Positions 1 to 64,000 of a DNA stretch of 64,000 nucleotides are shown here, piece by piece. Each line of letters opens with the position of its first letter. Position 1 is the stretch's first letter. Both the position numbers and the translations under genes were made by a program. The DNA is from Sulfitobacter sp. SK012. GTDB lineage: Bacteria > Pseudomonadota > Alphaproteobacteria > Rhodobacterales > Rhodobacteraceae. The DNA lies in contig NZ_CP025804.1 in the NCBI RefSeq assembly GCF_003352085.1, positions 372,001-436,000 on the forward strand. Reading direction: 5' to 3'. Under the pieces are notes generated by a model. That model did not search any database. It saw only the letters and a list, made by a program, of their open reading frames with translations, and was not told where the DNA came from.

Positions 1-615
1 CAGCGCTACCACGGCTGGAAAGCAACGAGTTACGCCGAAAATCAGGCTTGGTATCGCAAGCTGGCGACGGATGGCCAGCATCCTCGGGCCATGGTGATTT
101 CATGTTGTGACAGCCGGGTTCACGTGACCTCGATCTTTGGTGCTGATCAGGGCGAGTTCTTTATTCACAGAAATATTGCGAATCTGGTACCGCCTTACCT
201 GCCCGATGGCGAACAGCACGGCACGTCGGCTGCGGTGGAATATGCGGTTCGTGTGTTGAAGGTCGCGCATCTGATTGTGCTGGGCCATTCGAACTGTGGT
301 GGCGTGCAAGGGTGCATAAACATGTGCCAGGGCGAAGCCCCCGAACTGGAAGCCAAGGATAGTTTTGTTGGACGTTGGATGGATATCCTGCGCCCCAAGT
401 TTGAGCTTGTGCGCGATATCGAAGATCCAGCTGAACAACAGCGCCAACTTGAAAAACACTCGGTGATGATCTCGCTTGAGAACTTGCTTACCTTTCCTTG
501 GATTCAGGACAAGGTCGACAGCGGCGAGATGACACTCCATGGCATGTGGACAGACATCGCTGAGGGCGGACTTGAATACTACAGCCCCACCACGGAGTCG
601 TTCCAACCTGTTTAG
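1..615 (+). CDS. beta-class carbonic anhydrase (5' end outside window)
   Basis: Zinc enzyme that interconverts CO2 and bicarbonate in the cytoplasm. The reading frame is open from the first base, so the start codon lies upstream of the window and 204 residues are visible. The beta-class signature is clear: the zinc Cys and Asp-Arg dyad in CCDSRV at about visible residues 35-40, and the second zinc pair His-x-x-Cys in HSNCGG at about 96-101. It ends eight bases before an SbtA-type bicarbonate transporter gene on the same strand, followed by an SbtB-like PII gene. This suggests a bicarbonate uptake and hydration module. The family call is secure; pairing with the transporter is inferred from position. 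Confidence 0.93.
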   Translation, partial: QRYHGWKATSYAENQAWYRKLATDGQHPRAMVISCCDSRVHVTSIFGADQGEFFIHRNIANLVPPYLPDGEQHGTSAAVEYAVRVLKVAHLIVLGHSNCGGVQGCINMCQGEAPELEAKDSFVGRWMDILRPKFELVRDIEDPAEQQRQLEKHSVMISLENLLTFPWIQDKVDSGEMTLHGMWTDIAEGGLEYYSPTTESFQPV

Positions 616-623
616 GATTATTA

Positions 624-1604
624 GTGTCTGACCTCCTCAGCCTTGCTGCCGACAATTTACTTTCGCCGATCATCTTAAGCTTTGTGCTGGGGCTGCTGGC
701 CGCACTTGCCCGTTCGGATCTAAGCATCCCCGAGGCAGTCGCGAAGGGTATGTCAATATATCTCCTCTTTGCGATTGGCTTTAAGGGGGGCGCGAGCGTG
801 GCTGCCTATGGGTTGGACGCCCGACTAGGGATGTCGCTTTTGGCAGGCGTTTTGTTGTCTGCCGCGTTGCCGTTCATCGCCTTTGGCTTACTGCGTGTCA
901 TGACGCAAATGAGCCGTCTTGATGCCGCGGCTGTGGCAGCACATTACGGGTCGATTTCCATCGTGACCTTCGTTGCGGCCACGTCAGTGCTTGAGGGGCG
1001 CGGAATTCCTTCGGAGGGCTACATGGTCGCTGTTGCCGCAGCGATGGAGGCCCCCGCGATCCTTTCAGCGCTCTGGTTGGTGTCACGTGGCGGCGAGGGC
1101 GCACGTAGGATGGACAATGCTCTGTTGCGGGAGATCATGCTTAACGGCTCTATCGTGTTATTAATCGGGGCGTTTGTGATCGGTTGGGCCACGGGTGAAG
1201 ACGGGCTTGCGGAAATTTCCAGTTTTATCGTGTCACCGTTCAAAGGTGTGCTCTGCCTTTTCCTCTTGGACATGGGGCTGGTCGCGGGGCGTGGTTTGCG
1301 CGGGGGCGGCGCTATCTTGCGGCCTGGCGTGCTGGCATTCGGTATCGCGATGCCGCTTGTAGGCGCGAGCGTTGGTTTGGCCGCGGGCTTGATGCTGGGC
1401 CTTTTGCCCGGCGGCGTTGTGTTGATGATGGTGCTGTCTGCATCCGCCTCCTACATTGCCGTGCCTGCCGCGATGCGCGTAGCACTGCCCGAGGCGAACC
1501 CATCGCTCTATTTGACGTTGTCACTTGGGGTGACTTTTCCGTTCAACCTGACCGTCGGTATCCCGCTTTATGTGGCGGTCGCCCTTGCAGTCACCGGAGG
1601 CTGA
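624..1604 (+). CDS. sbtA: sodium-dependent bicarbonate transporter, SbtA family
   Basis: Integral membrane protein of 326 residues, about the usual length for SbtA (DUF897), which imports bicarbonate with sodium in cyanobacteria and in many heterotrophs. The chain is almost entirely hydrophobic, with about ten membrane segments and a central cytoplasmic stretch rich in charged residues near 150-165. It begins with GTG, eight bases after the carbonic anhydrase stop, so the two are probably co-transcribed. The next gene, three bases downstream, encodes a PII-like protein; in cyanobacteria SbtB binds and controls SbtA. Transport of bicarbonate rather than another anion is inferred from family and neighbours. 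Confidence 0.88.
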   Translation: MSDLLSLAADNLLSPIILSFVLGLLAALARSDLSIPEAVAKGMSIYLLFAIGFKGGASVAAYGLDARLGMSLLAGVLLSAALPFIAFGLLRVMTQMSRLDAAAVAAHYGSISIVTFVAATSVLEGRGIPSEGYMVAVAAAMEAPAILSALWLVSRGGEGARRMDNALLREIMLNGSIVLLIGAFVIGWATGEDGLAEISSFIVSPFKGVLCLFLLDMGLVAGRGLRGGGAILRPGVLAFGIAMPLVGASVGLAAGLMLGLLPGGVVLMMVLSASASYIAVPAAMRVALPEANPSLYLTLSLGVTFPFNLTVGIPLYVAVALAVTGG

Positions 1605-1607
1605 AAC

Positions 1608-1919
1608 ATGCAGACACACCGCGCCAAACGGGTAGAGATCACAATCGAAACAGTGATGCAGTCGCGCCTAACCGACGCATTGGAAAAGGCTGGGGTTACT
1701 GGTTATTCCGTCTTGCCGGTGCTCGGCGGCTCTGGCCGATCTGGCGCTTGGACCAGAGCCGGCCAAGTCAGCCGTGGACAAGGGATGGTACAGATCATCT
1801 GCATCATCCAAGAGGACCGGCTAGAGGCGTTACTTGATGCTGCGTTCGCTGTTGTTGAACGCCACATCGGTGTGGTCAGTGTCGTCGATTGCGACGTCCT
1901 GCGGGCCGAACGTTTCTAA
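1608..1919 (+). CDS. sbtB: PII-like regulator of SbtA (SbtB-like)
   Basis: Small PII-superfamily protein of 103 residues. The ferredoxin-like fold pattern is visible: beta strand VEITIE at about 9-14, a helix, a glycine-rich T-loop region (GYSVLPVLGGSGRSG) at about 32-46, then a second strand and a C-terminal helix-strand unit. Cyanobacterial SbtB binds adenine nucleotides, including cAMP, and regulates SbtA. The ATG lies three bases after the sbtA stop, which supports translational coupling. Unlike classic GlnB it is short and lacks a T-loop uridylylation tyrosine in the usual context. The ligand cannot be read from the sequence. Confidence 0.82.
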   Translation: MQTHRAKRVEITIETVMQSRLTDALEKAGVTGYSVLPVLGGSGRSGAWTRAGQVSRGQGMVQIICIIQEDRLEALLDAAFAVVERHIGVVSVVDCDVLRAERF

Positions 1920-1928
1920 GCCGCGCCG

Positions 1929-3536
1929 TTATCGGAGCACTTTGCCGTCGGGCCAGCGGATGTCCTGCTCAACCGTAATTTGTTGCTCTGCTCCGGGTGC
2001 AATGTTGAGGTTCCATTGCAAAATACCACGTTGATCGTCCACATCGGACTGATCCGGGGCCGGTGTTGCCTCCCAATCAATCGTAAGGTCTTCTTGCTCA
2101 GTGTAGGGTACAGAATCGAGTAACTCGACGGCCCACGCCTCGTCGCTAAGGTTCATCACGTCGATCCGAACGGTCTGCGTTTGGGCGTTGCTGCGACTGA
2201 TGATGCCCCGGTCGCCTTGGTTCAAATCCAGAACGGTCCGGGTCAGGCGCAGTGCTTCGATTGGGCCAAATGCAAGGGCCATATCTTCGCCAGCGGGGGT
2301 TTCGGCAAAGGGTCCGGTGCCAACCAACGCGCCGTCCACATAGAACCGTGCCACGTCTGCTCGCAACAACGGCTCTTGGGTACCGTTCACTCCTTCAGCC
2401 ATCAAAAATGCGGTGCTATCTCGTGCGGGGACCGCTTGCGCAAAGACCCGTGGTTCAAAATTGAGGGCGTCCAGCGCCACACGAACCTCGTCGGCACCAC
2501 TCGCAACAGTTACAGGACGCGCAACAGCGTAAGTCACACCGGGACCGTCAAAACGAGCTGTGGCACTCGCTTCCATAAGAACCGGCGACGGCGCAAATGC
2601 CATTTTCGCATCGTCGCTTTGCAACCGCGATACCGCCTTTGGCTTCAACGGGTCCTCGTACCGGACCAGGTGAGGAAAGAGTATCGAAGGGGTGATTTGT
2701 CCCGTCGGTGCGAGGGTAAAAAGTGTAAGGGTAACGGCGTCCCAATTCTCCGAGCTGTTCTGGCTGATCAAAGCGCTGCGTTTCATCTCAATCGCGGGAT
2801 CATCGCCACGGGTTAGGAACAGGTCATAGGTTGGTTGCCAATAGGCCTGCACAGGATAGCTAATGGTAGCGGTCAAAGAAGCCGCAGTTTCCGCCTCAAC
2901 CGAAAGCGCCAAAAGCGCGTGCATGTCAGGCGGTGGGGTCAGCGCGGCAAGTGCGGCGTGGGCATCCTTCAGCGCCTTGGTCAGGAGGGGCCGGTTTATT
3001 TCAAGTCCGCGTGCCTTTTGCTGTGCGGACAACATGGCTTGCCTTCCGGTCAGTGTTTCGTCGCGGATCATTGCGGCAATATCGCGCAATCCAGCCGGTT
3101 CTGACGGCAATGTTTGGCTCCCGCTCAAACCCATCAGAAACGTCAGCTGCGCCTCCGCAGCTTGCGCTACGACTTGAACAGCGGCGATGTCATCATCCAA
3201 CCCAGCCAGCGCTTGTTCGGCAGCGGTGATCGCGTCCTTGGCGGTGGTGACGGCGGCGCTGTCTGTGTCAGGCTGCGGTGGAACAAAGTCGTTGCGCAGG
3301 CGTGTACCGGCGAGGGTCGCGCCCTTTAGGCTGATGCGCAGGCTGCGTGCGTCGACCCATTGCGGTAGGTCAGGCAGGATCAACTCATGCGTGCCTTGGG
3401 GCACATCAACAGTCACCGTACGGCTAACCATCGCGATACCGGGATAGACCGTTACGGCGCTGGGTGCGGAAGTTACGGTAAAGTTATCCGCAAAAACGGC
3501 GGTCGGCAGAGCAAGCAAGCAGAGGGCAAAACGCAT
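1929..3536 (-). CDS. secreted DUF4139 domain protein (mucoidy inhibitor MuiA-like)
   Basis: Exported protein of 535 residues. The start is placed at the ATG that opens a classic signal peptide (MRFALCLLALPTAVFA) and is preceded by an AAGGAA ribosome binding site; a longer frame exists upstream but lacks these. The N-terminal part after the signal peptide (VTVYPGIAMVSRTVTVDVP) matches the DUF4140 type, then comes an alanine-rich helical region at about 90-190, and the C-terminal two thirds match DUF4139, ending in a beta-rich tail with a WNLNIAPG segment. The family is widespread and its biochemical role is poorly defined. The gene converges on sbtB from the other strand, leaving nine bases between them. 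Confidence 0.85.
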   Translation of the reverse strand: MRFALCLLALPTAVFADNFTVTSAPSAVTVYPGIAMVSRTVTVDVPQGTHELILPDLPQWVDARSLRISLKGATLAGTRLRNDFVPPQPDTDSAAVTTAKDAITAAEQALAGLDDDIAAVQVVAQAAEAQLTFLMGLSGSQTLPSEPAGLRDIAAMIRDETLTGRQAMLSAQQKARGLEINRPLLTKALKDAHAALAALTPPPDMHALLALSVEAETAASLTATISYPVQAYWQPTYDLFLTRGDDPAIEMKRSALISQNSSENWDAVTLTLFTLAPTGQITPSILFPHLVRYEDPLKPKAVSRLQSDDAKMAFAPSPVLMEASATARFDGPGVTYAVARPVTVASGADEVRVALDALNFEPRVFAQAVPARDSTAFLMAEGVNGTQEPLLRADVARFYVDGALVGTGPFAETPAGEDMALAFGPIEALRLTRTVLDLNQGDRGIISRSNAQTQTVRIDVMNLSDEAWAVELLDSVPYTEQEDLTIDWEATPAPDQSDVDDQRGILQWNLNIAPGAEQQITVEQDIRWPDGKVLR

Positions 3537-3591
3537 CTGTAAAGTTCCTTTGAATCGGTCCCTGACAGAGTGCACCGTGCAGCCCCAAAGC

Positions 3592-3616
3592 AAAAGGGGC
3601 ACCCGAAGATGCCCCT
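3592..3616 (-). terminator. probable rho-independent terminator after asd
   Basis: Seven-base-pair stem (AGGGGCA / TGCCCCT) with an eight-base loop. On the minus strand it is followed by TTTT. It sits about 30 bases beyond the asd stop codon, in the asd reading direction. Confidence 0.6.
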
Positions 3617-3644
3617 GATAGGTTGCGGAAAATCGCGTGGGCGA

Positions 3645-4667
3645 TTAGCCCTTTTTGAGGCACTCGCGGCCCAGAAGTTCGGCTATCTGCACGGCGTTCA
3701 GCGCTGCACCTTTGCGCAAGTTGTCACTGACGCACCACAGGTTCAGGCCGTTATCGATTGTGCTGTCTTGACGAATGCGGCTGATGAAAGTCGCAAAATC
3801 CCCTACACATTCGACTGGCGTGACATAGCCACCGTCTTCGCGCTTATCGATGACCATGATACCGGGTGCTTCGCGCAGAATGTCGCGGGCCTCGTTTTCA
3901 TCCAAATGATCTTCGAACTCGATGTTGATCGCCTCAGAATGGCCAACGAACACAGGTACGCGCACACAAGTCGCCGTGACCTTGATCTTGGGATCAACGA
4001 TCTTTTTAGTCTCCGCGACCATTTTCCATTCTTCTTTGGTCTCACCCGAATCCAAAAAGGAATCGATATGCGGGATCACGTTGAAGGCGATCTGCTTGGT
4101 GAACTTGCGTGGCGGCTTGTCATCCGTCGGATTATAAATAGCCTTGGTCTGGTCCCAAAGCTCATCAAGGCCTTCTTTGCCGGCACCGGACACTGACTGG
4201 TAAGTGCTGACCACGACGCGCTTGATTGTAGCGCGGTCGTGCAGGGGCTTGAGCGCCACAACCATCTGCGCTGTTGAGCAGTTGGGATTGGCGATGATGT
4301 TTTTCTTGGAATAGCCGTGGACGGCCTGCGGGTTTACCTCAGGCACGATCAACGGCACGTCCGGATCATAGCGGTAGAGCGACGAGTTATCGATCACAAC
4401 ACAGCCTACTTTGGCGGCGCGCGGTGCATATTTCTTGGTCGCGTCGGAGCCCACGGCAAACAATGCAATGTCCCAACCCGTGAAATCAAACGTATCAAGG
4501 TCCTTCGTCTTGAGCGTCTTGTCGCCAAAGCTAACGTCCGATCCGAGTGACTTGCGGCTGGCAAGTGCAACGATCTCGTCCACAGGGAACTGGCGCTCGG
4601 CCAGAATGTTCAGCATTTCGCGGCCCACATTGCCTGTGGCACCCACGATTGCGACGCGATAACCCAT
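3645..4667 (-). CDS. asd: aspartate-semialdehyde dehydrogenase
   Basis: NADPH-dependent cytoplasmic enzyme that reduces aspartyl phosphate to aspartate semialdehyde for lysine/diaminopimelate, threonine and methionine synthesis. The product has 340 residues, the usual size. The start is the ATG of MGYRVAIVGATGNVGREM, which has the Rossmann nucleotide motif GATGNVG and a GGAG site nine bases upstream; the frame extends further upstream but that part looks unlike the family. The active-site cysteine lies in NPNCSTAQM. Later motifs include YQSVSGAGKEG and RVPVFVGHSE. A terminator-like hairpin follows. Nothing appears unusual. Confidence 0.97.
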   Translation of the reverse strand: MGYRVAIVGATGNVGREMLNILAERQFPVDEIVALASRKSLGSDVSFGDKTLKTKDLDTFDFTGWDIALFAVGSDATKKYAPRAAKVGCVVIDNSSLYRYDPDVPLIVPEVNPQAVHGYSKKNIIANPNCSTAQMVVALKPLHDRATIKRVVVSTYQSVSGAGKEGLDELWDQTKAIYNPTDDKPPRKFTKQIAFNVIPHIDSFLDSGETKEEWKMVAETKKIVDPKIKVTATCVRVPVFVGHSEAINIEFEDHLDENEARDILREAPGIMVIDKREDGGYVTPVECVGDFATFISRIRQDSTIDNGLNLWCVSDNLRKGAALNAVQIAELLGRECLKKG

Positions 4668-4741
4668 CTTAATTCTCCAATATATGCATGATGGCTCGGG
4701 CGTCTTATACTGCATCGCGGCGCAGGGAAAGAGGGCGACGA

Positions 4742-5917
4742 TCAGTCTTGCGTGTCTTGCGCAAAGAGGTAGGCGACAAGACCCAAAATCAACAAGCCGG
4801 CAGAGAACGCAAAGATCATGGTGTAAGGCAGCACCGCAGAGCCAGTACCAAGTGAAGCGGTATAGACACGGCCAGATGCAAATTGCATCAAGCCAACGCC
4901 GCCAATGCCGCAAAGGTTCAGCAGCGTCATGCCTCTGCCAACAAGTGCGGGCGGCAAGAAGCTACGGCCGTGGGCCATGATCGGCGCATAGGTAGCCCCA
5001 AAGAACCCGATCATGCACATCAGGGCTGCGGAGAGGATAAAGCTGGTTGCGGGTAGGGCAATCAGGGTCGCCGTCGCGATGAGCGTGCCAAGTGAACCGA
5101 TAAAGATGACCCATTTACGCGTGCCAAATATCCGGTCAAGCGGTCCATAGGTCAGGGTACCTGCAATCATCGCGACCCCCATGGCCAAGGTTGCCCAGCC
5201 GATGCTGCGGGCATCTGCGCCAAATATGTCTTCCAGATAAGGGCCGATCCAAAGGCCGCGCAGCGCGCCCACGAGCGCATAGCTGACCAGCATCAGAGGA
5301 AAGATGGGCCACAGCGCGCGAATGCGAAGCACGGCAAGAAAGCTTCCGTTTGCCTCACCTTCGGGGGTGGGTGGATCGCGCACCAAAAACCAGATGCCAA
5401 CGGCCGTCACGGTGGTCATCGCGGCCAACCCCCACAGAGCTGCGCGCCAACCCATCGTTTCGGCCGCTAGAGCCGTTGGATAAGATGCAACCAGATTGCC
5501 GGAGGTTCCCACGCCCACCATAATCGAGGCCAACACCACAAACCGTGCTGGCGGGAATTGCCGTGCAAAGATGTAATAGGATGCCATCAATACGGGCGCA
5601 CAGCCGATGCCAATCAGGATCATCGCGAAGTTGATATGAGCAGGCCCCGTGGCCAAGGCGAATACCGCAGCACCGCCACCGCCACCAAGCGCCAACAGCA
5701 CAGCGGTGGTTCGGCGCGGCCCTAGCGTATCCAACGCCCAACCGATGGGCAGTTGCATCGCTGCAAATGACAGAAACCAAAGCCCGGAAGCGAGAGCCAG
5801 ATCATCTGGGCTGGTACCAATATCAGTGCGCAAAAACGGGCTAAGCACAGCCAGAAACGCACGAAAGAACTGGCTCAGCACATAGGCGAGCCCCAAAAGT
5901 ACCAGACCCGCTTTCAT
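4742..5917 (-). CDS. MFS transporter
   Basis: Major facilitator superfamily membrane protein of 391 residues with about twelve hydrophobic segments and the loop 2-3 type motif (GWALDTLGPRRT). The start is placed at the ATG whose first bases form ATGA with the stop of the upstream aldolase gene; a GTG eighteen bases earlier is also possible. Overlap with an HpaI-type aldolase gene suggests that the transporter brings in, or removes, a substrate related to that enzyme. The substrate cannot be read from the sequence. Confidence 0.85.
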   Translation of the reverse strand: MKAGLVLLGLAYVLSQFFRAFLAVLSPFLRTDIGTSPDDLALASGLWFLSFAAMQLPIGWALDTLGPRRTTAVLLALGGGGGAAVFALATGPAHINFAMILIGIGCAPVLMASYYIFARQFPPARFVVLASIMVGVGTSGNLVASYPTALAAETMGWRAALWGLAAMTTVTAVGIWFLVRDPPTPEGEANGSFLAVLRIRALWPIFPLMLVSYALVGALRGLWIGPYLEDIFGADARSIGWATLAMGVAMIAGTLTYGPLDRIFGTRKWVIFIGSLGTLIATATLIALPATSFILSAALMCMIGFFGATYAPIMAHGRSFLPPALVGRGMTLLNLCGIGGVGLMQFASGRVYTASLGTGSAVLPYTMIFAFSAGLLILGLVAYLFAQDTQD

Positions 5918-6690
5918 TTTGTTGTGTTTCGCCACTTCGATGCAAGGTCACGCGCGGCTTGCCCCAATAGCAATATATCCGCGCCGACAGCTACAAAACT
6001 CGCACCAGCTGATATCGCGTTGCGCACCATATCGTCATTGACGGCCAAAATTCCCGCCGCTTTTCCAGACGCGGCGATCCGCGTGAGTGCATCCATGATA
6101 ACGCTCTGCACATCTGGGTGCAGCGAATTGCCCATGTGACCCAAATCAGCAGCAAGATCAGCGGGCCCAATAAAGACACCATCAATGCCGTCAATAGCCA
6201 GGATGTCGTCCAGTGCGGCCATACCCTTGCGGTTTTCTATCTGAACCAAAAGGCAAATTTGTTCATCCGCGGTTGTGCCGTAATCCTGTGTAAGATTGAA
6301 TTGTGCCGCACGGGTCAGTGCAAATCCGACGCCACGGTCGCCGTTTGGTGGAAATGTCACGGCGCGGACAAGCTGGCGTGCTTGTTCCACGCTTTCAACC
6401 ATCGGAACAAGAATGGTCTGGGCACCTGCGTCGAGCGTTTGTTTGATCATCCAGGTTTCGCCAACGGGTACGCGAACGACAGCATGGCTATCTGTGCCCG
6501 CAAGCACCTGAAGCTGCGCCAAGATTGACCGCAGATCATTGGGGGCGTGTTCGCCGTCCACCACCAACCAGTCAAACCCTGCTTGGCCCATCATTTCTGC
6601 GCTGAATGTATTGGCAAGGCCAAGCCAGCAGCCAAAGAGCGTTTTGCCTTCAGTGAGGGCTTTTTTGAATGGATTGACGGGGGCTGACAT
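5914..6690 (-). CDS. HpcH/HpaI family aldolase
   Basis: Class II, metal-dependent aldolase of 258 residues (HpaI / 2-dehydro-3-deoxyglucarate aldolase type) that cleaves or forms 4-hydroxy-2-oxo acids, releasing pyruvate or a related keto acid. Family features visible are WLVVDGEHAPND near the N-terminus, the RVP strand, the metal-ligand glutamate in QIENRKG and the metal-ligand aspartate in FIGPADLAADLG. Its stop overlaps the start of the MFS transporter gene, so the two are probably one operon. The true substrate could be an aromatic-pathway intermediate or a sugar acid. Confidence 0.88.
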   Translation of the reverse strand: MSAPVNPFKKALTEGKTLFGCWLGLANTFSAEMMGQAGFDWLVVDGEHAPNDLRSILAQLQVLAGTDSHAVVRVPVGETWMIKQTLDAGAQTILVPMVESVEQARQLVRAVTFPPNGDRGVGFALTRAAQFNLTQDYGTTADEQICLLVQIENRKGMAALDDILAIDGIDGVFIGPADLAADLGHMGNSLHPDVQSVIMDALTRIAASGKAAGILAVNDDMVRNAISAGASFVAVGADILLLGQAARDLASKWRNTTK

Positions 6691-6804
6691 AGGCGCGATC
6701 CTTGGCTGTGGTACGTGTTTACCCTAGCGCCGTGGCCGGGTTAGGGGCCAGCCCTCATCGATCACAAAGGAGCGAATACCCAAAGGCATCCCTAGTCGAA
6801 AATC

Positions 6805-7557
6805 TTAGATGACTTTGATCACGTCTTTGTCGATGGCCAGCATATAGCCACGGCGGGCGATATTCTTGACCAGAAGCTCGCTGACGATCTGATTACCCAA
6901 GGTATCGCGCAAGCGTTTGATGCGTGTGGCTCCTGCGGCCTCATCACAATCGGCTGCATTCCGTCCCGAGATCATGCCTTCGATTTCGGAGCCAGAGAGC
7001 ACATCGTCGTCCATGCGCGCCTCGGCCAGAATTGACATGGTTTCCATCGCCGCGGCCGTCAGCTTGAAACCGTGGTTATTAAGGTAAACGATGTTTTCCT
7101 CTCGACTTATCAAGAGCGTGCTGACTTGAATGCCGACCCGCTCAATCTGGGCCATGCGTCGGTTGAAGCTGATCAGCATGATCAGAAAGACAAGTGCGGC
7201 GATCAGCATCGCGCTGGCAAAGACCAAGAGCACAAATATCACGACACGGTAGCTGGCCAACGTATCCGAGAAAGCCGTGCCTGATTGGGCAAGAATTTCC
7301 AAAAGCTTGATCTCGGCTTGGCTTGTCAGATCATCATTTTCTACGAAGATCTGTTCTACCTGCGCATTAAAAGCGTTGGCATCGGGCAGCGCCCAAAACA
7401 GCATTGCGGCACCGATCAGCAGAACAGCAACGATCCCGGCGATTCCGGCCCAGACAAAACGACCACCTGTGCGGCGCATATTAGAAGCGGAGGAAGTTTG
7501 ATCCTGCACTGGATTTCCTTTGTTCCAAACCGTCATCTCCGAAGACTGAGACCACAT
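6805..7557 (-). CDS. membrane-anchored winged-helix protein, unknown role
   Basis: Up to 250 residues. Two strong transmembrane segments are visible, at about residues 35-55 and 103-127, with a roughly 50-residue acidic loop between them that should be periplasmic. The C-terminal 110 residues resemble an OmpR/ToxR-type winged helix: a helical stretch (TAAAMETMSILAEARM), then RIKRLRDTLG, then the wing-like NIARRGYMLA. This would put the DNA-binding part in the cytoplasm. The start is uncertain: the longest frame overlaps the upstream gene by 77 bases, and internal ATGs at 7536 and 7476 are alternatives. I recognise no named family, and the regulatory function is an inference from the fold. Confidence 0.65.
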   Translation of the reverse strand: MWSQSSEMTVWNKGNPVQDQTSSASNMRRTGGRFVWAGIAGIVAVLLIGAAMLFWALPDANAFNAQVEQIFVENDDLTSQAEIKLLEILAQSGTAFSDTLASYRVVIFVLLVFASAMLIAALVFLIMLISFNRRMAQIERVGIQVSTLLISREENIVYLNNHGFKLTAAAMETMSILAEARMDDDVLSGSEIEGMISGRNAADCDEAAGATRIKRLRDTLGNQIVSELLVKNIARRGYMLAIDKDVIKVI

Positions 7558-7771
7558 TTAGAAGTGTCCAGCCTTGTCCGGCGAGCCGGCCTTTTAGTTC
7601 CGCTTGGGCCGCCGCGCGGTTACAGCTGCCGTTAATTTCGGCAACACCATAGTGGAGCCGTAGGGGATTGTCCTGCTTGGCCTTGTAGTCGGCATAGCAG
7701 CCCGCGGACCAAGCGGGACCAGTCAGACCTAGGCCTGCAACAGCGATCAGAGTGAGGAGAATGCGTTTCAT
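7481..7771 (-). CDS. small exported protein, conserved-looking, unknown function
   Basis: A 96-residue product with a clear signal peptide (MKRILLTLIAVAGLGLTGPAWSA, residues 1-23), followed by a mature part with two cysteines (CYADYKAKQ and GSCNRAA) that could form a disulfide. The start is the ATG that opens the signal peptide; the frame extends upstream without support. Its 3' end overlaps the 5' end of the winged-helix gene in another frame, so translation of the two may be coupled. I do not know a function. Confidence 0.7.
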   Translation of the reverse strand: MKRILLTLIAVAGLGLTGPAWSAGCYADYKAKQDNPLRLHYGVAEINGSCNRAAAQAELKGRLAGQGWTLLNVVSVFGDDGLEQRKSSAGSNFLRF

Positions 7772-7936
7772 GTAATAAGTGATGCGCTTTTGTTTGGCGA
7801 TATTCAATATCGTTGCCGTCTCTTGGCCTGCGTTATCCGATAACAAACCGCTGTTATTGCCTGTCTTAGCGGGGTGACCCCAATTTGGTTCCACAAGCTG
7901 CATTCCTGCCGCTCCCCATTTTAAAGGAACACACAA

Positions 7937-8452
7937 ATGACCCCTCATAGCTTCCGCAAAGCTCTTGCAACGTTCGGTGTTGCCGCATTCATCCTAACGG
8001 GACTGGGCAGCGCACCGGCCCAAGCCGACAGCAAAGACCTTGCCCGCGCATTGGCGGCGATTGCCGGGATCGCCATTGTTGGCAAACTCATCCATGACCG
8101 CAAGAAGGACAAGAAACGTGACCATGAAGTTGTCACCCGTCGCCGTCCTGTCGATCCTATTCCTATCTACCGGCCGCACCGCCCGCGCCGGGTTGATCCA
8201 ACGCCTGTGCATCCACGCCCGCTGCCGCGCCGTGTTGATCGCAGACAGCTGCCGCAGCACTGTTTCCGCAGTTTCGATACGCCGCAGGGCCGCTTTCATA
8301 TGTTTGGGCGACAGTGCCTGAAGAAAAATTATGCCTTCGTGAACCGTCTGCCGCAGCACTGTGTTCAGCGCATTCGCACCTACAATGGCAAGCGCAACGG
8401 TTTTGATGCGCGCTGTTTGCGCCGCGAGGGATACAGCTTGGCGCGCGGGTAA
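7937..8452 (+). CDS. secreted, strongly basic protein of unknown function
   Basis: A 171-residue product with a signal peptide (about residues 1-30, ending in APAQA), a hydrophobic helix just after it (about 35-51), and an Arg/Pro/His-rich linker at about 58-105. The C-terminal part contains two related repeats: LPQHCFRSFDT...FGRQCLKKNY and LPQHCVQRIRTYNG...DARCLRREGY. Each has a Cys pair about 20 residues apart, which suggests two small disulfide-stabilised units. It is divergent from the minus-strand gene at 7771 and followed by a strong terminator. No enzymatic motif is seen. Confidence 0.75.
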   Translation: MTPHSFRKALATFGVAAFILTGLGSAPAQADSKDLARALAAIAGIAIVGKLIHDRKKDKKRDHEVVTRRRPVDPIPIYRPHRPRRVDPTPVHPRPLPRRVDRRQLPQHCFRSFDTPQGRFHMFGRQCLKKNYAFVNRLPQHCVQRIRTYNGKRNGFDARCLRREGYSLARG

Positions 8453-8497
8453 CCGCAGGCCTTGATCGCGCCGCACTTCCCTGCTGCGCGGTACCAT

Positions 8498-8534
8498 GAG
8501 GGAGAGATGTTCGGGCATCTCTCCCTCTTCTTTT
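8498..8534 (+). terminator. strong rho-independent terminator
   Basis: A perfect 12-bp stem (GAGGGAGAGATG / CATCTCTCCCTC) with a six-base TTCGGG loop, followed by TTCTTTT. It lies 46 bases after the secreted basic protein gene and just before rnhB. Confidence 0.92.
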
Positions 8535-8583
8535 GAGCAAGGGCTCTTGTGATTTTGTGGCGTGTGGGTTCTTTGATCCAACC

Positions 8584-9201
8584 ATGGGACCAGATTATTC
8601 ATTTGAGGATCAGGCACGCGCGCGCGGATTTACGCGTATTGCCGGGGTTGATGAAGTTGGGCGAGGACCGCTTGCAGGCCCTGTCACCGTCGCCGCGGTT
8701 GTGCTGGATCCGTCCCAAATTCCCGAAGGTCTCAACGATTCCAAGAAGCTGACGGCCAAAGCGCGCGCGTGCCTGTATGACCAGATCATTCTGGTGGCAG
8801 ATGTTTGCATTGCGCATGCCTCCGTCGAAGAAATCGAAGAGCACAATATTCTACGCGCCAGCCATCTTGCGATGCAGCGTGCCTTGGACGGGCTGAAGAC
8901 GCCACCGGACTATGCTCTCATTGACGGCAATATGCTGCCCCGAAATCTAAAGCTGCAAGCCGAGCCGATCATCAAAGGCGACGGCCGTTCGGTGAGCATC
9001 GCGGCGGCCTCAATTATGGCTAAAGTGTGTCGAGATTGTGTCATGTTGTCGTTGGCGCAACAGCACCCCGGTTATGGGTGGGAGACAAACATGGGATATG
9101 GATCAAAAAGCCACATATTGGCGCTGCAAAAACTTGGGGTAACCCCACACCATAGACGTTTGTTCAAGCCCGTCCACAACATGTTGTATCAAGAAAAATA
9201 G
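8584..9201 (+). CDS. rnhB: ribonuclease HII
   Basis: Cytoplasmic nuclease that cuts the RNA strand of RNA-DNA hybrids and starts removal of single ribonucleotides from DNA. The product has 205 residues. The acidic catalytic set is present: Asp-Glu in AGVDEVGRGPLAGPV near residues 20-34, Asp of LIDGN at about 114, and the later acidic residue in the KVCRDCVM region. The start chosen is the ATG of MGPDYSFEDQ; an in-frame TTG at 8533 lies inside the preceding terminator and is unlikely. It precedes ccrM on the same strand with a 100-base gap. Confidence 0.95.
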   Translation: MGPDYSFEDQARARGFTRIAGVDEVGRGPLAGPVTVAAVVLDPSQIPEGLNDSKKLTAKARACLYDQIILVADVCIAHASVEEIEEHNILRASHLAMQRALDGLKTPPDYALIDGNMLPRNLKLQAEPIIKGDGRSVSIAAASIMAKVCRDCVMLSLAQQHPGYGWETNMGYGSKSHILALQKLGVTPHHRRLFKPVHNMLYQEK

Positions 9202-10403
<1,202 letters not shown>

Positions 10404-10437
10404 TCATCTTCACAGATTTCGAACACCGCCGGTGCCT

Positions 10438-10460
10438 GCAACCCGATTCTGTCGGGTTGC
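10438..10460 (+). other. hairpin after ccrM
   Basis: A nine-base-pair stem (GCAACCCGA / TCGGGTTGC) with a TTCTG loop and no T run. It may stabilise the 3' end of the ccrM mRNA upstream of the true terminator. Confidence 0.5.
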
Positions 10461-10478
10461 CTTAGAGGCACTCACCTT

Positions 10479-10508
10479 GACCTCGCCTTTTCGGCGGGGT
10501 CTTTTTTT
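10479..10508 (+). terminator. rho-independent terminator of ccrM
   Basis: GC-rich stem GACCTCGCC / GGCGGGGTC with a TTTTC loop (one offset pair), followed by CTTTTTTT. It also lies just beyond the 3' end of the converging receiver-domain gene. Confidence 0.9.
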
Positions 10509-10517
10509 GCGTAGCGT

Positions 10518-10973
10518 TCAATTCAAAAGTGTTTTGTGTTTGCGGGCGTGCCTCAAAGCTTCGTGTACATAATGCACCCCAAAATCCGATTTATTGACCA
10601 CATAAAGAACACCTGCCGTGGCCGCTTTTTACCACATAAAAGGCGATGGCCAGTCGCCGAACATGATCACTGGGATGCGTGACAATTGTCGATCTGATGC
10701 AAGTTCCAGCGCAAAATTTGCCCCGAAACCATAGGGTAGGTTATTGTCCAGAAGGATCATGGATATGGTGTCGCTCCGCAAAACCTGACGGGCAGCGTTC
10801 AACGTAGCGGCCACCTCAACACGAATGTTCGAATTGGTTCTGGAAATGGCCCGTGCCATCATTTTCTGGTCAACAATGCTGTCTTCGACAATCAGGCAGG
10901 TTGCAGTGATATCGTTGTCGCGTCTGCGCATGGTGTTCTGCATCACGTCCCCGCTGGTTATGTCTCGAGGCAT
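10518..10973 (-). pseudogene. single-domain response regulator interrupted by an in-frame TAA
   Basis: CheY-like receiver domain. The first open part (10629-10973, 114 residues) has the acidic pocket (LIVEDS), the phospho-acceptor Asp in ILLDNNLP and strand 4 (IPVIMFGDWPSPFMW), then a TAA at 10629-10631. Reading on in the same frame gives KAATAGVLYVVNKSDFGV and a short tail to a TGA at 10518. This continuation supplies the missing helix 4, strand 5 with the conserved lysine (VVNKSDF) and helix 5. The most economical reading is one nonsense substitution in an otherwise intact 151-codon gene; a sequencing error or readthrough is the alternative. Neighbours (ccrM, alkB-like) give no hint of a partner kinase. 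Confidence 0.8.
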
Positions 10974-11001
10974 AGGTATCGCAGGTAGGTGTTAAAGCCG
11001 T

Positions 11002-12144
11002 TCAGCGGGGAAGGGGTGTAGTACCCTTGTTATAGGGGCGCCAGTTGGTGATGTCGGGGTAATACATCTCACGCCACTTGTTGACGCGCGGATTCATGAA
11101 CCGCCGCCACAGGGGCGGCACCATCGCGGCCATCGTCATGACCGGATAGCCGTAAGGAAGCTGCGGTGCCTCAGAAGATCCATATGTCTGCAACATGGGA
11201 AAACGCCTGTCGGGTTTGTAGTGGTGATCAGAATGGCGCTGAAGATTGATCAACAGCCAGTTCGTCGCACGGTGCGCCGCGTTCCATGAATGCCGAGGTT
11301 GGACATGTTCGTATTTACCGTCGGCCAAGTGTTTGCGGGTTAATCCGTAGTGTTCGACATAATTGACCAGTTCCAACTGCCAAACCGCGATCCCAGCTTG
11401 CGTCAAGAACAGCAACACACCGAGCCAACCTCCTAAGACTAACGCCAGCAACAAAAATCCGGCTTGCAGGCTCCAATAGCGGAAAAAAGGGTTGCTAAGG
11501 TCGGTCCATGCCAAGTCCTTGCGCGCCAGCATGCTTTTTTCCGCACGAAAAGCTGAGCGCCAACACTCGCGAAGAACGCGGGGGTAATAATGGTAAAAAC
11601 TCTCATCATAAAGCGCCGTCACCGGATCGCGCGGCGTGGCGACATAGCGGTGATGCACCAGCAAATGCTCGGACCTGAAATGTGAATAGAGCACCATGGC
11701 CAGCAAGATATCGGCAAGCCACCGTTCGAGTTTGTTCTTTTGATGCATTAATTCGTGGGAATAGTTGATGCCGATCGTTCCGGTGATCACGCCAACGCCG
11801 AAGAACACAAAGAACTTTTCCAAGCCATTCAGGTGTTCGGCGCGCGGTACGTACCAAATCAAACTAAACAGCATCACAAACTGCGCGGGCGTCCAGATTA
11901 ACGTGATCAAACGGTACCACCGCATATCTGTCTCGTCGGCCTCAAGATCTGCGTTCTGCTGGCTCACGCCGGCTACCGTGTCGAGCAAGGAGAATAGGTG
12001 CCACGAGACCACGGGCAAGAGCAGCGGTGCCCATCCCCCCAAAACCGCAGAGAGCCAAGCCAGCGGCAGTAGCAGCAGCGAAAGCCAGAACGGCAAGGCG
12101 CGACTTATCCGGGCAAGCTCTTGCGGGGGGATGGTGGTGGTCAT
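11002..12144 (-). CDS. AlkB-type membrane di-iron alkane 1-monooxygenase
   Basis: Integral membrane hydroxylase of 380 residues. The histidine boxes of the AlkB branch of the fatty acid desaturase/hydroxylase superfamily are present: HELMHQ at 130-135, EHLLVHHR near 159-166, a NYVEHYGL segment typical of AlkB, and RHSDHHYKPDRRFP near 300. Several hydrophobic stretches occur before and between them. The family hydroxylates terminal methyl groups of alkanes using rubredoxin-delivered electrons; no rubredoxin gene is visible nearby. The substrate could be an alkane, a fatty acid or an ether. It is transcribed away from mutY with a 37-base gap to the mutY stop. Confidence 0.88.
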   Translation of the reverse strand: MTTTIPPQELARISRALPFWLSLLLLPLAWLSAVLGGWAPLLLPVVSWHLFSLLDTVAGVSQQNADLEADETDMRWYRLITLIWTPAQFVMLFSLIWYVPRAEHLNGLEKFFVFFGVGVITGTIGINYSHELMHQKNKLERWLADILLAMVLYSHFRSEHLLVHHRYVATPRDPVTALYDESFYHYYPRVLRECWRSAFRAEKSMLARKDLAWTDLSNPFFRYWSLQAGFLLLALVLGGWLGVLLFLTQAGIAVWQLELVNYVEHYGLTRKHLADGKYEHVQPRHSWNAAHRATNWLLINLQRHSDHHYKPDRRFPMLQTYGSSEAPQLPYGYPVMTMAAMVPPLWRRFMNPRVNKWREMYYPDITNWRPYNKGTTPLPR

Positions 12145-12181
12145 GGTGTCATTTCTGCTTTGGGTTGGAGATGTGGTTAGC

Positions 12182-13282
12182 TCAGGATTTCCGCGCTGTC
12201 ATTTGTGACGTGTCGTCCGTCTGGGTCAGATCAAATGCTTTGCGCATCACGGTCGGCAGATCAGAGGGGCGAAAATCTTTGGGGATCACAAAGGTCCCAG
12301 TGTTCGGGTTTGTGCCCATCGCGACCTCAGCCACCATTATGCGCAGGATAAGGTGAAAATGCGTGAAAGTATGCCGCACCTCGCCCTCAAGCGTACGCCA
12401 ATCGGCGCGCATAGGCGGCGTGGTTTGCGGCTCAGTCAAGCTCACATCAACCCACTCGCTACCCGGCCAGCCAAGCATGCCGCCTAAGAGGCCTTTGTCA
12501 GGACGTGTTTCCAGCAGCCAAGCCCCATCTGTGCGGCGGGCTAGATAGACCCTGCCGTGTCGTACTGGTTTGGGTTTCTTAGGTGTCTTTTTGGGCAGTT
12601 CGGCGGTAGTACCCGCCGCCCGCGCACTGCAAGGATCGCGCACCGGGCAAATCCCGCAAGCTGGCGATTTTGGTGTGCAAATGGTGGCCCCCAGATCCAT
12701 CACGGCCTGGGCATAATCACCGGGGCGAACGTCAGAGGTTAGCGCCTTTGCCCGCTCCATCAGCTCTGGCTTGGCTGCTGGCAGGGGCGTGTGGATGTCA
12801 TACAGCCGTGCCATGACCCGCTCAACATTCCCGTCCAGCACCGCATGAGGCAGATCAAACGCAATCGAAGACACTGCTGCTGCTGTATAGGGCCCGATAC
12901 CGGGTAAACTACGTAATGCATCATGATCTGCAGGAAATTCACCATCATGCTCGGCTACCACGGCGCGGGCGCATTTCAGCAGGTTCCGTGCTCGCGCATA
13001 ATATCCCAGACCGGCCCATTCGCCCATCACATCGGCATCCTTGGCCGCTGCAAGATCGGCAACGGTTGGCCAGCGTGCGATGAAGCGTGCAAAGTAGTCC
13101 CGAACCGTGGCGACCGTGGTCTGCTGCAACATCACCTCACTCATCCAGATCGCATAGGGATCCGGACGTTGGCCTGCGCGGCGCTCAGCAGGCCCGACGC
13201 GCCACGGCATCTTGCGGGCATGAACATCGTACCACTCTAGCAGGCGCTGGGGCACATCGCCGTCGGGGGTGTTATCACGCAA
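12182..13282 (-). CDS. mutY: A/G-specific adenine DNA glycosylase
   Basis: Removes adenine mispaired with 8-oxoguanine. The HhH-GPD region includes MLQQTTVATV and LPGIGPYTAAAVSSIAFD with the catalytic Asp in the following LDGNVERV segment. The four-cysteine iron-sulfur loop has the standard spacing C-x6-C-x2-C-x5-C (CTPKSPACGICPVRDPC). The C-terminal NUDIX-like domain recognises 8-oxoG. The frame begins with TTG at 13282; a GTG at 13255 is another possible start. The order mutY, dciA (divergent), thioredoxin-fold DsbA is common in Rhodobacterales. Confidence 0.95.
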   Translation of the reverse strand: MRDNTPDGDVPQRLLEWYDVHARKMPWRVGPAERRAGQRPDPYAIWMSEVMLQQTTVATVRDYFARFIARWPTVADLAAAKDADVMGEWAGLGYYARARNLLKCARAVVAEHDGEFPADHDALRSLPGIGPYTAAAVSSIAFDLPHAVLDGNVERVMARLYDIHTPLPAAKPELMERAKALTSDVRPGDYAQAVMDLGATICTPKSPACGICPVRDPCSARAAGTTAELPKKTPKKPKPVRHGRVYLARRTDGAWLLETRPDKGLLGGMLGWPGSEWVDVSLTEPQTTPPMRADWRTLEGEVRHTFTHFHLILRIMVAEVAMGTNPNTGTFVIPKDFRPSDLPTVMRKAFDLTQTDDTSQMTARKS

Positions 13283-13366
13283 TCTTTATGGCCTCCGGCT
13301 GCGGGTTTGACTGGCGACAGGCGCGCCAGCCGCTATGCTAGGTCTTGATAAGAGGTAAACATAGTC

Positions 13367-13891
13367 ATGCCACACCGTCGCGCCAGTACAAAAGGGTTCG
13401 CCCGCACCGCCAGCCTGCTGACTGGCAGCATTCGCAAGGCGTCCGAGACCCGTGGGTTTGCGCAATCGCGACTATTGACCCATTGGGCAGAGATCGCAGG
13501 GAGTGACGCCGCGTCCATTTCACGCCCCGTTGAGGTCAGCTATGGCCGGGGCGGCATGGGGGCGACGCTGACGCTTCTGACCACGGGTGCCAATGCACCT
13601 ATGCTTGAGATGCAAAAAGAACAGCTGCGCAGCAAGGTTAACGCGGTCTACGGATATAACGCCATCGCGCGTGTTCGCGTGACGCAAACCGCAGCGTCTG
13701 GCTTTGCCGACGGCAAGGTCGCGTTTGAGCAGAAACCGAAAAATACGCAGGCCGCACCGCCTGACCTTGAACTTCGCGCCCGTGCAAAAGGCACCGCAGC
13801 CCCTGTTGCTGATGGTGGTTTGCGCGATGCCCTAGAACGGCTGGGCGAAAACATCCTGACAAAATCAAAGAACTCACGCCATCACGAATAA
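13367..13891 (+). CDS. DUF721/DciA-like protein
   Basis: A 174-residue protein with the DUF721 core at about residues 20-110 (LTHWAEIAG, ISRPVEV, LTLLTTGANAPMLEM, LRSKVNAVYGYNAI), a KH-like fold. DciA proteins load the replicative DnaB helicase in bacteria that lack DnaC. The C-terminal 60 residues are charged and low in hydrophobics, probably disordered. The ATG is preceded by AGAGGT. It lies divergent from mutY and eleven bases before the DsbA-like gene. Helicase loading is inferred from the family. Confidence 0.85.
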   Translation: MPHRRASTKGFARTASLLTGSIRKASETRGFAQSRLLTHWAEIAGSDAASISRPVEVSYGRGGMGATLTLLTTGANAPMLEMQKEQLRSKVNAVYGYNAIARVRVTQTAASGFADGKVAFEQKPKNTQAAPPDLELRARAKGTAAPVADGGLRDALERLGENILTKSKNSRHHE

Positions 13892-13902
13892 GGATTATTC
13901 AC

Positions 13903-14577
13903 ATGCAACGTAGAAACTTTCTGTATGCAGCATTTGCTGCTGTTGGCCTTGGTGGTTGGTACATGACCAGCCAGCGCGGCGCGACCCTGCCCGAAGACCT
14001 GCTTGCCGGACCTGCCAATGCGCAAACCACAGATGCAGATGTAGACACCTCCTCCATTGTCGACATGATCGCTGGCAATCCTGATGCGAAAATCGAAGTG
14101 ATCGAATACGCTTCCTTTACGTGCCCACATTGCGCAGCGTTTCATGCAGGCCCGTTTAAGAAGCTCAAGGCCGACTTCATCGATACTGGCAAAATCAAGT
14201 TCATCTACCGCGAAGTTTATTTCGACCGTTTTGGCCTTTGGGCATCTTTGCTGGCACGTTGTGGCGGGCAAGAAAAATTCTTTGGCATTGCTGATTTGAT
14301 CTACGTTGGCCAATCCCAATGGACCCGCGCAGGTGATCCTGCGGCCATCGTCGAAGAGCTGCGCAAAATCGGTCGTTTGGCAGGCATGGACAACGATGCG
14401 CTAGAAGCTTGCTTGCAGGACGGCGATATGGCGAAAACTCTTGTCGCTTGGTATCAAGAAAACGCCGAAGCGGATGAGATCGACAGCACGCCGAGCTTTA
14501 TCATCAACGGCAAGAAATACGCGAACATGCGCTATGATGAGATGAAAGAGATCATTGAAACAGCGATTGGCAGCTGA
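13903..14577 (+). CDS. DsbA-family thiol:disulfide oxidoreductase
   Basis: Periplasmic thioredoxin-fold protein of 224 residues. It has an Arg-rich N-terminus (MQRRNFLYAAFAAVGLGGW) that resembles a twin-arginine-like or ordinary signal anchor, a redox CPHC motif at residues 74-77 (FTCPHCAAFH), and the cis-Pro region TPSFIINGKKY near 195. An AAGGA site precedes the ATG. Its stop overlaps the start of the CoA-transferase gene (TGATG). It probably forms or shuffles disulfides in exported proteins; the partner DsbB is not in the window. Confidence 0.9.
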   Translation: MQRRNFLYAAFAAVGLGGWYMTSQRGATLPEDLLAGPANAQTTDADVDTSSIVDMIAGNPDAKIEVIEYASFTCPHCAAFHAGPFKKLKADFIDTGKIKFIYREVYFDRFGLWASLLARCGGQEKFFGIADLIYVGQSQWTRAGDPAAIVEELRKIGRLAGMDNDALEACLQDGDMAKTLVAWYQENAEADEIDSTPSFIINGKKYANMRYDEMKEIIETAIGS

Positions 14578-15692
14578 TGACCGCTCCACTTGCCGGCCTC
14601 AAAGTTATTGAGCTGGCCCGTGTGTTGGCTGGCCCTTGGGCTGGCCAAACCCTATCGGATCTTGGGTGCGATGTGACGAAAGTGGAAAGTCCTGCTGGCG
14701 ATGATACGCGCCAGTGGGGACCGCCATTCGTAACCCGCGATGACGATACATCTGCGGCGTATTTTCATTCTACCAACCGTGGAAAAGCATCCGTTACGAT
14801 TGACCTGAAAACTGACGAAGGTCAGGCTCAAATCAAAGACCTCTTGGCGGATGCCGATATCCTGATTGAGAACTTCAAAACGGGTGGCCTCGCAAAGTAT
14901 GGGCTGGATTATGCCAGCCTTTCAGCGCTGTTCCCTAAGCTCATATATTGTTCGATTACCGGGTTTGGTCAGACCGGGCCTTATGCCCATCGGGCCGGAT
15001 ATGACTTCATCATTCAAGGTATGTCTGGCCTGATGTCCATCACGGGAGAACCAGACGCCCAACCCCAAAAACATGGGATGGCGATCACGGATATTTTCAC
15101 GGGGATCTACGCGACCACTGCCATTTTGTCCGCTGTGCATCAGCGGCACACAACCGGCCGTGGCCAACATATCGATATGTCGCTTCTGGATTGTGCCGTC
15201 GCGATCACGGGTAATCAGATGATGAATTACTTGACCACAGGTACCCCGCCGACGCGCATGGGTAACGCGCATCCCAATCTTACGCCTTACGAAGTATTTC
15301 CGTGCAGCGATGGCCATCTGATCATCGCGACCGGCAATGACGGCCAATACCAGCGCCTGTGTGGGCTTCTGGGTCTTGGTGATATGGCGCTGGACACGGC
15401 GTTTGCCCACAATGCGGACCGCGTTGCCAACCGGCCCGACATGATTGCCCGGCTTAGTGCCGCCACAGCCCTGCGCAGCCGAGATGATCTGTTGGCCGCG
15501 TGCGAGGCAAACAATGTGCCAGCAGGGCCGATCAACAACATGGCGGATGTTGCCGTCGACCCGCAGGTGGTCGCGCGCGGTATGCAGATCGAGCTAGATG
15601 GCGTGCCGGGGATCAGATCGCCATTTTCATTCTCAGATGCGACATTGGCGTTGCACCGTCCGGCACCCAAACTGGGCGAGGATAACGGCTAG
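14577..15692 (+). CDS. family III CoA-transferase (CaiB/BaiF type)
   Basis: Cytoplasmic enzyme of 371 residues that moves CoA between carboxylic acids. Family landmarks are [20 protein letters not shown] at the start, [18 protein letters not shown] with the usual polar binding loop, [13 protein letters not shown] with the conserved Asn, and [16 protein letters not shown]. The catalytic Asp is expected in the [10 protein letters not shown] segment. It overlaps the stop of the dsbA-like gene by one base, so the two are co-transcribed even though no functional link is evident. The acyl substrates are unknown. Confidence 0.9.
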
Positions 15693-16684
15693 GCGCTGTC
15701 CTGTGCCAAGTGGTCCAACGCAGCAAAGAGCGCATTTTCTTCGGGCAATTCCAAGCGCACGGGCACAGTGATCACCTTGGCCCGGAACGAAGCAGGCAGC
15801 CGCACGGCATCTTTCTCCGTCGTGACCAACTGCGCGCCTTGGGCCCAAGCATCTGATTCCAGGCGTGACAATAGGGCGGATGTGAGCGGTTGATGATCCT
15901 CTAGCGGTTCGGCATGCACGATCGTCGCGCCGAGACGGCGGAGCGTGGCAAAGAACTTCTCAGGATGGCCGATCCCGGCAAAAGCCAGAACCCGCGTGCC
16001 GTTCCAGTCCATCCCGGTTTGAAGAGGGACCAACTCAGCCCGGATATGGCCTACATGCTCAGGTAAGGGCGTTACGTTAAACGTCATCTGGCTGAAGCTA
16101 TCGCCAATCGATACAACCAGATCAGCGCGCGCCAAACCCACAGCTGCGGGTTCCCGCAGGGGCCCTGCTGGGAGGCACAGCCCATTGCCAAAACCCTTTG
16201 CAGCATCCACGACGACGATGCTCAGATCGTAGTTCAATGCAGGGTTTTGAAATCCGTCATCCAGCACGATAGCGGTTGCGCCTGCGGCTTGTGCTGCGTG
16301 CGCACCCGCGGCTCGATCAAGCGCCACCCAAACCTCGGCAAACGCAGCAAGCAGCAAGGGTTCATCCCCAACATGCGCCGCAGTGTGCTTTGAGGGATCC
16401 ACGCGCACTGGGCCTTCAAGTGACCCACCATAACCGCGCGTGACGATATGCGGTTCGCTGAACCGGCGGCGCAAATGTTCAACCACAGCGATGACCGTTG
16501 GCGTTTTGCCAGTTCCGCCCGCATTGATGTTGCCGACGCAAATCACCGGCACATTCATCTTTGCCGGTGCGCCCTGGGCTAATCTGCGCGCGGTTGCCGC
16601 CGCGTAAATTGCGCCAAGAGGCTGCAAAAGGCGGGCGCGCCAGTCGGGCCGGGGTTGATCCCAGAATGCCGGCGCTCGCCTCAT
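15689..16684 (-). CDS. lpxK: tetraacyldisaccharide 4'-kinase
   Basis: Inner-membrane-associated kinase that adds the 4'-phosphate to the lipid A precursor. It has 331 residues. The P-loop ([12 protein letters not shown]) is at about residues 52-63, the second nucleotide motif [13 protein letters not shown] includes the conserved DDGFQ, and [11 protein letters not shown] and TEKDAVRLP lie in the C-terminal domain. The start overlaps the waaA stop as ATGA, so the two are translationally coupled in one lipid A/Kdo operon. Confidence 0.96.
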
Positions 16685-17913
16685 TTAGACGCTGCCCGCT
16701 CATCAAGCGCATCCTGCACCAAATCAATGACATGATCCGTTAGTTCTGCTCCTTGGCTGATCACGTCCCAACCTGCGTGTGCCATCGCAGCGGCTTGGTC
16801 GGGGGCGGTCAACCGGGATACCGCTGTACCAAGTGCATCGGCATCATTGACGATCCGCGCCGCGCCCGCCTGCGCCAGTCGAGAATATAGCGGTAAGTAC
16901 CGCCCAACTCTTGGCCCATAGAGCACAGCAGACCCCAATGCCGCCGCTTCAAACGGATCGCAGACCTCCGTTCCGGGTATCAGTGAACTGCCCAAGAAGG
17001 ACACCGGTGCGACCCGGTAAAATAGACCAACATCAGCAGGGTCATCCGCGATCAACACTTGTGTGGATTCGTCCGGATAGGGGCCGTCCCCCCAGCTTAA
17101 GACGCGAAATTCGTTTGCCTTCGCCTCAGCCATTACATCGGCTGCGTTTTGCCCATCCGCCGGGCGCAGCACCAACAAAAGCCTGTGGGATAGGCGCAGC
17201 GCTTGACGGTGCGCGTGAAACACGGTCTGCAGTTCGTTAGGTTGAACGGCATTTGCAAACCAAACCGTGCGTCCGACTACGGCTGCAGAAAAATCAGCGA
17301 CGTCCTGATCTGGACAATTCAAAGCCTGACCGCCTGCCAGCAACGGTGATGTCACTTCAACCTGGTCACGGGTTAGTCCCAACTCTATCAAGCGTCGGGC
17401 GCTGGAGCTGGACCGTGCTAGTACAGCGTCAAAGGCTGGCAACATGTTGCGCAGGACATCAGGGAGCCACCGATCACGCCTTCCATCAAATCCACCCGTA
17501 TCGGCGTCAATCAAAAACATGGGGCAATTCCGACCTGCGGTGGCTAGAACCAGATTGGGCCGCAGCCCCCCCCAAACCCAGATACAGGTATCGGGCTGCC
17601 AATGATCCAAAAACGCCGCCACGCTGTCGGGGTGTTCTTCGGGAACTGTTTCACAAAGCTGCCCGTCGAAAAATGCATCTGAACGGGAACGTTCGGGTTG
17701 GGTCTGTTCTGGCAAGGTTACCAACACATTGATGCCGGGCCGCGTCATGCGCAATCTTGCAGCAAGGTCTTGTATGGCCAACAAACTTCCCGGCTCAGCC
17801 GCGTGTACCCACAACAGCTCACCTAGTGGTCGCACTGGCCCCTCTGCCCTCGGACGGACCTCTCCGCGGCGCATAAGCGCGCGGTAGGCGGTCAGTCCGA
17901 GAGACCCTGCCAT
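16681..17913 (-). CDS. waaA: 3-deoxy-D-manno-octulosonic acid (Kdo) transferase
   Basis: Glycosyltransferase (GT30) that attaches Kdo to lipid A on the cytoplasmic face of the inner membrane. About 410 residues from the ATG of [14 protein letters not shown]; the frame runs further upstream into the DUF4170 gene without support. Recognisable parts are [12 protein letters not shown] near residue 45, a D-rich acceptor domain ([14 protein letters not shown]), and the donor-binding C-terminal motif ([26 protein letters not shown]). The usual family phrase is GGHNPLEPA; here it is [11 protein letters not shown], as in other Rhodobacterales. It is followed by lpxK in an ATGA overlap. Confidence 0.92.
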
Positions 17914-17920
17914 GTGTGGT

Positions 17921-18163
17921 TCAGTCCAATTCTTCGGTGGACGAGGCTGGTTGCTCTTCGTCGCGAAGCCGGTGCAGGTGTGCAATGAAGTAGCGCATAT
18001 GTGCGTTATCGACCGTGCGCTGCGCTTCATTTTTCCAAGCGTCATAGGCGGTCGCGTAGTCTGGAAAGATACCTACGATGTGCAGATCATCGACATTCTT
18101 AAAGACGTTTTCACTGGGGTTGATCAGTTCACCCCCAAAAACCAAGTGCAGACGTTGTGTCAT
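17921..18163 (-). CDS. DUF4170 domain protein
   Basis: An 80-residue protein with the pattern MTQRLHLVFGGEL...VGIFPDYATAYDAWKNEAQ and a C-terminal AHMRYFIAHLHRL. The start is the ATG with an AAGGGA site upstream. It lies seven bases before waaA and belongs to the lipid A operon cluster; DUF4170 is commonly found there in alphaproteobacteria. The role is unknown. Confidence 0.88.
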   Translation of the reverse strand: MTQRLHLVFGGELINPSENVFKNVDDLHIVGIFPDYATAYDAWKNEAQRTVDNAHMRYFIAHLHRLRDEEQPASSTEELD

Positions 18164-18216
18164 GGTATGTCCCTTTGTTCGGTTGCCTATTTCATTGCCT
18201 GCTGGCCTGCCTGCCG

Positions 18217-18996
18217 TCAAGCGGTGGCGAGTGCTGCAATCAGCGAAGCATGGGTGTCTGGTGCGCCTGCAACCACCCCATCAAGGAGTGGTTCAGCATT
18301 GTTAAAACGCAAATCTGATCCGATCCGGTCACTACAAATGCCACCGGCTTCAGTCACGATCAATGCACCGCCCGCGATGTCCCATTCCCAACTGCGCCGC
18401 AGGGTAAGCATTGCGTCAAAGCACCCTTCAGCCACCAACCCAAGTCGGTAGGCCAATGACGGTCTGTAGTGACGTTTGAATTCGGGTACGGCGCCTCGCC
18501 AATGCTCTGTGTCCAATGCGGGGCGGGCGGCAAGCACTTTGGCGTCAGACAATTCGCCTGTTCCGGCTGCCAAAATAGGTTGCCCATTGAGCGTAGATCC
18601 TCGGCCAAGCGCTGCCGCATAGAGCTTGTCGCGCAGAGGTAAATAGATCACGGCCGCCGTCACCACACCATGCTCAGCCACAGCAAGCGAATGCGCCCAG
18701 GTGTTAGAGCCTTCGACAAAGCTGCGCGTGCCATCGATCGGATCAACGATAAAGACCCGATCGCAATCAAGCCGTGCAGTGCCGTCTTCGGTTTCCTCTG
18801 ACAGCCAGCCATAGTTAGGCCGCGCGGTGCAAAGCGTGTTCTGGAGCAGATCGTTGACCGCCAGATCAGCTTCCGTGACGGGACCAGCACCGCCGGGTTT
18901 ATCCCAACATTTGGCCGTCTTGCCGACAAAGCTGGTGGCGACCCGTCCTGCGCAACGTGCCGTATCAATGAGAAGGGCGAGGTCAGCTTCCTGCAA
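18217..18996 (-). CDS. cysQ: inositol monophosphatase family, CysQ-like 3'(2'),5'-bisphosphate nucleotidase
   Basis: Magnesium-dependent phosphatase of about 259 residues. The metal site is complete: GPVTEADLAVN, WLSEET, the DPIDGTRSF signature, and WEWDIAGGALIVTEAGG for the last ligand. Within Rhodobacterales this gene beside waaA is usually annotated as CysQ, which recycles PAP to AMP; an inositol-phosphatase role cannot be excluded. The start appears to be TTG and overlaps the pmbA stop by 14 bases. Confidence 0.85.
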   Translation of the reverse strand: MQEADLALLIDTARCAGRVATSFVGKTAKCWDKPGGAGPVTEADLAVNDLLQNTLCTARPNYGWLSEETEDGTARLDCDRVFIVDPIDGTRSFVEGSNTWAHSLAVAEHGVVTAAVIYLPLRDKLYAAALGRGSTLNGQPILAAGTGELSDAKVLAARPALDTEHWRGAVPEFKRHYRPSLAYRLGLVAEGCFDAMLTLRRSWEWDIAGGALIVTEAGGICSDRIGSDLRFNNAEPLLDGVVAGAPDTHASLIAALATA

Positions 18997-20329
18997 GGGT
19001 CATTCCTGGCACCAATAGTGATGGCACCACGCGGCTTAGATGTGTGCGCGCATCGTTGGCTGGCACGAGGTTGCGTAGCATATCGCGCAAATTTCCCGCG
19101 ATTGTGCATTCGTTGACAGCGTGCGTGACCTCGCCATTTTCGACCCAAAGTCCCGCTGCACCACGCGAATAGTCGCCGGTGTTGGGGTTGATTGTCGATC
19201 CTATCATCGACGTCACCAACAGCCCGGTGCCCATGTCGCGGATAAGGTCTGCGCGGCTGGCAGATCCTTGGGTCAGGGCCACGTTCCAGTTCGTAGGCGA
19301 TGGACCAGATCCGGTGCCGCGCGCGGCGTTACCGGTAGATGAAAGGCCAAGCTGCCGAGCCGTCGACAGATCTAGCGTCCAGCCTTGCAGGATCCCGTCT
19401 TCAACGATCACCCGCTGGTTGGTCGGCAGGCCTTCGCCGTCAAAGGGCCGGCTACCGGCGGTGCGTGGCCGGTGCGGATCCTCAATGAGTGACATCCCGG
19501 CGGGCAAGACATCTTCGCCCATCGCACTGCGAAGAAACGATGCGCCGCGGGTAACAGAACTGCCGTTGATCGCGCCCAAGAGGTGACCGATCAATGTGGA
19601 TGATACCCGTTCGTCAAAAAGCACAGGGTAGCTGCCGGTAGGGGGTTTGCATGCATCAAGACGCGCCAAGGCCCGTTCGCCTGCATTGCGCCCAATTTCT
19701 TCGGCTGTGCGCAGATCAGCCTGAAAGATGCGGCTGTCGCCATCGTAATCGCGCTCCATCCCCGTGCCGATTCCTGCAATCGCCACACAACTCAGCGCGC
19801 GGCCCGTACGGCGATATCCGCCGGAAAACCCGTTGCTGGCTTCAAGGTGAACGGAACGTTCGTCGTAAACAGCACTGGCAGATTGCACTTGGCTCACGCC
19901 TTTTACGGCGAGCCCTGCGGCCTCGGCGCGGGCGGCGTCTTCTTGTAGGACAGCGGGATCGGGCTCGGGTGCAGGATCAAACAATTCAAGCGCATCCAAA
20001 TCCCACGACGTACTCAGCTGATCAGGATCAGCCAGACCGGCAAAAGCATCCTCTGGGGCCTCGCGGGCCATGGCGACGGCCCGCTCTGCCATTTCCAAAA
20101 CCGTTGCAGCTGAAGTGTTGGAGGCAGAAACAACCGCCACCCGCTGGCCAACAAAAACGCGCAGCCCGATGTCGGTACTTTCCTCGCGCTCGGCTTGTTC
20201 CAACGCACCTGCGCGCACATCAACGGACACGGCCGTGCCGCGTACAGCCATCGCATCAGCGCTGTCTGCACCGGCCTTGCGGGCAGCCTGCAAAAGCGAT
20301 CCGGTCAGTGTATCAAGGCGTTGGCTCAT
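18983..20329 (-). CDS. pmbA: TldD/PmbA family metalloprotease subunit
   Basis: The 448-residue PmbA (TldE) partner, which with TldD forms a heterodimeric protease that cleaves unfolded peptides and processes some microcins and CcdA. The family regions are visible: N-terminal beta-alpha domain (AVSVDVRAGALEQAEREEST, GLRVFVGQR), central TGSYPVLFDERVSSTLIGHLLGA, and the C-terminal GTGLLVTSMIGSTINPNTGDYSRGAAG. As is normal for PmbA, the zinc motif HExxxH of TldD is absent, so activity needs a TldD encoded elsewhere. Confidence 0.94.
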   Translation of the reverse strand: MSQRLDTLTGSLLQAARKAGADSADAMAVRGTAVSVDVRAGALEQAEREESTDIGLRVFVGQRVAVVSASNTSAATVLEMAERAVAMAREAPEDAFAGLADPDQLSTSWDLDALELFDPAPEPDPAVLQEDAARAEAAGLAVKGVSQVQSASAVYDERSVHLEASNGFSGGYRRTGRALSCVAIAGIGTGMERDYDGDSRIFQADLRTAEEIGRNAGERALARLDACKPPTGSYPVLFDERVSSTLIGHLLGAINGSSVTRGASFLRSAMGEDVLPAGMSLIEDPHRPRTAGSRPFDGEGLPTNQRVIVEDGILQGWTLDLSTARQLGLSSTGNAARGTGSGPSPTNWNVALTQGSASRADLIRDMGTGLLVTSMIGSTINPNTGDYSRGAAGLWVENGEVTHAVNECTIAGNLRDMLRNLVPANDARTHLSRVVPSLLVPGMTLAGS

Positions 20330-20415
20330 GGGGGAGTTCCTGTTCGGGGTTGGGTATCAGGTAGCGTTGCGGCCGCCTTACTGCAAGGCACCGTCCTAAA
20401 ATGACTGAGTGCATC

Positions 20416-20444
20416 AAAAAGGGCGGCACCAATGGCCGCCCCTT
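20416..20444 (-). terminator. rho-independent terminator after the DUF2125 gene
   Basis: On the minus strand GGGCGGC, seven-base loop, GCCGCCC, then TTTTT. It lies 20-50 bases downstream of the DUF2125 stop. Confidence 0.82.
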
Positions 20445-20466
20445 TCGAGCAATTCAATATGCCGCG

Positions 20467-22002
20467 TTATTTGATCCGCTGGCCGTTTGCGAGCACCTGA
20501 CCCTCGTTGGTGAACTCGATCGTGGAGTTCAACGTATCAGGTGTATCACCAGGTACCGCAAAAAGGCCCATCATCATGCGCGCGCCCATAGCCTGGTCTT
20601 CTGGGACGAAGCCCATCGCAACCAGCTTGTCCAACAACCCGTTACCGCCAAGCAGCGACAGATTAATCGCTCCAATTGGTTTTGGGATGCCAGGGAAGGT
20701 CACCTTATCTGTGTTGTCAAAGGTCACATCGCCGGTGCCGGTAAGTTTGGCCCCAACAGCGTCCAACACCAGTGAATTGATCTTGAGCGCATCAATTTCA
20801 GCAGGCTGTGCACCAGCTGCTGCCATTTGTTCGGCCGCTTTTTGGTCCAGCAAATCAAACAACAATTTGGCCTTGCCGGACATGTCCAACACAAGCGTTG
20901 CCGGGTCCCGTGGCAGTTGGCCTGAAGGATCGAAAAGCCCCCAGAGTATGTCCGACATTTCGAACTCGGTGAGGTTGAACGCCATGGCAAAATCCTGTGG
21001 CGTGTCTGACTTTGCCAGCGGCATTTGCATGCGGAACCCGTTCGACGCAATGCTTGCCGTGATCGGGAACGGGAAACTTGCGAATGTTGCGTTCATCTCA
21101 ATGCTCTGTTTGTCGCCTGCGTAGATGATCCCTGTGTTGTCCATTTTGGCGCTGAAATTGCCGCCGCCAGCTTTAGCATCAATGGTGCCGCCCCCATTGG
21201 CGGGGTCTTCGACAACTATTGCTGTGGCTCCTGCGCCAAACTCAAAATTACCGTCAAAGGCAAACCCTGAATCCAGCAGGGCTTTGACGTCTGATGCATC
21301 CACGAGGCCGCGCGGGATCGTGCTTTGTCCGGCAAAGCTAACGCCTGCGGTCTGGCCTTTGATCCGTGCGCTGTTTGGCTCTTCTGGCGGTTTGACAAAG
21401 AACTCATAGCTAACGGGACCTGTGGTGATGCTTTGTTGATAATCACGCAGATCGCCGCCGGACGTTACTGTTGTTGAGACGATATCGGCGACACTTACCA
21501 TGATTTTGGCGTTGCCTTCGCCGTAGACTTTGCCGTCGGCCTTCAATTCAACAAGCGCCAAACCAAAGCTGTCGGCGCTATAGTCGTAGGTCAGGTTTTC
21601 CAAAGTCCCACTGGCCACCATGTTCTGACCGGATTGGGTGTAGTTAAACGCTAAGGATACAGGGTGCTGCACATCCGGCGAGACGATATCCACCGTCATT
21701 GGCATCATATCGGGCATAATAATGTTTACGGACCCATCCCCATTTTCGGTAAAGGTCATGCTGCCCAGTGAAAGCGTCATCGTGCCCGCGTCATCACCCA
21801 TACCCGCATTGATGCGGATATCATTCACGATCAGCTGTCCGCCACTTGCGGCCTCATCGGCGGTAATTTTGTATCCCATGCCCTGCATGTAGTCGCGCCA
21901 ATCGCCCCAAACTTCGGCGGCTGTGACGTCCGCATGGGCGGCGGGACCAAACAGAACCAGCGCAAGGGCGGCTGCAGAGGCGAACGAACGAAACGGCTTC
22001 AT
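20467..22002 (-). CDS. exported DUF2125 domain protein
   Basis: A 511-residue protein with a signal peptide (about 1-24, ending in PAAHA), then a beta-rich chain with repeated short strands and few cysteines. The DUF2125 pattern is seen in the N-terminal WGDWRDYMQGMGYKITADEA and the C-terminal GAINLSLLGGNGLLDKLVAMGF and GLFAVPGDTPDTLNSTIEF. The fold resembles periplasmic AsmA/lipid-transfer-like beta proteins, but this is only an impression. An AAAGGAT site precedes the ATG and a strong terminator follows. The role is unknown. Confidence 0.87.
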   Translation of the reverse strand: MKPFRSFASAAALALVLFGPAAHADVTAAEVWGDWRDYMQGMGYKITADEAASGGQLIVNDIRINAGMGDDAGTMTLSLGSMTFTENGDGSVNIIMPDMMPMTVDIVSPDVQHPVSLAFNYTQSGQNMVASGTLENLTYDYSADSFGLALVELKADGKVYGEGNAKIMVSVADIVSTTVTSGGDLRDYQQSITTGPVSYEFFVKPPEEPNSARIKGQTAGVSFAGQSTIPRGLVDASDVKALLDSGFAFDGNFEFGAGATAIVVEDPANGGGTIDAKAGGGNFSAKMDNTGIIYAGDKQSIEMNATFASFPFPITASIASNGFRMQMPLAKSDTPQDFAMAFNLTEFEMSDILWGLFDPSGQLPRDPATLVLDMSGKAKLLFDLLDQKAAEQMAAAGAQPAEIDALKINSLVLDAVGAKLTGTGDVTFDNTDKVTFPGIPKPIGAINLSLLGGNGLLDKLVAMGFVPEDQAMGARMMMGLFAVPGDTPDTLNSTIEFTNEGQVLANGQRIK

Positions 22003-22140
22003 CTAATTATCCTTTGGGCGTAAATTTTCCCGGCCAGAGTCCGCCAAAGGCAACCGGGCGTCAAGGGGTAGGGGTGGCCCCACACAGATGCCTGCGTTAC
22101 TTAGCTCGAAACGAAATCACGTGGATTTGGAGTGCACCGC

Positions 22141-22890
22141 ATGGATATGACGGTAAAAACAGTTCTTATTACGGGCGCAAGCCGGGGGATTGGGGCAGAA
22201 ACCGCGCGGATTTTCGCGCAAGCCGGGGCAAATGTTGCTCTTCTGGCCCGTTCGCAGGATGCAATTGCGGAGTTGGCAGGCGAAATTGGACCGAAAGCCA
22301 TCGCGATCCCCTGCAATGTTGCGCGTATCTCTGAAGTAGCGGCGGCGGTTGAGTTGACCGTGCAAGCCTTCGGAAGCCTCGATGTGCTGATCAACAACGC
22401 AGGCGTGCTTGAACCCATCGCGCATATTGCAGACGTAGATCCCGATGCATGGGCTCAGGTGATCGACATAAACGTGAAGGGCGTCTTCAACGGCATCCGC
22501 ACAGTTTTGCCGGTGATGAAGGCACAAGGCGGTGGAACGGTCCTGACCATAAGTTCTGGCGCTGCACATGGCCCGATCGAAGCATGGAGCCACTACTGCG
22601 CCTCAAAGGCTGCTGTGAATATGCTGAACCGTTGTCTGGACAAAGAAGAAGGCGAACACGGTATCCGAGCGATTGGGCTTTCGCCCGGAACAGTCGCCAC
22701 TCAGATGCAGCGCGACATCAAAGCATCCGGCATCAACCCGATCAGCAAACTGGCGTGGGAAGACCACATTCCCGCAGACTGGCCAGCCCGTTGTCTGCTG
22801 TGGATGTGCGGCCCTGAGGCGGACCGGTTCTGTGGCGACGAAATCTCGCTCCGCGATGAGGACATTCGCCGCGCCGTGGGCTTGATATGA
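22141..22890 (+). CDS. short-chain dehydrogenase/reductase
   Basis: Classical SDR of about 249 residues. The cofactor motif GASRGIGAET lies near residues 12-21, NNAG follows at about 86-89, and the Ser-Tyr-Lys catalytic set is present (SSGAAH serine, then YCASKAA). The last base of an N-terminal strand suggests either NAD or NADP; no basic residue is decisive. The ATG at 22141 has a GGAG site about nine bases upstream. The stop overlaps the start of a crotonase-like gene, so the two may act in one acyl-CoA or ketone pathway. Confidence 0.9.
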   Translation: MDMTVKTVLITGASRGIGAETARIFAQAGANVALLARSQDAIAELAGEIGPKAIAIPCNVARISEVAAAVELTVQAFGSLDVLINNAGVLEPIAHIADVDPDAWAQVIDINVKGVFNGIRTVLPVMKAQGGGTVLTISSGAAHGPIEAWSHYCASKAAVNMLNRCLDKEEGEHGIRAIGLSPGTVATQMQRDIKASGINPISKLAWEDHIPADWPARCLLWMCGPEADRFCGDEISLRDEDIRRAVGLI

Positions 22891-23495
22891 TCCAGCTGAC
22901 GAAGGATGGCGGGGTCTGGAAGGTCACACTGGCCCGTCCGGACAAGGCCAATGCGTTAACAGAAGATATGCTGCGCCAACTGGTGGATATCATGTCATCT
23001 GCGCATGAGGCCCGCGCCGTTATCCTGACCGGCACTGGTCGTATTTTTAGCGCGGGTGCGGATCTGGATGCGGCGCGTGCTGGTTTGGCCACATCGGGTC
23101 TGTGGGAGGCGCTTTCTGGTGCGATCGCCGGGTTGCCGGGTCTTTCGGTTACCGCTCTAAATGGCACGCTAGCCGGCGGGGCGATGGGCATGGCGCTTGC
23201 CTGCGACCTGCGCATTGCGGTGCCTGAAGCGCGGTTTTTCTATCCGGTGATGAAACTGGGGTTCTTGCCGCAGCCCAGTGACCCCATGCGCATGTCGGCG
23301 CTCATTGGCCCGGCCCGCACCAAGCTGATCCTAATGGGTGGTCAGAAAATCAACGCCGAAGAGGCGTTAAGTTTTGGATTGATTGACCGGATCGTGCCTG
23401 CAGACGACTTGTTGGCTCACGCAAATGCGCTCGCAACTGATACCATCGCGGCAAAGCCGGAAATCGCGCATCAAATCAAGACGATGTGCCAATAG
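22887..23495 (+). CDS. enoyl-CoA hydratase/isomerase (crotonase) family, short form
   Basis: A 202-residue crotonase-fold protein, about 50 residues shorter than typical hydratases because the C-terminal helices are missing. The CoA and oxyanion-hole regions are present (FSAGADLDAAR, LAGGAMGMALACDLRIAV). The usual catalytic glutamates are not evident: the position after ARFFYP is Val instead of Glu, and the following GIIPGGGG-type loop reads GFLPQPSD. The reaction may therefore not be hydration; isomerase, hydrolase or decarboxylase activities occur in this superfamily. It starts as ATGA over the SDR stop. Confidence 0.85.
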   Translation: MIQLTKDGGVWKVTLARPDKANALTEDMLRQLVDIMSSAHEARAVILTGTGRIFSAGADLDAARAGLATSGLWEALSGAIAGLPGLSVTALNGTLAGGAMGMALACDLRIAVPEARFFYPVMKLGFLPQPSDPMRMSALIGPARTKLILMGGQKINAEEALSFGLIDRIVPADDLLAHANALATDTIAAKPEIAHQIKTMCQ

Positions 23496-23499
23496 TTAC

Positions 23500-23574
23500 C
23501 TAGATCAGTGGGATTATCGGCACGTCGCAAGCCGCCAACAACAAAAGGCTTGTGAGGATTGCGATCATGCGCAT
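23500..23574 (-). CDS. 24-residue lipoprotein-like peptide
   Basis: A very short frame. It encodes a basic start (MRMIAIL), a hydrophobic stretch and a lipobox LAAC at residues 13-16, leaving a mature lipidated tail of only nine residues (CDVPIIPLI). A good ribosome binding site (TGGAGCAG) sits about seven bases before the ATG. Signal, lipobox and ribosome site together support a real gene, as in other tiny bacterial lipoproteins. It lies in the gap between the crotonase gene and mscS, on the opposite strand. No function is known to me. Confidence 0.6.
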   Translation of the reverse strand: MRMIAILTSLLLLAACDVPIIPLI

Positions 23575-23707
23575 GAAACTGCTCCATTCTGGTATTTTTC
23601 ACGAGCATCGGCGCTGAACACCGCAGCGTCAAGGCAGCGCGGGCCTTGATCCTTTTGCAGCGGGCATGCAAGAGAATGGGATCAATCACAACCGGGGCAA
23701 GCGCCAC

Positions 23708-25039
23708 ATGGAATTTGATCTCTCTACCCAACCAGAAATCGTCCAGCAAATCGCTGGATACGGTGTGCAAGGGTATGAGCTTGCTAAAGTTTGGCTGCTG
23801 AGCCCCGAAGCATGGTCACAGTTTGGTCTGCTGGTCGGCGCATATCTGCTGGCAGTTTTTGCGACCCGCCGCTTGCGTCCCGCGCTGGCACGGCTGATCG
23901 ATCCGGGTGACAAGAACAGTATGTTCTCGCCGGGCCGGTTGTTTGTCCTGCGTTTCCTGCCGCTGCTCCTCCCGATTTTGGCTTATGCGTTTACCGGCAT
24001 CGGCGAACAGATCGTCCGGTCGATCTTTGACAGTGGCACGGTGATCGCCTTTGGCAAACGCGTGTTCTTGTTCCTCGCTGCCCGTGCGTTGGTGCGCGAC
24101 ATCGTGACCGATCCGTTCTTGCAGTTGCTTGGCCGTTTCATCCTGATCCCAATTGTAGCGCTCTATGCGGTGGGGCTGTTGGATATTGTGACGCTTAAGT
24201 TGACGGAAACAACTGTAGGCGTTGGGAATATCAGCTTTTCGGCCATTACCGTTGTCCGTGGGATCATCGCTGGTTCATTGCTGTTCTGGTTGGGGCAATG
24301 GTCTAACAGCCAGAGTGCTGCGATGATTAAACAGCAGGAAATGCGCCCGTCCATCCGGCAGCTGCTGATTAAAACGGTTGAATTCGCAATCTTTGCCGTC
24401 GCCTTCCTGCTCTTGATGAACATCATGGGCATCAATCTGGGCGCACTTGCGGTCATGGGTGGCGCGATTGGTGTTGGCCTCGGTTTTGGCCTGCAAAAGA
24501 TCGCGTCGAACTTCATTTCCGGTGTGATCTTGTTGATCGAGGGCCAAGCGACGGTCGGTGATTATGTCGAACTCGACGGGGGTGAAGCAGGCACGATTGT
24601 CAAAATGTTGGCCCGTGCAGCGATCCTTGAGACCCCTGATGGCCGTTGGGTTGTGGTCCCGAACGAAGATTTCATCACGACACGTGTGGTCAATTATTCC
24701 GATTCAGGTTCTGCCAACCGCTATGAAGCGCCGTTTTCAGTTAGCTACGACACCGACATCAACTTGATTCCACCGCTGATCGAAGCAGCCGTGGCTAAAC
24801 ACCCAGAAGTACTGGACCTGCCTTATCCTCCTGATTGCGAGCTGCGCGGCTTTGGTGACAACGGCATCGATTTCGCAGTGGAATTTTGGGTCAACGGGAT
24901 CGACGATGGGCCTAATAAATATACCTCTGACGTTCTGTTTCTTGTCTGGAATGCGCTGAAAGAGGCCAATATCGAAATCCCCTATCCGCAGCGCGTGGTC
25001 GAAATCAAAGGCGGCCTGCCCGCCGGGATCGCATCATGA
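23708..25039 (+). CDS. mechanosensitive ion channel, MscS family
   Basis: Inner-membrane channel of 443 residues that releases solutes on hypo-osmotic shock. Several N-terminal membrane segments precede the pore helix, which has the Gly/Ala-packed pattern of MscS (GALAVMGGAIGVGLGFGLQ at about 250-268), followed by KIASNFISGVILLIE and the beta domain (VGDYVELDG...VPNEDFITTRVVNYS). The C-terminal part is the alpha-beta vestibule. It has more membrane segments than E. coli MscS (three), like MscM-type relatives. The start is the ATG of MEFDLSTQ; the upstream 14 codons lack support. Its stop overlaps the next gene as ATGA. Confidence 0.93.
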   Translation: MEFDLSTQPEIVQQIAGYGVQGYELAKVWLLSPEAWSQFGLLVGAYLLAVFATRRLRPALARLIDPGDKNSMFSPGRLFVLRFLPLLLPILAYAFTGIGEQIVRSIFDSGTVIAFGKRVFLFLAARALVRDIVTDPFLQLLGRFILIPIVALYAVGLLDIVTLKLTETTVGVGNISFSAITVVRGIIAGSLLFWLGQWSNSQSAAMIKQQEMRPSIRQLLIKTVEFAIFAVAFLLLMNIMGINLGALAVMGGAIGVGLGFGLQKIASNFISGVILLIEGQATVGDYVELDGGEAGTIVKMLARAAILETPDGRWVVVPNEDFITTRVVNYSDSGSANRYEAPFSVSYDTDINLIPPLIEAAVAKHPEVLDLPYPPDCELRGFGDNGIDFAVEFWVNGIDDGPNKYTSDVLFLVWNALKEANIEIPYPQRVVEIKGGLPAGIAS

Positions 25040-26223
25040 AGCGCGCAGTGGTCATAGGTGCTGGCCCCGCTGGGTTGATGGCTGCCCTTCGGATGGCACA
25101 AGCCGGACTTGCCGTCACCATCTGTGAGGCGAAACCGTCCGTTGGGCGTAAATTCTTGATGGCTGGCAAATCTGGCTTGAACCTTACCAAAGCCGAATCC
25201 CCTGAGATTTTCCATGCGGCCTTTGCCGAAAGCGAAGTGCCTTTGCGCCCGATCTTGGAAGCTTTTGACGCCAAAGCTGTGCAAGAATGGGCCACGGCGT
25301 TGGGGCAGACGCTTTTCACAGGTACGACAGGCCGGGTGTTTCCCCAAGCGATGAAAGCCTCGCCGCTTTTGCGCGCTTGGTTGGGGCAATTAGCTGATCT
25401 GGGCGTCGAGATACACACCCGCTGGCGTTGGTTGGGCTGGGAAGGCGCGGACCTTGCGTTTGATACGGCCACAGGCCCTCAAACGCTGACTGCTGATGTC
25501 GCCGTGCTGGCGCTTGGCGGGTCCAGCTGGGCGCGGCTTGGTTCTGATGGGGCATGGGCAGATATTCTGGGCAGCGCGGGCGTTGGACTGACGTCATTTG
25601 CCCCGGCCAATGCGGGCCTAATCGTGCCGTGGACAGACCACATGGTACCTCACGTTGGCACCGCACTTAAGGGTATCGCGCTCAGCAGTGGACAATACAC
25701 TTCGCGGGGCGAGGCCGTGTTGTCGCGCGCTGGGCTCGAGGGCGGTGGTGTTTATTCTGTGTCGCGCGGCGTACGTGAAGGTGCACCGTTGGTCATTGAT
25801 CTGTTGCCGGATCAGCCCCTGGATGTCTTGATTGCAAAGCTCTCAAAGCCTCGTAGTAAGGCGACCCTTTCGACTGTGTTGCGCAAAGCGCTCAAACTTG
25901 ATCCGGCCAAGGCGGCTCTTTTGCGCGAAATGGCGCATCCGCTGCCCGCCGATCCAAACGCGCTGGCACGGCTGATTAAAGGGCTGAACATCCGCCACGG
26001 GGGCCTTGCCCCGCTGGATGAAGCGATCTCTACCGCGGGTGGGGTCGCTTGGAATGCTCTGGACGAAACCTTGATGCTGAACGCGCGACCGGGTGTATTT
26101 GTTGCCGGTGAAATGCTGGATTGGGAAGCGCCAACCGGCGGCTATCTTATCTCAGCTTGTCTGGCCACTGGCGCATGGTCCGGGCAGCATGCGGCTTTGA
26201 TGGCTCAGTCCGCGCGGGACTGA
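25036..26223 (+). CDS. NAD(P)/FAD-dependent oxidoreductase, HI0933 family (TIGR03862)
   Basis: Flavoprotein of 395 residues. The Rossmann motif is at residues 6-12 (GAGPAGLMAA). The BaiN/HI0933-type signatures are present: VGRKFLMAGKSGLNLTKAE near 36-54, LGGSSWARLGSDG, and the C-terminal GVFVAGEMLDWEAPTGGYLISACLATG. Some relatives (BaiN) reduce steroid double bonds; this subfamily is mostly uncharacterised. It overlaps the mscS stop as ATGA, a linkage with no obvious functional reason. Confidence 0.9.
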   Translation: MKRAVVIGAGPAGLMAALRMAQAGLAVTICEAKPSVGRKFLMAGKSGLNLTKAESPEIFHAAFAESEVPLRPILEAFDAKAVQEWATALGQTLFTGTTGRVFPQAMKASPLLRAWLGQLADLGVEIHTRWRWLGWEGADLAFDTATGPQTLTADVAVLALGGSSWARLGSDGAWADILGSAGVGLTSFAPANAGLIVPWTDHMVPHVGTALKGIALSSGQYTSRGEAVLSRAGLEGGGVYSVSRGVREGAPLVIDLLPDQPLDVLIAKLSKPRSKATLSTVLRKALKLDPAKAALLREMAHPLPADPNALARLIKGLNIRHGGLAPLDEAISTAGGVAWNALDETLMLNARPGVFVAGEMLDWEAPTGGYLISACLATGAWSGQHAALMAQSARD

Positions 26224-26795
26224 GCGGCTTTAAACGCTGGCCGCTCACGCATCTCCTTGGCCCAAAGGTTGAGCTTGTTATCAACCCGTGGAAAGCCCGC
26301 GCCGATCGACCAGTTGATACAATGTACGGCCAGGAGATCGGGTACAGTGATCTGGTCACCCATCAGGAATGGTCCATTCAGCCGCGCTGATAGAAGATCC
26401 GCAGAGCGCAAGAATTCAGCCTTCAGACTGTCTTTGATCTCCGGAACCCGCTGATCTTTGGGAAAGACGAAACTATGCTTGGCCGCTGCCCACAGGACCG
26501 CGTCAAATTCATCAATGAGCCAAAACAGCGAGGCGTCTTGGTGCGCGCGGGCCGGAGTGCCGGCAGGTGCTGTCAGTTGGCCGTGCTTATCAGCAAGGTA
26601 TTGCATGATTGCGACTGAATCAGTCAGCACGTCATCGCCGTCTTTCATGGCGGGCACCTTGCCTGTGGGGTTGTACTTCATGGCTTCTTCTGACCGGGGT
26701 GCCGCAGGGCTATGCTCATAAGAGAGACCCAATTCCTCAAGCATCCACATGACGCGAAATGCGCGTGATTTGACGGCGCCGATAACGGTATACAT
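26205..26795 (-). CDS. glutathione S-transferase family protein
   Basis: A 196-residue GST with an N-terminal thioredoxin-like domain (MYTVIGAVKSRAFRVMWMLEELG, then KVPAMKDGDDVLTDSVAIMQYLAD with the gamma-glutamyl-binding Asp-Ser) and a C-terminal helical domain. The start is the ATG of MYTVIG. Its 3' end overlaps the 3' end of the convergent flavoprotein gene by 19 bases. The catalytic residue is probably Ser/Arg in the GAVKSRAFR loop; the substrate is unknown. Confidence 0.9.
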   Translation of the reverse strand: MYTVIGAVKSRAFRVMWMLEELGLSYEHSPAAPRSEEAMKYNPTGKVPAMKDGDDVLTDSVAIMQYLADKHGQLTAPAGTPARAHQDASLFWLIDEFDAVLWAAAKHSFVFPKDQRVPEIKDSLKAEFLRSADLLSARLNGPFLMGDQITVPDLLAVHCINWSIGAGFPRVDNKLNLWAKEMRERPAFKAAQSRAD

Positions 26796-26994
26796 GAGCG
26801 TAAGTCCTTTGTTGATTGGCCACAGCACAACTAGGGGCTGAGCCGCATTTGCGAGAACAAGCGCTGATCACAAGCTCGAATGCAAGGCGTTCTTGTCGGC
26901 GGCGGCCCGCCAATATGGCACCGCGATGTATACAATTTGTCGTAAAACACCTAGAGCCTCAAAATATTGTTAGATTTCAACGTAGGATCAGTTG

Positions 26995-27666
26995 ATGCCA
27001 GTGACTGCCCCCGGAATTCCTGAGACGCTCCTGATCGACAGCAGGGGCGGTGTCTACCGCCACAATGTTGTGACCAATGAAACAACGTTAATCCGTGACT
27101 ATTCATTGTCCTGAACGGATATCGCCGTTACGCCCAACGGCGGCGTTTATGCGGTCACAAACAGCGGTCTCTACCAGCTCAACCTTGAACGGGGGACATC
27201 AACACTCCTACGTAGCTTGTCGGCTTCACCCAACGGCTTGGCCTCAGATGGGGGCGGAAATCTCTATATTGGGTACGCCTTTAGCAGTCAGATCGACATC
27301 GCAAGGACCAACGGCAGTGTATTTGGCGGAAGTGGTAATGACACCATCTTTGGGTCTGCAGGGGATGACTACGTTCGTGGCGGAGCAGGCAACGATTCGA
27401 TCTTTGGTGGTGCTGGTGCTGATACGTTCGTCTTTGGTTTGGCCGATGGCGATGACCGTGTCTTTTCTTCTGTGACCCAAGATCGTCTCAGACTGGACGA
27501 CGCGCTGTGGGCTGGAAACCTGACCGAAGCACAGGTTTTGTCCAATTTCGGTTCAGTTTCTGGATCCAACTATGTGCTGGAATTTGACCAAGGCGATAGC
27601 ATCATTTTGGAAAGAGCGGGTTCTGCGAGCCAGGCCGAACTGTTAGGATTTATCGAAATTTTCTAG
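26995..27666 (+). pseudogene. RTX calcium-repeat protein with in-frame TGA, probably decayed
   Basis: One frame of 224 codons runs from an ATG at 26995 (MPVTAPGIPETLLIDS) through a TGA at 27112-27114 to a TAG at 27664. Before the stop the sequence reads like a beta-propeller blade (GGVYRHNVVTNETTLIRD); directly after it TDIAVTPNGGVYAVTNS continues the same fold, so TGG to TGA is the simplest explanation. The C-terminal half has RTX nonapeptides (GGSGNDTIF, GSAGDDYVR, GGAGNDSIF, GGAGADTFVF) and a typical secretion-domain ending. The switch from propeller to RTX is abrupt, so an internal deletion is also likely. A start after the stop (27217) would give only a 149-residue RTX remnant. Confidence 0.7.
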
Positions 27667-27668
27667 AG

Positions 27669-28664
27669 CTAGCTGGCTCTGTACATGGCGAGGCGGATAA
27701 ATGTCCGCTCTATAATGGCCATGGCCGGGGCAGTTTGTCCGGCAGAGCGGAGCTGCAGATCGGTATCGGTGAGCATGCCCAAAGCGGCTTCCAGTTTTGC
27801 CACGCCCCAATCGCGGGATTGGCGCATCATCCGGTCGCGGTCCCGAAATCCATAGATCGGGGCACCGGGGTTGCATGCCGTGCGGTGCAGAGCGCGAAAG
27901 TGCCGCATTGCCTGAATGCTCAAGGTCACGGCGTTGACGCCTTGTGACTGCAACCGGCGCATCACGGGGCCAATCTGGTCCGCTTGCGCTTCGGCTACGA
28001 CATTTAAGATATCATCGACTGCGGCTTCGGTTGAGGCAGGTGCGCAGGCGGTCACATCCTCAAGGCTGAGCGGTGTTGCGTCGCCGATCTTGTATAGCGA
28101 CAGCTTTTCGACGGTCTGGCGGAAATCACCTGGATCGAGGGCGCGCGATAGCTCTTCGAGCGCGCCCATGACGGGGCCATCCGCGCGCAACGCCGCAGCA
28201 GTTAACATCCGTTCAATCTCAACTCTGTCTGGTGGATCATCGTAAATACCAAGCGCGTAAGCCTCGCGGTGGGCCTCAAATGCCTTGAGGATCTTTGAGG
28301 TTTTCTTGAGGTCACCGGCACTGACCACGATCTGTGCGTCGCCGGGTTTCCAATCGGCCAGCGTGTCTACAATGATCGCGGCAACCGTCTCGTTCGCCCC
28401 TTCGACAAAAGCGGCGCGAGGACCGGGAAAAAATCCAACGGCCTTGATCGCGTCCATAAGCATAGCGGGTTCGCGGCGCAGGTCAGTGGCGGGAATGCGT
28501 GTCAGCCGCATCTCTTCTTCGGCGGCGTCGCCCAGAAGTGCCTTAAGGTAGTCTTGCCGCTTCAGCGCCACGCGCATCGCATCGCCGCCATAAATGAGCA
28601 GACCCAGTTTGTCGGTCGGGGGCTTGGCAATTACCGCCCCGGCATCGCGGCGGCTGAGCTTCAT
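27669..28664 (-). CDS. holA: DNA polymerase III subunit delta
   Basis: Clamp-loader delta subunit that opens the beta clamp. 331 residues, usual size. Regions seen: LLIYGGDAMRVALKRQDYL near residues 22-40, the AAA-like domain I (GDAAEEEMRLTRI), AAFVEGANET, and the C-terminal helical domain (LYRSRDR-like IYGFRDRDRMMRQSRDWG). It starts as ATGA over the lptE stop, in the conserved leuS-lptE-holA order. Confidence 0.93.
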   Translation of the reverse strand: MKLSRRDAGAVIAKPPTDKLGLLIYGGDAMRVALKRQDYLKALLGDAAEEEMRLTRIPATDLRREPAMLMDAIKAVGFFPGPRAAFVEGANETVAAIIVDTLADWKPGDAQIVVSAGDLKKTSKILKAFEAHREAYALGIYDDPPDRVEIERMLTAAALRADGPVMGALEELSRALDPGDFRQTVEKLSLYKIGDATPLSLEDVTACAPASTEAAVDDILNVVAEAQADQIGPVMRRLQSQGVNAVTLSIQAMRHFRALHRTACNPGAPIYGFRDRDRMMRQSRDWGVAKLEAALGMLTDTDLQLRSAGQTAPAMAIIERTFIRLAMYRAS

Positions 28665-29143
28665 TCTGGGAGGCTCACGGCAAAGAGCCGTGCAATAATT
28701 TGATCACCCAAGATCACCATCAGGCGTTCGGTCGCATCGCGTTCTGCGGCCAAGGTTGCCACAGTGCTGCCGGTCGTAGAATAGCCGGTAAAGCCGTCCA
28801 CACGACCCGAACTGACAACGGACCCAGTTTGCGTATCGCGTAGGCTGTAATCGACGGCACCTAGCAGATTGAATCGGGTGGTGTCGCCCAGCTCGTTGAT
28901 CGCAAGCCCTTCCTCGGTGATTGCGATGTTCAGGCCAAGGGCATAACGCGCATCCCCGCCACGACCCAAACGGGTCTCAATGTGGCGGGTTAAGAAGTAA
29001 CCTTCTGCAGTGTCAGGCTCGTCGACCAACATCTGATCCTGCAGCTTGGCTCCAGTCCCACCGGGGGCATAAACAGGTTGGAACCCGCAAGCCACAAGAA
29101 CAAGCGGAAGAGTAAAGAGGCTACGGCGACTATACAACAACAT
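28661..29143 (-). CDS. lptE: LPS assembly lipoprotein LptE
   Basis: Outer-membrane lipoprotein that plugs the LptD channel and helps insert lipopolysaccharide. 160 residues, with a signal peptide and lipobox ([12 protein letters not shown], Cys at about 19), followed by the typical [10 protein letters not shown]. It overlaps the leuS stop by 14 bases and the holA start by four. Confidence 0.92.
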
Positions 29144-31694
29144 TCACAATCCGTCCGGGCACGACGATGACCTTTTTCGGGGTGGCACCATCAAGGGTTC
29201 GAATAACAGCTTCGTGGTTGAGCGCGATTTTTTCAACCTCACCTTTCGGCATGTCAGCGGGCACTTGGATCTCTGCGCGCCTTTTGCCGTTGATCTGAAT
29301 GGGCAAGGTCACCGTATCATCAACCATCATCGCGTCATCTGCTAGGGGCCAGGGCGTTGTTGCGATCAAACCTTCGCCGCCCTGCGCCGCCCAAATGTCT
29401 TCGGCCAAGTGTGGCGTCATCGGGGACATCAATTGTGCCAGCGTCATGATCGCTTCACGCTGAGCGGCATGAGACGCCTTTGATTTCTGCAATGTGGCGG
29501 TAAATCCATAGAGCTTGGCGATTGCAGCGTTAAAGCCGAAGGTTTCGACACCCATTGTCACATCATGGATTGTCTTGTGCATAGCGCGCAGCAGATCGTC
29601 ATCACCTGTGCCGGTTGCGCCGGCATCCATCCCAACGATCCGGTCGGAGATGTTCCAAACGCGGCCAAGGTGCTTGTAGGCTGCCTCTGCGCCACTTGCG
29701 GTCCATTCCACGTCCCGTTCGGGTGGCGAGTCGCTTAGAACAAACCATCGTGCCGTGTCTGCGCCAAAGGACGAGATGATGTTGAGCGGATCAACCACGT
29801 TGTTCTTGGACTTCGACATTTTGGCAGAAGGAATAATTTCAACCTCCGCACCACCTTCGGTCAGAAAGGCCTTATCGCCCTTCAACTCAACTTCTTCGGG
29901 GAAGTGATAGACCGGGCGCGCGTCGCTTGAGGGGCTGGTCTGGTAAATCGCGTGGGTCACCATCCCTTGGGTGAACAGTGCGTCAAACGGCTCAATCGCT
30001 GATTTTGGCAAATGCCCGGTGATCTGCATCGCTCGGGCAAAGAAGCGTGAATAAAGCAGGTGCAAAATCGCATGCTCGACCCCGCCAATATATTGATCGA
30101 CGTTCATCCAGTATTCGGCGTCTTCCATGACTGTGGGGGTGTCGGCATGCGGCGAGGTGAAGCGGGCATAGTACCAAGACGAATCGACGAAGGTGTCCAT
30201 CGTATCGGTTTCGCGCAGGGCGTCTTTGCCACAGGTCGGGCAGGGCGTGTGACGCCAGGTTGGATGGCGGTCCAATGGGTTGCCGGGGATATCGAACGTT
30301 ACATCCTCAGGCAGCTTGATCGGCAGGTTCTCTTTCTTTTCAGGTACAACGCCACAATCATCGCAATGCACAACCGGGATCGGGCAACCCCAATAGCGTT
30401 GGCGGCTCAGGCCCCAATCGCGCAGGCGGAATTTGGTCACGCCTTGGCCGACACCATTGGATTCGCAGAATGCGATTGCGCTATCGATGCCCTCAAGCCC
30501 GGTTTGCCAAGCTTCGCCCGCAAAACCACGGTTGTAGAATACTTTTTCGGTCTTGGGCGGCACGTAAGCCTCAGTCAGCGTATCATCGGCGTCTTCCGCA
30601 GGCAGATAGGTGGCGATGATCGGTAGGTCATATTTGGTAGCAAATTCAAAATCGCGCAGATCATGCGCTGGACAGCCAAAAATCGCACCGGTGCCGTAGT
30701 CCATCAAAATGAAGTTCGCGATATAGACGGGGAGTTCATGTGCGGTATCGAAAGGATGGCGCACGCGGATGCCGGTGTCATAGCCAAGCTTTGGTGCCGT
30801 CTCGATCGCCTCTTCAGTCGTGCCGCCCTTGCGGCACTCGGCTGTAAAGGCTGCGACTTCGGGGTTGTCGCGCTCCAGTAGTTTGGCAAGTGGGTGATCA
30901 GGAGAGATACCAACAAAGGACGCGCCCATCAGCGTATCGGGCCGGGTGGTATAGACGTCGATGCGGTCATGGCCTTCGGGCCCATCAATGGTCGAGAACG
31001 CAAATTGCAGGCCGCGCGACCGGCCAATCCAGTTTTCTTGCATCAGACGAACTTTGGCTGGCCAGTTTTCAAGCTGATCGAGCGCTTCGAGCAGTTCTTC
31101 GGAATAATCCGAGATCTTAAAGAACCACTGGGTCAGTTCGCGCCGTTCTACCAATGCGCCAGAACGCCAGCCACGCCCCTGCTCAACCTGCTCGTTCGCC
31201 AGAACAGTCATATCGACTGGATCCCAGTTCACGACGGCGTTCTTGCGGTAGATCAGCCCGGCATCGATCATATCAATGAACATGGCTTGCTGGTGACGAT
31301 AGTAATCAGGGTGACAGGTCGCAATTTCACGCGACCAGTCCAGCGAAAAGCCCAGCGGCTTTAGCTGGGCCTTCATGTCTTCGATGTTCTGATAGGTCCA
31401 TGTGCCGGGATGAATGCCTTTTTGCATCGCGGCGTTTTCAGCGGCGAGGCCAAATGAATCCCAGCCCATCGGGTGCAGCACGTTAAAACCTTTGGCGATC
31501 TTGTAGCGCGCGATCACGTCGCCCATCGTGTAGTTGCGCACATGGCCCATATGTATGCGGCCTGAGGGGTACGGGAACATCTCAAGCACATAGTATTTGG
31601 GCTTGTCGGCTGAACGCACGGCCTTAAAGACCTCGTTCTTTTCCCAAGCAGCTTGCCAGCGGGCTTCAATTTCGGATGGGGTATAACGTGTCAT
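29130..31694 (-). CDS. leuS: leucyl-tRNA synthetase
   Basis: Class I aminoacyl-tRNA synthetase of 854 residues. The HIGH motif is HMGH in [13 protein letters not shown] at about 44-56, and the KMSKS motif is intact ([13 protein letters not shown]). The editing domain (CP1) includes [12 protein letters not shown], and a zinc-like pair of CxxC motifs is present (HCDDCG and CPTCGK). The first gene of the leuS-lptE-holA run. Confidence 0.98.
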
Positions 31695-31720
31695 GTCTGG
31701 ACTTAGCCTTTGATACGGAA

Positions 31721-31757
31721 AACGCCGAGCGCGTGTAAATCACGAAGGCCCGGCGTT
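31721..31757 (-). terminator. possible terminator after the DUF3576 gene
   Basis: A ten-base stem with one mismatch (AACGCCGAGC / GCCCGGCGTT) and a 17-base loop. On the minus strand the stem ends in GTTTTCC. It lies between the DUF3576 gene and leuS; the short T run makes it weak. Confidence 0.4.
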
Positions 31758-31782
31758 GAAAAAAGTCGAAAAGGTCGGGCTG

Positions 31783-32271
31783 TTAACGCTTGCTGTCGTC
31801 GATCCGCAGTTGGCGTGCACGTGACAGAATGGCATCCTCAACCGCGCGGGTCGTCGCGGCATCGACGGCACGGCCATTGCTGGTCTGCAAAGCCACATTC
31901 AGCGAACGCGCATCCAAAGCAGGGTCATTCACCAAAACTGTCGCGCGATAGGAACGTGAACCACCCGGAGGGGTGCCGTACCCCGTTACAATCACACCGG
32001 TGAACGGATCAACGGATTGCACAGGCAGGAAGTCTAGAACTTGAAGCGTTGCGGACCAAATATACCGGTTCACAAGGACAGTGGTGTCTTTGTTGTCTCT
32101 GCTGAAAACATCAAAAACGGACGAGAGCCCCTCGCGTTCTGTGCGTTCTTTTTCGCTAACGCCATCAAATTTGTCATAGGGAGGTGTTTCAACCGGCGGG
32201 GCATTGCATGCCGACAGAAGTACAGCTGCAACGCTTATTGCAGCGAACTGTCTAAGTCGCGTGATATTCAT
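31783..32271 (-). CDS. DUF3576 domain lipoprotein
   Basis: A 162-residue lipoprotein with a signal sequence and lipobox (AVLLSACNAPPVE, Cys near residue 19). The mature part has the DUF3576 pattern (VNRYIWSATLQVLDFLPVQSVDPFTGVIVTGYG, RATVLVNDPALDARSLNVAL). The start is the ATG of MNITRL with GGGTGG about ten bases upstream. Function unknown; it may be involved in the outer envelope. Confidence 0.86.
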   Translation of the reverse strand: MNITRLRQFAAISVAAVLLSACNAPPVETPPYDKFDGVSEKERTEREGLSSVFDVFSRDNKDTTVLVNRYIWSATLQVLDFLPVQSVDPFTGVIVTGYGTPPGGSRSYRATVLVNDPALDARSLNVALQTSNGRAVDAATTRAVEDAILSRARQLRIDDSKR

Positions 32272-32541
32272 TTTGATCATCCACCCTAACACATCTTGCC
32301 AAACTGCTATCCAACTTGGGCTCTCGATTCAAGATGCAGCGAAGGGTATATTATAGAGTAAGACTTCAACCGTTTGCGATAATGGCTGAAAACGGACTGT
32401 GGCAAAGCTGCACCAGCATTCGCGAAATGAAGCAACGGCGCGTGGCCGTGCTTGAGCTGAAACGGCAAATGGATGAAACAGCATTATCTCCTTACCGGAT
32501 TCCCCGGTTCGGGCTGAAATTTACAAACTGAGGGAAAAACG

Positions 32542-33477
32542 ATGAAAAATCTTCTTATCGCTTCTACAGCATTGGTCGCGACAGCCGGCGTAGCAGCTGC
32601 AGAAGTAACCATGGATGGTTACGGCCGCTTCGGTATCTTCTACCAAGAAAGTGATATCGACGCGATTGACGAAACACGCATCGAGCAGCGTTTCCGTCTG
32701 ACAATCACTGGCGTTACGGAATCTGACTCGGGCGTTAAGTTCGAAGGTCGTATTCGTTTCCAGACAGACGAAAATGCAGTTGGCGATGGTGGCATTGCTA
32801 ACCGTTCCGCAGCTGGTTTCGCCGCATCATACGGTGGCCTGCGTTTGGACGTTGGTAACGTGTCTGACGTTCTGGATTCTGGCGACGTATTCAGCTACTA
32901 CGGTTCCGGTGTTGGCCTCACGTCCTCCATCGAAATGAACAGCAACTTTGGCCTGCCAGCTTCTGGCTTCGGCACGTCAAGCGATGACAGCACTGTATCT
33001 CCTACAATCAAGCTGCGCTGGCAGACTGGTGACCTTACAGTTTCTGCATCTGTAACTGACGACTCAAGCGGCACAAAAGCCGAAGAGTACATGCTTGGTG
33101 CTGGTTACGTGTTTGGTAACTGGAATGCTGGTGTTGTGTTCGGTAGAACAGACAACAACATCGACACAAAGCTTGACTATTGGGCTCTTGGTTTCGGTTA
33201 TGACGGCGGCGCGTTCGGCGTAGACGTTGTTATTGCTGACATCGACGATATCGGTCCGATCGAAAACAGCACAAGCTGGGGCATCTCCGGTACGTATGAC
33301 ATCTCTGCCGCAACTCAGTTGGTTGCTGTTTACTCTGACACCGGCATCGGCGATCTCGATGACACATACGGTATCGGTTTCAAGCATGACCTCGGCGGCG
33401 GCGTTTCGCTCCGCGGTGGTATCGGTGAAAACGCCGGTCGTACAACTGGTGACTTGGGTGTAGTATTCAACTTCTAA
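32542..33477 (+). CDS. Rhodobacter-type outer membrane porin
   Basis: A 311-residue beta-barrel protein with a signal peptide (MKNLLIASTALVATAGVAAA) and the 16-stranded pattern of alternating hydrophobic residues with glycine and aspartate-rich loops. It ends in a C-terminal phenylalanine (LGVVFNF), the outer-membrane targeting signal. The ribosome site is GAGGG. Codon use is strongly biased and differs from neighbours (many GGT/GGC, CGT, AAG choices), as expected for an abundant porin. A strong terminator follows. The 270-base region upstream of it has no gene I can support. Confidence 0.93.
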   Translation: MKNLLIASTALVATAGVAAAEVTMDGYGRFGIFYQESDIDAIDETRIEQRFRLTITGVTESDSGVKFEGRIRFQTDENAVGDGGIANRSAAGFAASYGGLRLDVGNVSDVLDSGDVFSYYGSGVGLTSSIEMNSNFGLPASGFGTSSDDSTVSPTIKLRWQTGDLTVSASVTDDSSGTKAEEYMLGAGYVFGNWNAGVVFGRTDNNIDTKLDYWALGFGYDGGAFGVDVVIADIDDIGPIENSTSWGISGTYDISAATQLVAVYSDTGIGDLDDTYGIGFKHDLGGGVSLRGGIGENAGRTTGDLGVVFNF

Positions 33478-33499
33478 GTTGAAACCACTTAATTGATTT

Positions 33500-33534
33500 G
33501 GGGCGGTGCTGCGAAGCGCCGCCCCTTTTCTTTT
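33500..33534 (+). terminator. rho-independent terminator of the porin gene
   Basis: Stem GGGGCGGTGC / GCGCCGCCCC (one G-U pair), six-base loop TGCGAA, then TTTTCTTTT. It lies 22 bases beyond the porin stop. Confidence 0.93.
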
Positions 33535-33582
33535 GCGTAGGTTTCATGTTTGAACAAAGCCAAATGGGCTTGAGGTGCTGAC

Positions 33583-34236
33583 ATGACATTGCGCGATATC
33601 ACAGACAGAATTGCGAAGGCCGAAGTGGATGCCGGCCGCGAGCCGGGATCAGTAACGCTGATCGCAGTAAGCAAGGTGCAGCCAAACGAACGCGTTGAGG
33701 CCGTCTTGAACGAAGGCCACCGCGTTTACGGCGAAAATCGGGTTCAGGAGGCTGCTGGAAAGTGGCCTGATTTCAAAGCCCGCTTTGACGGGGTTGAATT
33801 GCATCTCATCGGGCCTCTGCAAACCAACAAAGCACGGCAAGCGGTTCAACTGTGCGATGCCATTCATTCTGTCGACCGCCTAAAGCTGGCGCAGGCACTT
33901 GCGCGTCTTGCACAAGAAGAAGGCCGATGCCCTGATCTGTTCATTCAGGTCAACACCGGAGAAGAGCCACAGAAAGCTGGAGTTTTGCCAAACGAAGCGG
34001 ATGGTTTCATTGCTGAATGTCGGGCGCTTGACCTGCCCTTACGTGGCTTGATGTGCATCCCACCCTCAGAAGAGGAACCAGCGCTACATTTCGCCCTGTT
34101 GGCCAAGATTGCCAAACGCAACGGGTTGGACGGCCTTTCCATGGGGATGAGTGATGATTTTGAACGCGCCATTGCCTTGGGGGCCACACATATCCGCGTC
34201 GGCTCCGCAATTTTTGGGGCGCGCGTTCCGAGTTAA
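33583..34236 (+). CDS. YggS family PLP homeostasis protein
   Basis: A 217-residue alanine-racemase-like (PROSC) PLP-binding protein that manages free pyridoxal phosphate. Typical motifs are AVSKVQP with the PLP lysine, YGENRVQEA, LHLIGPLQTNKAR, and LSMGMSDDFERAI with the GAT/RVGSAIFG end. It overlaps the convergent L,D-transpeptidase gene by four bases. Confidence 0.94.
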   Translation: MTLRDITDRIAKAEVDAGREPGSVTLIAVSKVQPNERVEAVLNEGHRVYGENRVQEAAGKWPDFKARFDGVELHLIGPLQTNKARQAVQLCDAIHSVDRLKLAQALARLAQEEGRCPDLFIQVNTGEEPQKAGVLPNEADGFIAECRALDLPLRGLMCIPPSEEEPALHFALLAKIAKRNGLDGLSMGMSDDFERAIALGATHIRVGSAIFGARVPS

Positions 34237-34727
34237 ACAACGACCAGCCGGGTGTGGTGCTTGATGCCGCGCGCGACACGGAGCAGATCGATCCGCGAAA
34301 GTGCAATGCAGCCTTCTGTGGGATACCCAGGCCGGCGGTATTGGTGGATAAAAATCGCCGAACCACGGCCCGGAACCGCGTAGGGCCAGTTCCAGTCTGT
34401 CAAAATCACCAGATCATAAAGCGGATCCGCGCGGCGCAGCACCTCGTGGCTAAATTGATAGGGTGCGCTGACCATGGTATTGTAATCATTGGCTTTTGGG
34501 TCGTCAGACCACAGATCAGTAGGCCTGATTGGTAAGGCCCAATCGGTCGGGCGTTTTATTCGGTCGGGCCGGTAGAGCATGCCAACGATGCAGTGAACAC
34601 CGCGCGGTGTGGCCCCGTCGCCTTCGCGCTTGCGCCCCGTTACGCCGCCTCGTCCGATTGTGCAGGGGTAAGTATTGCCCTGAAAACGCAGCCCCAATGG
34701 GGTCAGCACCATATCGTCGCGTGTCAA
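34233..34727 (-). CDS. L,D-transpeptidase family protein (YkuD domain)
   Basis: A 164-residue protein with the YkuD catalytic motif: His in IFIHQYRR and the Ser/Thr-x-Gly-Cys signature (PTEGCIALS). Such enzymes form 3-3 peptidoglycan cross-links or attach proteins. There is no signal peptide, so it may be a short cytoplasmic or unusual secreted form; the N-terminus (MTRDDMVLTPLGLRF) begins directly in the domain. The start overlaps the ribA stop as ATGA. Confidence 0.87.
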   Translation of the reverse strand: MTRDDMVLTPLGLRFQGNTYPCTIGRGGVTGRKREGDGATPRGVHCIVGMLYRPDRIKRPTDWALPIRPTDLWSDDPKANDYNTMVSAPYQFSHEVLRRADPLYDLVILTDWNWPYAVPGRGSAIFIHQYRRPGYPTEGCIALSRIDLLRVARGIKHHTRLVVV

Positions 34728-35812
34728 AGCAGGTGCCCCGATTTGGCAGCCTTGGTCGCGAGATAGTCAGTATTGTGCCGGTTTTCACCGACGATAAGTG
34801 GCACCCGTTCGGACACCTCGATACCACTTGAGCGCATCATGTCTACCTTGCGGGGGTTGTTGGTCAGCAGGCGCGTTGCCGAAAAGCCCATTGATTTTAG
34901 GATATCTGAGCCTGTGCGAAAATCGCGCTCATCATCCTCAAATCCCAAACGGTGATTGGCCTCTACCGTGTCAAACCCTTGATCTTGAAGGGAATAGGCC
35001 CGCATCTTATTGGCGAGCCCAATACCGCGCCCTTCTTGGTTGAGGTACAAAAGCACACCGTGGCCTTCTGTACCCATTTGGGCCAAGGCCGCGCGAAGTT
35101 GTGGACCACAGTCGCATTTCAAACTGCCCATCAGATCGCCCGTAAAGCAGGCGGAATGAAGCCGACACAAGACAGGCGCGCTCCGATCTGGGCGGCCAAT
35201 CTCAATTGCGTAATGCTCTTCGCCGCCGTCTTGGGGCCGGAAAACATGCAGCCGTCCGGCTTCCGATACTTCCAATGGAAGCCGCGCTTGGACCACTGGA
35301 TGGAGCGGGCTGCGGGATGTCAAATGCGGCGTAGCAGCATCAAGATTAAAAGCCGTTAATCCGTGACGTGCGGCGAACTCAGCAGCGCCAGACAACTCAA
35401 GCACAAGCGCTGCGGGCAAAAGCCGTGCTGATTTTATGAGGCTGAGAGCTGCTCGATGGGGAGCGGCATCGCCCTCGCGTTGTGCAACAAGCGGGCCTTT
35501 CATCGGCACGCGCAAATCATCTGCTGGGTCGGCGACGCCTTGTACCCAAGAAAGAGAAGCACCCGTCGGGAGTGCAATCCGTGCAACATTTCCGTCATAG
35601 GCTCGCGCCTTTAACGTTTGCGCCCGGCGTGACGTGATCGCGATCACCGGCTCCCCGCCAAGTGCAAACAAATCAGTGAGCCGCGCCTCACTCAACGTCT
35701 CAGCGGCAAGGACAAGGGCAGGTGTCTCACCCAATATCACAACCGGGACACCCATACGCAGATCAGCACGTGCGCGGGCAAGGGTTTCGATTATGTCGGG
35801 GGAAAGGCTCAT
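34724..35812 (-). CDS. ribA: GTP cyclohydrolase II with degenerate N-terminal domain
   Basis: First enzyme of riboflavin synthesis. The C-terminal about 200 residues are a complete GTP cyclohydrolase II: zinc cysteines in CFTGDLMGSLKCDCG, the NQEGRGIGL motif, and TNNPRKV. The N-terminal about 150 residues (ARADLRMGVPVVILGETPAL, then LLPAALVLE) look like a RibB (DHBP synthase) domain that lost its catalytic acidic motif. This layout resembles RibBA proteins with an inactive RibB part. It overlaps the L,D-transpeptidase gene as ATGA. Confidence 0.92.
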   Translation of the reverse strand: MSLSPDIIETLARARADLRMGVPVVILGETPALVLAAETLSEARLTDLFALGGEPVIAITSRRAQTLKARAYDGNVARIALPTGASLSWVQGVADPADDLRVPMKGPLVAQREGDAAPHRAALSLIKSARLLPAALVLELSGAAEFAARHGLTAFNLDAATPHLTSRSPLHPVVQARLPLEVSEAGRLHVFRPQDGGEEHYAIEIGRPDRSAPVLCRLHSACFTGDLMGSLKCDCGPQLRAALAQMGTEGHGVLLYLNQEGRGIGLANKMRAYSLQDQGFDTVEANHRLGFEDDERDFRTGSDILKSMGFSATRLLTNNPRKVDMMRSSGIEVSERVPLIVGENRHNTDYLATKAAKSGHLL

Positions 35813-35981
35813 AGAATTGTGTTACAGCTTTTTGAGACGTTTGGAAGTTATCTAGGCGAAGACTGCGCAAAATGAAACATTTCGCCGGTCAAGGCACACG
35901 CGGGCGTGAAGCTTGCGCGCCTGCCCTTGTTGTAAACTTCATCATGCGTATCTGTATATCAACAAACGCGAAGGATAGCGC

Positions 35982-36668
35982 ATGGCACAGCTTAAAAAAG
36001 TTCTGTTGGTTGATGATGACGATGATCTGCGCGAAGCGCTGAGTGAGCAGTTGATCATGACTGAGGATTTTGACGTCTTCGAGGCCGCCAACGGTGCCGA
36101 GGCGATGACGCGTGCCAAGGAAATGCTGTATGACTTGGTCATCCTTGATGTAGGCCTGCCCGATACCGACGGCCGCGAGCTGTGTCGTCTGATGCGCAAG
36201 CAGGGCGTGAAAAGCCCTATTATGATGCTGACCGGCCATGATGGCGACGCTGATACAATCCTGGGCCTCGATGCGGGGGCCAACGACTATGTCTCTAAAC
36301 CTTTCAAATTTCCTGTACTACTGGCTCGCATCCGCGCGCAGCTTCGTCAGCACGAACAATCTGAGGACGCGATTTTTCAACTTGGGCCCTATACCTTCAA
36401 GCCGTCCATGAAGATGTTGATCACCGAAGATGACAAGAAAATCCGCCTGACGGAAAAAGAAACCAACATTCTGAAGTTCCTCTACCGCTCCACAGATGGT
36501 GTCGTTCCGCGCGATGTGCTTTTGCATGAGGTTTGGGGATATAATGCTGGCGTCACCACCCATACACTGGAGACTCATATTTATCGCCTGCGTCAAAAGA
36601 TCGAACCTGATCCATCAAACGCACGCCTCTTGGTTACAGAATCAGGTGGATATCGATTGATGGGTTAA
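35982..36668 (+). CDS. cenR: OmpR-family response regulator, CenR-like
   Basis: A 228-residue regulator. The receiver domain has the acidic pair (VDDDDDLR), the phospho-acceptor Asp in LVILDVGLPD at about 55 and the conserved Lys in ANDYVSKPF. The wing of the C-terminal DNA-binding domain is VTESGGYRLMG, and LTEKETNILKFLYRS and LLHEVWGYNAGVTTHTLETHIYRLR are close to the Caulobacter and Rhodobacter CenR sequences as I remember them. CenR controls envelope and growth genes and is essential in those organisms. An AAGGA site precedes the ATG; no kinase gene is adjacent. A terminator follows at 36796. Confidence 0.82.
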   Translation: MAQLKKVLLVDDDDDLREALSEQLIMTEDFDVFEAANGAEAMTRAKEMLYDLVILDVGLPDTDGRELCRLMRKQGVKSPIMMLTGHDGDADTILGLDAGANDYVSKPFKFPVLLARIRAQLRQHEQSEDAIFQLGPYTFKPSMKMLITEDDKKIRLTEKETNILKFLYRSTDGVVPRDVLLHEVWGYNAGVTTHTLETHIYRLRQKIEPDPSNARLLVTESGGYRLMG

Positions 36669-36795
36669 ATGCGGGGAGCCTAAGGGTACCTGCAGTTTTA
36701 CGACCCAAAGCGACCAGAGCCATCACTGGCTGTACCTCGCTTTGACAAACCGACTGAGTGTCCGGTCTATGACACTCACCTCCCTGTTGGACTTT

Positions 36796-36822
36796 GCCGG
36801 GCCTAAGTGCCCGGCTTTTTTT
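36796..36822 (+). terminator. rho-independent terminator after the response regulator gene
   Basis: Stem GCCGGGC / GCCCGGC with a six-base loop, then TTTTTTT. It separates the cenR-like gene from xth. Confidence 0.92.
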
Positions 36823-36897
36823 ATCCACGAATCCCCCATGGCGGTGCTGGGCACGAAGAGCTACGGTGCGCCCGACCCAGAAAACGGAGCAGCACTC

Positions 36898-37686
36898 ATG
36901 GCCTTTACCCTTGCAACCTGGAACATCAACTCGGTTCGCCTTCGCGCACCACTTGTGCTGCAGATGCTGGCAGAGAATGGGCCCGATGTTTTGTGCCTGC
37001 AGGAGTGCAAAAGTCCCGTAGATAAAATCCCGGCTGAGGTGTTCGCGGAGGCGGGGTATGCCCACATGGTTGCGCGCGGGCAAAAGGGCTATAATGGGGT
37101 GGCAATCTTGTCGAAACTTCCGCTGGAAGACGCAGGTGGCTTCGACTTTGCTGAATTGGGTCACGCACGTCATGTGGCCGCCCGGTTAGAAAACGGCACT
37201 ACGATCCATAATTTCTATGTCCCCGCGGGTGGTGATGTGGCTGACCGTGAAGTGAACGAGAAATTCGGGCAAAAAATGGATTACTTGGCTGATATGCGGG
37301 ATTGGGCGCGCAAAGAAGCACCGCAAAAATCGATCCTTGTGGGTGATCTAAACATCGCCCCTCGCGAGGATGATGTTTGGGGTCACAAACAACTGTTGAA
37401 GGTTGTAAGCCACACCCCCGTCGAAGTCGCAGCCTTGGGCGAAACCCAAGAGGCCGGCGGTTGGGTCGACATCACCCGGCAGGACATTCCCGAAGGCAAT
37501 TTGTACAGCTGGTGGAGCTACCGTGCCCGTGATTGGGATACGGCAGACAAAGGCCGCAGGCTTGATCATATTTGGGCAACTTCCGACATCTCGAGCGCTG
37601 CGCATTCCAGTCGCATCTTGCGCGACGTGCGTGGTTGGGAAAAACCAAGCGACCACGCGCCAGTTTTTGCGAGCTTTGACCTTTGA
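36898..37686 (+). CDS. xthA: exodeoxyribonuclease III (AP endonuclease)
   Basis: Metal-dependent DNA repair nuclease, 262 residues. Motifs: WNINSVRLR, LQECK with the metal-binding Glu, YNGVAILSK, the VGDLNIAPREDDVW catalytic Asn-Asp, and the closing DHAPVFASFDL with the catalytic His. The start is the ATG after CGGAGCAGCACTC; the frame runs further upstream across the terminator, which is not part of the gene. Confidence 0.95.
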   Translation: MAFTLATWNINSVRLRAPLVLQMLAENGPDVLCLQECKSPVDKIPAEVFAEAGYAHMVARGQKGYNGVAILSKLPLEDAGGFDFAELGHARHVAARLENGTTIHNFYVPAGGDVADREVNEKFGQKMDYLADMRDWARKEAPQKSILVGDLNIAPREDDVWGHKQLLKVVSHTPVEVAALGETQEAGGWVDITRQDIPEGNLYSWWSYRARDWDTADKGRRLDHIWATSDISSAAHSSRILRDVRGWEKPSDHAPVFASFDL

Positions 37687-37742
37687 ATTAACCCCTGCGG
37701 CCCTCATATAGAGACGAAACCGCACGTATTAGGATGAATATC

Positions 37743-38657
37743 ATGGACCTGAACCTTTCCCCCGCACCGGCGGATGATGATCTGATTAAAGATACGACCG
37801 AGGCGTCGTTCATGGCCGATGTGGTCGAAGCATCGCAAACTACGCCGATCATCGTTGATTTCTGGGCACCTTGGTGTGGGCCTTGCAAAACTTTGGGCCC
37901 GCAGTTGGAAGAGGCTGTGCGCGCCGCCAAGGGCGCAGTCAAAATGGTCAAGATCAACGTCGACGAAGCACAGGGTATTGCTGGACAACTACAGATCCAA
38001 TCGATCCCAACGGTTTATGCTTTTCACAAAGGTCAGCCGGTTGATGGGTTCCAAGGAGCCGTCCCGCAGTCCGAAATCAAAGAATTCGTGGAACGCGTTG
38101 TGAAAACCGCTGGTGGTGAAGCTCCCGCTGATACGCTCAATGATGCGGTTGAGGCGGCCGAAGAGATGTTGGCCGAAGGATCTGCAGCTGATGCAGCTCA
38201 GACATTTGCCGCGATACTGGGTGAAGAACCGCTCCACGCTGCGGCCTATGGCGGCATGGTGCGCGCGCATATCGCGACCGGTGATCTGGACCAAGCCGAG
38301 GGTTTGCTGAACGGAGCGCCAATCGAGATCTCAACGTCGCTGGAGCTTGAAGCCGCTCATGCGCAACTGAGCCTTGCTCGTCAGGCTGAAAATGCAGGCC
38401 CCGTAGCCGAGTTGACTGCTGCAGTTGAGGCGGATGAGAACGATCATCAGGCGCGCTATGACTTGGCGCAGGCCTTGTATGCTGAGGGTGAGACTGAAGC
38501 GGCTGTCACGCATTTGCTTGATCTATTTCGGCGCGACCGGGAATGGAACGAAGCCGCTGCCAAGACCCAGCTGTTCACGATTTTTGATGCACTTGGCCCA
38601 ACTGAAAAGGTGGCCTTGGACGGGCGGCGCAAGCTTAGCTCAATGATATTTGCCTGA
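37743..38657 (+). CDS. thioredoxin-TPR protein (CnoX/YbbN-like)
   Basis: A 304-residue protein. The N-terminal thioredoxin domain has an intact WCGPC redox motif (FWAPWCGPC, near residues 40-48) and cis-Pro IPTVYAF. The C-terminal about 170 residues form helical TPR-like repeats. E. coli CnoX/YbbN carries a redox-inactive domain and protects proteins from hypochlorite; here the cysteine pair is intact, so this protein may also reduce disulfides. The start chosen at 37743 has AGGA eight bases upstream; an ATG three codons earlier is possible. Confidence 0.9.
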   Translation: MDLNLSPAPADDDLIKDTTEASFMADVVEASQTTPIIVDFWAPWCGPCKTLGPQLEEAVRAAKGAVKMVKINVDEAQGIAGQLQIQSIPTVYAFHKGQPVDGFQGAVPQSEIKEFVERVVKTAGGEAPADTLNDAVEAAEEMLAEGSAADAAQTFAAILGEEPLHAAAYGGMVRAHIATGDLDQAEGLLNGAPIEISTSLELEAAHAQLSLARQAENAGPVAELTAAVEADENDHQARYDLAQALYAEGETEAAVTHLLDLFRRDREWNEAAAKTQLFTIFDALGPTEKVALDGRRKLSSMIFA

Positions 38658-38684
38658 GGCGAAATCCGCGCTAGGTTGCTTGGA

Positions 38685-39326
38685 ATGATTAAACTTTCCG
38701 AATTACCTGACACGATCCCGATCTTCCCGCTGGGGGGCGCTCTTTTGCTGCCGCGCTCGCGGTTGCCTCTGCACATCTTTGAGCCGAGGTATCTTCAAAT
38801 GATTGAAGACGCTTTGAAAACCTCCGGCCGCATCATTGGCATGGTGCAACCGAATGTGGTGCCGGGCCGCGAAGGGCCGGGCCTGCAGACGATTGGCTGT
38901 GCGGGGCGGATTACCCAATTCTCTGAGACCGAGGATGGCCGTTACATGATCACTCTGGGCGGTGTTTCGCGCTTTCGGGTTCTAGAAGAGGTCGAGGGCT
39001 TTTCGCCTTACCGCCGTTGTAAAATCAGCTGGGATGGGTTTGAGCGAGATTTAGGCGAAGAAGAAGGCGACGCGCAGTTTGATCGCGCTTGGTTCCTCAA
39101 AACCCTGGGCCGATATTTTGATGCGCGCGGGTTGTCGGCGGACTGGGACACGTTGAAAGAGGCCGATGACGAGTTGTTGATCAATTCTTTGTCGATGATG
39201 CTCGATTTTGACCAAGAGGATAAGCAGGCGTTGCTAGAGGCCCCGTCGCTGAGCACGCGGCGCGAGACATTATTGACGTTGATCGAATATGCCATGCGGG
39301 GCGGAGACGGAGACTTGATGCAATGA
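38685..39326 (+). CDS. LON substrate-binding domain protein
   Basis: A 213-residue protein made of the LON N-terminal (PUA-like) domain alone: [26 protein letters not shown], then [14 protein letters not shown]. It lacks the ATPase and protease domains of Lon, as in other small members of this family. The start at the ATG of MIKLSEL is preferred over a TTG nine bases earlier. The stop overlaps the next gene as ATGA. Function is unclear. Confidence 0.9.
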
Positions 39327-39508
39327 CAGACAACAGTGTGGAATTCGACCGACGGATGCTGGAGGCGCTGATTTGCCCGCGCACCCAGACCATTTTACGA
39401 TATGACGCCGACAAACAAGAGTTGATCTCAAAGGCGGCCGGGCTCGCGTATCCGATCCGTAATGGCATTCCCGTGATGCTGATCGACGAAGCGCGCGTGC
39501 TCGACTAA
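39323..39508 (+). CDS. Trm112-like protein
   Basis: A 61-residue protein with the Trm112 (UPF0434) pattern: [13 protein letters not shown] near the start and [18 protein letters not shown] at the end. Only one cysteine (ICP) of the usual four zinc ligands is present, as in many proteobacterial members. Trm112 proteins activate methyltransferases. It overlaps the LON-domain gene as ATGA and ends over the stop of the opposing hydroxylase gene. Confidence 0.9.
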
Positions 39509-40731
39509 AGCGGCAATCCACGCATCAAGCGCGGCAAGTCACCGTTCAGCCCTGCCGCCTCGCGGATAAATCCACGGCGCAGCCCGGGAAGGGCATTTAT
39601 GACCCCCATGCCAATATCTCGGGCCATTCGAAGAAACGCACTATCGTTTGAAAACAACCTGTTAAAGCTGTCCGTGGCAAGGGCGAGTGCAGTGTTGTCA
39701 AAGCGGCGCCATTCTTGGTAACGCGCAAGGGCCAGCTGGCTACCAATGTCTTCTCCGCGCTGCAGAGCGTCTGCCAGAACCTCTGCCAGTGCTGCAATAT
39801 CGCGAAATCCAGCGTTCAAACCTTGGCCTGCGATGGGGTGAACCCCATGTGCGGCATCGCCAACCAGCGCGACCCGATCTGCAACCATATCATGCGCCAA
39901 CGACAGGCTGAGCGGATAGGTATATCGCGCGCCAGCAAGGTGGATCTCACCCAGAAAATCGCCAAATCGAGGGCGGAGCACGTCAATGTAATCAGCATCC
40001 GGCAGGGCATGAATGCGCGCGGCATTTGCGGCGCTCTCGCTCCACACAATTGAGCTGCGATTTTGCGTCAGCGGTAAGATCGCCAAAGGACCCGGCGGCA
40101 TGAAAAACTGATGCGCGATCCCGTTATGTGGCCGCTCATGCCCCACGGCACAAACCAACGCTGTTTGGGCATAATCCCAGCCTGTCCGTTTGATCCCTGC
40201 GCGAATGCCGGTACCAGAATTTCGCCCGTCCGCCCCAACACAAAGCAGTGCTCGGATCGTTTTGCCGGTGTCTAAGTGTAATGTAACGCCGCCGGTATCA
40301 ACATCTTGAGATAGAACAGTTTTCCCGTTCATCACCGTAATTTCAGCGACGTTAGCGACCGCTTCCATCAGCGCAAGGCGTAGGTGGCGATCCTCGATCA
40401 TATGACCCATCGGACCTTCTTCGATCTCGGCGTGGTCGAAATGCATGAAAAATGGCGACGGTCCGGCACCTGCACGCCCATCCGTGACTTTGATCTCAAG
40501 CATCGGTTGGGCATTGGCCTCGATAGGCTCCCAGATACCCAGCCCTTGCAACATGCGCACTGAGGTCAAAGCAAGCGCGTAAGACCGCCCATCAAATCCG
40601 GCATTTTTTCGCGTTTGCGCTTTGAGGCTGTCGATCAGCGTGACCCGCATGCCCGTCTGCGCGAGCGCCAAAGCCAATGCGGGACCGTTCAGCCCGCCCC
40701 CAACAATTGCAATATCTGTATCATAACCCAT
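39505..40731 (-). CDS. UbiH/UbiF-type FAD-dependent hydroxylase
   Basis: A 408-residue flavin monooxygenase that hydroxylates the ubiquinone ring. Motifs: Rossmann [17 protein letters not shown] near residue 10, the DG motif ([12 protein letters not shown]), and the GD motif with [26 protein letters not shown]. The start is the ATG of MGYDTD; the upstream extension overlaps the opposing amidase leader. Which ring position it acts on (C5, C6 or C8) cannot be told from the sequence. Confidence 0.93.
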
Positions 40732-40813
40732 GATCTTCAATAGGGGCGGGGCAGGGGGATTGTCCATGCGGTCAGGCGTCGCTACCGTCACAATGAAACC
40801 GCAGGAGAATTAC

Positions 40814-42148
40814 ATGCAGGAATGGCTGAAAATGACGGCAGCGGCATTGGGCCGAGGTATTGCAGATGGCCGGATCGATGCAGTTGCTCTTTGCCAAACT
40901 TATTTGGATGCCATCGACGCTCATCCATTGCGCGATCGCATCTATACAGTTGTCACAGCAGATCGCGCGCTGGCCGAAGCCAAAGCTGCCGCTAGTCGTG
41001 CACAGTCAGGGCATCGGCTGTCCCCACTGGACGGCGTCCCGATCAGTTGGAAGGACCTGTATGACAGCGCAAACGTTGCTACGGAGGCTGGGTCAAAATT
41101 GCTAACGGGGCGCGTCCCACAGGAGGATGCCGAAGTGCTTGCCACGGCCACTGCTTTGGGACTGGTTTGCCTTGGCAAAGTTCACATGAGCGAGCTTGCT
41201 TTTTCAGGCTTGGGTTATAACCCATCAACGGCCACGCCGCCTTGCGTGAACGACGAAGAGGCAGTCCCGGGGGGGTCATCGTCAGGTTCGGCCGCGTCAG
41301 TCGCATATGGCCTTGCAGCTGCTAGCATCGGCTCGGACACTGGCGGATCGGTGCGCATTCCGTCCGCGTGGAACAATCTGGTGGGTCTAAAAACAACGTC
41401 TGGCCGGGTGTCGCTCAAGGGTGTTGTTCCGCTGGCGGCGAAGTTTGATACTGTTGGACCTCTATGCCGATCGGTCGAAGACGCGGCTTTATTGCTCGCC
41501 GCTCTTGAGGGCAGTAAACCCGCTGATCTCGGCCATAGCACGTTGGAGGGTCGCCATTTTGCTGTCCTAAAAACTGTCGCCATGGACGATTTGCGCGACA
41601 CACCCAAAGCTGCTTTTGAAAGCGCGGTGGATCGGTTGCAAAGTGCAGGTGCGCATATTGACTGGATTGATGTGCCGGCCGTTGCCGAAGCGATGCCGCT
41701 CAGCACTTGTCTTTATACGGTTGAGGCGTTGGGTTTTTGGCGCGATACAATTGAGGCAAAGCCGGACGCGATGTTCGCTGAAATCCGCGATAGGTTTTTT
41801 CTGGGTAAACAATTCTCTGGCCCTGACTACGTCGCGGCTTGGAATGCACTGGAAAAAACGCGGGAGGCCTATGCTCATGCTGTAGCTGGCTATGATGCGG
41901 TTTTGATACCAACCGCTCCGATCTTGCCGCCAAACCTCAAGCGTCTCAACGAAGACCATGACTATTACGTCACTGAAAACCTGCTGGCTTTGCGAAATAC
42001 GCGCATCGGCAACCTAATGGGTCTGTGCGCATTGAGCTTGCCGACGGGAATCGACAGCTGTGGCTTGATGATGATGTGCTCGCCAAACCAAGAGGCGCAG
42101 CTTCTTCGGCTTGGGGTTGCTGCCGAAGAAGCACTCGGGAGACCCTGA
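40814..42148 (+). CDS. amidase (amidase signature family)
   Basis: A 444-residue amidase. The Ser-cisSer-Lys triad lies in VPISWKDLYD (Lys) and GGSSSGSAASVAYGLAAA with the nucleophile in SIGSDTGGSVRIP. It resembles GatA but has no associated gatC/gatB gene, so it is probably an ordinary amidase of unknown substrate. The start is the ATG of MQEWLKM, preceded by GGAG; the longer frame upstream is unsupported. Confidence 0.92.
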   Translation: MQEWLKMTAAALGRGIADGRIDAVALCQTYLDAIDAHPLRDRIYTVVTADRALAEAKAAASRAQSGHRLSPLDGVPISWKDLYDSANVATEAGSKLLTGRVPQEDAEVLATATALGLVCLGKVHMSELAFSGLGYNPSTATPPCVNDEEAVPGGSSSGSAASVAYGLAAASIGSDTGGSVRIPSAWNNLVGLKTTSGRVSLKGVVPLAAKFDTVGPLCRSVEDAALLLAALEGSKPADLGHSTLEGRHFAVLKTVAMDDLRDTPKAAFESAVDRLQSAGAHIDWIDVPAVAEAMPLSTCLYTVEALGFWRDTIEAKPDAMFAEIRDRFFLGKQFSGPDYVAAWNALEKTREAYAHAVAGYDAVLIPTAPILPPNLKRLNEDHDYYVTENLLALRNTRIGNLMGLCALSLPTGIDSCGLMMMCSPNQEAQLLRLGVAAEEALGRP

Positions 42149-42259
42149 CTTAAAAGCCACAAGTCCCTGCGAACCGGTCAGTTTTTCTGGACGAATGCAC
42201 GGCCCTTGGATACCTTGGACGAAACGGGGCGCCTATGATCCCGATCCGAGGCAGTAGTG

Positions 42260-43444
42260 ATGTTGTATCCTGAGCGGTTTTCGAACCTTCCGGCACATGT
42301 GTGGCCGCGTCTACGTGGGTTGTTAGATGCCCATGACGGTGGAGGTACGCCTATTCACATGACCATCGGAGAGCCGAAGCACGCGTTTCCTGCGTGGGTG
42401 ACGGATGTTATTTCCCAGAACGCTTCCGGTTTTAACAGCTACCCGCCCAATGATGGCTCCTCTGAGCTGCGACAGGCGATCACGGCATGGATCAAGCGCC
42501 GCTATGACGTCGAGATGGACCCGGGTAGCGAAGTGATGGCGCTTAACGGCACCCGCGAAGGGCTGTATAATGCGGTTGTCGCGCTTTGCCCGGAAACAAA
42601 GAATGGTGCCCAGCCAGCTATTTTGATGCCCAACCCGTTCTACCCCGTCTATATGATCGCTGCGATTTCGGGTGCGGCAGAGCCGGTTATGGTGCCCGCG
42701 ACCGAAGCGACAGGCCATTTGCCTGATTTCGCCAACGTGCCCGAAGACGTCCTGGAGCGCACAGTTGCGGCCTACATCTGCTCACCGGCGAACCCGCAAG
42801 GGGCGGTCGCCAGCCGGGACTATTGGGCGCGTCTGATCGTATTGGCCGAGAAATATGATTTCTTTATCTTCGCAGATGAATGTTATTCTGAGATTTACCG
42901 CGATGCGGCCCCTGTTGGTGTAATGCAGGTGGCCGACGAAATCGGCACGGACCGCAATCGTATTGTTGCATTTCATTCGCTCAGCAAACGCTCGAACTTG
43001 CCGGGGCTGCGTTCTGGCTTTGTGGCGAGCGGACCTGAGACGATCCGCGAGATCAAGCAACTGCGCAACTACGCTGGCGCGCCTCTGCCACTGCCCCTTC
43101 AAGCGGCTTCGGCGGCTGTATGGAACGACGAGCTGCATGTCCAAGAGAACCGTGCTCTTTATGTCGAGAAGTACGAGATCGCAGATCGCATTTTTGGCAA
43201 TGTGCCGGGCTATAACAGCCCGCAGGCCGGATTTTTTCTGTGGCTGCCTGTTGAAGACGGTGAGGCAGCCGCGCTGAAGCTTTGGCGTGAGACAGGTGTT
43301 CGGGTCCTGCCCGGCGGTTATCTCGCGGAAGACGTAGACGGGGAAAACCCCGGTAACACATACATTAGGGTCGCCATGGTGGCCCCAAAAGACGAGACAG
43401 CACGTGGCCTTCAGGCCATTCGTGACTGTCTTTATCCGGATTGA
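42260..43444 (+). CDS. class I/II aminotransferase (DapC-like)
   Basis: PLP enzyme of 394 residues. It has [63 protein letters not shown], and the PLP lysine in [15 protein letters not shown]. The overall pattern matches N-succinyl-diaminopimelate aminotransferases, so it may act in lysine synthesis with asd (encoded about 38 kb away). The start is the ATG of MLYPERF; a GTG one codon earlier is possible. ftsK follows on the same strand. Confidence 0.88.
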
Positions 43445-43461
43445 GGCGAGGGAACAAAGCT

Positions 43462-46344
43462 ATGGCATACCAGACGCGCGGACGTGATCCATTGATCGAC
43501 AGCACCATGGCCGAGGCCATTGAAAAACGCGGCAAGGAATTGCTGGGAATTGGGCTGATCGTACTTGGTGTTATGGCCGCAATGATGATCGGCAGCTACA
43601 CGCCGGACGATCCCAACTGGATGTTGTCAACAGACGCACCGGTGCAGAACTGGTTGGGACGTTTGGGGGCCTCAATGGCCGCACCGCTGTTTATGATTGT
43701 TGGCTGGGGTGCTTGGGGTATTGCGGCTGTGCTGTTGGCATGGGGTCTCCGTTTTACGGTGCACAAAGGCCAAGACCGTGCTGTTGGGCGTCTGATTTTT
43801 GCGCCGATCGCGGTTGCTTTGGGTTCTATTTACGCTGCAACGCTGACGCCGGGTCCGGAATGGCTGCAAACGCACAGCTTTGGTCTGGGCGGTCTTTTTG
43901 GTGACACAGTGATGGGTGTTATCCTCACAGTTCTGCCGATTGGGTCTACGTTCACTGTCAAGCTGATGTCCTTTCTGATGGGCATCGGGATTTTGGCACT
44001 CGGCAGTTTTGTTCTTGGGTTTACCCGTGTTGAGTTGTCTCGCATCGGGCGCTTCTTGTTGGTTGGATTGATCATGGCCTACGCGGGTTTGATGTCCGTG
44101 TTGGGGCGTGGTGCTTCGGGTGCCGTGCACGCCGCCCAAAACCTGCAAGCGCGTCAATCAGAGCGTCGTGCTGAAAAGAAAGCTGCAGCAGAGATCGAAT
44201 ATTATGAGCAAAACCAAGATGTTATCCCTCAGGCGGATGGACCTCTGCCCTCGATGCTCCAACCGGTTTCTGAGCCAAAAACCGGGTTACTGGCCCGTAT
44301 GCCGGGGCTTGTGAAACGCCCTGACGCTTTGCCAGAACCTGAGTTGGTTGAAGCTGAGAGCATTGCTTATGTCGATGAAGCTCCCAGTGATGACCGTATC
44401 AAAAGCAAGATTGCCGATGTTATCAAAAGCCGCGTGCGTAGCACCACAGCTGTGCATACGTCCTCGACGGCTCCGCTGACTAAAGGGCGTGGGCGCGGCC
44501 CTGATCCGTTGCTGCTCAACACTGCGCCCCAAGCGTATCTGCGCGCAGAGCCTCCTTTGACCGCGACACCAGCGACTTTGCCGCCAGAACCACCATTGAT
44601 GTCTGCGCCTGAAATGGCAGCGTATGATGATCAGCACGCTTCGTTTGAGGATCATGCTGAACAGGTTTCTTATGAAGAGGCTGCAGAGGTAGTCGAGCTG
44701 CCGCTGATCCCCATGGCCGAACCTCGTAAGGTAGTGCAGCAACCGATCCGCAAGCCGGTGCCACAAAGCCGCAAAGCCCAAGCTGAAGCCCAACCGACGC
44801 TGACCTTTGAAGACACACATCCCGGTTTTGAACTTCCGCCGCTCAACTTGCTGGAAAATTCAATCGAGATTCCACGCCAGCACCTGAGTGATGAGGCATT
44901 GGAAGAAAACGCACGGATGTTGGAAACCGTGCTGGACGATTATGGCGTTAAGGGTGAGATCGTGGCGGTGCGTCCAGGTCCGGTCGTAACGATGTACGAG
45001 CTTGAGCCGGCACCCGGCCTCAAAGCCAGCCGCGTGATTGGTCTAGCGGATGATATTGCACGCTCTATGGCCGCGCTTTCGGCTCGTGTTTCCACGGTGC
45101 CAGGTCGGTCGGTGATCGGCATCGAACTGCCCAACGAGGTGCGCGAAAAAGTCGTCCTGCGCGAAATTCTAGCCGCGCGCGATTTTGGCGACAGCAACAT
45201 GCGTTTGCCGCTTGCCTTGGGCAAAGACATCGGTGGCGATCCTGTCGTGGCCAACCTTGCCAAGATGCCGCATCTGTTGATTGCCGGGACGACGGGTTCA
45301 GGTAAATCGGTGGCAATCAACACCATGATCCTCAGCCTTCTCTACAAGCTGACCCCCGAAGAATGCCGCATGATCATGATCGATCCCAAGATGCTGGAAC
45401 TCAGCGTTTATGACGGCATTCCGCATCTTCTGTCACCGGTTGTGACCGACCCCAAAAAGGCCGTTGTTGCGCTGAAGTGGACGGTAGGCGAGATGGAAGA
45501 GCGGTACCGCAAGATGTCCAAAATGGGCGTGCGTAACATTGAGGGCTATAACGGCCGCGTCCGTGAAGCGCTGTCCAAAGGCGAGATGTTCAGCCGTACG
45601 GTCCAAACTGGTTTCGACGATGATACCGGCGAGCCAATTTTCGAGAGCGAAGAAGATACACCCGTTGCGCTGCCCTATATCGTCGTCATCGTTGACGAGA
45701 TGGCCGACCTAATGATGGTTGCTGGCAAAGAGATCGAAGCTTGCATCCAGCGCTTGGCCCAGATGGCGCGTGCCTCAGGCATTCACTTGATTATGGCGAC
45801 GCAGCGCCCGTCTGTTGATGTTATCACCGGCACGATCAAGGCGAACTTCCCGACGCGGATTTCGTTTCAGGTAACGTCCAAAATCGACAGCCGCACCATC
45901 TTGGGTGAGATGGGTGCCGAACAGCTTCTGGGTATGGGTGACATGCTTTATATGGCTGGTGGGGCCAAGATTACCCGCTGCCATGGCCCGTTTGTGTCCG
46001 ATGAAGAAGTCGAAGAAATCGTGAACCACCTTAAGGCCTACGGTGAGCCGGATTACATCGGCGGCGTGGTTGAAGGCCCCTCCGAGGACAATGAAGCCAG
46101 CATCGATGCGGTGCTTGGATTGGGTGGCAATACTGACGGTGAAGACGCGCTCTATGATACGGCCGTTCAAGTGGTCATCAAGGATCGTAAATGCTCGACC
46201 TCGTATATCCAACGCAAGCTTGCGATCGGATACAACAAGGCCGCGCGTTTGGTGGAACAAATGGAAGACCAAGGGCTTGTGTCTGCGGCAAACCACGTTG
46301 GCAAGCGCGAGATTTTGGTCCCTGAGCAGCAGCAACCTCACTAA
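43462..46344 (+). CDS. ftsK: DNA translocase FtsK
   Basis: Divisome-linked DNA pump, 960 residues. Four membrane segments lie in the first about 210 residues, followed by a 250-residue Pro/Ala-rich linker. The motor domain has Walker A ([14 protein letters not shown]), Walker B ([12 protein letters not shown]) and [13 protein letters not shown]. The C-terminal gamma domain ([29 protein letters not shown]) recognises KOPS-like sites. The start is the ATG of MAYQTRGRD with GAGGGAAC upstream. A terminator follows. Confidence 0.97.
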
Positions 46345-46352
46345 ATCGATCT

Positions 46353-46383
46353 AAAAATGGCCTCCAACGCGGGGCCATTTTTT
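46353..46383 (+). terminator. rho-independent terminator of ftsK
   Basis: Stem AAAAATGGCC / GGCCATTTTT with a ten-base loop, T run on the plus strand. The matching A run makes it usable in both directions. Confidence 0.85.
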
Positions 46384-46479
46384 CGCCTACTGAGCGTTTT
46401 TCTGCGCCGTGATATCGCATATCAAAGCATCACGCCTTATGTCTTGGTCAAGCAGATGAATAATCACAGGACCAATTTC

Positions 46480-47082
46480 ATGCGCCTTTTGAAGACTATG
46501 ACCCTGACCGCAGCCCTTGCGTTGGCTGCTTTGCCAGCTTTGGCGCAAAAATTGCCGTTGAGCGATATTTCGACTTACCTGAACGCAATGAAGACGGCGC
46601 AGGGTGATTTTACACAGATCAACGACGATGGCTCGATCAGCACGGGCACCATTTACATAAAACGCCCCGGCAAGGTGCGGTTTGAATACAACGCCCCGGA
46701 ATCTGGATTGGTGGTGGCGGCGAACAACACGGTTGTGATCGCTGATAAGAAGTCCAATCAACCAGCTGAAACCTACCCGCTGAACCGCACGCCGCTTTCG
46801 ATTATCTTGGCCAACAACGTCAACCTTGGACAGGCGCGTATGGTTACAGGGCATAATTTTGACGGGACTGCCACAACGGTCACAGCCCAAGATCCCGATC
46901 ATCCCGAGTATGGCAGTATCCAGATGAAGTTCACCGGCAGCCCGGTTGAGCTGCGTCAGTGGATCATCAATGATGGCAACGGATCACAGACCACCGTTGT
47001 TCTAGGTGACCTGGAAACGGGCGGAAACCTGTCAAACGCGCTCTTTGACACGAACAAGGTAGGCCGGCGCAGCGACCGCTAA
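46480..47082 (+). CDS. lolA: outer membrane lipoprotein chaperone LolA
   Basis: Periplasmic carrier of lipoproteins, 200 residues, with a signal peptide (about 1-22, ending in PALAQ). The LolA beta-sheet core is visible: LNAMKTAQGDFTQINDDGS, GTIYIKRPGKVRFEYN, and LRQWIINDGNGSQTTVVL. The start is the ATG of MRLLKTM after CACAGGACC; the frame runs upstream across the ftsK terminator, which is unsupported. ftsK-lolA is a common order in alphaproteobacteria. Confidence 0.93.
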   Translation: MRLLKTMTLTAALALAALPALAQKLPLSDISTYLNAMKTAQGDFTQINDDGSISTGTIYIKRPGKVRFEYNAPESGLVVAANNTVVIADKKSNQPAETYPLNRTPLSIILANNVNLGQARMVTGHNFDGTATTVTAQDPDHPEYGSIQMKFTGSPVELRQWIINDGNGSQTTVVLGDLETGGNLSNALFDTNKVGRRSDR

Positions 47083-47092
47083 AGTTTAGCGG
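47076..47092. other. palindrome containing both convergent stop codons
   Basis: CCGCTAAAGTTTAGCGG reads the same on both strands around a central base. It contains the lolA stop TAA and the stop of the opposing transglycosylase gene. No T run follows, so a termination role is only possible. Confidence 0.35.
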
Positions 47093-47676
47093 CGCAAACG
47101 GCGACAGCTTGATAGCTGACTTTGATAGAGATCGGATCGCTGATCGACCTTGTTTGCAACGCTCAAAAGCCAGCTCTTGGAGTTATAACTTTTGCGAGCA
47201 TAGCCTGTGTGCCCTTCGTGGTAGGCAAGGTACTGATTGCGTGCGTCCGTTAACGCGATGCCGTTTCGCTGTTGGCTGATGTTCATATACCAACCCATAA
47301 AATCGCTGGCATCGCGGATACGGTCACGTTTGGCCCTGTTGCGGTTTTCCGATTTGCGGTATTCATCCCACGTTGCATCCAACGCTTGACCGTAACCAAA
47401 CGCACTTGATTGCCGACCCATGGGGATTACGCCAAGTACGTATTTAAATGGCGTGCGTGCATCCGCAACGAATTTGCTCTCTTGATGGATCGTCGCCATC
47501 TGGACATGCACTGGCACGCCCCATTTCTTTTCCGTTGCACGGAATGCTTTGTAATAATCAGGGCGCTGTTTGAGAATCGAACAGGCGTTATCAAGCTCCC
47601 GAGGAGCCGAGCCTTGTCCGCCGCCGCAAGATGCGACGAGCAGAACGATAATCATAGCGCGAAGGGACTTGTTCAT
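47086..47676 (-). CDS. lipoprotein with lytic transglycosylase (SLT) domain
   Basis: A 196-residue lipoprotein. Lipobox VASCGG lies near residues 14-19 after a short signal sequence. The SLT-like domain has the catalytic Glu in MATIHQESKF, the SAFGYGQAL segment, and a conserved YLAYHEGHTGYARKSY near the end. It probably cleaves peptidoglycan in the periplasm. It converges on lolA. Confidence 0.88.
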   Translation of the reverse strand: MNKSLRAMIIVLLVASCGGGQGSAPRELDNACSILKQRPDYYKAFRATEKKWGVPVHVQMATIHQESKFVADARTPFKYVLGVIPMGRQSSAFGYGQALDATWDEYRKSENRNRAKRDRIRDASDFMGWYMNISQQRNGIALTDARNQYLAYHEGHTGYARKSYNSKSWLLSVANKVDQRSDLYQSQLSSCRRLRR

Positions 47677-47755
47677 CTGCCTATCGCCTCAATAGTAGTT
47701 TTTTATATTTTGACCGATAATAGCGCATAACTTGCGCGAGGTCACATCACAATTT

Positions 47756-48637
47756 TCACAAAACTGCTGCAAGAAGCAGCGGCAATGCGCCGACGGACAG
47801 CACCGTCGATACAACCACCAAACCTGCTACGGCCTGCGCATCCGCGCCGTATTTTTCTGCAAGCAGATAGGAGGTAACCGCGACGGGCGTGGCCAGTTGC
47901 AAAACGAGAACGCCAAATCCAATTCTGTCTAGGTCAAACAAATGGGCGGCACCCCACCCAACTGTGACACAAAGCACTAACTTGACGGCTGACAAAAGCA
48001 ACGCGCGCCCAATGCCGCCCGAGGACAATCGCGCCAAAGCGACTCCCAGCGTGATTAGCATCATGGGGATCGCCATTTGCCCCAAAAGCTTGAGTGTGTT
48101 GGTCGCAAACACCGGTGTCTGCCAGCCCTGCCACATAAACAATCCGCCCAGAAGGGTGGCCCAGATCAGTGGTTCACGCAGGGCTTTGCCAAAACTCCCA
48201 GTTCCGGCGACCAGCCAAATACCGAAGGTAAAACTCCAGATCACCATGACCGCGAAAACGACGACGGCATAGCTTAGGCCAACTTCGCCAAAGGCAAAGA
48301 GCGCCAGTGGCAATCCAAGGTTGCCAGTGTTGCCGAAGATGAGCGGGGCTAAATACGTTCGCCGGTCCAGCCCCACGCAAAAAACGAGCACGGCAGCGAG
48401 CACTGATACTGCGCCATAAGCGGCCAAACTTGCCAGCGAAAGAGCGGCCAAAGCGTCGGGGGTGATCTGCGTTTGCATTAATGAAACAAAAATCAAGCAG
48501 GGCACCGATAGGGTCATGGCCAGTTTGGTCACGAACTCGATGCGGTATTCGAAGCCAAATTTTACCCAGCAAAAACCAATACCTGCCAATAAAAAGACCG
48601 GGGCCACTATTTCTAAGACCAGCAGTGTCAAGTTCAC
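47756..48637 (-). CDS. AEC (auxin efflux carrier) family transporter
   Basis: A 293-residue membrane protein with about ten hydrophobic segments. The conserved family pattern occurs in the N-terminal half (FVTKLAMTLSVPCLIFVSL, FGNTGNLGLPLALFAFGE) and the C-terminal half (LQLATPVAVTSYLLAEKYG). The start appears to be GTG with AAAGGAAAC upstream. Substrate unknown; bacterial members transport malate and other anions. Confidence 0.9.
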   Translation of the reverse strand: MNLTLLVLEIVAPVFLLAGIGFCWVKFGFEYRIEFVTKLAMTLSVPCLIFVSLMQTQITPDALAALSLASLAAYGAVSVLAAVLVFCVGLDRRTYLAPLIFGNTGNLGLPLALFAFGEVGLSYAVVVFAVMVIWSFTFGIWLVAGTGSFGKALREPLIWATLLGGLFMWQGWQTPVFATNTLKLLGQMAIPMMLITLGVALARLSSGGIGRALLLSAVKLVLCVTVGWGAAHLFDLDRIGFGVLVLQLATPVAVTSYLLAEKYGADAQAVAGLVVVSTVLSVGALPLLLAAVL

Positions 48638-48718
48638 AGACTGTTTCCTTTGGGTTGCTGTCTATCGATGGACAAAATCCCCTTGTTTCGGCTAAGAACG
48701 AGGGGTAGGGGCTGCGGA

Positions 48719-49048
48719 ATGATGTTGAGAACACGAGCAAAATATCATCTGGGCCAAGTGGTCCGGCATAAAAAGCACCCTTTCAGAGGGGTGATTTTTG
48801 ACGTCGACCCCGAATTCGCGAATACCGAAGAATGGTATGAATCGATTCCCGAGGAAAGCCGCCCCATCAAAGGTCAGCCGTTTTACCATTTGTTGGCTGA
48901 AAACGATCAAAGCTACTACGTGGCCTATGTGTCTGAGCAAAATTTGATCGCGGATTACTCCGGAGAACCGGTGGATCATCCTGATATCCCCGATCTTTTT
49001 GGCCCCTTTACTGACGGGTCCTATCCGCTGCATTTCCAGCTGAATTGA
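48719..49048 (+). CDS. hspQ: heat shock protein HspQ
   Basis: A 109-residue protein of the YccV/HspQ type: KYHLGQVVRHKKHPFRGVIFDVDPEF near residues 8-33 and ENDQSYYVAYVSEQNL near 62-77. In E. coli HspQ adapts proteolysis by Lon and was first found as a DNA-binding protein (YccV). The start is the first of two adjacent ATGs after GGGG; the longer frame is unsupported. It converges on the gamma-glutamyltransferase gene, seven bases away. Confidence 0.92.
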   Translation: MMLRTRAKYHLGQVVRHKKHPFRGVIFDVDPEFANTEEWYESIPEESRPIKGQPFYHLLAENDQSYYVAYVSEQNLIADYSGEPVDHPDIPDLFGPFTDGSYPLHFQLN

Positions 49049-49055
49049 CGCGCGC

Positions 49056-50630
49056 TTAGTAGCCAAGGGCGCACCCGTCTTTTCGCGGATCGCTCGCGCC
49101 TTCAAGCACACCGCTGTCATGAATCTTGATCGCCTGCGCGCCACCAATGGGTGAGGCAGGCACTTGCACGTCGTGACCGATGTCAGACAGTTGTTGACGG
49201 ACCGCGTCGCTATAGCCGCGCTCTACCTTCAGGACACCCTCGTCGGAAAAGGCCCGAGGCGCATCAATTGCCGTCTGTGGGTCCATCCCGAAATCAACAA
49301 GATTTGACGCAAAGCGCGCGTGTCCACAGGGCTGATAGGCCCCTCCCATAACGCCAAATGGCATGATCACTTTGCCATTCTGGCGCACCATGCCGGGAAT
49401 GATTGTATGCATTGGACGCTTGCCGCCCTTAAGCTCGTTGGGGTGGCCTTCTTCAAGCGTAAACCCAGCACCGCGGTTTTGGAGCAAGATTCCAAATTTG
49501 TTTGAGGCGATCCCAGACCCAAAACCCTTATAAATCGAATAGATCAACGACACAGACATACCGTCGCGATCTACGACGGTGATATAAATCGTGTCTTTGT
49601 GCACCGTCTCTGAGAGTGCGGCTGGCGCATCCATCGCGCGCTTTGGATCGATAAGACCGGCAAGTGCGCGCGCGGTGTCCATACTCAGCATATGCTCGGT
49701 ACGGGTCATATAATCTGCATCTGTAACGAACCGGTTGCGGGCGTCATAGGCTAGTTTCGACGCCTCCGCCTCAATGTGCACACGTTCACTGCCCAGAGGG
49801 TCCATCGCTGCGCAATCGAACTGCGCCAGAATATTCAACATCAGCAACGCAGTGGCACCCTGACCGTTGGGCGGATGCTCGACGACATCAATATCTTTGT
49901 AGCTCGCACTGATCGGATCGGCAGCAGTACAGGCCGTATCCGCAAAATCTTGGGCCGTGTGAGTGCCGCCTAGCTGCGCAAGCGTGGCAATCATATCATC
50001 GGCCACCTCACCGCTATAGAACGCATCGCGGCCGTGCTTTGCGACGCGGCGCAGTACTTCGGCTTGACCGGGCGCGCGGAAAATAGCCCCGGTCGTCAAT
50101 GCTTTGCCGCCGTTCGAATAGTACTCGATTGCTTTGCCTTGTAGATTTTCGAGGTCAGAGGTCCAATCGAATGCAACCCGTGGCGCGACCGGCACGCCAG
50201 CATCAGCGTAGTGAATCGCAGGTGCGAGCAAAACGTCGAGACCTAGTTTACCGACGCTATCTGCCAAATGACAAAACGCATCCATCGAGCCCGGAATTGT
50301 CACTGCATGGGCGCTGAACGCGGGAACCTCGGTTTCACCAGCAGCACGCAATTGCTGCGCGTTTTGCTGTGCGGGGGCACGTCCAGATCCGTTCAACGCG
50401 TGCACTGGGCCGTCTGCTTTGGACCAAAGGACAAAACAGTCCCCACCGATTCCTGTCATCTGTGGTTCACATATCCCCAACAGCACAGCGCCCGCTATAG
50501 CTGCATCCATGGCGTTACCGCCTTTTTCGAGAATATCGACCGCAGTTTTGGCCGCCAATGGATGCGATGTGGCGCACATGCCGTTGGTGGAAAATACGGC
50601 TGATCGGCCAGTTTGGTGAAAGTCACGCAT
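49056..50630 (-). CDS. gamma-glutamyltransferase family protein
   Basis: A 524-residue Ntn-hydrolase precursor. The N-terminal part has GMCATSHPLAAKTAVDIL and GNAMDAAIAGAVLLGICEPQ with TGIGGDCF. The expected self-cleavage threonine starts the DTIYITVVDRDG segment near residue 345, followed by GMSVSLIYSIYKGFGSGI. The C-terminal motif PFGVMGGAYQPCGHA is as in other members of this branch. There is no signal peptide, so it is probably cytoplasmic, like related YwrD proteins; a glutathione substrate is not assured. Confidence 0.9.
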   Translation of the reverse strand: MRDFHQTGRSAVFSTNGMCATSHPLAAKTAVDILEKGGNAMDAAIAGAVLLGICEPQMTGIGGDCFVLWSKADGPVHALNGSGRAPAQQNAQQLRAAGETEVPAFSAHAVTIPGSMDAFCHLADSVGKLGLDVLLAPAIHYADAGVPVAPRVAFDWTSDLENLQGKAIEYYSNGGKALTTGAIFRAPGQAEVLRRVAKHGRDAFYSGEVADDMIATLAQLGGTHTAQDFADTACTAADPISASYKDIDVVEHPPNGQGATALLMLNILAQFDCAAMDPLGSERVHIEAEASKLAYDARNRFVTDADYMTRTEHMLSMDTARALAGLIDPKRAMDAPAALSETVHKDTIYITVVDRDGMSVSLIYSIYKGFGSGIASNKFGILLQNRGAGFTLEEGHPNELKGGKRPMHTIIPGMVRQNGKVIMPFGVMGGAYQPCGHARFASNLVDFGMDPQTAIDAPRAFSDEGVLKVERGYSDAVRQQLSDIGHDVQVPASPIGGAQAIKIHDSGVLEGASDPRKDGCALGY

Positions 50631-50937
50631 GTCAAAAAACCCAGTTCAAACAAATGTTGAACGGGAACGTAGACCGATTGATCGGGGGTCACAATGTGCG
50701 GAAAATAAGTGCCTCGGCGCCACGTACTGGGTGGGGGCTATAAAACATGACGCCGAGGGAAGCTATATGCAGCTACAGATCCCACAATGCCCTCGAAGAG
50801 TGGCAAGAATGTGATCTGGATTGGGCGGTTCAAAGGAAATTCCCGGTTATTTTCAGGACAATTCCGTCACCGCTTTCATGTGAAACGACCCCGAGCTTGA
50901 GGTTTTTTGGGAATGAAAATCGAGTGGAGTGCTGAAG
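50631..50937. other. intergenic region without supported gene
   Basis: About 300 bases between the gamma-glutamyltransferase gene start and the RsbW-like gene stop. It should hold the promoter of the former. A few short open frames occur but none has a ribosome site or recognisable content. Confidence 0.5.
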
Positions 50938-51387
50938 TTAATGAATGCCGACGGCCAGCCTGAGATTGAGCAGGTTGGCATTTCCAACACGTTGGTATTT
51001 CACGTCTTTTGCAAGGTCTTGAATGATGAACCATCCAAACCCACCTTCAGGAAGGTCCATGAAATCACCCGTCAAATCAGCAGCCACACCTAGGGGCGCA
51101 TGCCCCTCAGGCATGGCAACGCCACGATCTTCGATCCGAAAATGCAATCCGTTCTTTTTGTGCAAACATCGTATCAGAACCGGCCCGACGCCTTGTTGTG
51201 GCGCATAGGCATGTTCGACAATATTGTTGAGCGCTTCAGCGAGGACCAATTCTACTGTGCCGGCCTCTTCGATGTCCAAATCCAAAGGACCAAGTCCGTC
51301 CAATACTTTTCTTAGTGCTTCGCGTATGGCGATTTCGCTGCTGTGTACGCGCACGGCAAACGGCTCAAGGGCTCGTTTTGCAAACAT
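50938..51387 (-). CDS. RsbW-like anti-sigma factor (HATPase_c serine kinase)
   Basis: A 149-residue GHKL-ATPase domain protein. The N box is ELVLAEALNNIVEHAY, the G1 box reads FRIEDRGVAMP, and GGFGWFIIQDL forms the G2 region, so this is the serine-kinase anti-sigma type (RsbW/RsbT) that binds a partner-switching STAS protein. The start is the ATG of MFAKRALEPF with GAGGAGAG five bases upstream. That site lies in a 13-base repeat which also occurs 5.7 kb away next to a STAS gene on the same strand; see the island entry. Confidence 0.9.
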   Translation of the reverse strand: MFAKRALEPFAVRVHSSEIAIREALRKVLDGLGPLDLDIEEAGTVELVLAEALNNIVEHAYAPQQGVGPVLIRCLHKKNGLHFRIEDRGVAMPEGHAPLGVAADLTGDFMDLPEGGFGWFIIQDLAKDVKYQRVGNANLLNLRLAVGIH

Positions 51388-51392
51388 CGTTT

Positions 51393-51405
51393 CTCTCCTC
51401 GGCAC
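51393..51405. repeat. left 13-bp direct repeat (putative att site)
   Basis: CTCTCCTCGGCAC; on the minus strand GTGCCGAGGAGAG, which includes the ribosome binding site of the RsbW-like gene. It is identical to 57093-57105. Confidence 0.8.
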
Positions 51406-51484
51406 AAAATTTCTCCCTAATATTTCTATCAAGTAACTTATTTTGATATATTTAATTATTTCTTGAGCTGGTAATGCTGAGAAA

Positions 51485-51511
51485 TTGTAACACAATTTGT
51501 AGCACATTTTG
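51485..51511 (+). repeat. TTGTAxCACA iterated motif, left end of island
   Basis: Two tandem copies (TTGTAACACA, TTGTAGCACA) in 27 bases. A matching pair (CTGTATCACA, TTGTATCACA) lies at 56965-56991. Both lie 80-100 bases inside the 13-bp repeats, where integrase arm-type sites would be expected. Confidence 0.45.
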
Positions 51512-51644
51512 GGTTTTAGAAGTGTTGCTCAAGCCTCACATGGCAAGCGAAAAGTAGGTTCTAGAAATGCCCCGAACGGCCGTTTTATGGAACGAATCCC
51601 GCAAGCTTGTCCTCCTTACGGACTCTAAATATTTCAGAGGTTAC

Positions 51645-52026
51645 TTAGGATTGGCTGGCTAGCAGGCCAAATAGGAAATCGTGAAAATCGATGAGTTCTT
51701 CTGTGAAGGAAGAGTCAACGACCATAATTGTCATTAGCTTACGCTGAGTATGCTCTTTTGACATCGAGGCCACGCTAGTGAGAGACGTGATGAAGGGAAA
51801 CATATTCTGAACATAAGAACCCGTCGAATGATTGTGGAACTGTAACAACGGATGTCCGGAGAGTTTCTCCGATGTGCTGGAGATCCGCTAAGTCCGCTGA
51901 CCGACGATTGAGCCAACAAAATGCTGCACGATGCGCGAATGACTGGCCTGGCAAAGCTGTGTTGCAGCGCTGGATGGGCCGGCCAAGCTTCGCAAACTGG
52001 GCACCAGAAAATGAGGAAACTGACAC
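51645..52026 (-). pseudogene. unknown protein, apparently frameshifted
   Basis: Two overlapping minus-strand frames join well in sequence flow. The first starts with GTG at 52026 (VSVSSFSGAQFAKL) and runs through AAFCWLNRRSADLADLQHIGETLR; the second continues LQFHNHSTGSYVQNMFPF and ends DFLFGLLASQS at 51645. A single base change of frame near 51850 would fuse them to about 127 residues. I do not recognise the protein, and the frameshift is only inferred. Confidence 0.3.
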
Positions 52027-52110
52027 CTAAAATAGGGGGTTTGGAAATTGGTTACCAAACCCAAGAAATTGTTTTCTTTTGGATGAGGTAATGGTGGTAG
52101 CCCCTGAGTT

Positions 52111-52228
52111 TTAGGTTTCGACTGGTGTCGGTGTGAAGCCCAAATATTTGGCTGGATCGCTGTCAGTTAACCACACGCTATTGTCCGCACAATAGAACTA
52201 GTGGCCTTCATCACACATTGGCTGTGTG
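52111..52228 (-). pseudogene. possible 3' fragment of RNA 2'-phosphotransferase (KptA/Tpt1)
   Basis: Minus-strand reading gives MCDEGH, a TAG, then FYCADNSVWLTDSDPAKYL and a TAA. The pattern M-x-x-x-G-x-x-F-Y-x-x-x-N-x-V-W-L-T resembles the C-terminal end of KptA/Tpt1, which removes 2'-phosphates from RNA. Only about 38 codons are left and they contain an in-frame TAG, so it is not functional. The call is tentative. Confidence 0.3.
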
Positions 52229-52231
52229 GCA

Positions 52232-52370
52232 ATGCCAGCCGAGAAGATCGTCAAAGATATCAAACGCGCTATGCGCATGCACTACTCATCCTAAGAGCAG
52301 ATCAGGCCGCCGCTTGGACGGCGTTAGTGGCGAAACCAACATTGCTTAGCTGTGTCGTCGTGAGTTTCAG
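52232..52370 (+). pseudogene. IS3-family transposase OrfA remnant
   Basis: Starts as MPAEKIVKDIKRAMRMHYSS, then TAA; in a shifted frame RRLDGVSGETNIA, TAG, LCRREFQ follow. These match the usual OrfA start (IxKDIxRAxRKHxSAEEKIRxVLxG...IAELCRREG). Two stops and a frameshift show that it is decayed. Confidence 0.6.
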
Positions 52371-52482
52371 GTAGGGTCAATGGCGCGGCGTATGTCATGC
52401 TGCGCCACCCGCTTGGGCGGCATTTTGCCAAGCCAAAATCCGCTTATTGAAGCTGCTAAAATGTACCGCTAATTTGATCTAT

Positions 52483-52617
52483 ATGAGCATTGACCCAAAT
52501 CCAAAAAAACCATCCTTTTCATTTTTGGAAGGAGCATTGATGGCATTTGCACTACTGCTGGCCTTCCTATGCTTCATAGCAGCTGGTGCTGTTCTGTTCG
52601 ACGTTTTTATTGGCTGA
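52483..52617 (+). CDS. small membrane protein, 44 residues, perhaps frameshifted
   Basis: MSIDPNPKKPSFSFLEGALM followed by a strong transmembrane segment (about 21-40). An internal ATG at 52540 has a perfect GGAAGGAG site and would give 25 residues. In the +1 frame after the T run near 52608 the sequence continues YWLNHHAPGVLSLVVGAFCYVV, which looks like a second membrane segment. A lost T may therefore have shortened a two-helix protein of about 75 residues. Function unknown. Confidence 0.4.
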   Translation: MSIDPNPKKPSFSFLEGALMAFALLLAFLCFIAAGAVLFDVFIG

Positions 52618-52783
52618 ACCATCACGCGCCCGGTGTGCTTTCTTTGGTCGTAGGCGCTTTTTGTTATGTGGTTACAATCAAGTTTTCCCGACCCAAGCCC
52701 AGTTGTCGTCCAAGTTTGTGCAGGAAACCGCTATGGCGCGCGAATAGCAGTCGCTGGTGTAAGGTGCAGCGATGCTCGTCGCG

Positions 52784-52981
52784 TTAGGTGGCACCTGTTC
52801 CAGAGTAGCTTGCTGCCTTCATCATGATTTGAGCCATGGTGTCCATTTGGCTATTTCGTTCCGAAATTTCTTTTTCTAAACGTTTGTAGATCGGAAGATA
52901 GACTGTCCCATCCGGACGAGTACTGATGGCGAATGCCAAGTATTCCATATTTTTTTCAAGCTGCTCAATGGTTATTCCCAT
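52784..52981 (-). CDS. hypothetical protein, 65 residues
   Basis: MGITIEQLEKNMEYLAFAIS, then a charged helical region (IYKRLEKEISERN) and a short tail. An AGGTAAGA site precedes the ATG. It reads like a real soluble small protein. No family recognised. It lies just left of the IS256 element, whose target repeat starts 34 bases beyond its start codon. Confidence 0.5.
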   Translation of the reverse strand: MGITIEQLEKNMEYLAFAISTRPDGTVYLPIYKRLEKEISERNSQMDTMAQIMMKAASYSGTGAT

Positions 52982-53021
52982 TGAATATCTTACCTGTTTT
53001 TATGTCCTTTCGTTTTTCCAG

Positions 53022-54408
53022 GAGCTATGACTGAATCTGGTGTTTGGGGGATTTGAAGGTTGGCGGCGTATCTGGTTGATTTGTTGTTGCGAGACAGCAG
53101 CCCAACCGAAGGAGATACACCACCATGGAAACGACTAACATTGTTGATTTTTCGCGTCGAGACGGGATCACGGACGCGCTGACGGATTTATTGAGAACAG
53201 GAGCGCAGCAATTGATCGCAACAGCCGTTGAAGCTGAGCTTGAAAGCTATCTGTCTCAGTTTACCACCGCGCGCACTGAGGCCGGTCATGCGACTGTTGT
53301 GCGCAATGGGCATCATCCCGAGCGCCCGTTCCAAACGGGCATCGGCCCCGTGAACGTGCGCATTCCCAAGGTTCGCTCAAAAAACGGCCAGCCCGTGACA
53401 TTCCATTCGGCCCTGGTGCCACCGTACGTGCGCAGAACCAAAACGTTGGAAGCGGCCTTGCCATGGCTGTATCTGAAGGGCATCTCCAGCGGTGAAATGG
53501 GCTCGGCTCTCAAGGTTCTTCTGGGCCCTGATGCGGCGGGATTGTCGGCAAATACGGTCTCACGGCTCAAGCGCGATTGGGCCAACGAATACGGCGAGTG
53601 GAGAAAGGCAGCGTTGGACGATGAGCCCTTGGTCTACATCTGGGCTGACGGTGTCCACAGCGGCCTTCGGGGCGAGGATGACAAGCTCTGCGCCCTTGTG
53701 ATTGTGGGGGTAACAGCCCGTGGCAAGAAGCGGTTCTTGGCTATTGAGGACGGGGTGCGCGAGTCCACGCAGAGCTGGCGCGAGGCTCTCCTCAGCCTCA
53801 AAAGCCGGGGAATGAACGCCCCGAAACTTGCTATTGGAGATGGTGCCATGGGGTTCTGGGCCGCCATAGATGAAGTCTATCCTGAGACCCGTCATCAACG
53901 CTGTTGGCAACACAAAACTATGAATGTGCTCAACTGTTTGCCCAAGCTGTCTCAGCCAAAGGCCAAAGCTGCGATCCACAACATCTGGCAGGCTGAGACC
54001 AAAGATGATGCGGGCAAGGCCTTAGATTTGTTCATCAAAACCTACGAACCCAAATACCCCAAGGCGACGCTGTGCCTGCAAAAGGACCGCGAGGAACTCA
54101 TGGCATTCTTCGACTTTCCAGCACAACACTGGCAAAGCATCCGCACCAGTAATCCAATTGAATCCGCCTTTGCCACGATCCGTCATCGCACCAAACGATC
54201 AAAGGGCTGCCTCTCACGCGACGGCATGCTGCACATGATGTTCAAGCTGGGGCAATGCGCCGAGCAAAACTGGAGGAAACTACGCGGCTTTGACTACCTC
54301 GCCAAAGTCATCACCGGCGTCGCATTCAAAGACGGAATTGAAGCCACTGAAAACAGCCAGATCGCCGCATGACCAGAAACCCTTAAACACCAGATTTGAC
54401 AATAACTC
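53022..54408 (+). mobile_element. complete IS256-family insertion sequence
   Basis: 1387 bp with imperfect terminal inverted repeats: left GAGCTATGACTGAATCTGGT and right (reverse complement) GAGTTATTGTCAAATCTGGT, continuing GTTT..GGG. The sequence TTTCCAG directly precedes the left end (53015-53021) and directly follows the right end (54409-54415), a target duplication of at least seven bases. One full transposase gene is inside. Confidence 0.88.
53125..54372 (+). CDS. IS256 family transposase
   Basis: A 415-residue DDE transposase of the mutator type. Catalytic acids are Asp in YIWADGVHSG, Asp in LAIGDGAMGFWAAI and Glu in SNPIESAFATIRHRT. The N-terminal DNA-binding part has DALTDLLRTGAQQLI and ELESYLSQF; RNGHHPERPFQTGIGPV is typical. 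The ATG has an AAGGAG site. The gene is uninterrupted, so the element may be active. Confidence 0.96.
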   Translation: METTNIVDFSRRDGITDALTDLLRTGAQQLIATAVEAELESYLSQFTTARTEAGHATVVRNGHHPERPFQTGIGPVNVRIPKVRSKNGQPVTFHSALVPPYVRRTKTLEAALPWLYLKGISSGEMGSALKVLLGPDAAGLSANTVSRLKRDWANEYGEWRKAALDDEPLVYIWADGVHSGLRGEDDKLCALVIVGVTARGKKRFLAIEDGVRESTQSWREALLSLKSRGMNAPKLAIGDGAMGFWAAIDEVYPETRHQRCWQHKTMNVLNCLPKLSQPKAKAAIHNIWQAETKDDAGKALDLFIKTYEPKYPKATLCLQKDREELMAFFDFPAQHWQSIRTSNPIESAFATIRHRTKRSKGCLSRDGMLHMMFKLGQCAEQNWRKLRGFDYLAKVITGVAFKDGIEATENSQIAA

Positions 54409-54658
54409 TTTCCAGACGCTGGTTAATCTGATGTTAATAAATTTGTGAATCCTAGTGTTGGGTTTCCTGTTTTACCGTGCTGACAGACGGTGTCTGGCTG
54501 ACCGGCAAGGTTTCCATAGTTTATTTGGGTGTTGGATCGGTTCAGTCAAAAACGAAAAATTAGTGTTTCCCACCATTACGTCATCCAAAAGAAAGAAAAT
54601 TCTGAAGTTAGGTAAAAAAATTCGCATGCTGTTCTAAGGGGTTTTTGACATTCACTAG

Positions 54659-54814
54659 GGTCTAGACTCTTTTGAGATTTTAGGAACCTGTCAAAAAGCA
54701 GCGCGAGAGGCTGGCGCGAGCGAAGCGGATATTCGTAACTTCATGACGAAAGCCATGGAAGGTAATCAAGAGCATCTGTTGAGTGTTGTTGTGCAAAATT
54801 TTGAACTTGAGTGA
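54659..54814 (+). pseudogene. C-terminal fragment of an unknown protein
   Basis: A frame with no start codon at its beginning reads GLDSFEILGTCQKAAREAGA and NFMTKAMEGNQEHLLSVVV and ends in TGA. Its helix-like composition suggests a coding remnant. No family recognised. Confidence 0.25.
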
Positions 54815-55271
54815 CCAGACTGACCTTCCTAGCGCCCCCAGTTTGCATCTTGATCTAAGCTTTCGGCAACTGCAATTGCCGTAAATTTGCGAGAGTTCTG
54901 ATCATCTCCTGTGAGCGCCTCAGGCCGCCTCGCTGTTGGAAGTCTTGTGCGATCAGATCATAGTCATCCTCAAAAAGCGGCATGAACCTTGGGCCGACAT
55001 TTCGCTCGCAAGCATATGGGCAAGTGAATTTGCCCGATTTCTGCACCATGCACATGTTGGCAACAAGGGCGGAGAGCCGCCATTCGCTGCGCCCGCAAAC
55101 TAAATTGGGCGACTTGGAGAAAGCGGACGCTCGGGGCTGCAACCCGGTTTTTTCGATGTGCAAACGCAGCTAACGGCGGCAGTTAGCCCATTTCACCAAA
55201 TCTCTGCACTACAGCGAATGACCGCAACCACAGAAGATCAGTATTCCGCACAACCAGTGAATGGACCAAGA
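54815..55271. other. region without supported gene
   Basis: Frames exist on both strands (for example 54855-55163 minus and 54982-55173 plus), but none has a ribosome site or recognisable content. I see no clear repeat or RNA gene in it. Confidence 0.4.
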
Positions 55272-55499
55272 TCAAAACAATGCACCGATTTCTTCGACAG
55301 TTAACACCTTGCCTGCCGAGACAAGCTTTTCGTCGATGATTAGACCCGGTGTGGACATCACACCATAGCCCGCTATCTCAGCGAAATCCGTAACTTTGAC
55401 GATTTCGAATTCATTTCCCACCGCCTCAGCCGCAGCTTTTGCATTGTTGCCAAGTGCCACGCATTTCTTGCAGCCCGAACCAAGAATTTTGATAATCAT
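55272..55499 (-). CDS. small thioredoxin (redox-active disulfide protein 2 type)
   Basis: A 75-residue thioredoxin fold of the TM0996/MTH895 group. The redox pair is in LGSGCKKCVALGNN (CxxC at residues 10-13), and the cis-Pro is in VMSTPGLIIDEKLVSAG. These short proteins are usually encoded beside permeases of the DUF318/YraQ class, as here with the truncated permease 12 bases away. They may supply electrons for metalloid or sulfur handling; arsenic resistance is one known context. Confidence 0.88.
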   Translation of the reverse strand: MIIKILGSGCKKCVALGNNAKAAAEAVGNEFEIVKVTDFAEIAGYGVMSTPGLIIDEKLVSAGKVLTVEEIGALF

Positions 55500-55511
55500 T
55501 TCGTTTCCCTT

Positions 55512-55936
55512 TCAGATGAACCAATCTGTAATTGCGTTGAAGAGAAAGCCGATCCCGAGAATTCCACCGGTTACGACTGTCAGGAAAAGTAACAAAAGTG
55601 GCAGTTTCACCACGCGTTTGAGCATGATGATTGACGGCAGTGACAGTGCGGTCACGGCCATCATGAATGCCAATACAGTGCCCAATCCGACGCCCTTGCC
55701 GATCAAAGCTTCGGCAATTGGCAGCGTTCCAAAGATGTCCGCATACATGGGCACACCAATCAGTGTTGCGACGGGTACGGACCACCACTTATCTTGCCCC
55801 AATAGCGTACTAATGATGGCCTCTGGAACCCAGTTGTGGATCGCCGCGCCAATTCCCACACCAATCAAAACATAGAGCCAAACGCGGTGCATTATCTCGG
55901 ATACCTGATCGCGGGCATAGCGCAGGCGCTCGGCCC
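55512..55936 (-). pseudogene. permease (YraQ/DUF318 type), C-terminal half only
   Basis: About 140 codons of a membrane protein, from RAERLRYARDQVSEIMHRVW to FLFNAITDWFI, with four to five hydrophobic segments and the family pattern IGVPMYADIFGTLPIAEALI and MAVTALSLPSIIMLKRV. Family members have about 300-350 residues. The 5' part is missing exactly where the IS6 element begins, so the gene was cut by that element. It precedes the small thioredoxin gene as in intact systems elsewhere. Confidence 0.8.
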
Positions 55937-56764
55937 GGTTCTGTCGCAAATTTGGATTGGGAACGGATCACTCGTATTGCCGGACATAGTTATCCAGCGA
56001 GTGCCTCGAATTGTTGGAATGCAGATTGGCCAGAGAGGTCGAATTGCCGTTTGCGGATCATGTGCGCAACTTCGAGGCCTTCCAGAGTTGCAGAAGCTGA
56101 TCTGAAGGACTTGAAGCCCTTCATTTGTCGTGTCAGCTTCTTGATGAACCTGTGGTCCTGTTCAATGATGTTGTTGAGATATTTGACCTGAAGGAATTCA
56201 ATCAGCCAGTACCACCCGTTCAAAATCAGCAGGCAGTTCATGTTCTGTAGCCCGGCGAGATTCGCCCCGCTTTTGTCGATGACCACTCTGTCAGGGAAAC
56301 CGTTGTTTCCGATTGCGCGCGTGAAGAATGCGGTTGCGGCTGCTTCATCACGATGCTCCGATAGCATGAAATCAAGGGTTTTGCCGAACTTGTCGATGGC
56401 TCGGTAATAATACGTCCACTTGCCTTTCACCTTGATGTAAGTCTCGTCCATCCGCCAGGAAACGGCTGTCGGTCGCTTCTTGGCCTGGGCGTTTGTGGCG
56501 ATCAGCGGCGAATATTTCACGACCCAGCGGTTCAGGGTCGCGTGATCAACGGCCACACCACGCTCCGCTAAAATCTCTTCCAGATCGCGATATGACACGG
56601 CATACCGGACGTAGAAAAACACTGCGTGGACGATCACAGCTTTTGGATAATGCGCGCCTTTAAAATCAACCATCGTTTCGCCCGTTTCCTTTGCTTCGTC
56701 CGAGGGAAAACCAGTGCTACATTTCCATCTCAGAAAAAAGACCCGAATACTTTGCGACAGAGCC
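55937..56764 (-). mobile_element. complete IS6-family insertion sequence
   Basis: 828 bp with 14-bp terminal inverted repeats: GGTTCTGTCGCAAA at the left and, read on the other strand, GGCTCTGTCGCAAA at the right (one mismatch). The flanking eight bases differ (CTCGGCCC and GCCTTTCA), so there is no target duplication. Both neighbours are truncated at the ends of the element, which fits replicative deletion or recombination between two copies. Confidence 0.88.
55990..56673 (-). CDS. IS6 family transposase
   Basis: A 227-residue DDE transposase: Asp in WRMDETYIKVKG, Asp in VIDKSGANLAGL and Glu in YLNNIIEQDHRFIK. The N-terminal AVFFYVRYAVSYRDLEEIL and LNRWVVKYSP are typical of the IS26 group. 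Uninterrupted, so potentially active. Confidence 0.95.
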   Translation of the reverse strand: MVDFKGAHYPKAVIVHAVFFYVRYAVSYRDLEEILAERGVAVDHATLNRWVVKYSPLIATNAQAKKRPTAVSWRMDETYIKVKGKWTYYYRAIDKFGKTLDFMLSEHRDEAAATAFFTRAIGNNGFPDRVVIDKSGANLAGLQNMNCLLILNGWYWLIEFLQVKYLNNIIEQDHRFIKKLTRQMKGFKSFRSASATLEGLEVAHMIRKRQFDLSGQSAFQQFEALAG

Positions 56765-56948
56765 GCCTTTCAGCTTCCAGTTCATCCAAAACTTGATGCT
56801 TCACCAGAGCTGCTCTTGTCTCAGCTTGGGCCTTACTATCCGTTTCTAATGAACGACAGATATAGTCCTTGCCCCAAGTTTCGCGGTATCGCTTTGGACA
56901 CCTCATTCTGAACCAGTAGACGTTGCCACGTAGTAAAATATGTTTCAT
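56765..56948 (-). pseudogene. tyrosine integrase, N-terminal fragment
   Basis: About 61 native residues: LLRGNVYWFRMRCPKRYRET, YICRSLETDSKAQAETRAAL. This matches the N-terminal region of phage/island integrases (RGxxYxFRxxxPxxxR...SLxTxxxxxAxxRA). The catalytic domain is missing; the frame runs into the IS6 inverted repeat and ends there. An AGGTG site precedes the ATG. It lies about 145 bases from the right 13-bp repeat, as expected for an integrase beside its attachment site. Confidence 0.75.
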
Positions 56949-56964
56949 CGGAACACCTGATAGT

Positions 56965-56991
56965 CTGTATCACATTTTGTATCACATCGTG
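56965..56991 (+). repeat. TTGTAxCACA iterated motif, right end of island
   Basis: CTGTATCACA followed by TTGTATCACA; the counterpart of the copies at 51485-51511. It lies upstream of the integrase start and about 100 bases from the right 13-bp repeat. Confidence 0.45.
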
Positions 56992-57092
56992 CTCCCTAAG
57001 CTTGAGGGCCATTGTTCTAGCATCGATGATTTTGTGAATAGCATCAGTGGCTTCTGTAGTGGTTAAGGACTCGTTAACGAATCAAGAGGTCC

Positions 57093-57105
57093 CTCTCCTC
57101 GGCAC
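57093..57105. repeat. right 13-bp direct repeat (putative att site)
   Basis: CTCTCCTCGGCAC, identical to 51393-51405. It lies eleven bases beyond the STAS gene stop. Confidence 0.8.
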
Positions 57106-57116
57106 GGCACATTCAA

Positions 57117-57452
57117 TCATCGCAGCGCGATCAGGGCTTTTTCGATGGTCGGAAATAGGCTGAACACTGAATCCATCCGAGTCAGCTTGAATACTTTGTC
57201 TACTGTGGGAGTTAGCCCAGCCAGCACCAGCTTTCGCGCCGGAGCCAAATGTTTCATCGAGGCGACTATCGCACCAAGCCCGCTCGAATCGATAAAGGAC
57301 ACATGGTTGAGGTCCAGCACAACTGTTTCATCCTCACCTTCCGTGATCGCGCGCATTTTGTCTTTGAAATCAAGCGCAACCGCAGCATCAATGCGCTGTT
57401 CCTGCACTGTTACAATCTGCAGGCCGGGTTCTTTTGAACTAGTAAGTTCCAT
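57117..57452 (-). CDS. STAS domain anti-sigma factor antagonist (RsbV-like)
   Basis: A 111-residue STAS protein. The phosphorylatable serine is in VSFIDSSGLGAIVASM, and the region before it (ETVVLDLN) and after it (RKLVLAGLTPTVDKVFKLT) fits RsbV/SpoIIAA. It would be the partner of the RsbW-like kinase now found 5.7 kb downstream on the same strand. The start is the ATG of MELTSSKEP. The thiolase gene starts divergently 84 bases away. Confidence 0.93.
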   Translation of the reverse strand: MELTSSKEPGLQIVTVQEQRIDAAVALDFKDKMRAITEGEDETVVLDLNHVSFIDSSGLGAIVASMKHLAPARKLVLAGLTPTVDKVFKLTRMDSVFSLFPTIEKALIALR

Positions 57453-57536
57453 GATAGGCAATCTCGCGTTGGGATGGCGTAGTGATATGCTAAAATCCTT
57501 ACCAAGTGATGAGCATCTGTTAGCGGGGGAATAGGC

Positions 57537-58709
57537 ATGAAAAAGGTAGTAATTGCAGGAGCGGCAAGAACCCCTATGGGCGGGTTCCAAGGTGCATTTG
57601 CAGATATGACTGCAGCGGACCTCGGCGGTGCTGCTATTCGCGCAGCACTTGCGGACGCAGGCACGTCAACCGCGCAAGAGGTTCTGATGGGCTGTGTTTT
57701 GCCAGCAGGCCAAGGCCAGGCACCCGCACGGCAAGCCGGATTTAAGGCGGGTCTTGGCGAAGATGTGCCTGCAACGACGTTAAACAAGATGTGTGGTTCT
57801 GGCATGAAGGCTGCGATGATTGGCTTTGACCAAATTGCACTTGGCCAAACGGATGTGATGATTGCGGGCGGTATGGAAAGCATGACAAACGCGCCTTACG
57901 TGCTCCCCAAGATGCGCGGTGGTGCGCGTTTGGGTCATAGTCAGGTTATCGATCATATGTTTCTTGATGGGTTAGAAGATGCCTATGACAAGGGTCGCTT
58001 AATGGGGACTTTTGCCGAAGATTGCGCCGAGACCTATCAATTCACCCGCGCCACGCAGGATGACTATGCATTGGCGTCGCTCAGCCGCGCGTTGGAGGCT
58101 CAAAAGAGCGGTGCGTTCGACGGCGAAGTTGCCCCCGTCGAAGTTATCTCTCGTAAGGGCACCGCGACCATTAGCACTGACGAACAGCCCGCATCTGCAC
58201 GCCCCGACAAAATTCCACAGCTCAAACCTGCGTTCCGCGAGGGGGGCACTGTTACGGCGGCCAACTCCTCGTCCATATCAGATGGCGCAGCAGCGCTGGT
58301 ACTTGCCTCAGAAGATGCAGCGCAGGCCCAGGGCCTTAAGATTCGGGCGCATATCATCGGCCACGCGAGCCACGCGCAGGCACCAGGTCTCTTCACTACG
58401 GCCCCAGTTCCTGCGGCGCAAAAACTGCTACAGAACATTGGTTGGCGTAAAGAAGACGTTGATCTTTGGGAGGTTAACGAGGCCTTTGCCGTGGTCCCGC
58501 TGGCCTTCATGCACGAGATGGGCCTCAGCCACGACATTGTTAACGTAAACGGCGGTGCCTGTGCGCTTGGTCATCCAATTGGGGCATCTGGCGCGCGAAT
58601 CATGGTTACCCTGCTGAATGCTTTGGAAAAGCGTGGCTTCAAAAAGGGGATCGCCGCGATTTGCATCGGCGGCGGCGAAGGAACTGCGATTGCGATTGAA
58701 CGCATCTGA
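57537..58709 (+). CDS. acetyl-CoA acetyltransferase (thiolase)
   Basis: A 390-residue thiolase. The nucleophilic cysteine is in LNKMCGSGMKA near residue 86, the catalytic His in EVNEAFAVVPLAF, and the second Cys loop reads VNGGACALGHPIGASGARI, which is complete though it continues CIGGGEGTAIA at the end. Biosynthetic (PhaA-like) or degradative role cannot be told apart here; no phaB or phaC gene is in the window. Confidence 0.94.
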   Translation: MKKVVIAGAARTPMGGFQGAFADMTAADLGGAAIRAALADAGTSTAQEVLMGCVLPAGQGQAPARQAGFKAGLGEDVPATTLNKMCGSGMKAAMIGFDQIALGQTDVMIAGGMESMTNAPYVLPKMRGGARLGHSQVIDHMFLDGLEDAYDKGRLMGTFAEDCAETYQFTRATQDDYALASLSRALEAQKSGAFDGEVAPVEVISRKGTATISTDEQPASARPDKIPQLKPAFREGGTVTAANSSSISDGAAALVLASEDAAQAQGLKIRAHIIGHASHAQAPGLFTTAPVPAAQKLLQNIGWRKEDVDLWEVNEAFAVVPLAFMHEMGLSHDIVNVNGGACALGHPIGASGARIMVTLLNALEKRGFKKGIAAICIGGGEGTAIAIERI

Positions 58710-58779
58710 TTTCTTTTGACCGTACACTCGTGGGGGCGATGACAACTCCACCCTCCCGCTGGCACAGGCACAGACAAAC

Positions 58780-59238
58780 ATGACCGTAGATTACTTAACG
58801 CTCGCTAAAACCGTTGCTGCACTGACCGCAGATGAGACAGATCCGATTGCTCTTATGGCTACAATCGCCTGCGAGGTTCATCATTTTGATGACCGCTTTG
58901 ATTGGACTGGATTTTACCGCGTGACCGGACCTGAGCTGCTTAAAATTGGGCCTTACCAAGGTGGTCATGGCTGTTTGGTGATCCCCTTCTCTCGCGGTGT
59001 TTGCGGGGCTGCAGCGCGTACCGGCCAAACCCAGCTGGTGTCGGATGTCGACCTATTTGAAGGCCACATCGCCTGCGCCACCTCCACTCGGTCCGAGCTT
59101 GTGTTGCCCGTCTATAATGGCGCGGGTATTTTGCTTGGCGTATTTGACATCGACAGCAATCAGCCCAATGCTTTTTCCCAAGAGGATGCGGGTGCGTTGG
59201 AAGATATTCTCAAAGTTAGTTTTGCTGCTGTGAAATAA
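58780..59238 (+). CDS. free methionine-(R)-sulfoxide reductase (GAF domain)
   Basis: A 152-residue stand-alone GAF domain. The pattern WTGFYRV, GCLVIPFSRGVCGAAARTG, HIACATSTRSELVLPV and GVFDIDSNQPNAFS matches the fRMsr family; the three cysteines needed for catalysis and resolution are present (GC, VCG, ACA). It reduces free methionine-R-sulfoxide. It lies before the betaine-type operon, which handles homocysteine and methionine. Confidence 0.9.
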   Translation: MTVDYLTLAKTVAALTADETDPIALMATIACEVHHFDDRFDWTGFYRVTGPELLKIGPYQGGHGCLVIPFSRGVCGAAARTGQTQLVSDVDLFEGHIACATSTRSELVLPVYNGAGILLGVFDIDSNQPNAFSQEDAGALEDILKVSFAAVK

Positions 59239-59268
59239 CGCTGGATTTTTTCACCAGCTTGTTGCACC

Positions 59269-59293
59269 GTGAAATTACACGCTGAAATTTCAC
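59269..59293. promoter_or_regulatory. inverted repeat, likely operator of the XRE-cupin regulator
   Basis: Perfect eight-base arms GTGAAATT (59269-59276) and AATTTCAC (59286-59293) with a nine-base spacer, ten bases before the regulator's start codon. The core TGAAATT occurs twice as a direct repeat (59270 and 59283) and a related TGAAATA lies at 59231. Position suggests autoregulation. Confidence 0.5.
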
Positions 59294-59302
59294 GGACCCG
59301 CC

Positions 59303-59875
59303 ATGCACCACGACCAGCCAGAAAAACCGCACACCCTTGGGGCGGATCTGCGCGCGCTGCGCAAGGCGCGTGGTTTGACATTGAGCACGATGGCTCAGGC
59401 TCTAGATTGCTCGGTCGGCTGGCTTAGCCAAGTGGAGCGGGACAAGTCGGAACCGTCCATCACCACCCTCCGCCAAATCGCGGCTCTGCTTGATATTTCA
59501 GTCTCGATGCTATTCCGCCACTCGGCAGCGCCCGCCGAAGAGGCTGGATATGTGGTCCGCAAAGATGCCCGTCGTCCGATAGGATCCTCCACCGCGGGTC
59601 TGGTCGAAGAACTGCTTTCGCCTGATCTGACGGATGACTTTGAGATGGTGCACTCCACTTTCTTGCCTCACAGCCGGATAAAGGTGCCAGTGTCGCGCCC
59701 CACGCAAGAGGTCGGTTATGTAGTCTCAGGCACGCTCGACATCGAGATTGCTGGCAAAACGCATCACCTGAACCCCGGCGACAGTTTTCGTGTAAGAGGT
59801 GAGGCGTTTCTTTGGGCCAATCCTTCGGATCAACCAGCTGTGGCGATCTGGGTGATCGCCCCTCCCGTTTATTGA
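59303..59875 (+). CDS. XRE-family regulator with C-terminal cupin domain
   Basis: A 190-residue regulator. The helix-turn-helix lies at about 10-65 (LGADLRALRKARGLTLSTMA, VGWLSQVERDKSEPSITTLR), and the cupin domain at about 110-188 has GYVVSGTLDIEIAGKTHHLNPGDSF. This architecture (PuuR-like) is common in regulators of amine, amino acid and osmolyte catabolism; the cupin binds a small ligand. It is followed by LysE, GFA and the FAD enzyme on the same strand with tiny gaps, so it probably controls them. Confidence 0.93.
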   Translation: MHHDQPEKPHTLGADLRALRKARGLTLSTMAQALDCSVGWLSQVERDKSEPSITTLRQIAALLDISVSMLFRHSAAPAEEAGYVVRKDARRPIGSSTAGLVEELLSPDLTDDFEMVHSTFLPHSRIKVPVSRPTQEVGYVVSGTLDIEIAGKTHHLNPGDSFRVRGEAFLWANPSDQPAVAIWVIAPPVY

Positions 59876-59884
59876 GGGGCGACG

Positions 59885-60505
59885 ATGAGTTTTGACGCCT
59901 GGATCATTTTCGCGCTTTTTTGGCTGATTTTTGTCACCACGCCGGGGCCGAATGCCGTGAACTGCATCACCAATGGAATGACCCTGGGTTTTCGTCGCGC
60001 CATGGTGGGTGTATTGGCGATCTTAACTCAGGCGACTCTCTTTCTTGCGCTCTCAGCGCTTGGCGTAACCGCCTTGATCGCGGCCTCTCCAGTCGCGTTC
60101 ACGGTCGCCAAATTGATCGGTGCTGGTTTCCTCGTCTATCTCGGTGTGCGCGGCTGGTTTAAGGCCAAAACACCTGTCGTCATCGATAGCCGTCCAGCGT
60201 CCTCCGTTTACTTTCGCGCATTTGCCATCGCCACGATTAACCCCAAATCCGTCGCTGGCTACCTCGCAGCGTTCTCACAATTTGTGCAGCCGGATGTCCC
60301 AATCTGGACGCAGATGATTGTCATCGTGCCCACAGCGCTCACGTTGACGGCGCTCAACTACACTGGGTTTACCGCGCTGGGCGCAGGCATTGGACGCGCT
60401 GCACTTGGGGCTGTCTTTAACGTTTGGGTTCGGCGTGTCATGGCGGTTTGTTTTATCATCTACGGCGTGCTTTTGGGTGCGACAACAACACCGGGAAGGG
60501 TTTGA
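59885..60505 (+). CDS. LysE family translocator
   Basis: A 206-residue membrane protein with about six hydrophobic segments. The family start FALFWLIFVTTPGPNAVNCI and the GAGFLVYLGVRGWF segment are typical. It exports amino acids or similar small molecules. It begins nine bases after the regulator and ends one base before the GFA gene. Within this operon it might export an amino acid intermediate such as glycine or sarcosine; that is inference. Confidence 0.9.
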   Translation: MSFDAWIIFALFWLIFVTTPGPNAVNCITNGMTLGFRRAMVGVLAILTQATLFLALSALGVTALIAASPVAFTVAKLIGAGFLVYLGVRGWFKAKTPVVIDSRPASSVYFRAFAIATINPKSVAGYLAAFSQFVQPDVPIWTQMIVIVPTALTLTALNYTGFTALGAGIGRAALGAVFNVWVRRVMAVCFIIYGVLLGATTTPGRV

Positions 60506-60506
60506 T

Positions 60507-60890
60507 ATGTTGCAAGGAAGCTGCCTCTGCGGCGCGATCACATTTTCAGCCATGGGCCCTGCGCGCGATCCTGCCGCCTGCCATTGCAGTCAGTGCCGCA
60601 AGCAATCGGGCCACCACTGGGCATCGGTACAGGTCATGGACGACACGCTCGCCATTGCTGGCGCTCCAACATGGTACGCGTCGAGCGAAAGCGCAAAGCG
60701 CGGCTTTTGCCCGAAATGCGGTTCATTCTTGTTCTGGAAGGGCAAAGGCGATCCGGATACGGGCGTTGCCCTAGGCGCGCTGGACGGGCCCACGGGACTC
60801 CGGCTTGAGCGTCATATATTCACCGCCGATAAAGGCGATTACTACGAAATTACCGACAACGTCTCTCAGGAGGAAAAAGAAGATGAGTGA
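60507..60890 (+). CDS. GFA-fold zinc protein (glutathione-dependent formaldehyde-activating family)
   Basis: A 127-residue protein with the CENP-V/GFA zinc pattern: GSCLCG at about 4-9, CHCSQCRKQSG at about 27-37, and CPKCGS near 72-77. The family name comes from Gfa, which was thought to condense formaldehyde with glutathione. The start is the ATG of MLQGSC; the start of the next gene lies inside its last codons. A link to formaldehyde released by demethylation of methylated amines is possible but unproven. Confidence 0.9.
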   Translation: MLQGSCLCGAITFSAMGPARDPAACHCSQCRKQSGHHWASVQVMDDTLAIAGAPTWYASSESAKRGFCPKCGSFLFWKGKGDPDTGVALGALDGPTGLRLERHIFTADKGDYYEITDNVSQEEKEDE

Positions 60891-63336
60891 ATTCCCAACA
60901 ACGGCCCGCGTGGTCATCATCGGTGGCGGTGTGGTCGGCACGTCAACACTCTTTCATCTCGCCCGGGCGGGTTGGAAAGACTGTGTCTTGCTCGAAAAGA
61001 ACGAACTAACCGCCGGCTCGACATGGCATGCAGCCGGCAATTGCCCGAACTTCTCTAGCTCTTGGGCCGTCATGAACATGCAGCGCTACTCGCTGGAGAT
61101 GTATCGTACATTGGCCGACGATGTAGATTATCCGATGAATTACCACGTCACGGGAGCGCTCCGTCTGGCTCACACAAAGGAGCGGATGCAGGAATTTGAA
61201 AAGGTTGCCTCCATGGGCCGATATCAGGGCTTGGAGATGGATATCTGCACGCCTGCGGAACTGAAGGAACACAACCCCTTCATGGAAACTCACGCGCTTG
61301 CGGGTGGTCTTTGGGATCCACTTGACGGTGATATCGATCCCGCACAGCTGACCCAAGCTCTCGCCAAAGGCGCTCGCGAAGCTGGTGGCAGAATCGAGCG
61401 GTTCTGCCCGGTCAAAGGCATCGAACGTGATGGCGACGAGTGGATCGTAAAGACCGACAAGGGTGATATCCGCTGTGAATTCGTCGCAAATTGTGCGGGC
61501 TACTATGCACAGCGCGTAGGTGAGATGTTCAAGCCTTTCGGCGGGCGCACCGTGCCGATGGTTACCATGTCTCACCAGTATTTCCTGACGGAACCAATCG
61601 CAGAGCTTGAGGCATGGACCAAGGAACAGGGCCGGAAAATGCCAATGATCCGGGACGTCGATATTTCATATTACCTGCGGCAGGATAAGTACGGACTGAA
61701 CCTTGGACCCTATGAGCGGAACTGTCAGGCCGCGTGGGTCAAGCCTGACGATCCGATGCCTGAGGATTTCTCATTCCAACTCTACCCTGATGATCTGGAG
61801 CGCCTGGAATTCTATATCGAAGACGCAATGGAGCGTGTGCCCGCCCTTGGCACCGCAGGCGTTGGCCGTAACATCAACGGCCCGATCCCTTATGCGCCCG
61901 ATGGCTTGCCCATGATTGGGCCCATGCCCGGCGTCAAAAACGCGTTTGAAGGCCACTCCTTCACCTTTGGTATCGCGCAAGGCGGCGGCGCCGGCAAAGT
62001 GTTGGCTGAATGGATCATGCACGGCGAAACAGAGCTGGATATGTGGGCCGTCGATCCCCGCCGTTATACAAATCACGCCGACCATGATTTCTGCTTGAAC
62101 AAAGCGCTGGAAACTTACGGCCACGAGTACGCAATGCACTTTCCTTTTCACGCATGGCCAGCGGGACGAGACAAGAAGTTGTCACCCAACCACCAGTCCC
62201 TGCTGAATGCGGGCGCACAATTGAACGCCTTCAACGGGTGGGAACGCGCCACTTGGTTTGCCAAGGACGGCGACGACACATCCGAGGAAAGCACGCAGAC
62301 TTGGGATCGCAACGGCCCATGGATGCAGCGCATCAAAGAAGAGGTCGAAGCGGTGCGCGACCATGTCGGTGTTCTCGATATGCCGGGCTTCTCGCGCTAC
62401 ACGTTGAGTGGTGTAGGAGCCGCCGAATGGCTGCGCGGCCAAGTTGCGGGAGCCTTACCCAAGGTGGGGCGTATGAACCTTGCGTATTTCACCGACACCC
62501 GTGGGCGTATCCTGACCGAGATGACAGTCATCCGCTGGGGCGAAGACGATTTTTGGCTGATGACGGCTGCAGTCGCTTTGTGGCACGATTTTGAATTGCT
62601 CCAAGGCCGGTTGCCCGCAGATGGATCGCTAACGTTGACGGATATCACCAACGATTGGTCCACACTTATCGTCACCGGCCCCGCATCGCGCGATCTGCTT
62701 GCGGGCATATCTGAAGGTGCTGATTTGGATGCCACATGGATGGCCATCCAAGACGCCACAGTAGCAGGGAAACCAGCAAAGCTATTCCGCGTGTCCTTTG
62801 CCGGTGAGCTGGGCTGGGAGGTCCACACATCCTTCGCTGACAGCCCCAATGCATATGAGGCGATCAAGACCGCTGGCGCTACGCCGTTTGGCATGTACGC
62901 GCTAAACTCCATGCGGATCGAAAAAGGGTACCGCACGTGGAAGGGTGATTTATCCACCGACTATTCCATGCTGGAAGCGGGCCTTGACCGGTGGATCAAG
63001 TTCGACAAGCCACAGGACTTCCCCGGCAAAGAGGCCCTGCGGGCAGAAAAGGAAGCGGGCATTAAGAAACGTTTTGTCACGATGATCGTCGAGGCCGGCG
63101 ATCAGGATGCACCCTATATGTCGACAGTCTGGCACAAAGGTGAAGTAGTGGGCGAGACAACCAGTGGAGACTGGGGGCACCGCATCGGTAAATCCGTGGC
63201 ATTAGGCACGATCCGCGCGGAACTGGCCACGCCTGGCACAGAGCTTGAGATCAATATCTTTGGTAAGATGTGCAAGGCCACCGTGCAGCTGGATCAGCCG
63301 CTTTGGGACGCTGAGAATGATCGGATACGTGCATGA
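60883..63336 (+). CDS. FAD-dependent dehydrogenase with GcvT domain (dimethylglycine/sarcosine dehydrogenase-like)
   Basis: An 817-residue two-domain enzyme. The N-terminal DAO domain has GGGVVGTSTLFHLARAGW, then NELTAGSTWHAAGNCPNF, where the His of WHAAG matches the FAD-linked histidine of dimethylglycine dehydrogenase. The C-terminal third is a GcvT fold (LRGQVAGALPKVGRMNLAYF, TGPASRDLLAG, VSFAGELGWEVHT, SMRIEKGYRTWKGDLS), which passes the methyl carbon to tetrahydrofolate. It overlaps the GFA gene end by eight bases and the homocysteine methyltransferase start by four. Dimethylglycine, sarcosine or a related methylated amine are the candidate substrates. A GGAGG site precedes the ATG. Confidence 0.9.
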   Translation: MSEFPTTARVVIIGGGVVGTSTLFHLARAGWKDCVLLEKNELTAGSTWHAAGNCPNFSSSWAVMNMQRYSLEMYRTLADDVDYPMNYHVTGALRLAHTKERMQEFEKVASMGRYQGLEMDICTPAELKEHNPFMETHALAGGLWDPLDGDIDPAQLTQALAKGAREAGGRIERFCPVKGIERDGDEWIVKTDKGDIRCEFVANCAGYYAQRVGEMFKPFGGRTVPMVTMSHQYFLTEPIAELEAWTKEQGRKMPMIRDVDISYYLRQDKYGLNLGPYERNCQAAWVKPDDPMPEDFSFQLYPDDLERLEFYIEDAMERVPALGTAGVGRNINGPIPYAPDGLPMIGPMPGVKNAFEGHSFTFGIAQGGGAGKVLAEWIMHGETELDMWAVDPRRYTNHADHDFCLNKALETYGHEYAMHFPFHAWPAGRDKKLSPNHQSLLNAGAQLNAFNGWERATWFAKDGDDTSEESTQTWDRNGPWMQRIKEEVEAVRDHVGVLDMPGFSRYTLSGVGAAEWLRGQVAGALPKVGRMNLAYFTDTRGRILTEMTVIRWGEDDFWLMTAAVALWHDFELLQGRLPADGSLTLTDITNDWSTLIVTGPASRDLLAGISEGADLDATWMAIQDATVAGKPAKLFRVSFAGELGWEVHTSFADSPNAYEAIKTAGATPFGMYALNSMRIEKGYRTWKGDLSTDYSMLEAGLDRWIKFDKPQDFPGKEALRAEKEAGIKKRFVTMIVEAGDQDAPYMSTVWHKGEVVGETTSGDWGHRIGKSVALGTIRAELATPGTELEINIFGKMCKATVQLDQPLWDAENDRIRA

Positions 63337-64000
63337 GTAAGATTACGCTTTTGGATGGCGGTATGGGGCAAGAATTGGTGCACCGCGCTGGTAATGAACC
63401 CACGCCGCTTTGGTCGACGCAAGTTATGGTGGATCACCCCGGCATGGTCGCGCAAGTGCACCGTGACTTTGCTTCGGCTGGGGCCACTGTGGCCACATCC
63501 AACACCTATGCCATCCACCGCGACCGGTTGGTGGGCACCGAATTTGACGGCGCTTTCGAAGATCTGATGGCGCGTGCGCTAAGTGAAGTGCGGGCAAGCG
63601 GTGCAGAGCGGGTGGCAGGTGCCATCGGTCCACTCATCGCATCCTACCGGCCGGACTTGCACCCCGATGCCGCCATTGCTGTTCCACTTTACGCCGAAAT
63701 TGCGAAGCTGTTAGGCCCCGCGAGTGATGTGCTGATCTGCGAGACCGTTGTGTCGATCCTGCATGCCCAAACGGTTTTGGCTGGGGCCGCTGAAGGAGGT
63801 AAGCCGATCTGGCTCTCGCTTAGTGTCGATGACAGGGATGGTACCCGTTTGCGGTCAGGTGAACTCTTGGCTGATGTGGTTCCACATGTCGAAGGCAAAG
63901 CGGCTGCGGTTTTGGTGAATTGCTCGGCACCCGAGGCAATCCCGGCCGCGTTAGAAGTTCTGGCGAAATGCAATGTTCCTTACGGTGCTTATGCCAATGC
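63333..64000 (+). CDS. homocysteine S-methyltransferase family protein (3' end outside window)
   Basis: The frame starts as ATGA over the dehydrogenase stop and is open to the end of the window (222 codons). The start reads MSKITLLDGGMGQELVHR, the usual opening of betaine/S-methylmethionine-homocysteine methyltransferases; GPLIASYRPDLHPD, ICETVVSILHAQTV and LVNCSAPEAI follow, the last holding one of the zinc cysteines. The C-terminal GGCC pair lies beyond the window. With the preceding enzyme it would couple methyl donors to methionine synthesis. Confidence 0.88.
   Translation, partial: MSKITLLDGGMGQELVHRAGNEPTPLWSTQVMVDHPGMVAQVHRDFASAGATVATSNTYAIHRDRLVGTEFDGAFEDLMARALSEVRASGAERVAGAIGPLIASYRPDLHPDAAIAVPLYAEIAKLLGPASDVLICETVVSILHAQTVLAGAAEGGKPIWLSLSVDDRDGTRLRSGELLADVVPHVEGKAAAVLVNCSAPEAIPAALEVLAKCNVPYGAYAN

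Follow-up and report, generated by a model that had tools for sequence, protein, structure and literature searches.

Two genes of Sulfitobacter sp. SK012, encoding a STAS protein and an RsbW-type kinase, are separated by about 5.7 kb of DNA (the island, 51406-57105). This raises the question of how the island came to lie between them and what became of the downstream gene. The window analysed comprises 64,000 nt (NZ_CP025804.1, 372,001-436,000, forward strand), and all positions are given in its own numbering. The two genes and the island junctions are as follows.

50938..51387, minus strand: kinase gene, RsbW/RbaW-like, 149 aa; intact reading frame beginning 5 nt past the core; HATPase_c_2 PF13581 3.4e-20
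51393..51405, minus strand: putative att core, kinase side; contains the kinase ribosome-binding site GAGGAG
57093..57105, minus strand: putative att core, STAS side; second exact copy of the 13-mer
57117..57452, minus strand: STAS gene, RsbV/RbaV-like, 111 aa; PF01740 9.7e-18; serines 56-57 (FIDSSG)

The junctions and the undivided gene pair in relatives

The original prediction, made from the sequence, held that a STAS/RsbW-type operon had been split at the kinase ribosome-binding site by an island flanked by a 13-bp repeat. Both protein identities agree with the Pfam matches listed above, and both copies of the 13-mer, CTCTCCTCGGCAC, were found at the predicted places on the two sides of the island. 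A genome-wide search of the 5.18-Mb genome yielded no other exact copy, and the window contains no third copy even if one mismatch is allowed (expected 0.07; at least two in 1 of 100 shuffles). As a bare repeat the sequence is unremarkable, the window having 50 maximal direct repeats of at least 13 bp. Its position is remarkable: when order-1 random sequences were generated to match the composition of two stretches, 120 bp upstream of the kinase and 129 bp downstream of the STAS gene, the two shared a 13-mer in 2 of 20000 trials. Joining the flanks at a single copy reproduced the predicted arrangement of STAS TGA, 24 nt, 5 nt and kinase ATG, i.e. a gap of 29 nt.

The STAS and kinase genes were adjacent in all 108 readable loci of relatives, with gaps of 3-47 nt (median 27), a range that includes the collapsed gap of SK012. 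These loci consist of 29 out of 29 read in the genus (32 other genomes had a kinase match, and loci were read from 29) and 79 of the best 80 of 328 relatives in the genome_contigs set; they are partly non-independent, some genomes being present in both sets. The one unreadable locus of the 109, in genome_contigs, lies at a contig that ends 191 bases upstream of the match. Both outer neighbours of the pair were also kept in 60 of the best 80 loci, and a search separate from the adjacency count gave STAS loci for 59 of 62 genomes with a match. The direct linkage anticipated for island-free relatives was thus found, and from it we conclude that the island was inserted into what had been a compact two-gene unit. 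No second occupied site was detected among the 108 loci, and the idea that the STAS-kinase junction is an insertion hotspot was rejected.

The original prediction had also made a single 13-bp copy in the spacer of relatives its own yardstick, and by that yardstick it failed: the 13-mer was present in 0 of 108 loci, none of which is conspecific. The best match of these spacers to the 13-mer averaged 6.9 of 13 positions (7.0 expected by chance) and reached 9 of 13 at most, in a single locus. With the most similar kinase found in relatives at only 66% identity, we take the explanation to be sequence drift in so short a spacer. In 295 genomes searched, the 13-mer occurs at 17 loci in 15 other genomes, with a tRNA gene at none of the 17 and STAS or RsbW genes beside none of them, and its interpretation as a widespread att site was rejected.

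Content of the island and the integrase remnant

The following features were recognized within the island.

51486..51506, plus strand: arm-type tandem pair TGTAACACA/TGTAGCACA; 12-bp period; 80 bp inward of the left core
52240..52364, no strand assigned: IS3-like remnant; matches 7 Rhodobacterales plasmids at 72-78%, with an IS3 family transposase annotated in 3
52784..52981, minus strand: 65-aa ORF; 37% identity over 46 aa to a 63-aa ORF adjoining the integrase of the Sulfitobacter sabulilitoris element (see below)
53034..54396 (ends approximate), plus strand: IS256-family insertion sequence; inverted repeat 53034-53053/54377-54396
53125-54372, plus strand: full-length IS256 transposase ORF; Transposase_mut 2.4e-61, NF033543 4.6e-90
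55272..55499, minus strand: ArsE-like thioredoxin-fold protein; TIGR00412 3.1e-25, PF13192 8.5e-25
55512..55936, minus strand: ArsP_1 permease, C-terminal piece; PF03773 profile positions 166-292 of 294; cut by IS6
55937..56764, minus strand: IS6-family insertion sequence; transposase 55990-56673; NF033587 2e-72; inverted ends
56765..56948, minus strand: N-terminus of a DUF6538 tyrosine integrase, 61 codons; PF20172 9.4e-11; truncated by IS6; start 144 nt from the right core
56966..56986, plus strand: arm-type tandem pair TGTATCACA/TGTATCACA; 12-bp period; 106 bp inward of the right core

The island is indeed degraded, as had been proposed: besides one full-length IS256 transposase gene it carries an IS6 copy and the IS3-like remnant, and both the ArsP permease and the integrase are truncated. 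The 8-bp sequences flanking IS6 differ, thus this copy has no target duplication; its 8 other matches in the genome (72-87% identity) are all on one contig. Plasmid matches were confined to the IS3-like piece and one match of 50 bases in 51406-53030, and to the permease-thioredoxin pair (73.7% identity to a plasmid of Rhodobacter sp. CZR27) in 54400-55936. The integrase fragment matched nothing in plasmids and viral contigs, and the sole database match of the 65-aa ORF was the window's own protein.

Neither the integrase fragment nor the arm pairs had been noticed in the original prediction. Of the complete integrase expected in a mobile element only these N-terminal 61 codons, without the recombinase domain, are left. 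Its best match in 345 genomes of the family (self excluded) was the S. sabulilitoris integrase (36% identity), and when the latter was used as query no further integrase pieces were found in the SK012 genome at E 1e-3. Two other DUF6538 matches, one of them under cut-off, are present in this genome, so mobilisation of the element in trans is possible. Tandem TGTnnCACA pairs occur only twice in the genome, one inward of each core (51486 and 56966), and the reversed pattern, which served as control, not at all. The right pair is 17 nt from the integrase start.

The order core, arm, integrase, arm, core was also found in two related elements, whose integrases are full-length and whose cores are tRNA ends. 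In the element of S. sabulilitoris (about 93335-106958 of its contig C1), a 15-bp core lies at a tRNA-Thr end and recurs at a distance of 13.6 kb; the element's arm pairs are 65 and 111 bp inward of the cores, and its 479-aa integrase starts 5 nt from the right arm pair in the same orientation as in SK012. The other (G198) has a core of 23 bp at a tRNA-Leu, with its arms 58 and 60 bp inward and a 511-aa integrase adjoining them; with both ends resolved, the two elements measure 13.6 and 14.7 kb. In common with the SK012 island, that of S. sabulilitoris has a DUF6538 integrase placed at the corresponding end and on the corresponding strand with respect to the arms, paired TGTnnCACA arms in both ends, outer direct-repeat cores and a similar small ORF. 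It differs in its intact integrase, in the type I restriction HsdR of its cargo and in its tRNA target, whereas the SK012 island is broken and lies between two protein genes.

Over a wider set, the tandem pattern was detected in 24 of 394 genomes and the reversed pattern in 5. Ten regions with the tandem pattern were examined; two had paired cores, and the others were single-ended or ran beyond the end of the stretch. All four integrases found beside such arms contain DUF6538, and three of them also match Phage_integrase, two of these under cut-off.

Tandem repeats of 12/13 bp were seen upstream in 24 of 36 DUF6538 loci, the SK012 locus included. This frequency suggests that DUF6538 may bind integrase arm sites. 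A literature search that left out most subscription journals found no paper linking 'DUF6538' with 'integrase'. For a domain still labelled as unknown, the comparison offers a testable function, that of a putative arm-site reader of island integrases.

Origin of the island

The region 51406-57105 is very probably the remnant of an integrative element (genomic island) inserted by a DUF6538-type tyrosine integrase; this estimate covers the origin only and excludes the regulatory consequence. The original prediction gave no insertion mechanism, and integrase-mediated integration is well supported by an integrase at one end, direct-repeat cores, arm-type sites inward of them and an uninterrupted target in relatives. 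Several observations count against it: no genome was found with the exact 13-bp site in unoccupied form; the window lacks a tRNA gene such as would supply the core of a tRNA-targeting island, whereas both related elements with resolved ends are at tRNAs; the integrase fragment has 36% identity to the S. sabulilitoris integrase; and paired cores were seen in only 2 of the 10 regions examined. Nor were any RNA families found within 46000-64000.

In the proposed mechanism, the core and the predicted arm sites, the tandem TGTnnCACA pairs inward of each end, would have served as binding sites of the integrase. Recombination would then have joined the element's 13-bp core to the identical GTGCCGAGGAGAG of the STAS-kinase spacer, presumably at exactly these 13 bp. 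Integration would have doubled the core, and since the kinase ribosome-binding site lies within it, the kinase would have kept both this site and its ATG. In agreement with the original prediction, a ribosome-binding site is still present at the kinase, as GAGGAG in the kinase-side copy. The insertion sequences would have come in later, and the truncation of the integrase by IS6 would have left an element without its own integrase, probably fixed in place.

The presence of IS6 and IS256 copies and of an IS3-like remnant could be taken to mean that a transposon or composite IS insertion occurred and that the 13-bp repeat is its target-site duplication. Target duplications of the IS6 and IS256 families are 8-9 bp long, shorter than the repeat found here. 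Neither 13-bp copy was found to adjoin an IS end (IS6 occupies 55937-56764, IS256 about 53034-54396), and such an origin accounts neither for the arm pairs nor for the start of an integrase gene beside one of them. A composite transposon was rejected, as the repeats are without IS ends and IS6 is without target duplication, and we find any transposon origin barely credible. It is also very unlikely, if somewhat less so, that the 13-bp repeat is coincidental and that the island came otherwise and has its real ends elsewhere. The abundance of repeats of this length in the window and the absence of the 13-mer from the relatives' loci would fit a coincidence; the rarity of junction-sharing 13-mers in the random pairs, the collapsed gap, which falls within the relatives' range, and the core-arm distances of 80 and 106 bp, which resemble the 57-111 bp measured from core or tRNA end to arms in other elements, argue against it.

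A further explanation, compatible with the integrase-borne island, is that a larger prophage or conjugative element was present and was mostly lost via IS-mediated deletion. The integrase and ArsP genes are each cut at an end of the IS6 copy, which has no target duplication, as they would be after an IS6-mediated deletion, and the two resolved relatives are larger than the SK012 island. Against this, no phage structural or conjugation families were detected in the proteins scanned (ten with Pfam and ten with NCBIfam, part of the island ORFs), and we consider such an origin rather unlikely.

Taken as an integrase-borne island, the SK012 element can be compared with known cases. The islands of Sinorhizobium meliloti are likewise alphaproteobacterial, with an integrase gene and direct-repeat flanks (12-98 bp for those in tRNA genes), but all 54 in Table 1 of that report are within tRNA genes and none there in protein-coding or other regions (PMC11476347). 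SGI1 at its secondary site sodB-purR is an integrase-borne island between two protein genes; it lies downstream of sodB and 208 bp upstream of purR, and in the account of that site an effect on the purR promoter-operator was not predicted (PMC2297512). The SK012 island, by contrast, splits a two-gene unit at the ribosome-binding site. It would thus provide a case, resolved to the base, of an integrase-borne island entering a compact gene pair with both genes spared and the downstream ribosome-binding site serving as core: worn-out mobile DNA of a kind often inserting at tRNA genes has left two regulator genes readable and no longer neighbours. No title on an island at a STAS-rsbW pair was among the literature matches listed, most subscription journals being outside the search, and the words anti-sigma, rsbW and STAS are absent from a paper on prophages of the family (PMC8224337).

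Kinase expression and the Rba pathway

The STAS-kinase pair resembles RbaV/RbaW of Rhodobacter capsulatus, where a STAS and HATPase pair, a phosphatase gene elsewhere and serines at STAS positions 56-57 are described; there rbaW overlaps rbaV, whereas in SK012 the genes are 5.7 kb apart (PMC3999984). The adjacency of the two genes in relatives and the serine pair of the SK012 STAS protein are Rba-type features, and matches of the kinase to RsbW models were far under the model cut-offs. A Dinoroseobacter pair has been called homologous to RbaV/RbaW (PMC6473078). In R. capsulatus the Rba system is tied to gene transfer agent production, stationary-phase survival and colony form (PMC3999984). The 'stress signalling' of the original prediction, which by that account may be altered in this strain, is better stated as a probable Rba-type pathway.

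The kinase is probably still in use, as judged from its intact frame and from a divergence that was mostly as expected: compared with relatives it was not raised in 4 of 6 STAS-identity bins. In the two highest bins (n=4 and n=2) the kinase was 8 and 14 points less alike than in other pairs; with raised divergence in these two only, there is no clear sign of faster kinase evolution. The 250 nt upstream of the kinase do not include the end of any minus-strand ORF of at least 60 aa, thus no such gene stands in for STAS as coupling partner. Promoters and terminators showed no excess over chance (4 promoter-like matches, 5.3 expected from shuffles). One promoter-like match, 9 of 12 positions at 51483-51455 in the left island end, is directed at the kinase.

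It is likely, as originally proposed, that the kinase was cut off from its promoter. We infer that the kinase is no longer co-transcribed or translationally coupled with the STAS gene, and that RbaW expression is altered in SK012. Tentatively, and with slightly more doubt than belief, we expect RbaW to fall relative to RbaV and Rba-controlled traits to shift, which in R. capsulatus include gene transfer agent output. We are evenly divided on whether the insertion is instead regulatory noise, the kinase being transcribed from an element promoter or by read-through at an unchanged RbaW level. The intact frame, the ordinary divergence in most bins and the match at 51483-51455 speak for noise; the number of promoter-like matches, no higher than in shuffles, and the overlap of rbaW with rbaV in R. 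capsulatus, where rbaV and rbaW together in trans restored the gene transfer agent phenotype and rbaW alone did not (PMC3999984), speak against it.

Coupled expression of the RbaV/RbaW pair is thought important for gene transfer agent control, which makes SK012 with its similar pair a direct test case, in effect an experiment by nature on a switch known from a related bacterium to influence DNA export in virus-like particles. A doubtful, more far-reaching proposal is that the insertion made SK012 a naturally occurring mutant with rbaV and rbaW uncoupled: an integrase from a group often directed at tRNA ends would have used the RbaW ribosome-binding site, leaving RbaW translatable yet unbalanced with RbaV and gene transfer agent output raised, and DUF6538 would serve a large group of integrases as the domain that binds arm-type DNA sites, reading TGTnnCACA-like repeats at a period of 12-13 bp. 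If true, one DNA-transfer vehicle would have changed the control of another. Elsewhere in the genome, a single SpoIIE-domain match was found as candidate phosphatase, in a 427-aa protein with a receiver domain, and GTA_TIM, the one gene transfer agent family looked at, matched one protein (1.1e-153).

The gene pair and its junctions

The locus was predicted to be a compact STAS-kinase gene pair into which an island had inserted at the ribosome-binding site of the kinase gene. Its elements are the following:

50938-51387, minus strand, RsbW/RbaW-like kinase gene
51393-51405, 13-bp core, kinase side
51406-57105, island
51486, left tandem arm pair
56730-56948, 72-aa ORF with DUF6538 match
56966, right tandem arm pair
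57093-57105, 13-bp core, STAS side
57117-57452, minus strand, RsbV/RbaV-like STAS gene

The two exact copies of the 13-bp sequence were located correctly, and a whole-genome scan revealed no third. The anatomy was also right: the flanking genes encode a STAS protein and a HATPase_c_2 kinase (Pfam), and joining the outer flanks via a single 13-bp copy gives STAS stop-29 nt-kinase ATG, in place of the present distance of 5.7 kb. Because the core is the Shine-Dalgarno region of the kinase gene, the kinase keeps its ribosome-binding site and start codon. Given that the window contains 50 direct repeats of 13 bp or more, the repeat by itself means little; a 13-mer common to both junctions occurred in 2 of 20000 random pairs in a simulation.

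Insertion into a compact pair was well supported by the neighbours in relatives. The STAS and kinase genes were adjacent in all 29 genus loci read and in 79 of the 80 genome_contigs loci (the best 80 of 328 relatives), the 80th being interrupted by a contig end. Across 108 loci the gap, extrapolated in relatives to the residue matching the first residue of the kinase, was 3 to 47 nt (median 27). Both outer neighbours, a divergent thiolase gene before the STAS gene and a gamma-glutamyltransferase gene after the kinase gene, were retained in 60 of the best 80 genome_contigs loci. Among the genomes seen, the island is restricted to the SK012 lineage. The original prediction also expected a single shared 13-mer in relatives, which did not hold: it was absent from all 108 loci, and their spacers resembled it no more than expected by chance. 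Since the nearest kinases among the loci compared are 64-66% identical, drift of the short spacer may be the reason.

Integrase remnant and probable arm sites

To the predicted insertion a mechanism can be added. The DUF6538 ORF enters an IS6 copy after 61 codons, and the 8-bp flanks of this copy differ from each other, as after IS6-mediated deletion. A repeat search found similar 14-mers at both island ends, which are part of tandem pairs (TGTnnCACA-3-TGTnnCACA). These two pairs are the only ones in the window and in the genome, and the reversed-pattern control had no match in the genome. The left arm pair is 80 bp inward of its core and the right one 106 bp; 17 nt separate the latter from the start of the integrase ORF. 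With lambda-type integrases, cores and arms laid out in this way near the integrase are the expected anatomy of attL and attR, and the island ends have this anatomy. The STAS gene, the host gene preceding the integrase, is on the integrase strand, like the host gene in tRNA-borne cases.

An independent test of the proposed mechanism is the element of Sulfitobacter sabulilitoris (G309, assigned with the help of a protein identical over 446 aa), whose locus L051 gave the best match to the integrase fragment besides itself in 345 family genomes (36% identity). One tandem pair lies 5 nt from its integrase start and a second 13.4 kb off; a 15-bp repeat lies outside the arms, at 65 and 111 bp from them, one of the two copies reaching into the end of a tRNA-Thr gene. 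A 65-aa island ORF resembles a 63-aa ORF adjoining this integrase (37% over 46 aa). The same order of parts was found in genome G198, with a 23-bp core at tRNA-Leu; paired cores were not seen in the other 8 of 10 arm-bearing regions. Of these 10 regions 8 were scanned for tRNAs; in 6 a tRNA and an arm motif lie 57-99 bp apart, the distance in genome G307 being taken from a single motif and not a tandem pair. The tandem pattern occurred in 24 of 394 family genomes and the reversed control in 5. The S. sabulilitoris island (L200:5336-18959) holds a type I restriction HsdR gene.

For DUF6538 in general, 36 loci were sampled (L051-L056, L167-L196), 30 as one per genome, SK012 included, and 6 chosen by likeness to the island fragment; some are near-duplicates. 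Repeats with a 12- or 13-bp period (a 9-mer repeated with no more than one mismatch, in the 130 bp preceding the DUF6538 match) were present in 24 of the 36. Shuffling gave a mean of 0.98 loci and a maximum of 6 (200 rounds), moving the same loci 300-1100 bp upstream gave 6/180, and stretches by STAS gene starts gave 2/74. Judged from these sequences, DUF6538 may be the arm-site binding domain of integrases. The SK012 genome has two more DUF6538 matches (G000:C1:1053643 and C1:3101222, one under the cut-off), possibly other islands.

Choice of site and island contents

In 17 of the 36 loci a same-strand tRNA precedes the DUF6538 match by no more than 190 bp, and in 19 there is none, G309 having its tRNA at the far end of the element; the 17 cases make tRNA ends a common target of DUF6538 integrases. 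No tRNA gene was found in the window. The island may owe its place to a tRNA-directed integrase acting at a secondary site, or to an integrase with a specificity of its own. We lean to the secondary site because no other occupied site was seen among the 108 loci. Islands between protein genes are known, and SGI1, described at sodB-purR (PMC2297512), is in this respect like the SK012 island. The element is a dead representative of an already known kind, in an unusual location.

Positions 55272-55936 encode an ArsE-like thioredoxin and a truncated ArsP permease, a pair 73.7% identical to one carried by a Rhodobacter sp. CZR27 plasmid. An imperfect 81-nt inverted repeat (52044-52124 / 54543-54623, 75% complementary) surrounds an IS256 copy, possibly as the ends of a decayed element.

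Possible consequence for the kinase

The STAS-kinase pair resembles RbaV/RbaW: the STAS protein has serines 56-57, as in RbaV, and elsewhere the genome carries a single receiver-SpoIIE phosphatase gene and encodes a gene transfer agent protein. In Rhodobacter capsulatus, loss of rbaW was reported to raise RcGTA gene transfer 2.85-fold, and rbaV plus rbaW in trans restored it, whereas rbaW alone did not, which its authors read as possible translational coupling (PMC3999984). In Dinoroseobacter shibae, the homologous pair is described as starting to rise simultaneously with part of the GTA cluster (PMC6473078). In SK012 no end of a kinase-strand ORF of at least 60 aa falls in the 250 nt before the kinase gene, and promoter-like matches were at chance level only. 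Taken with the rescue data, these observations make it plausible that RbaW is reduced or altered.

The kinase reading frame is intact. Compared with other pairs at given STAS identity, four of six bins showed no extra divergence of the kinase; the two highest did (50.3 vs 58.0%, n=4, and 46.4 vs 60.3%, n=2), which may reflect relaxed constraint, or discordant history or recombination between the two genes. The closest STAS protein is that of relative locus L024 (80%), yet the L024 kinase is just 51% identical; at 75-82% STAS identity the mean kinase identity of other pairs is 60%. The closest kinase is that of locus L057 (66%).
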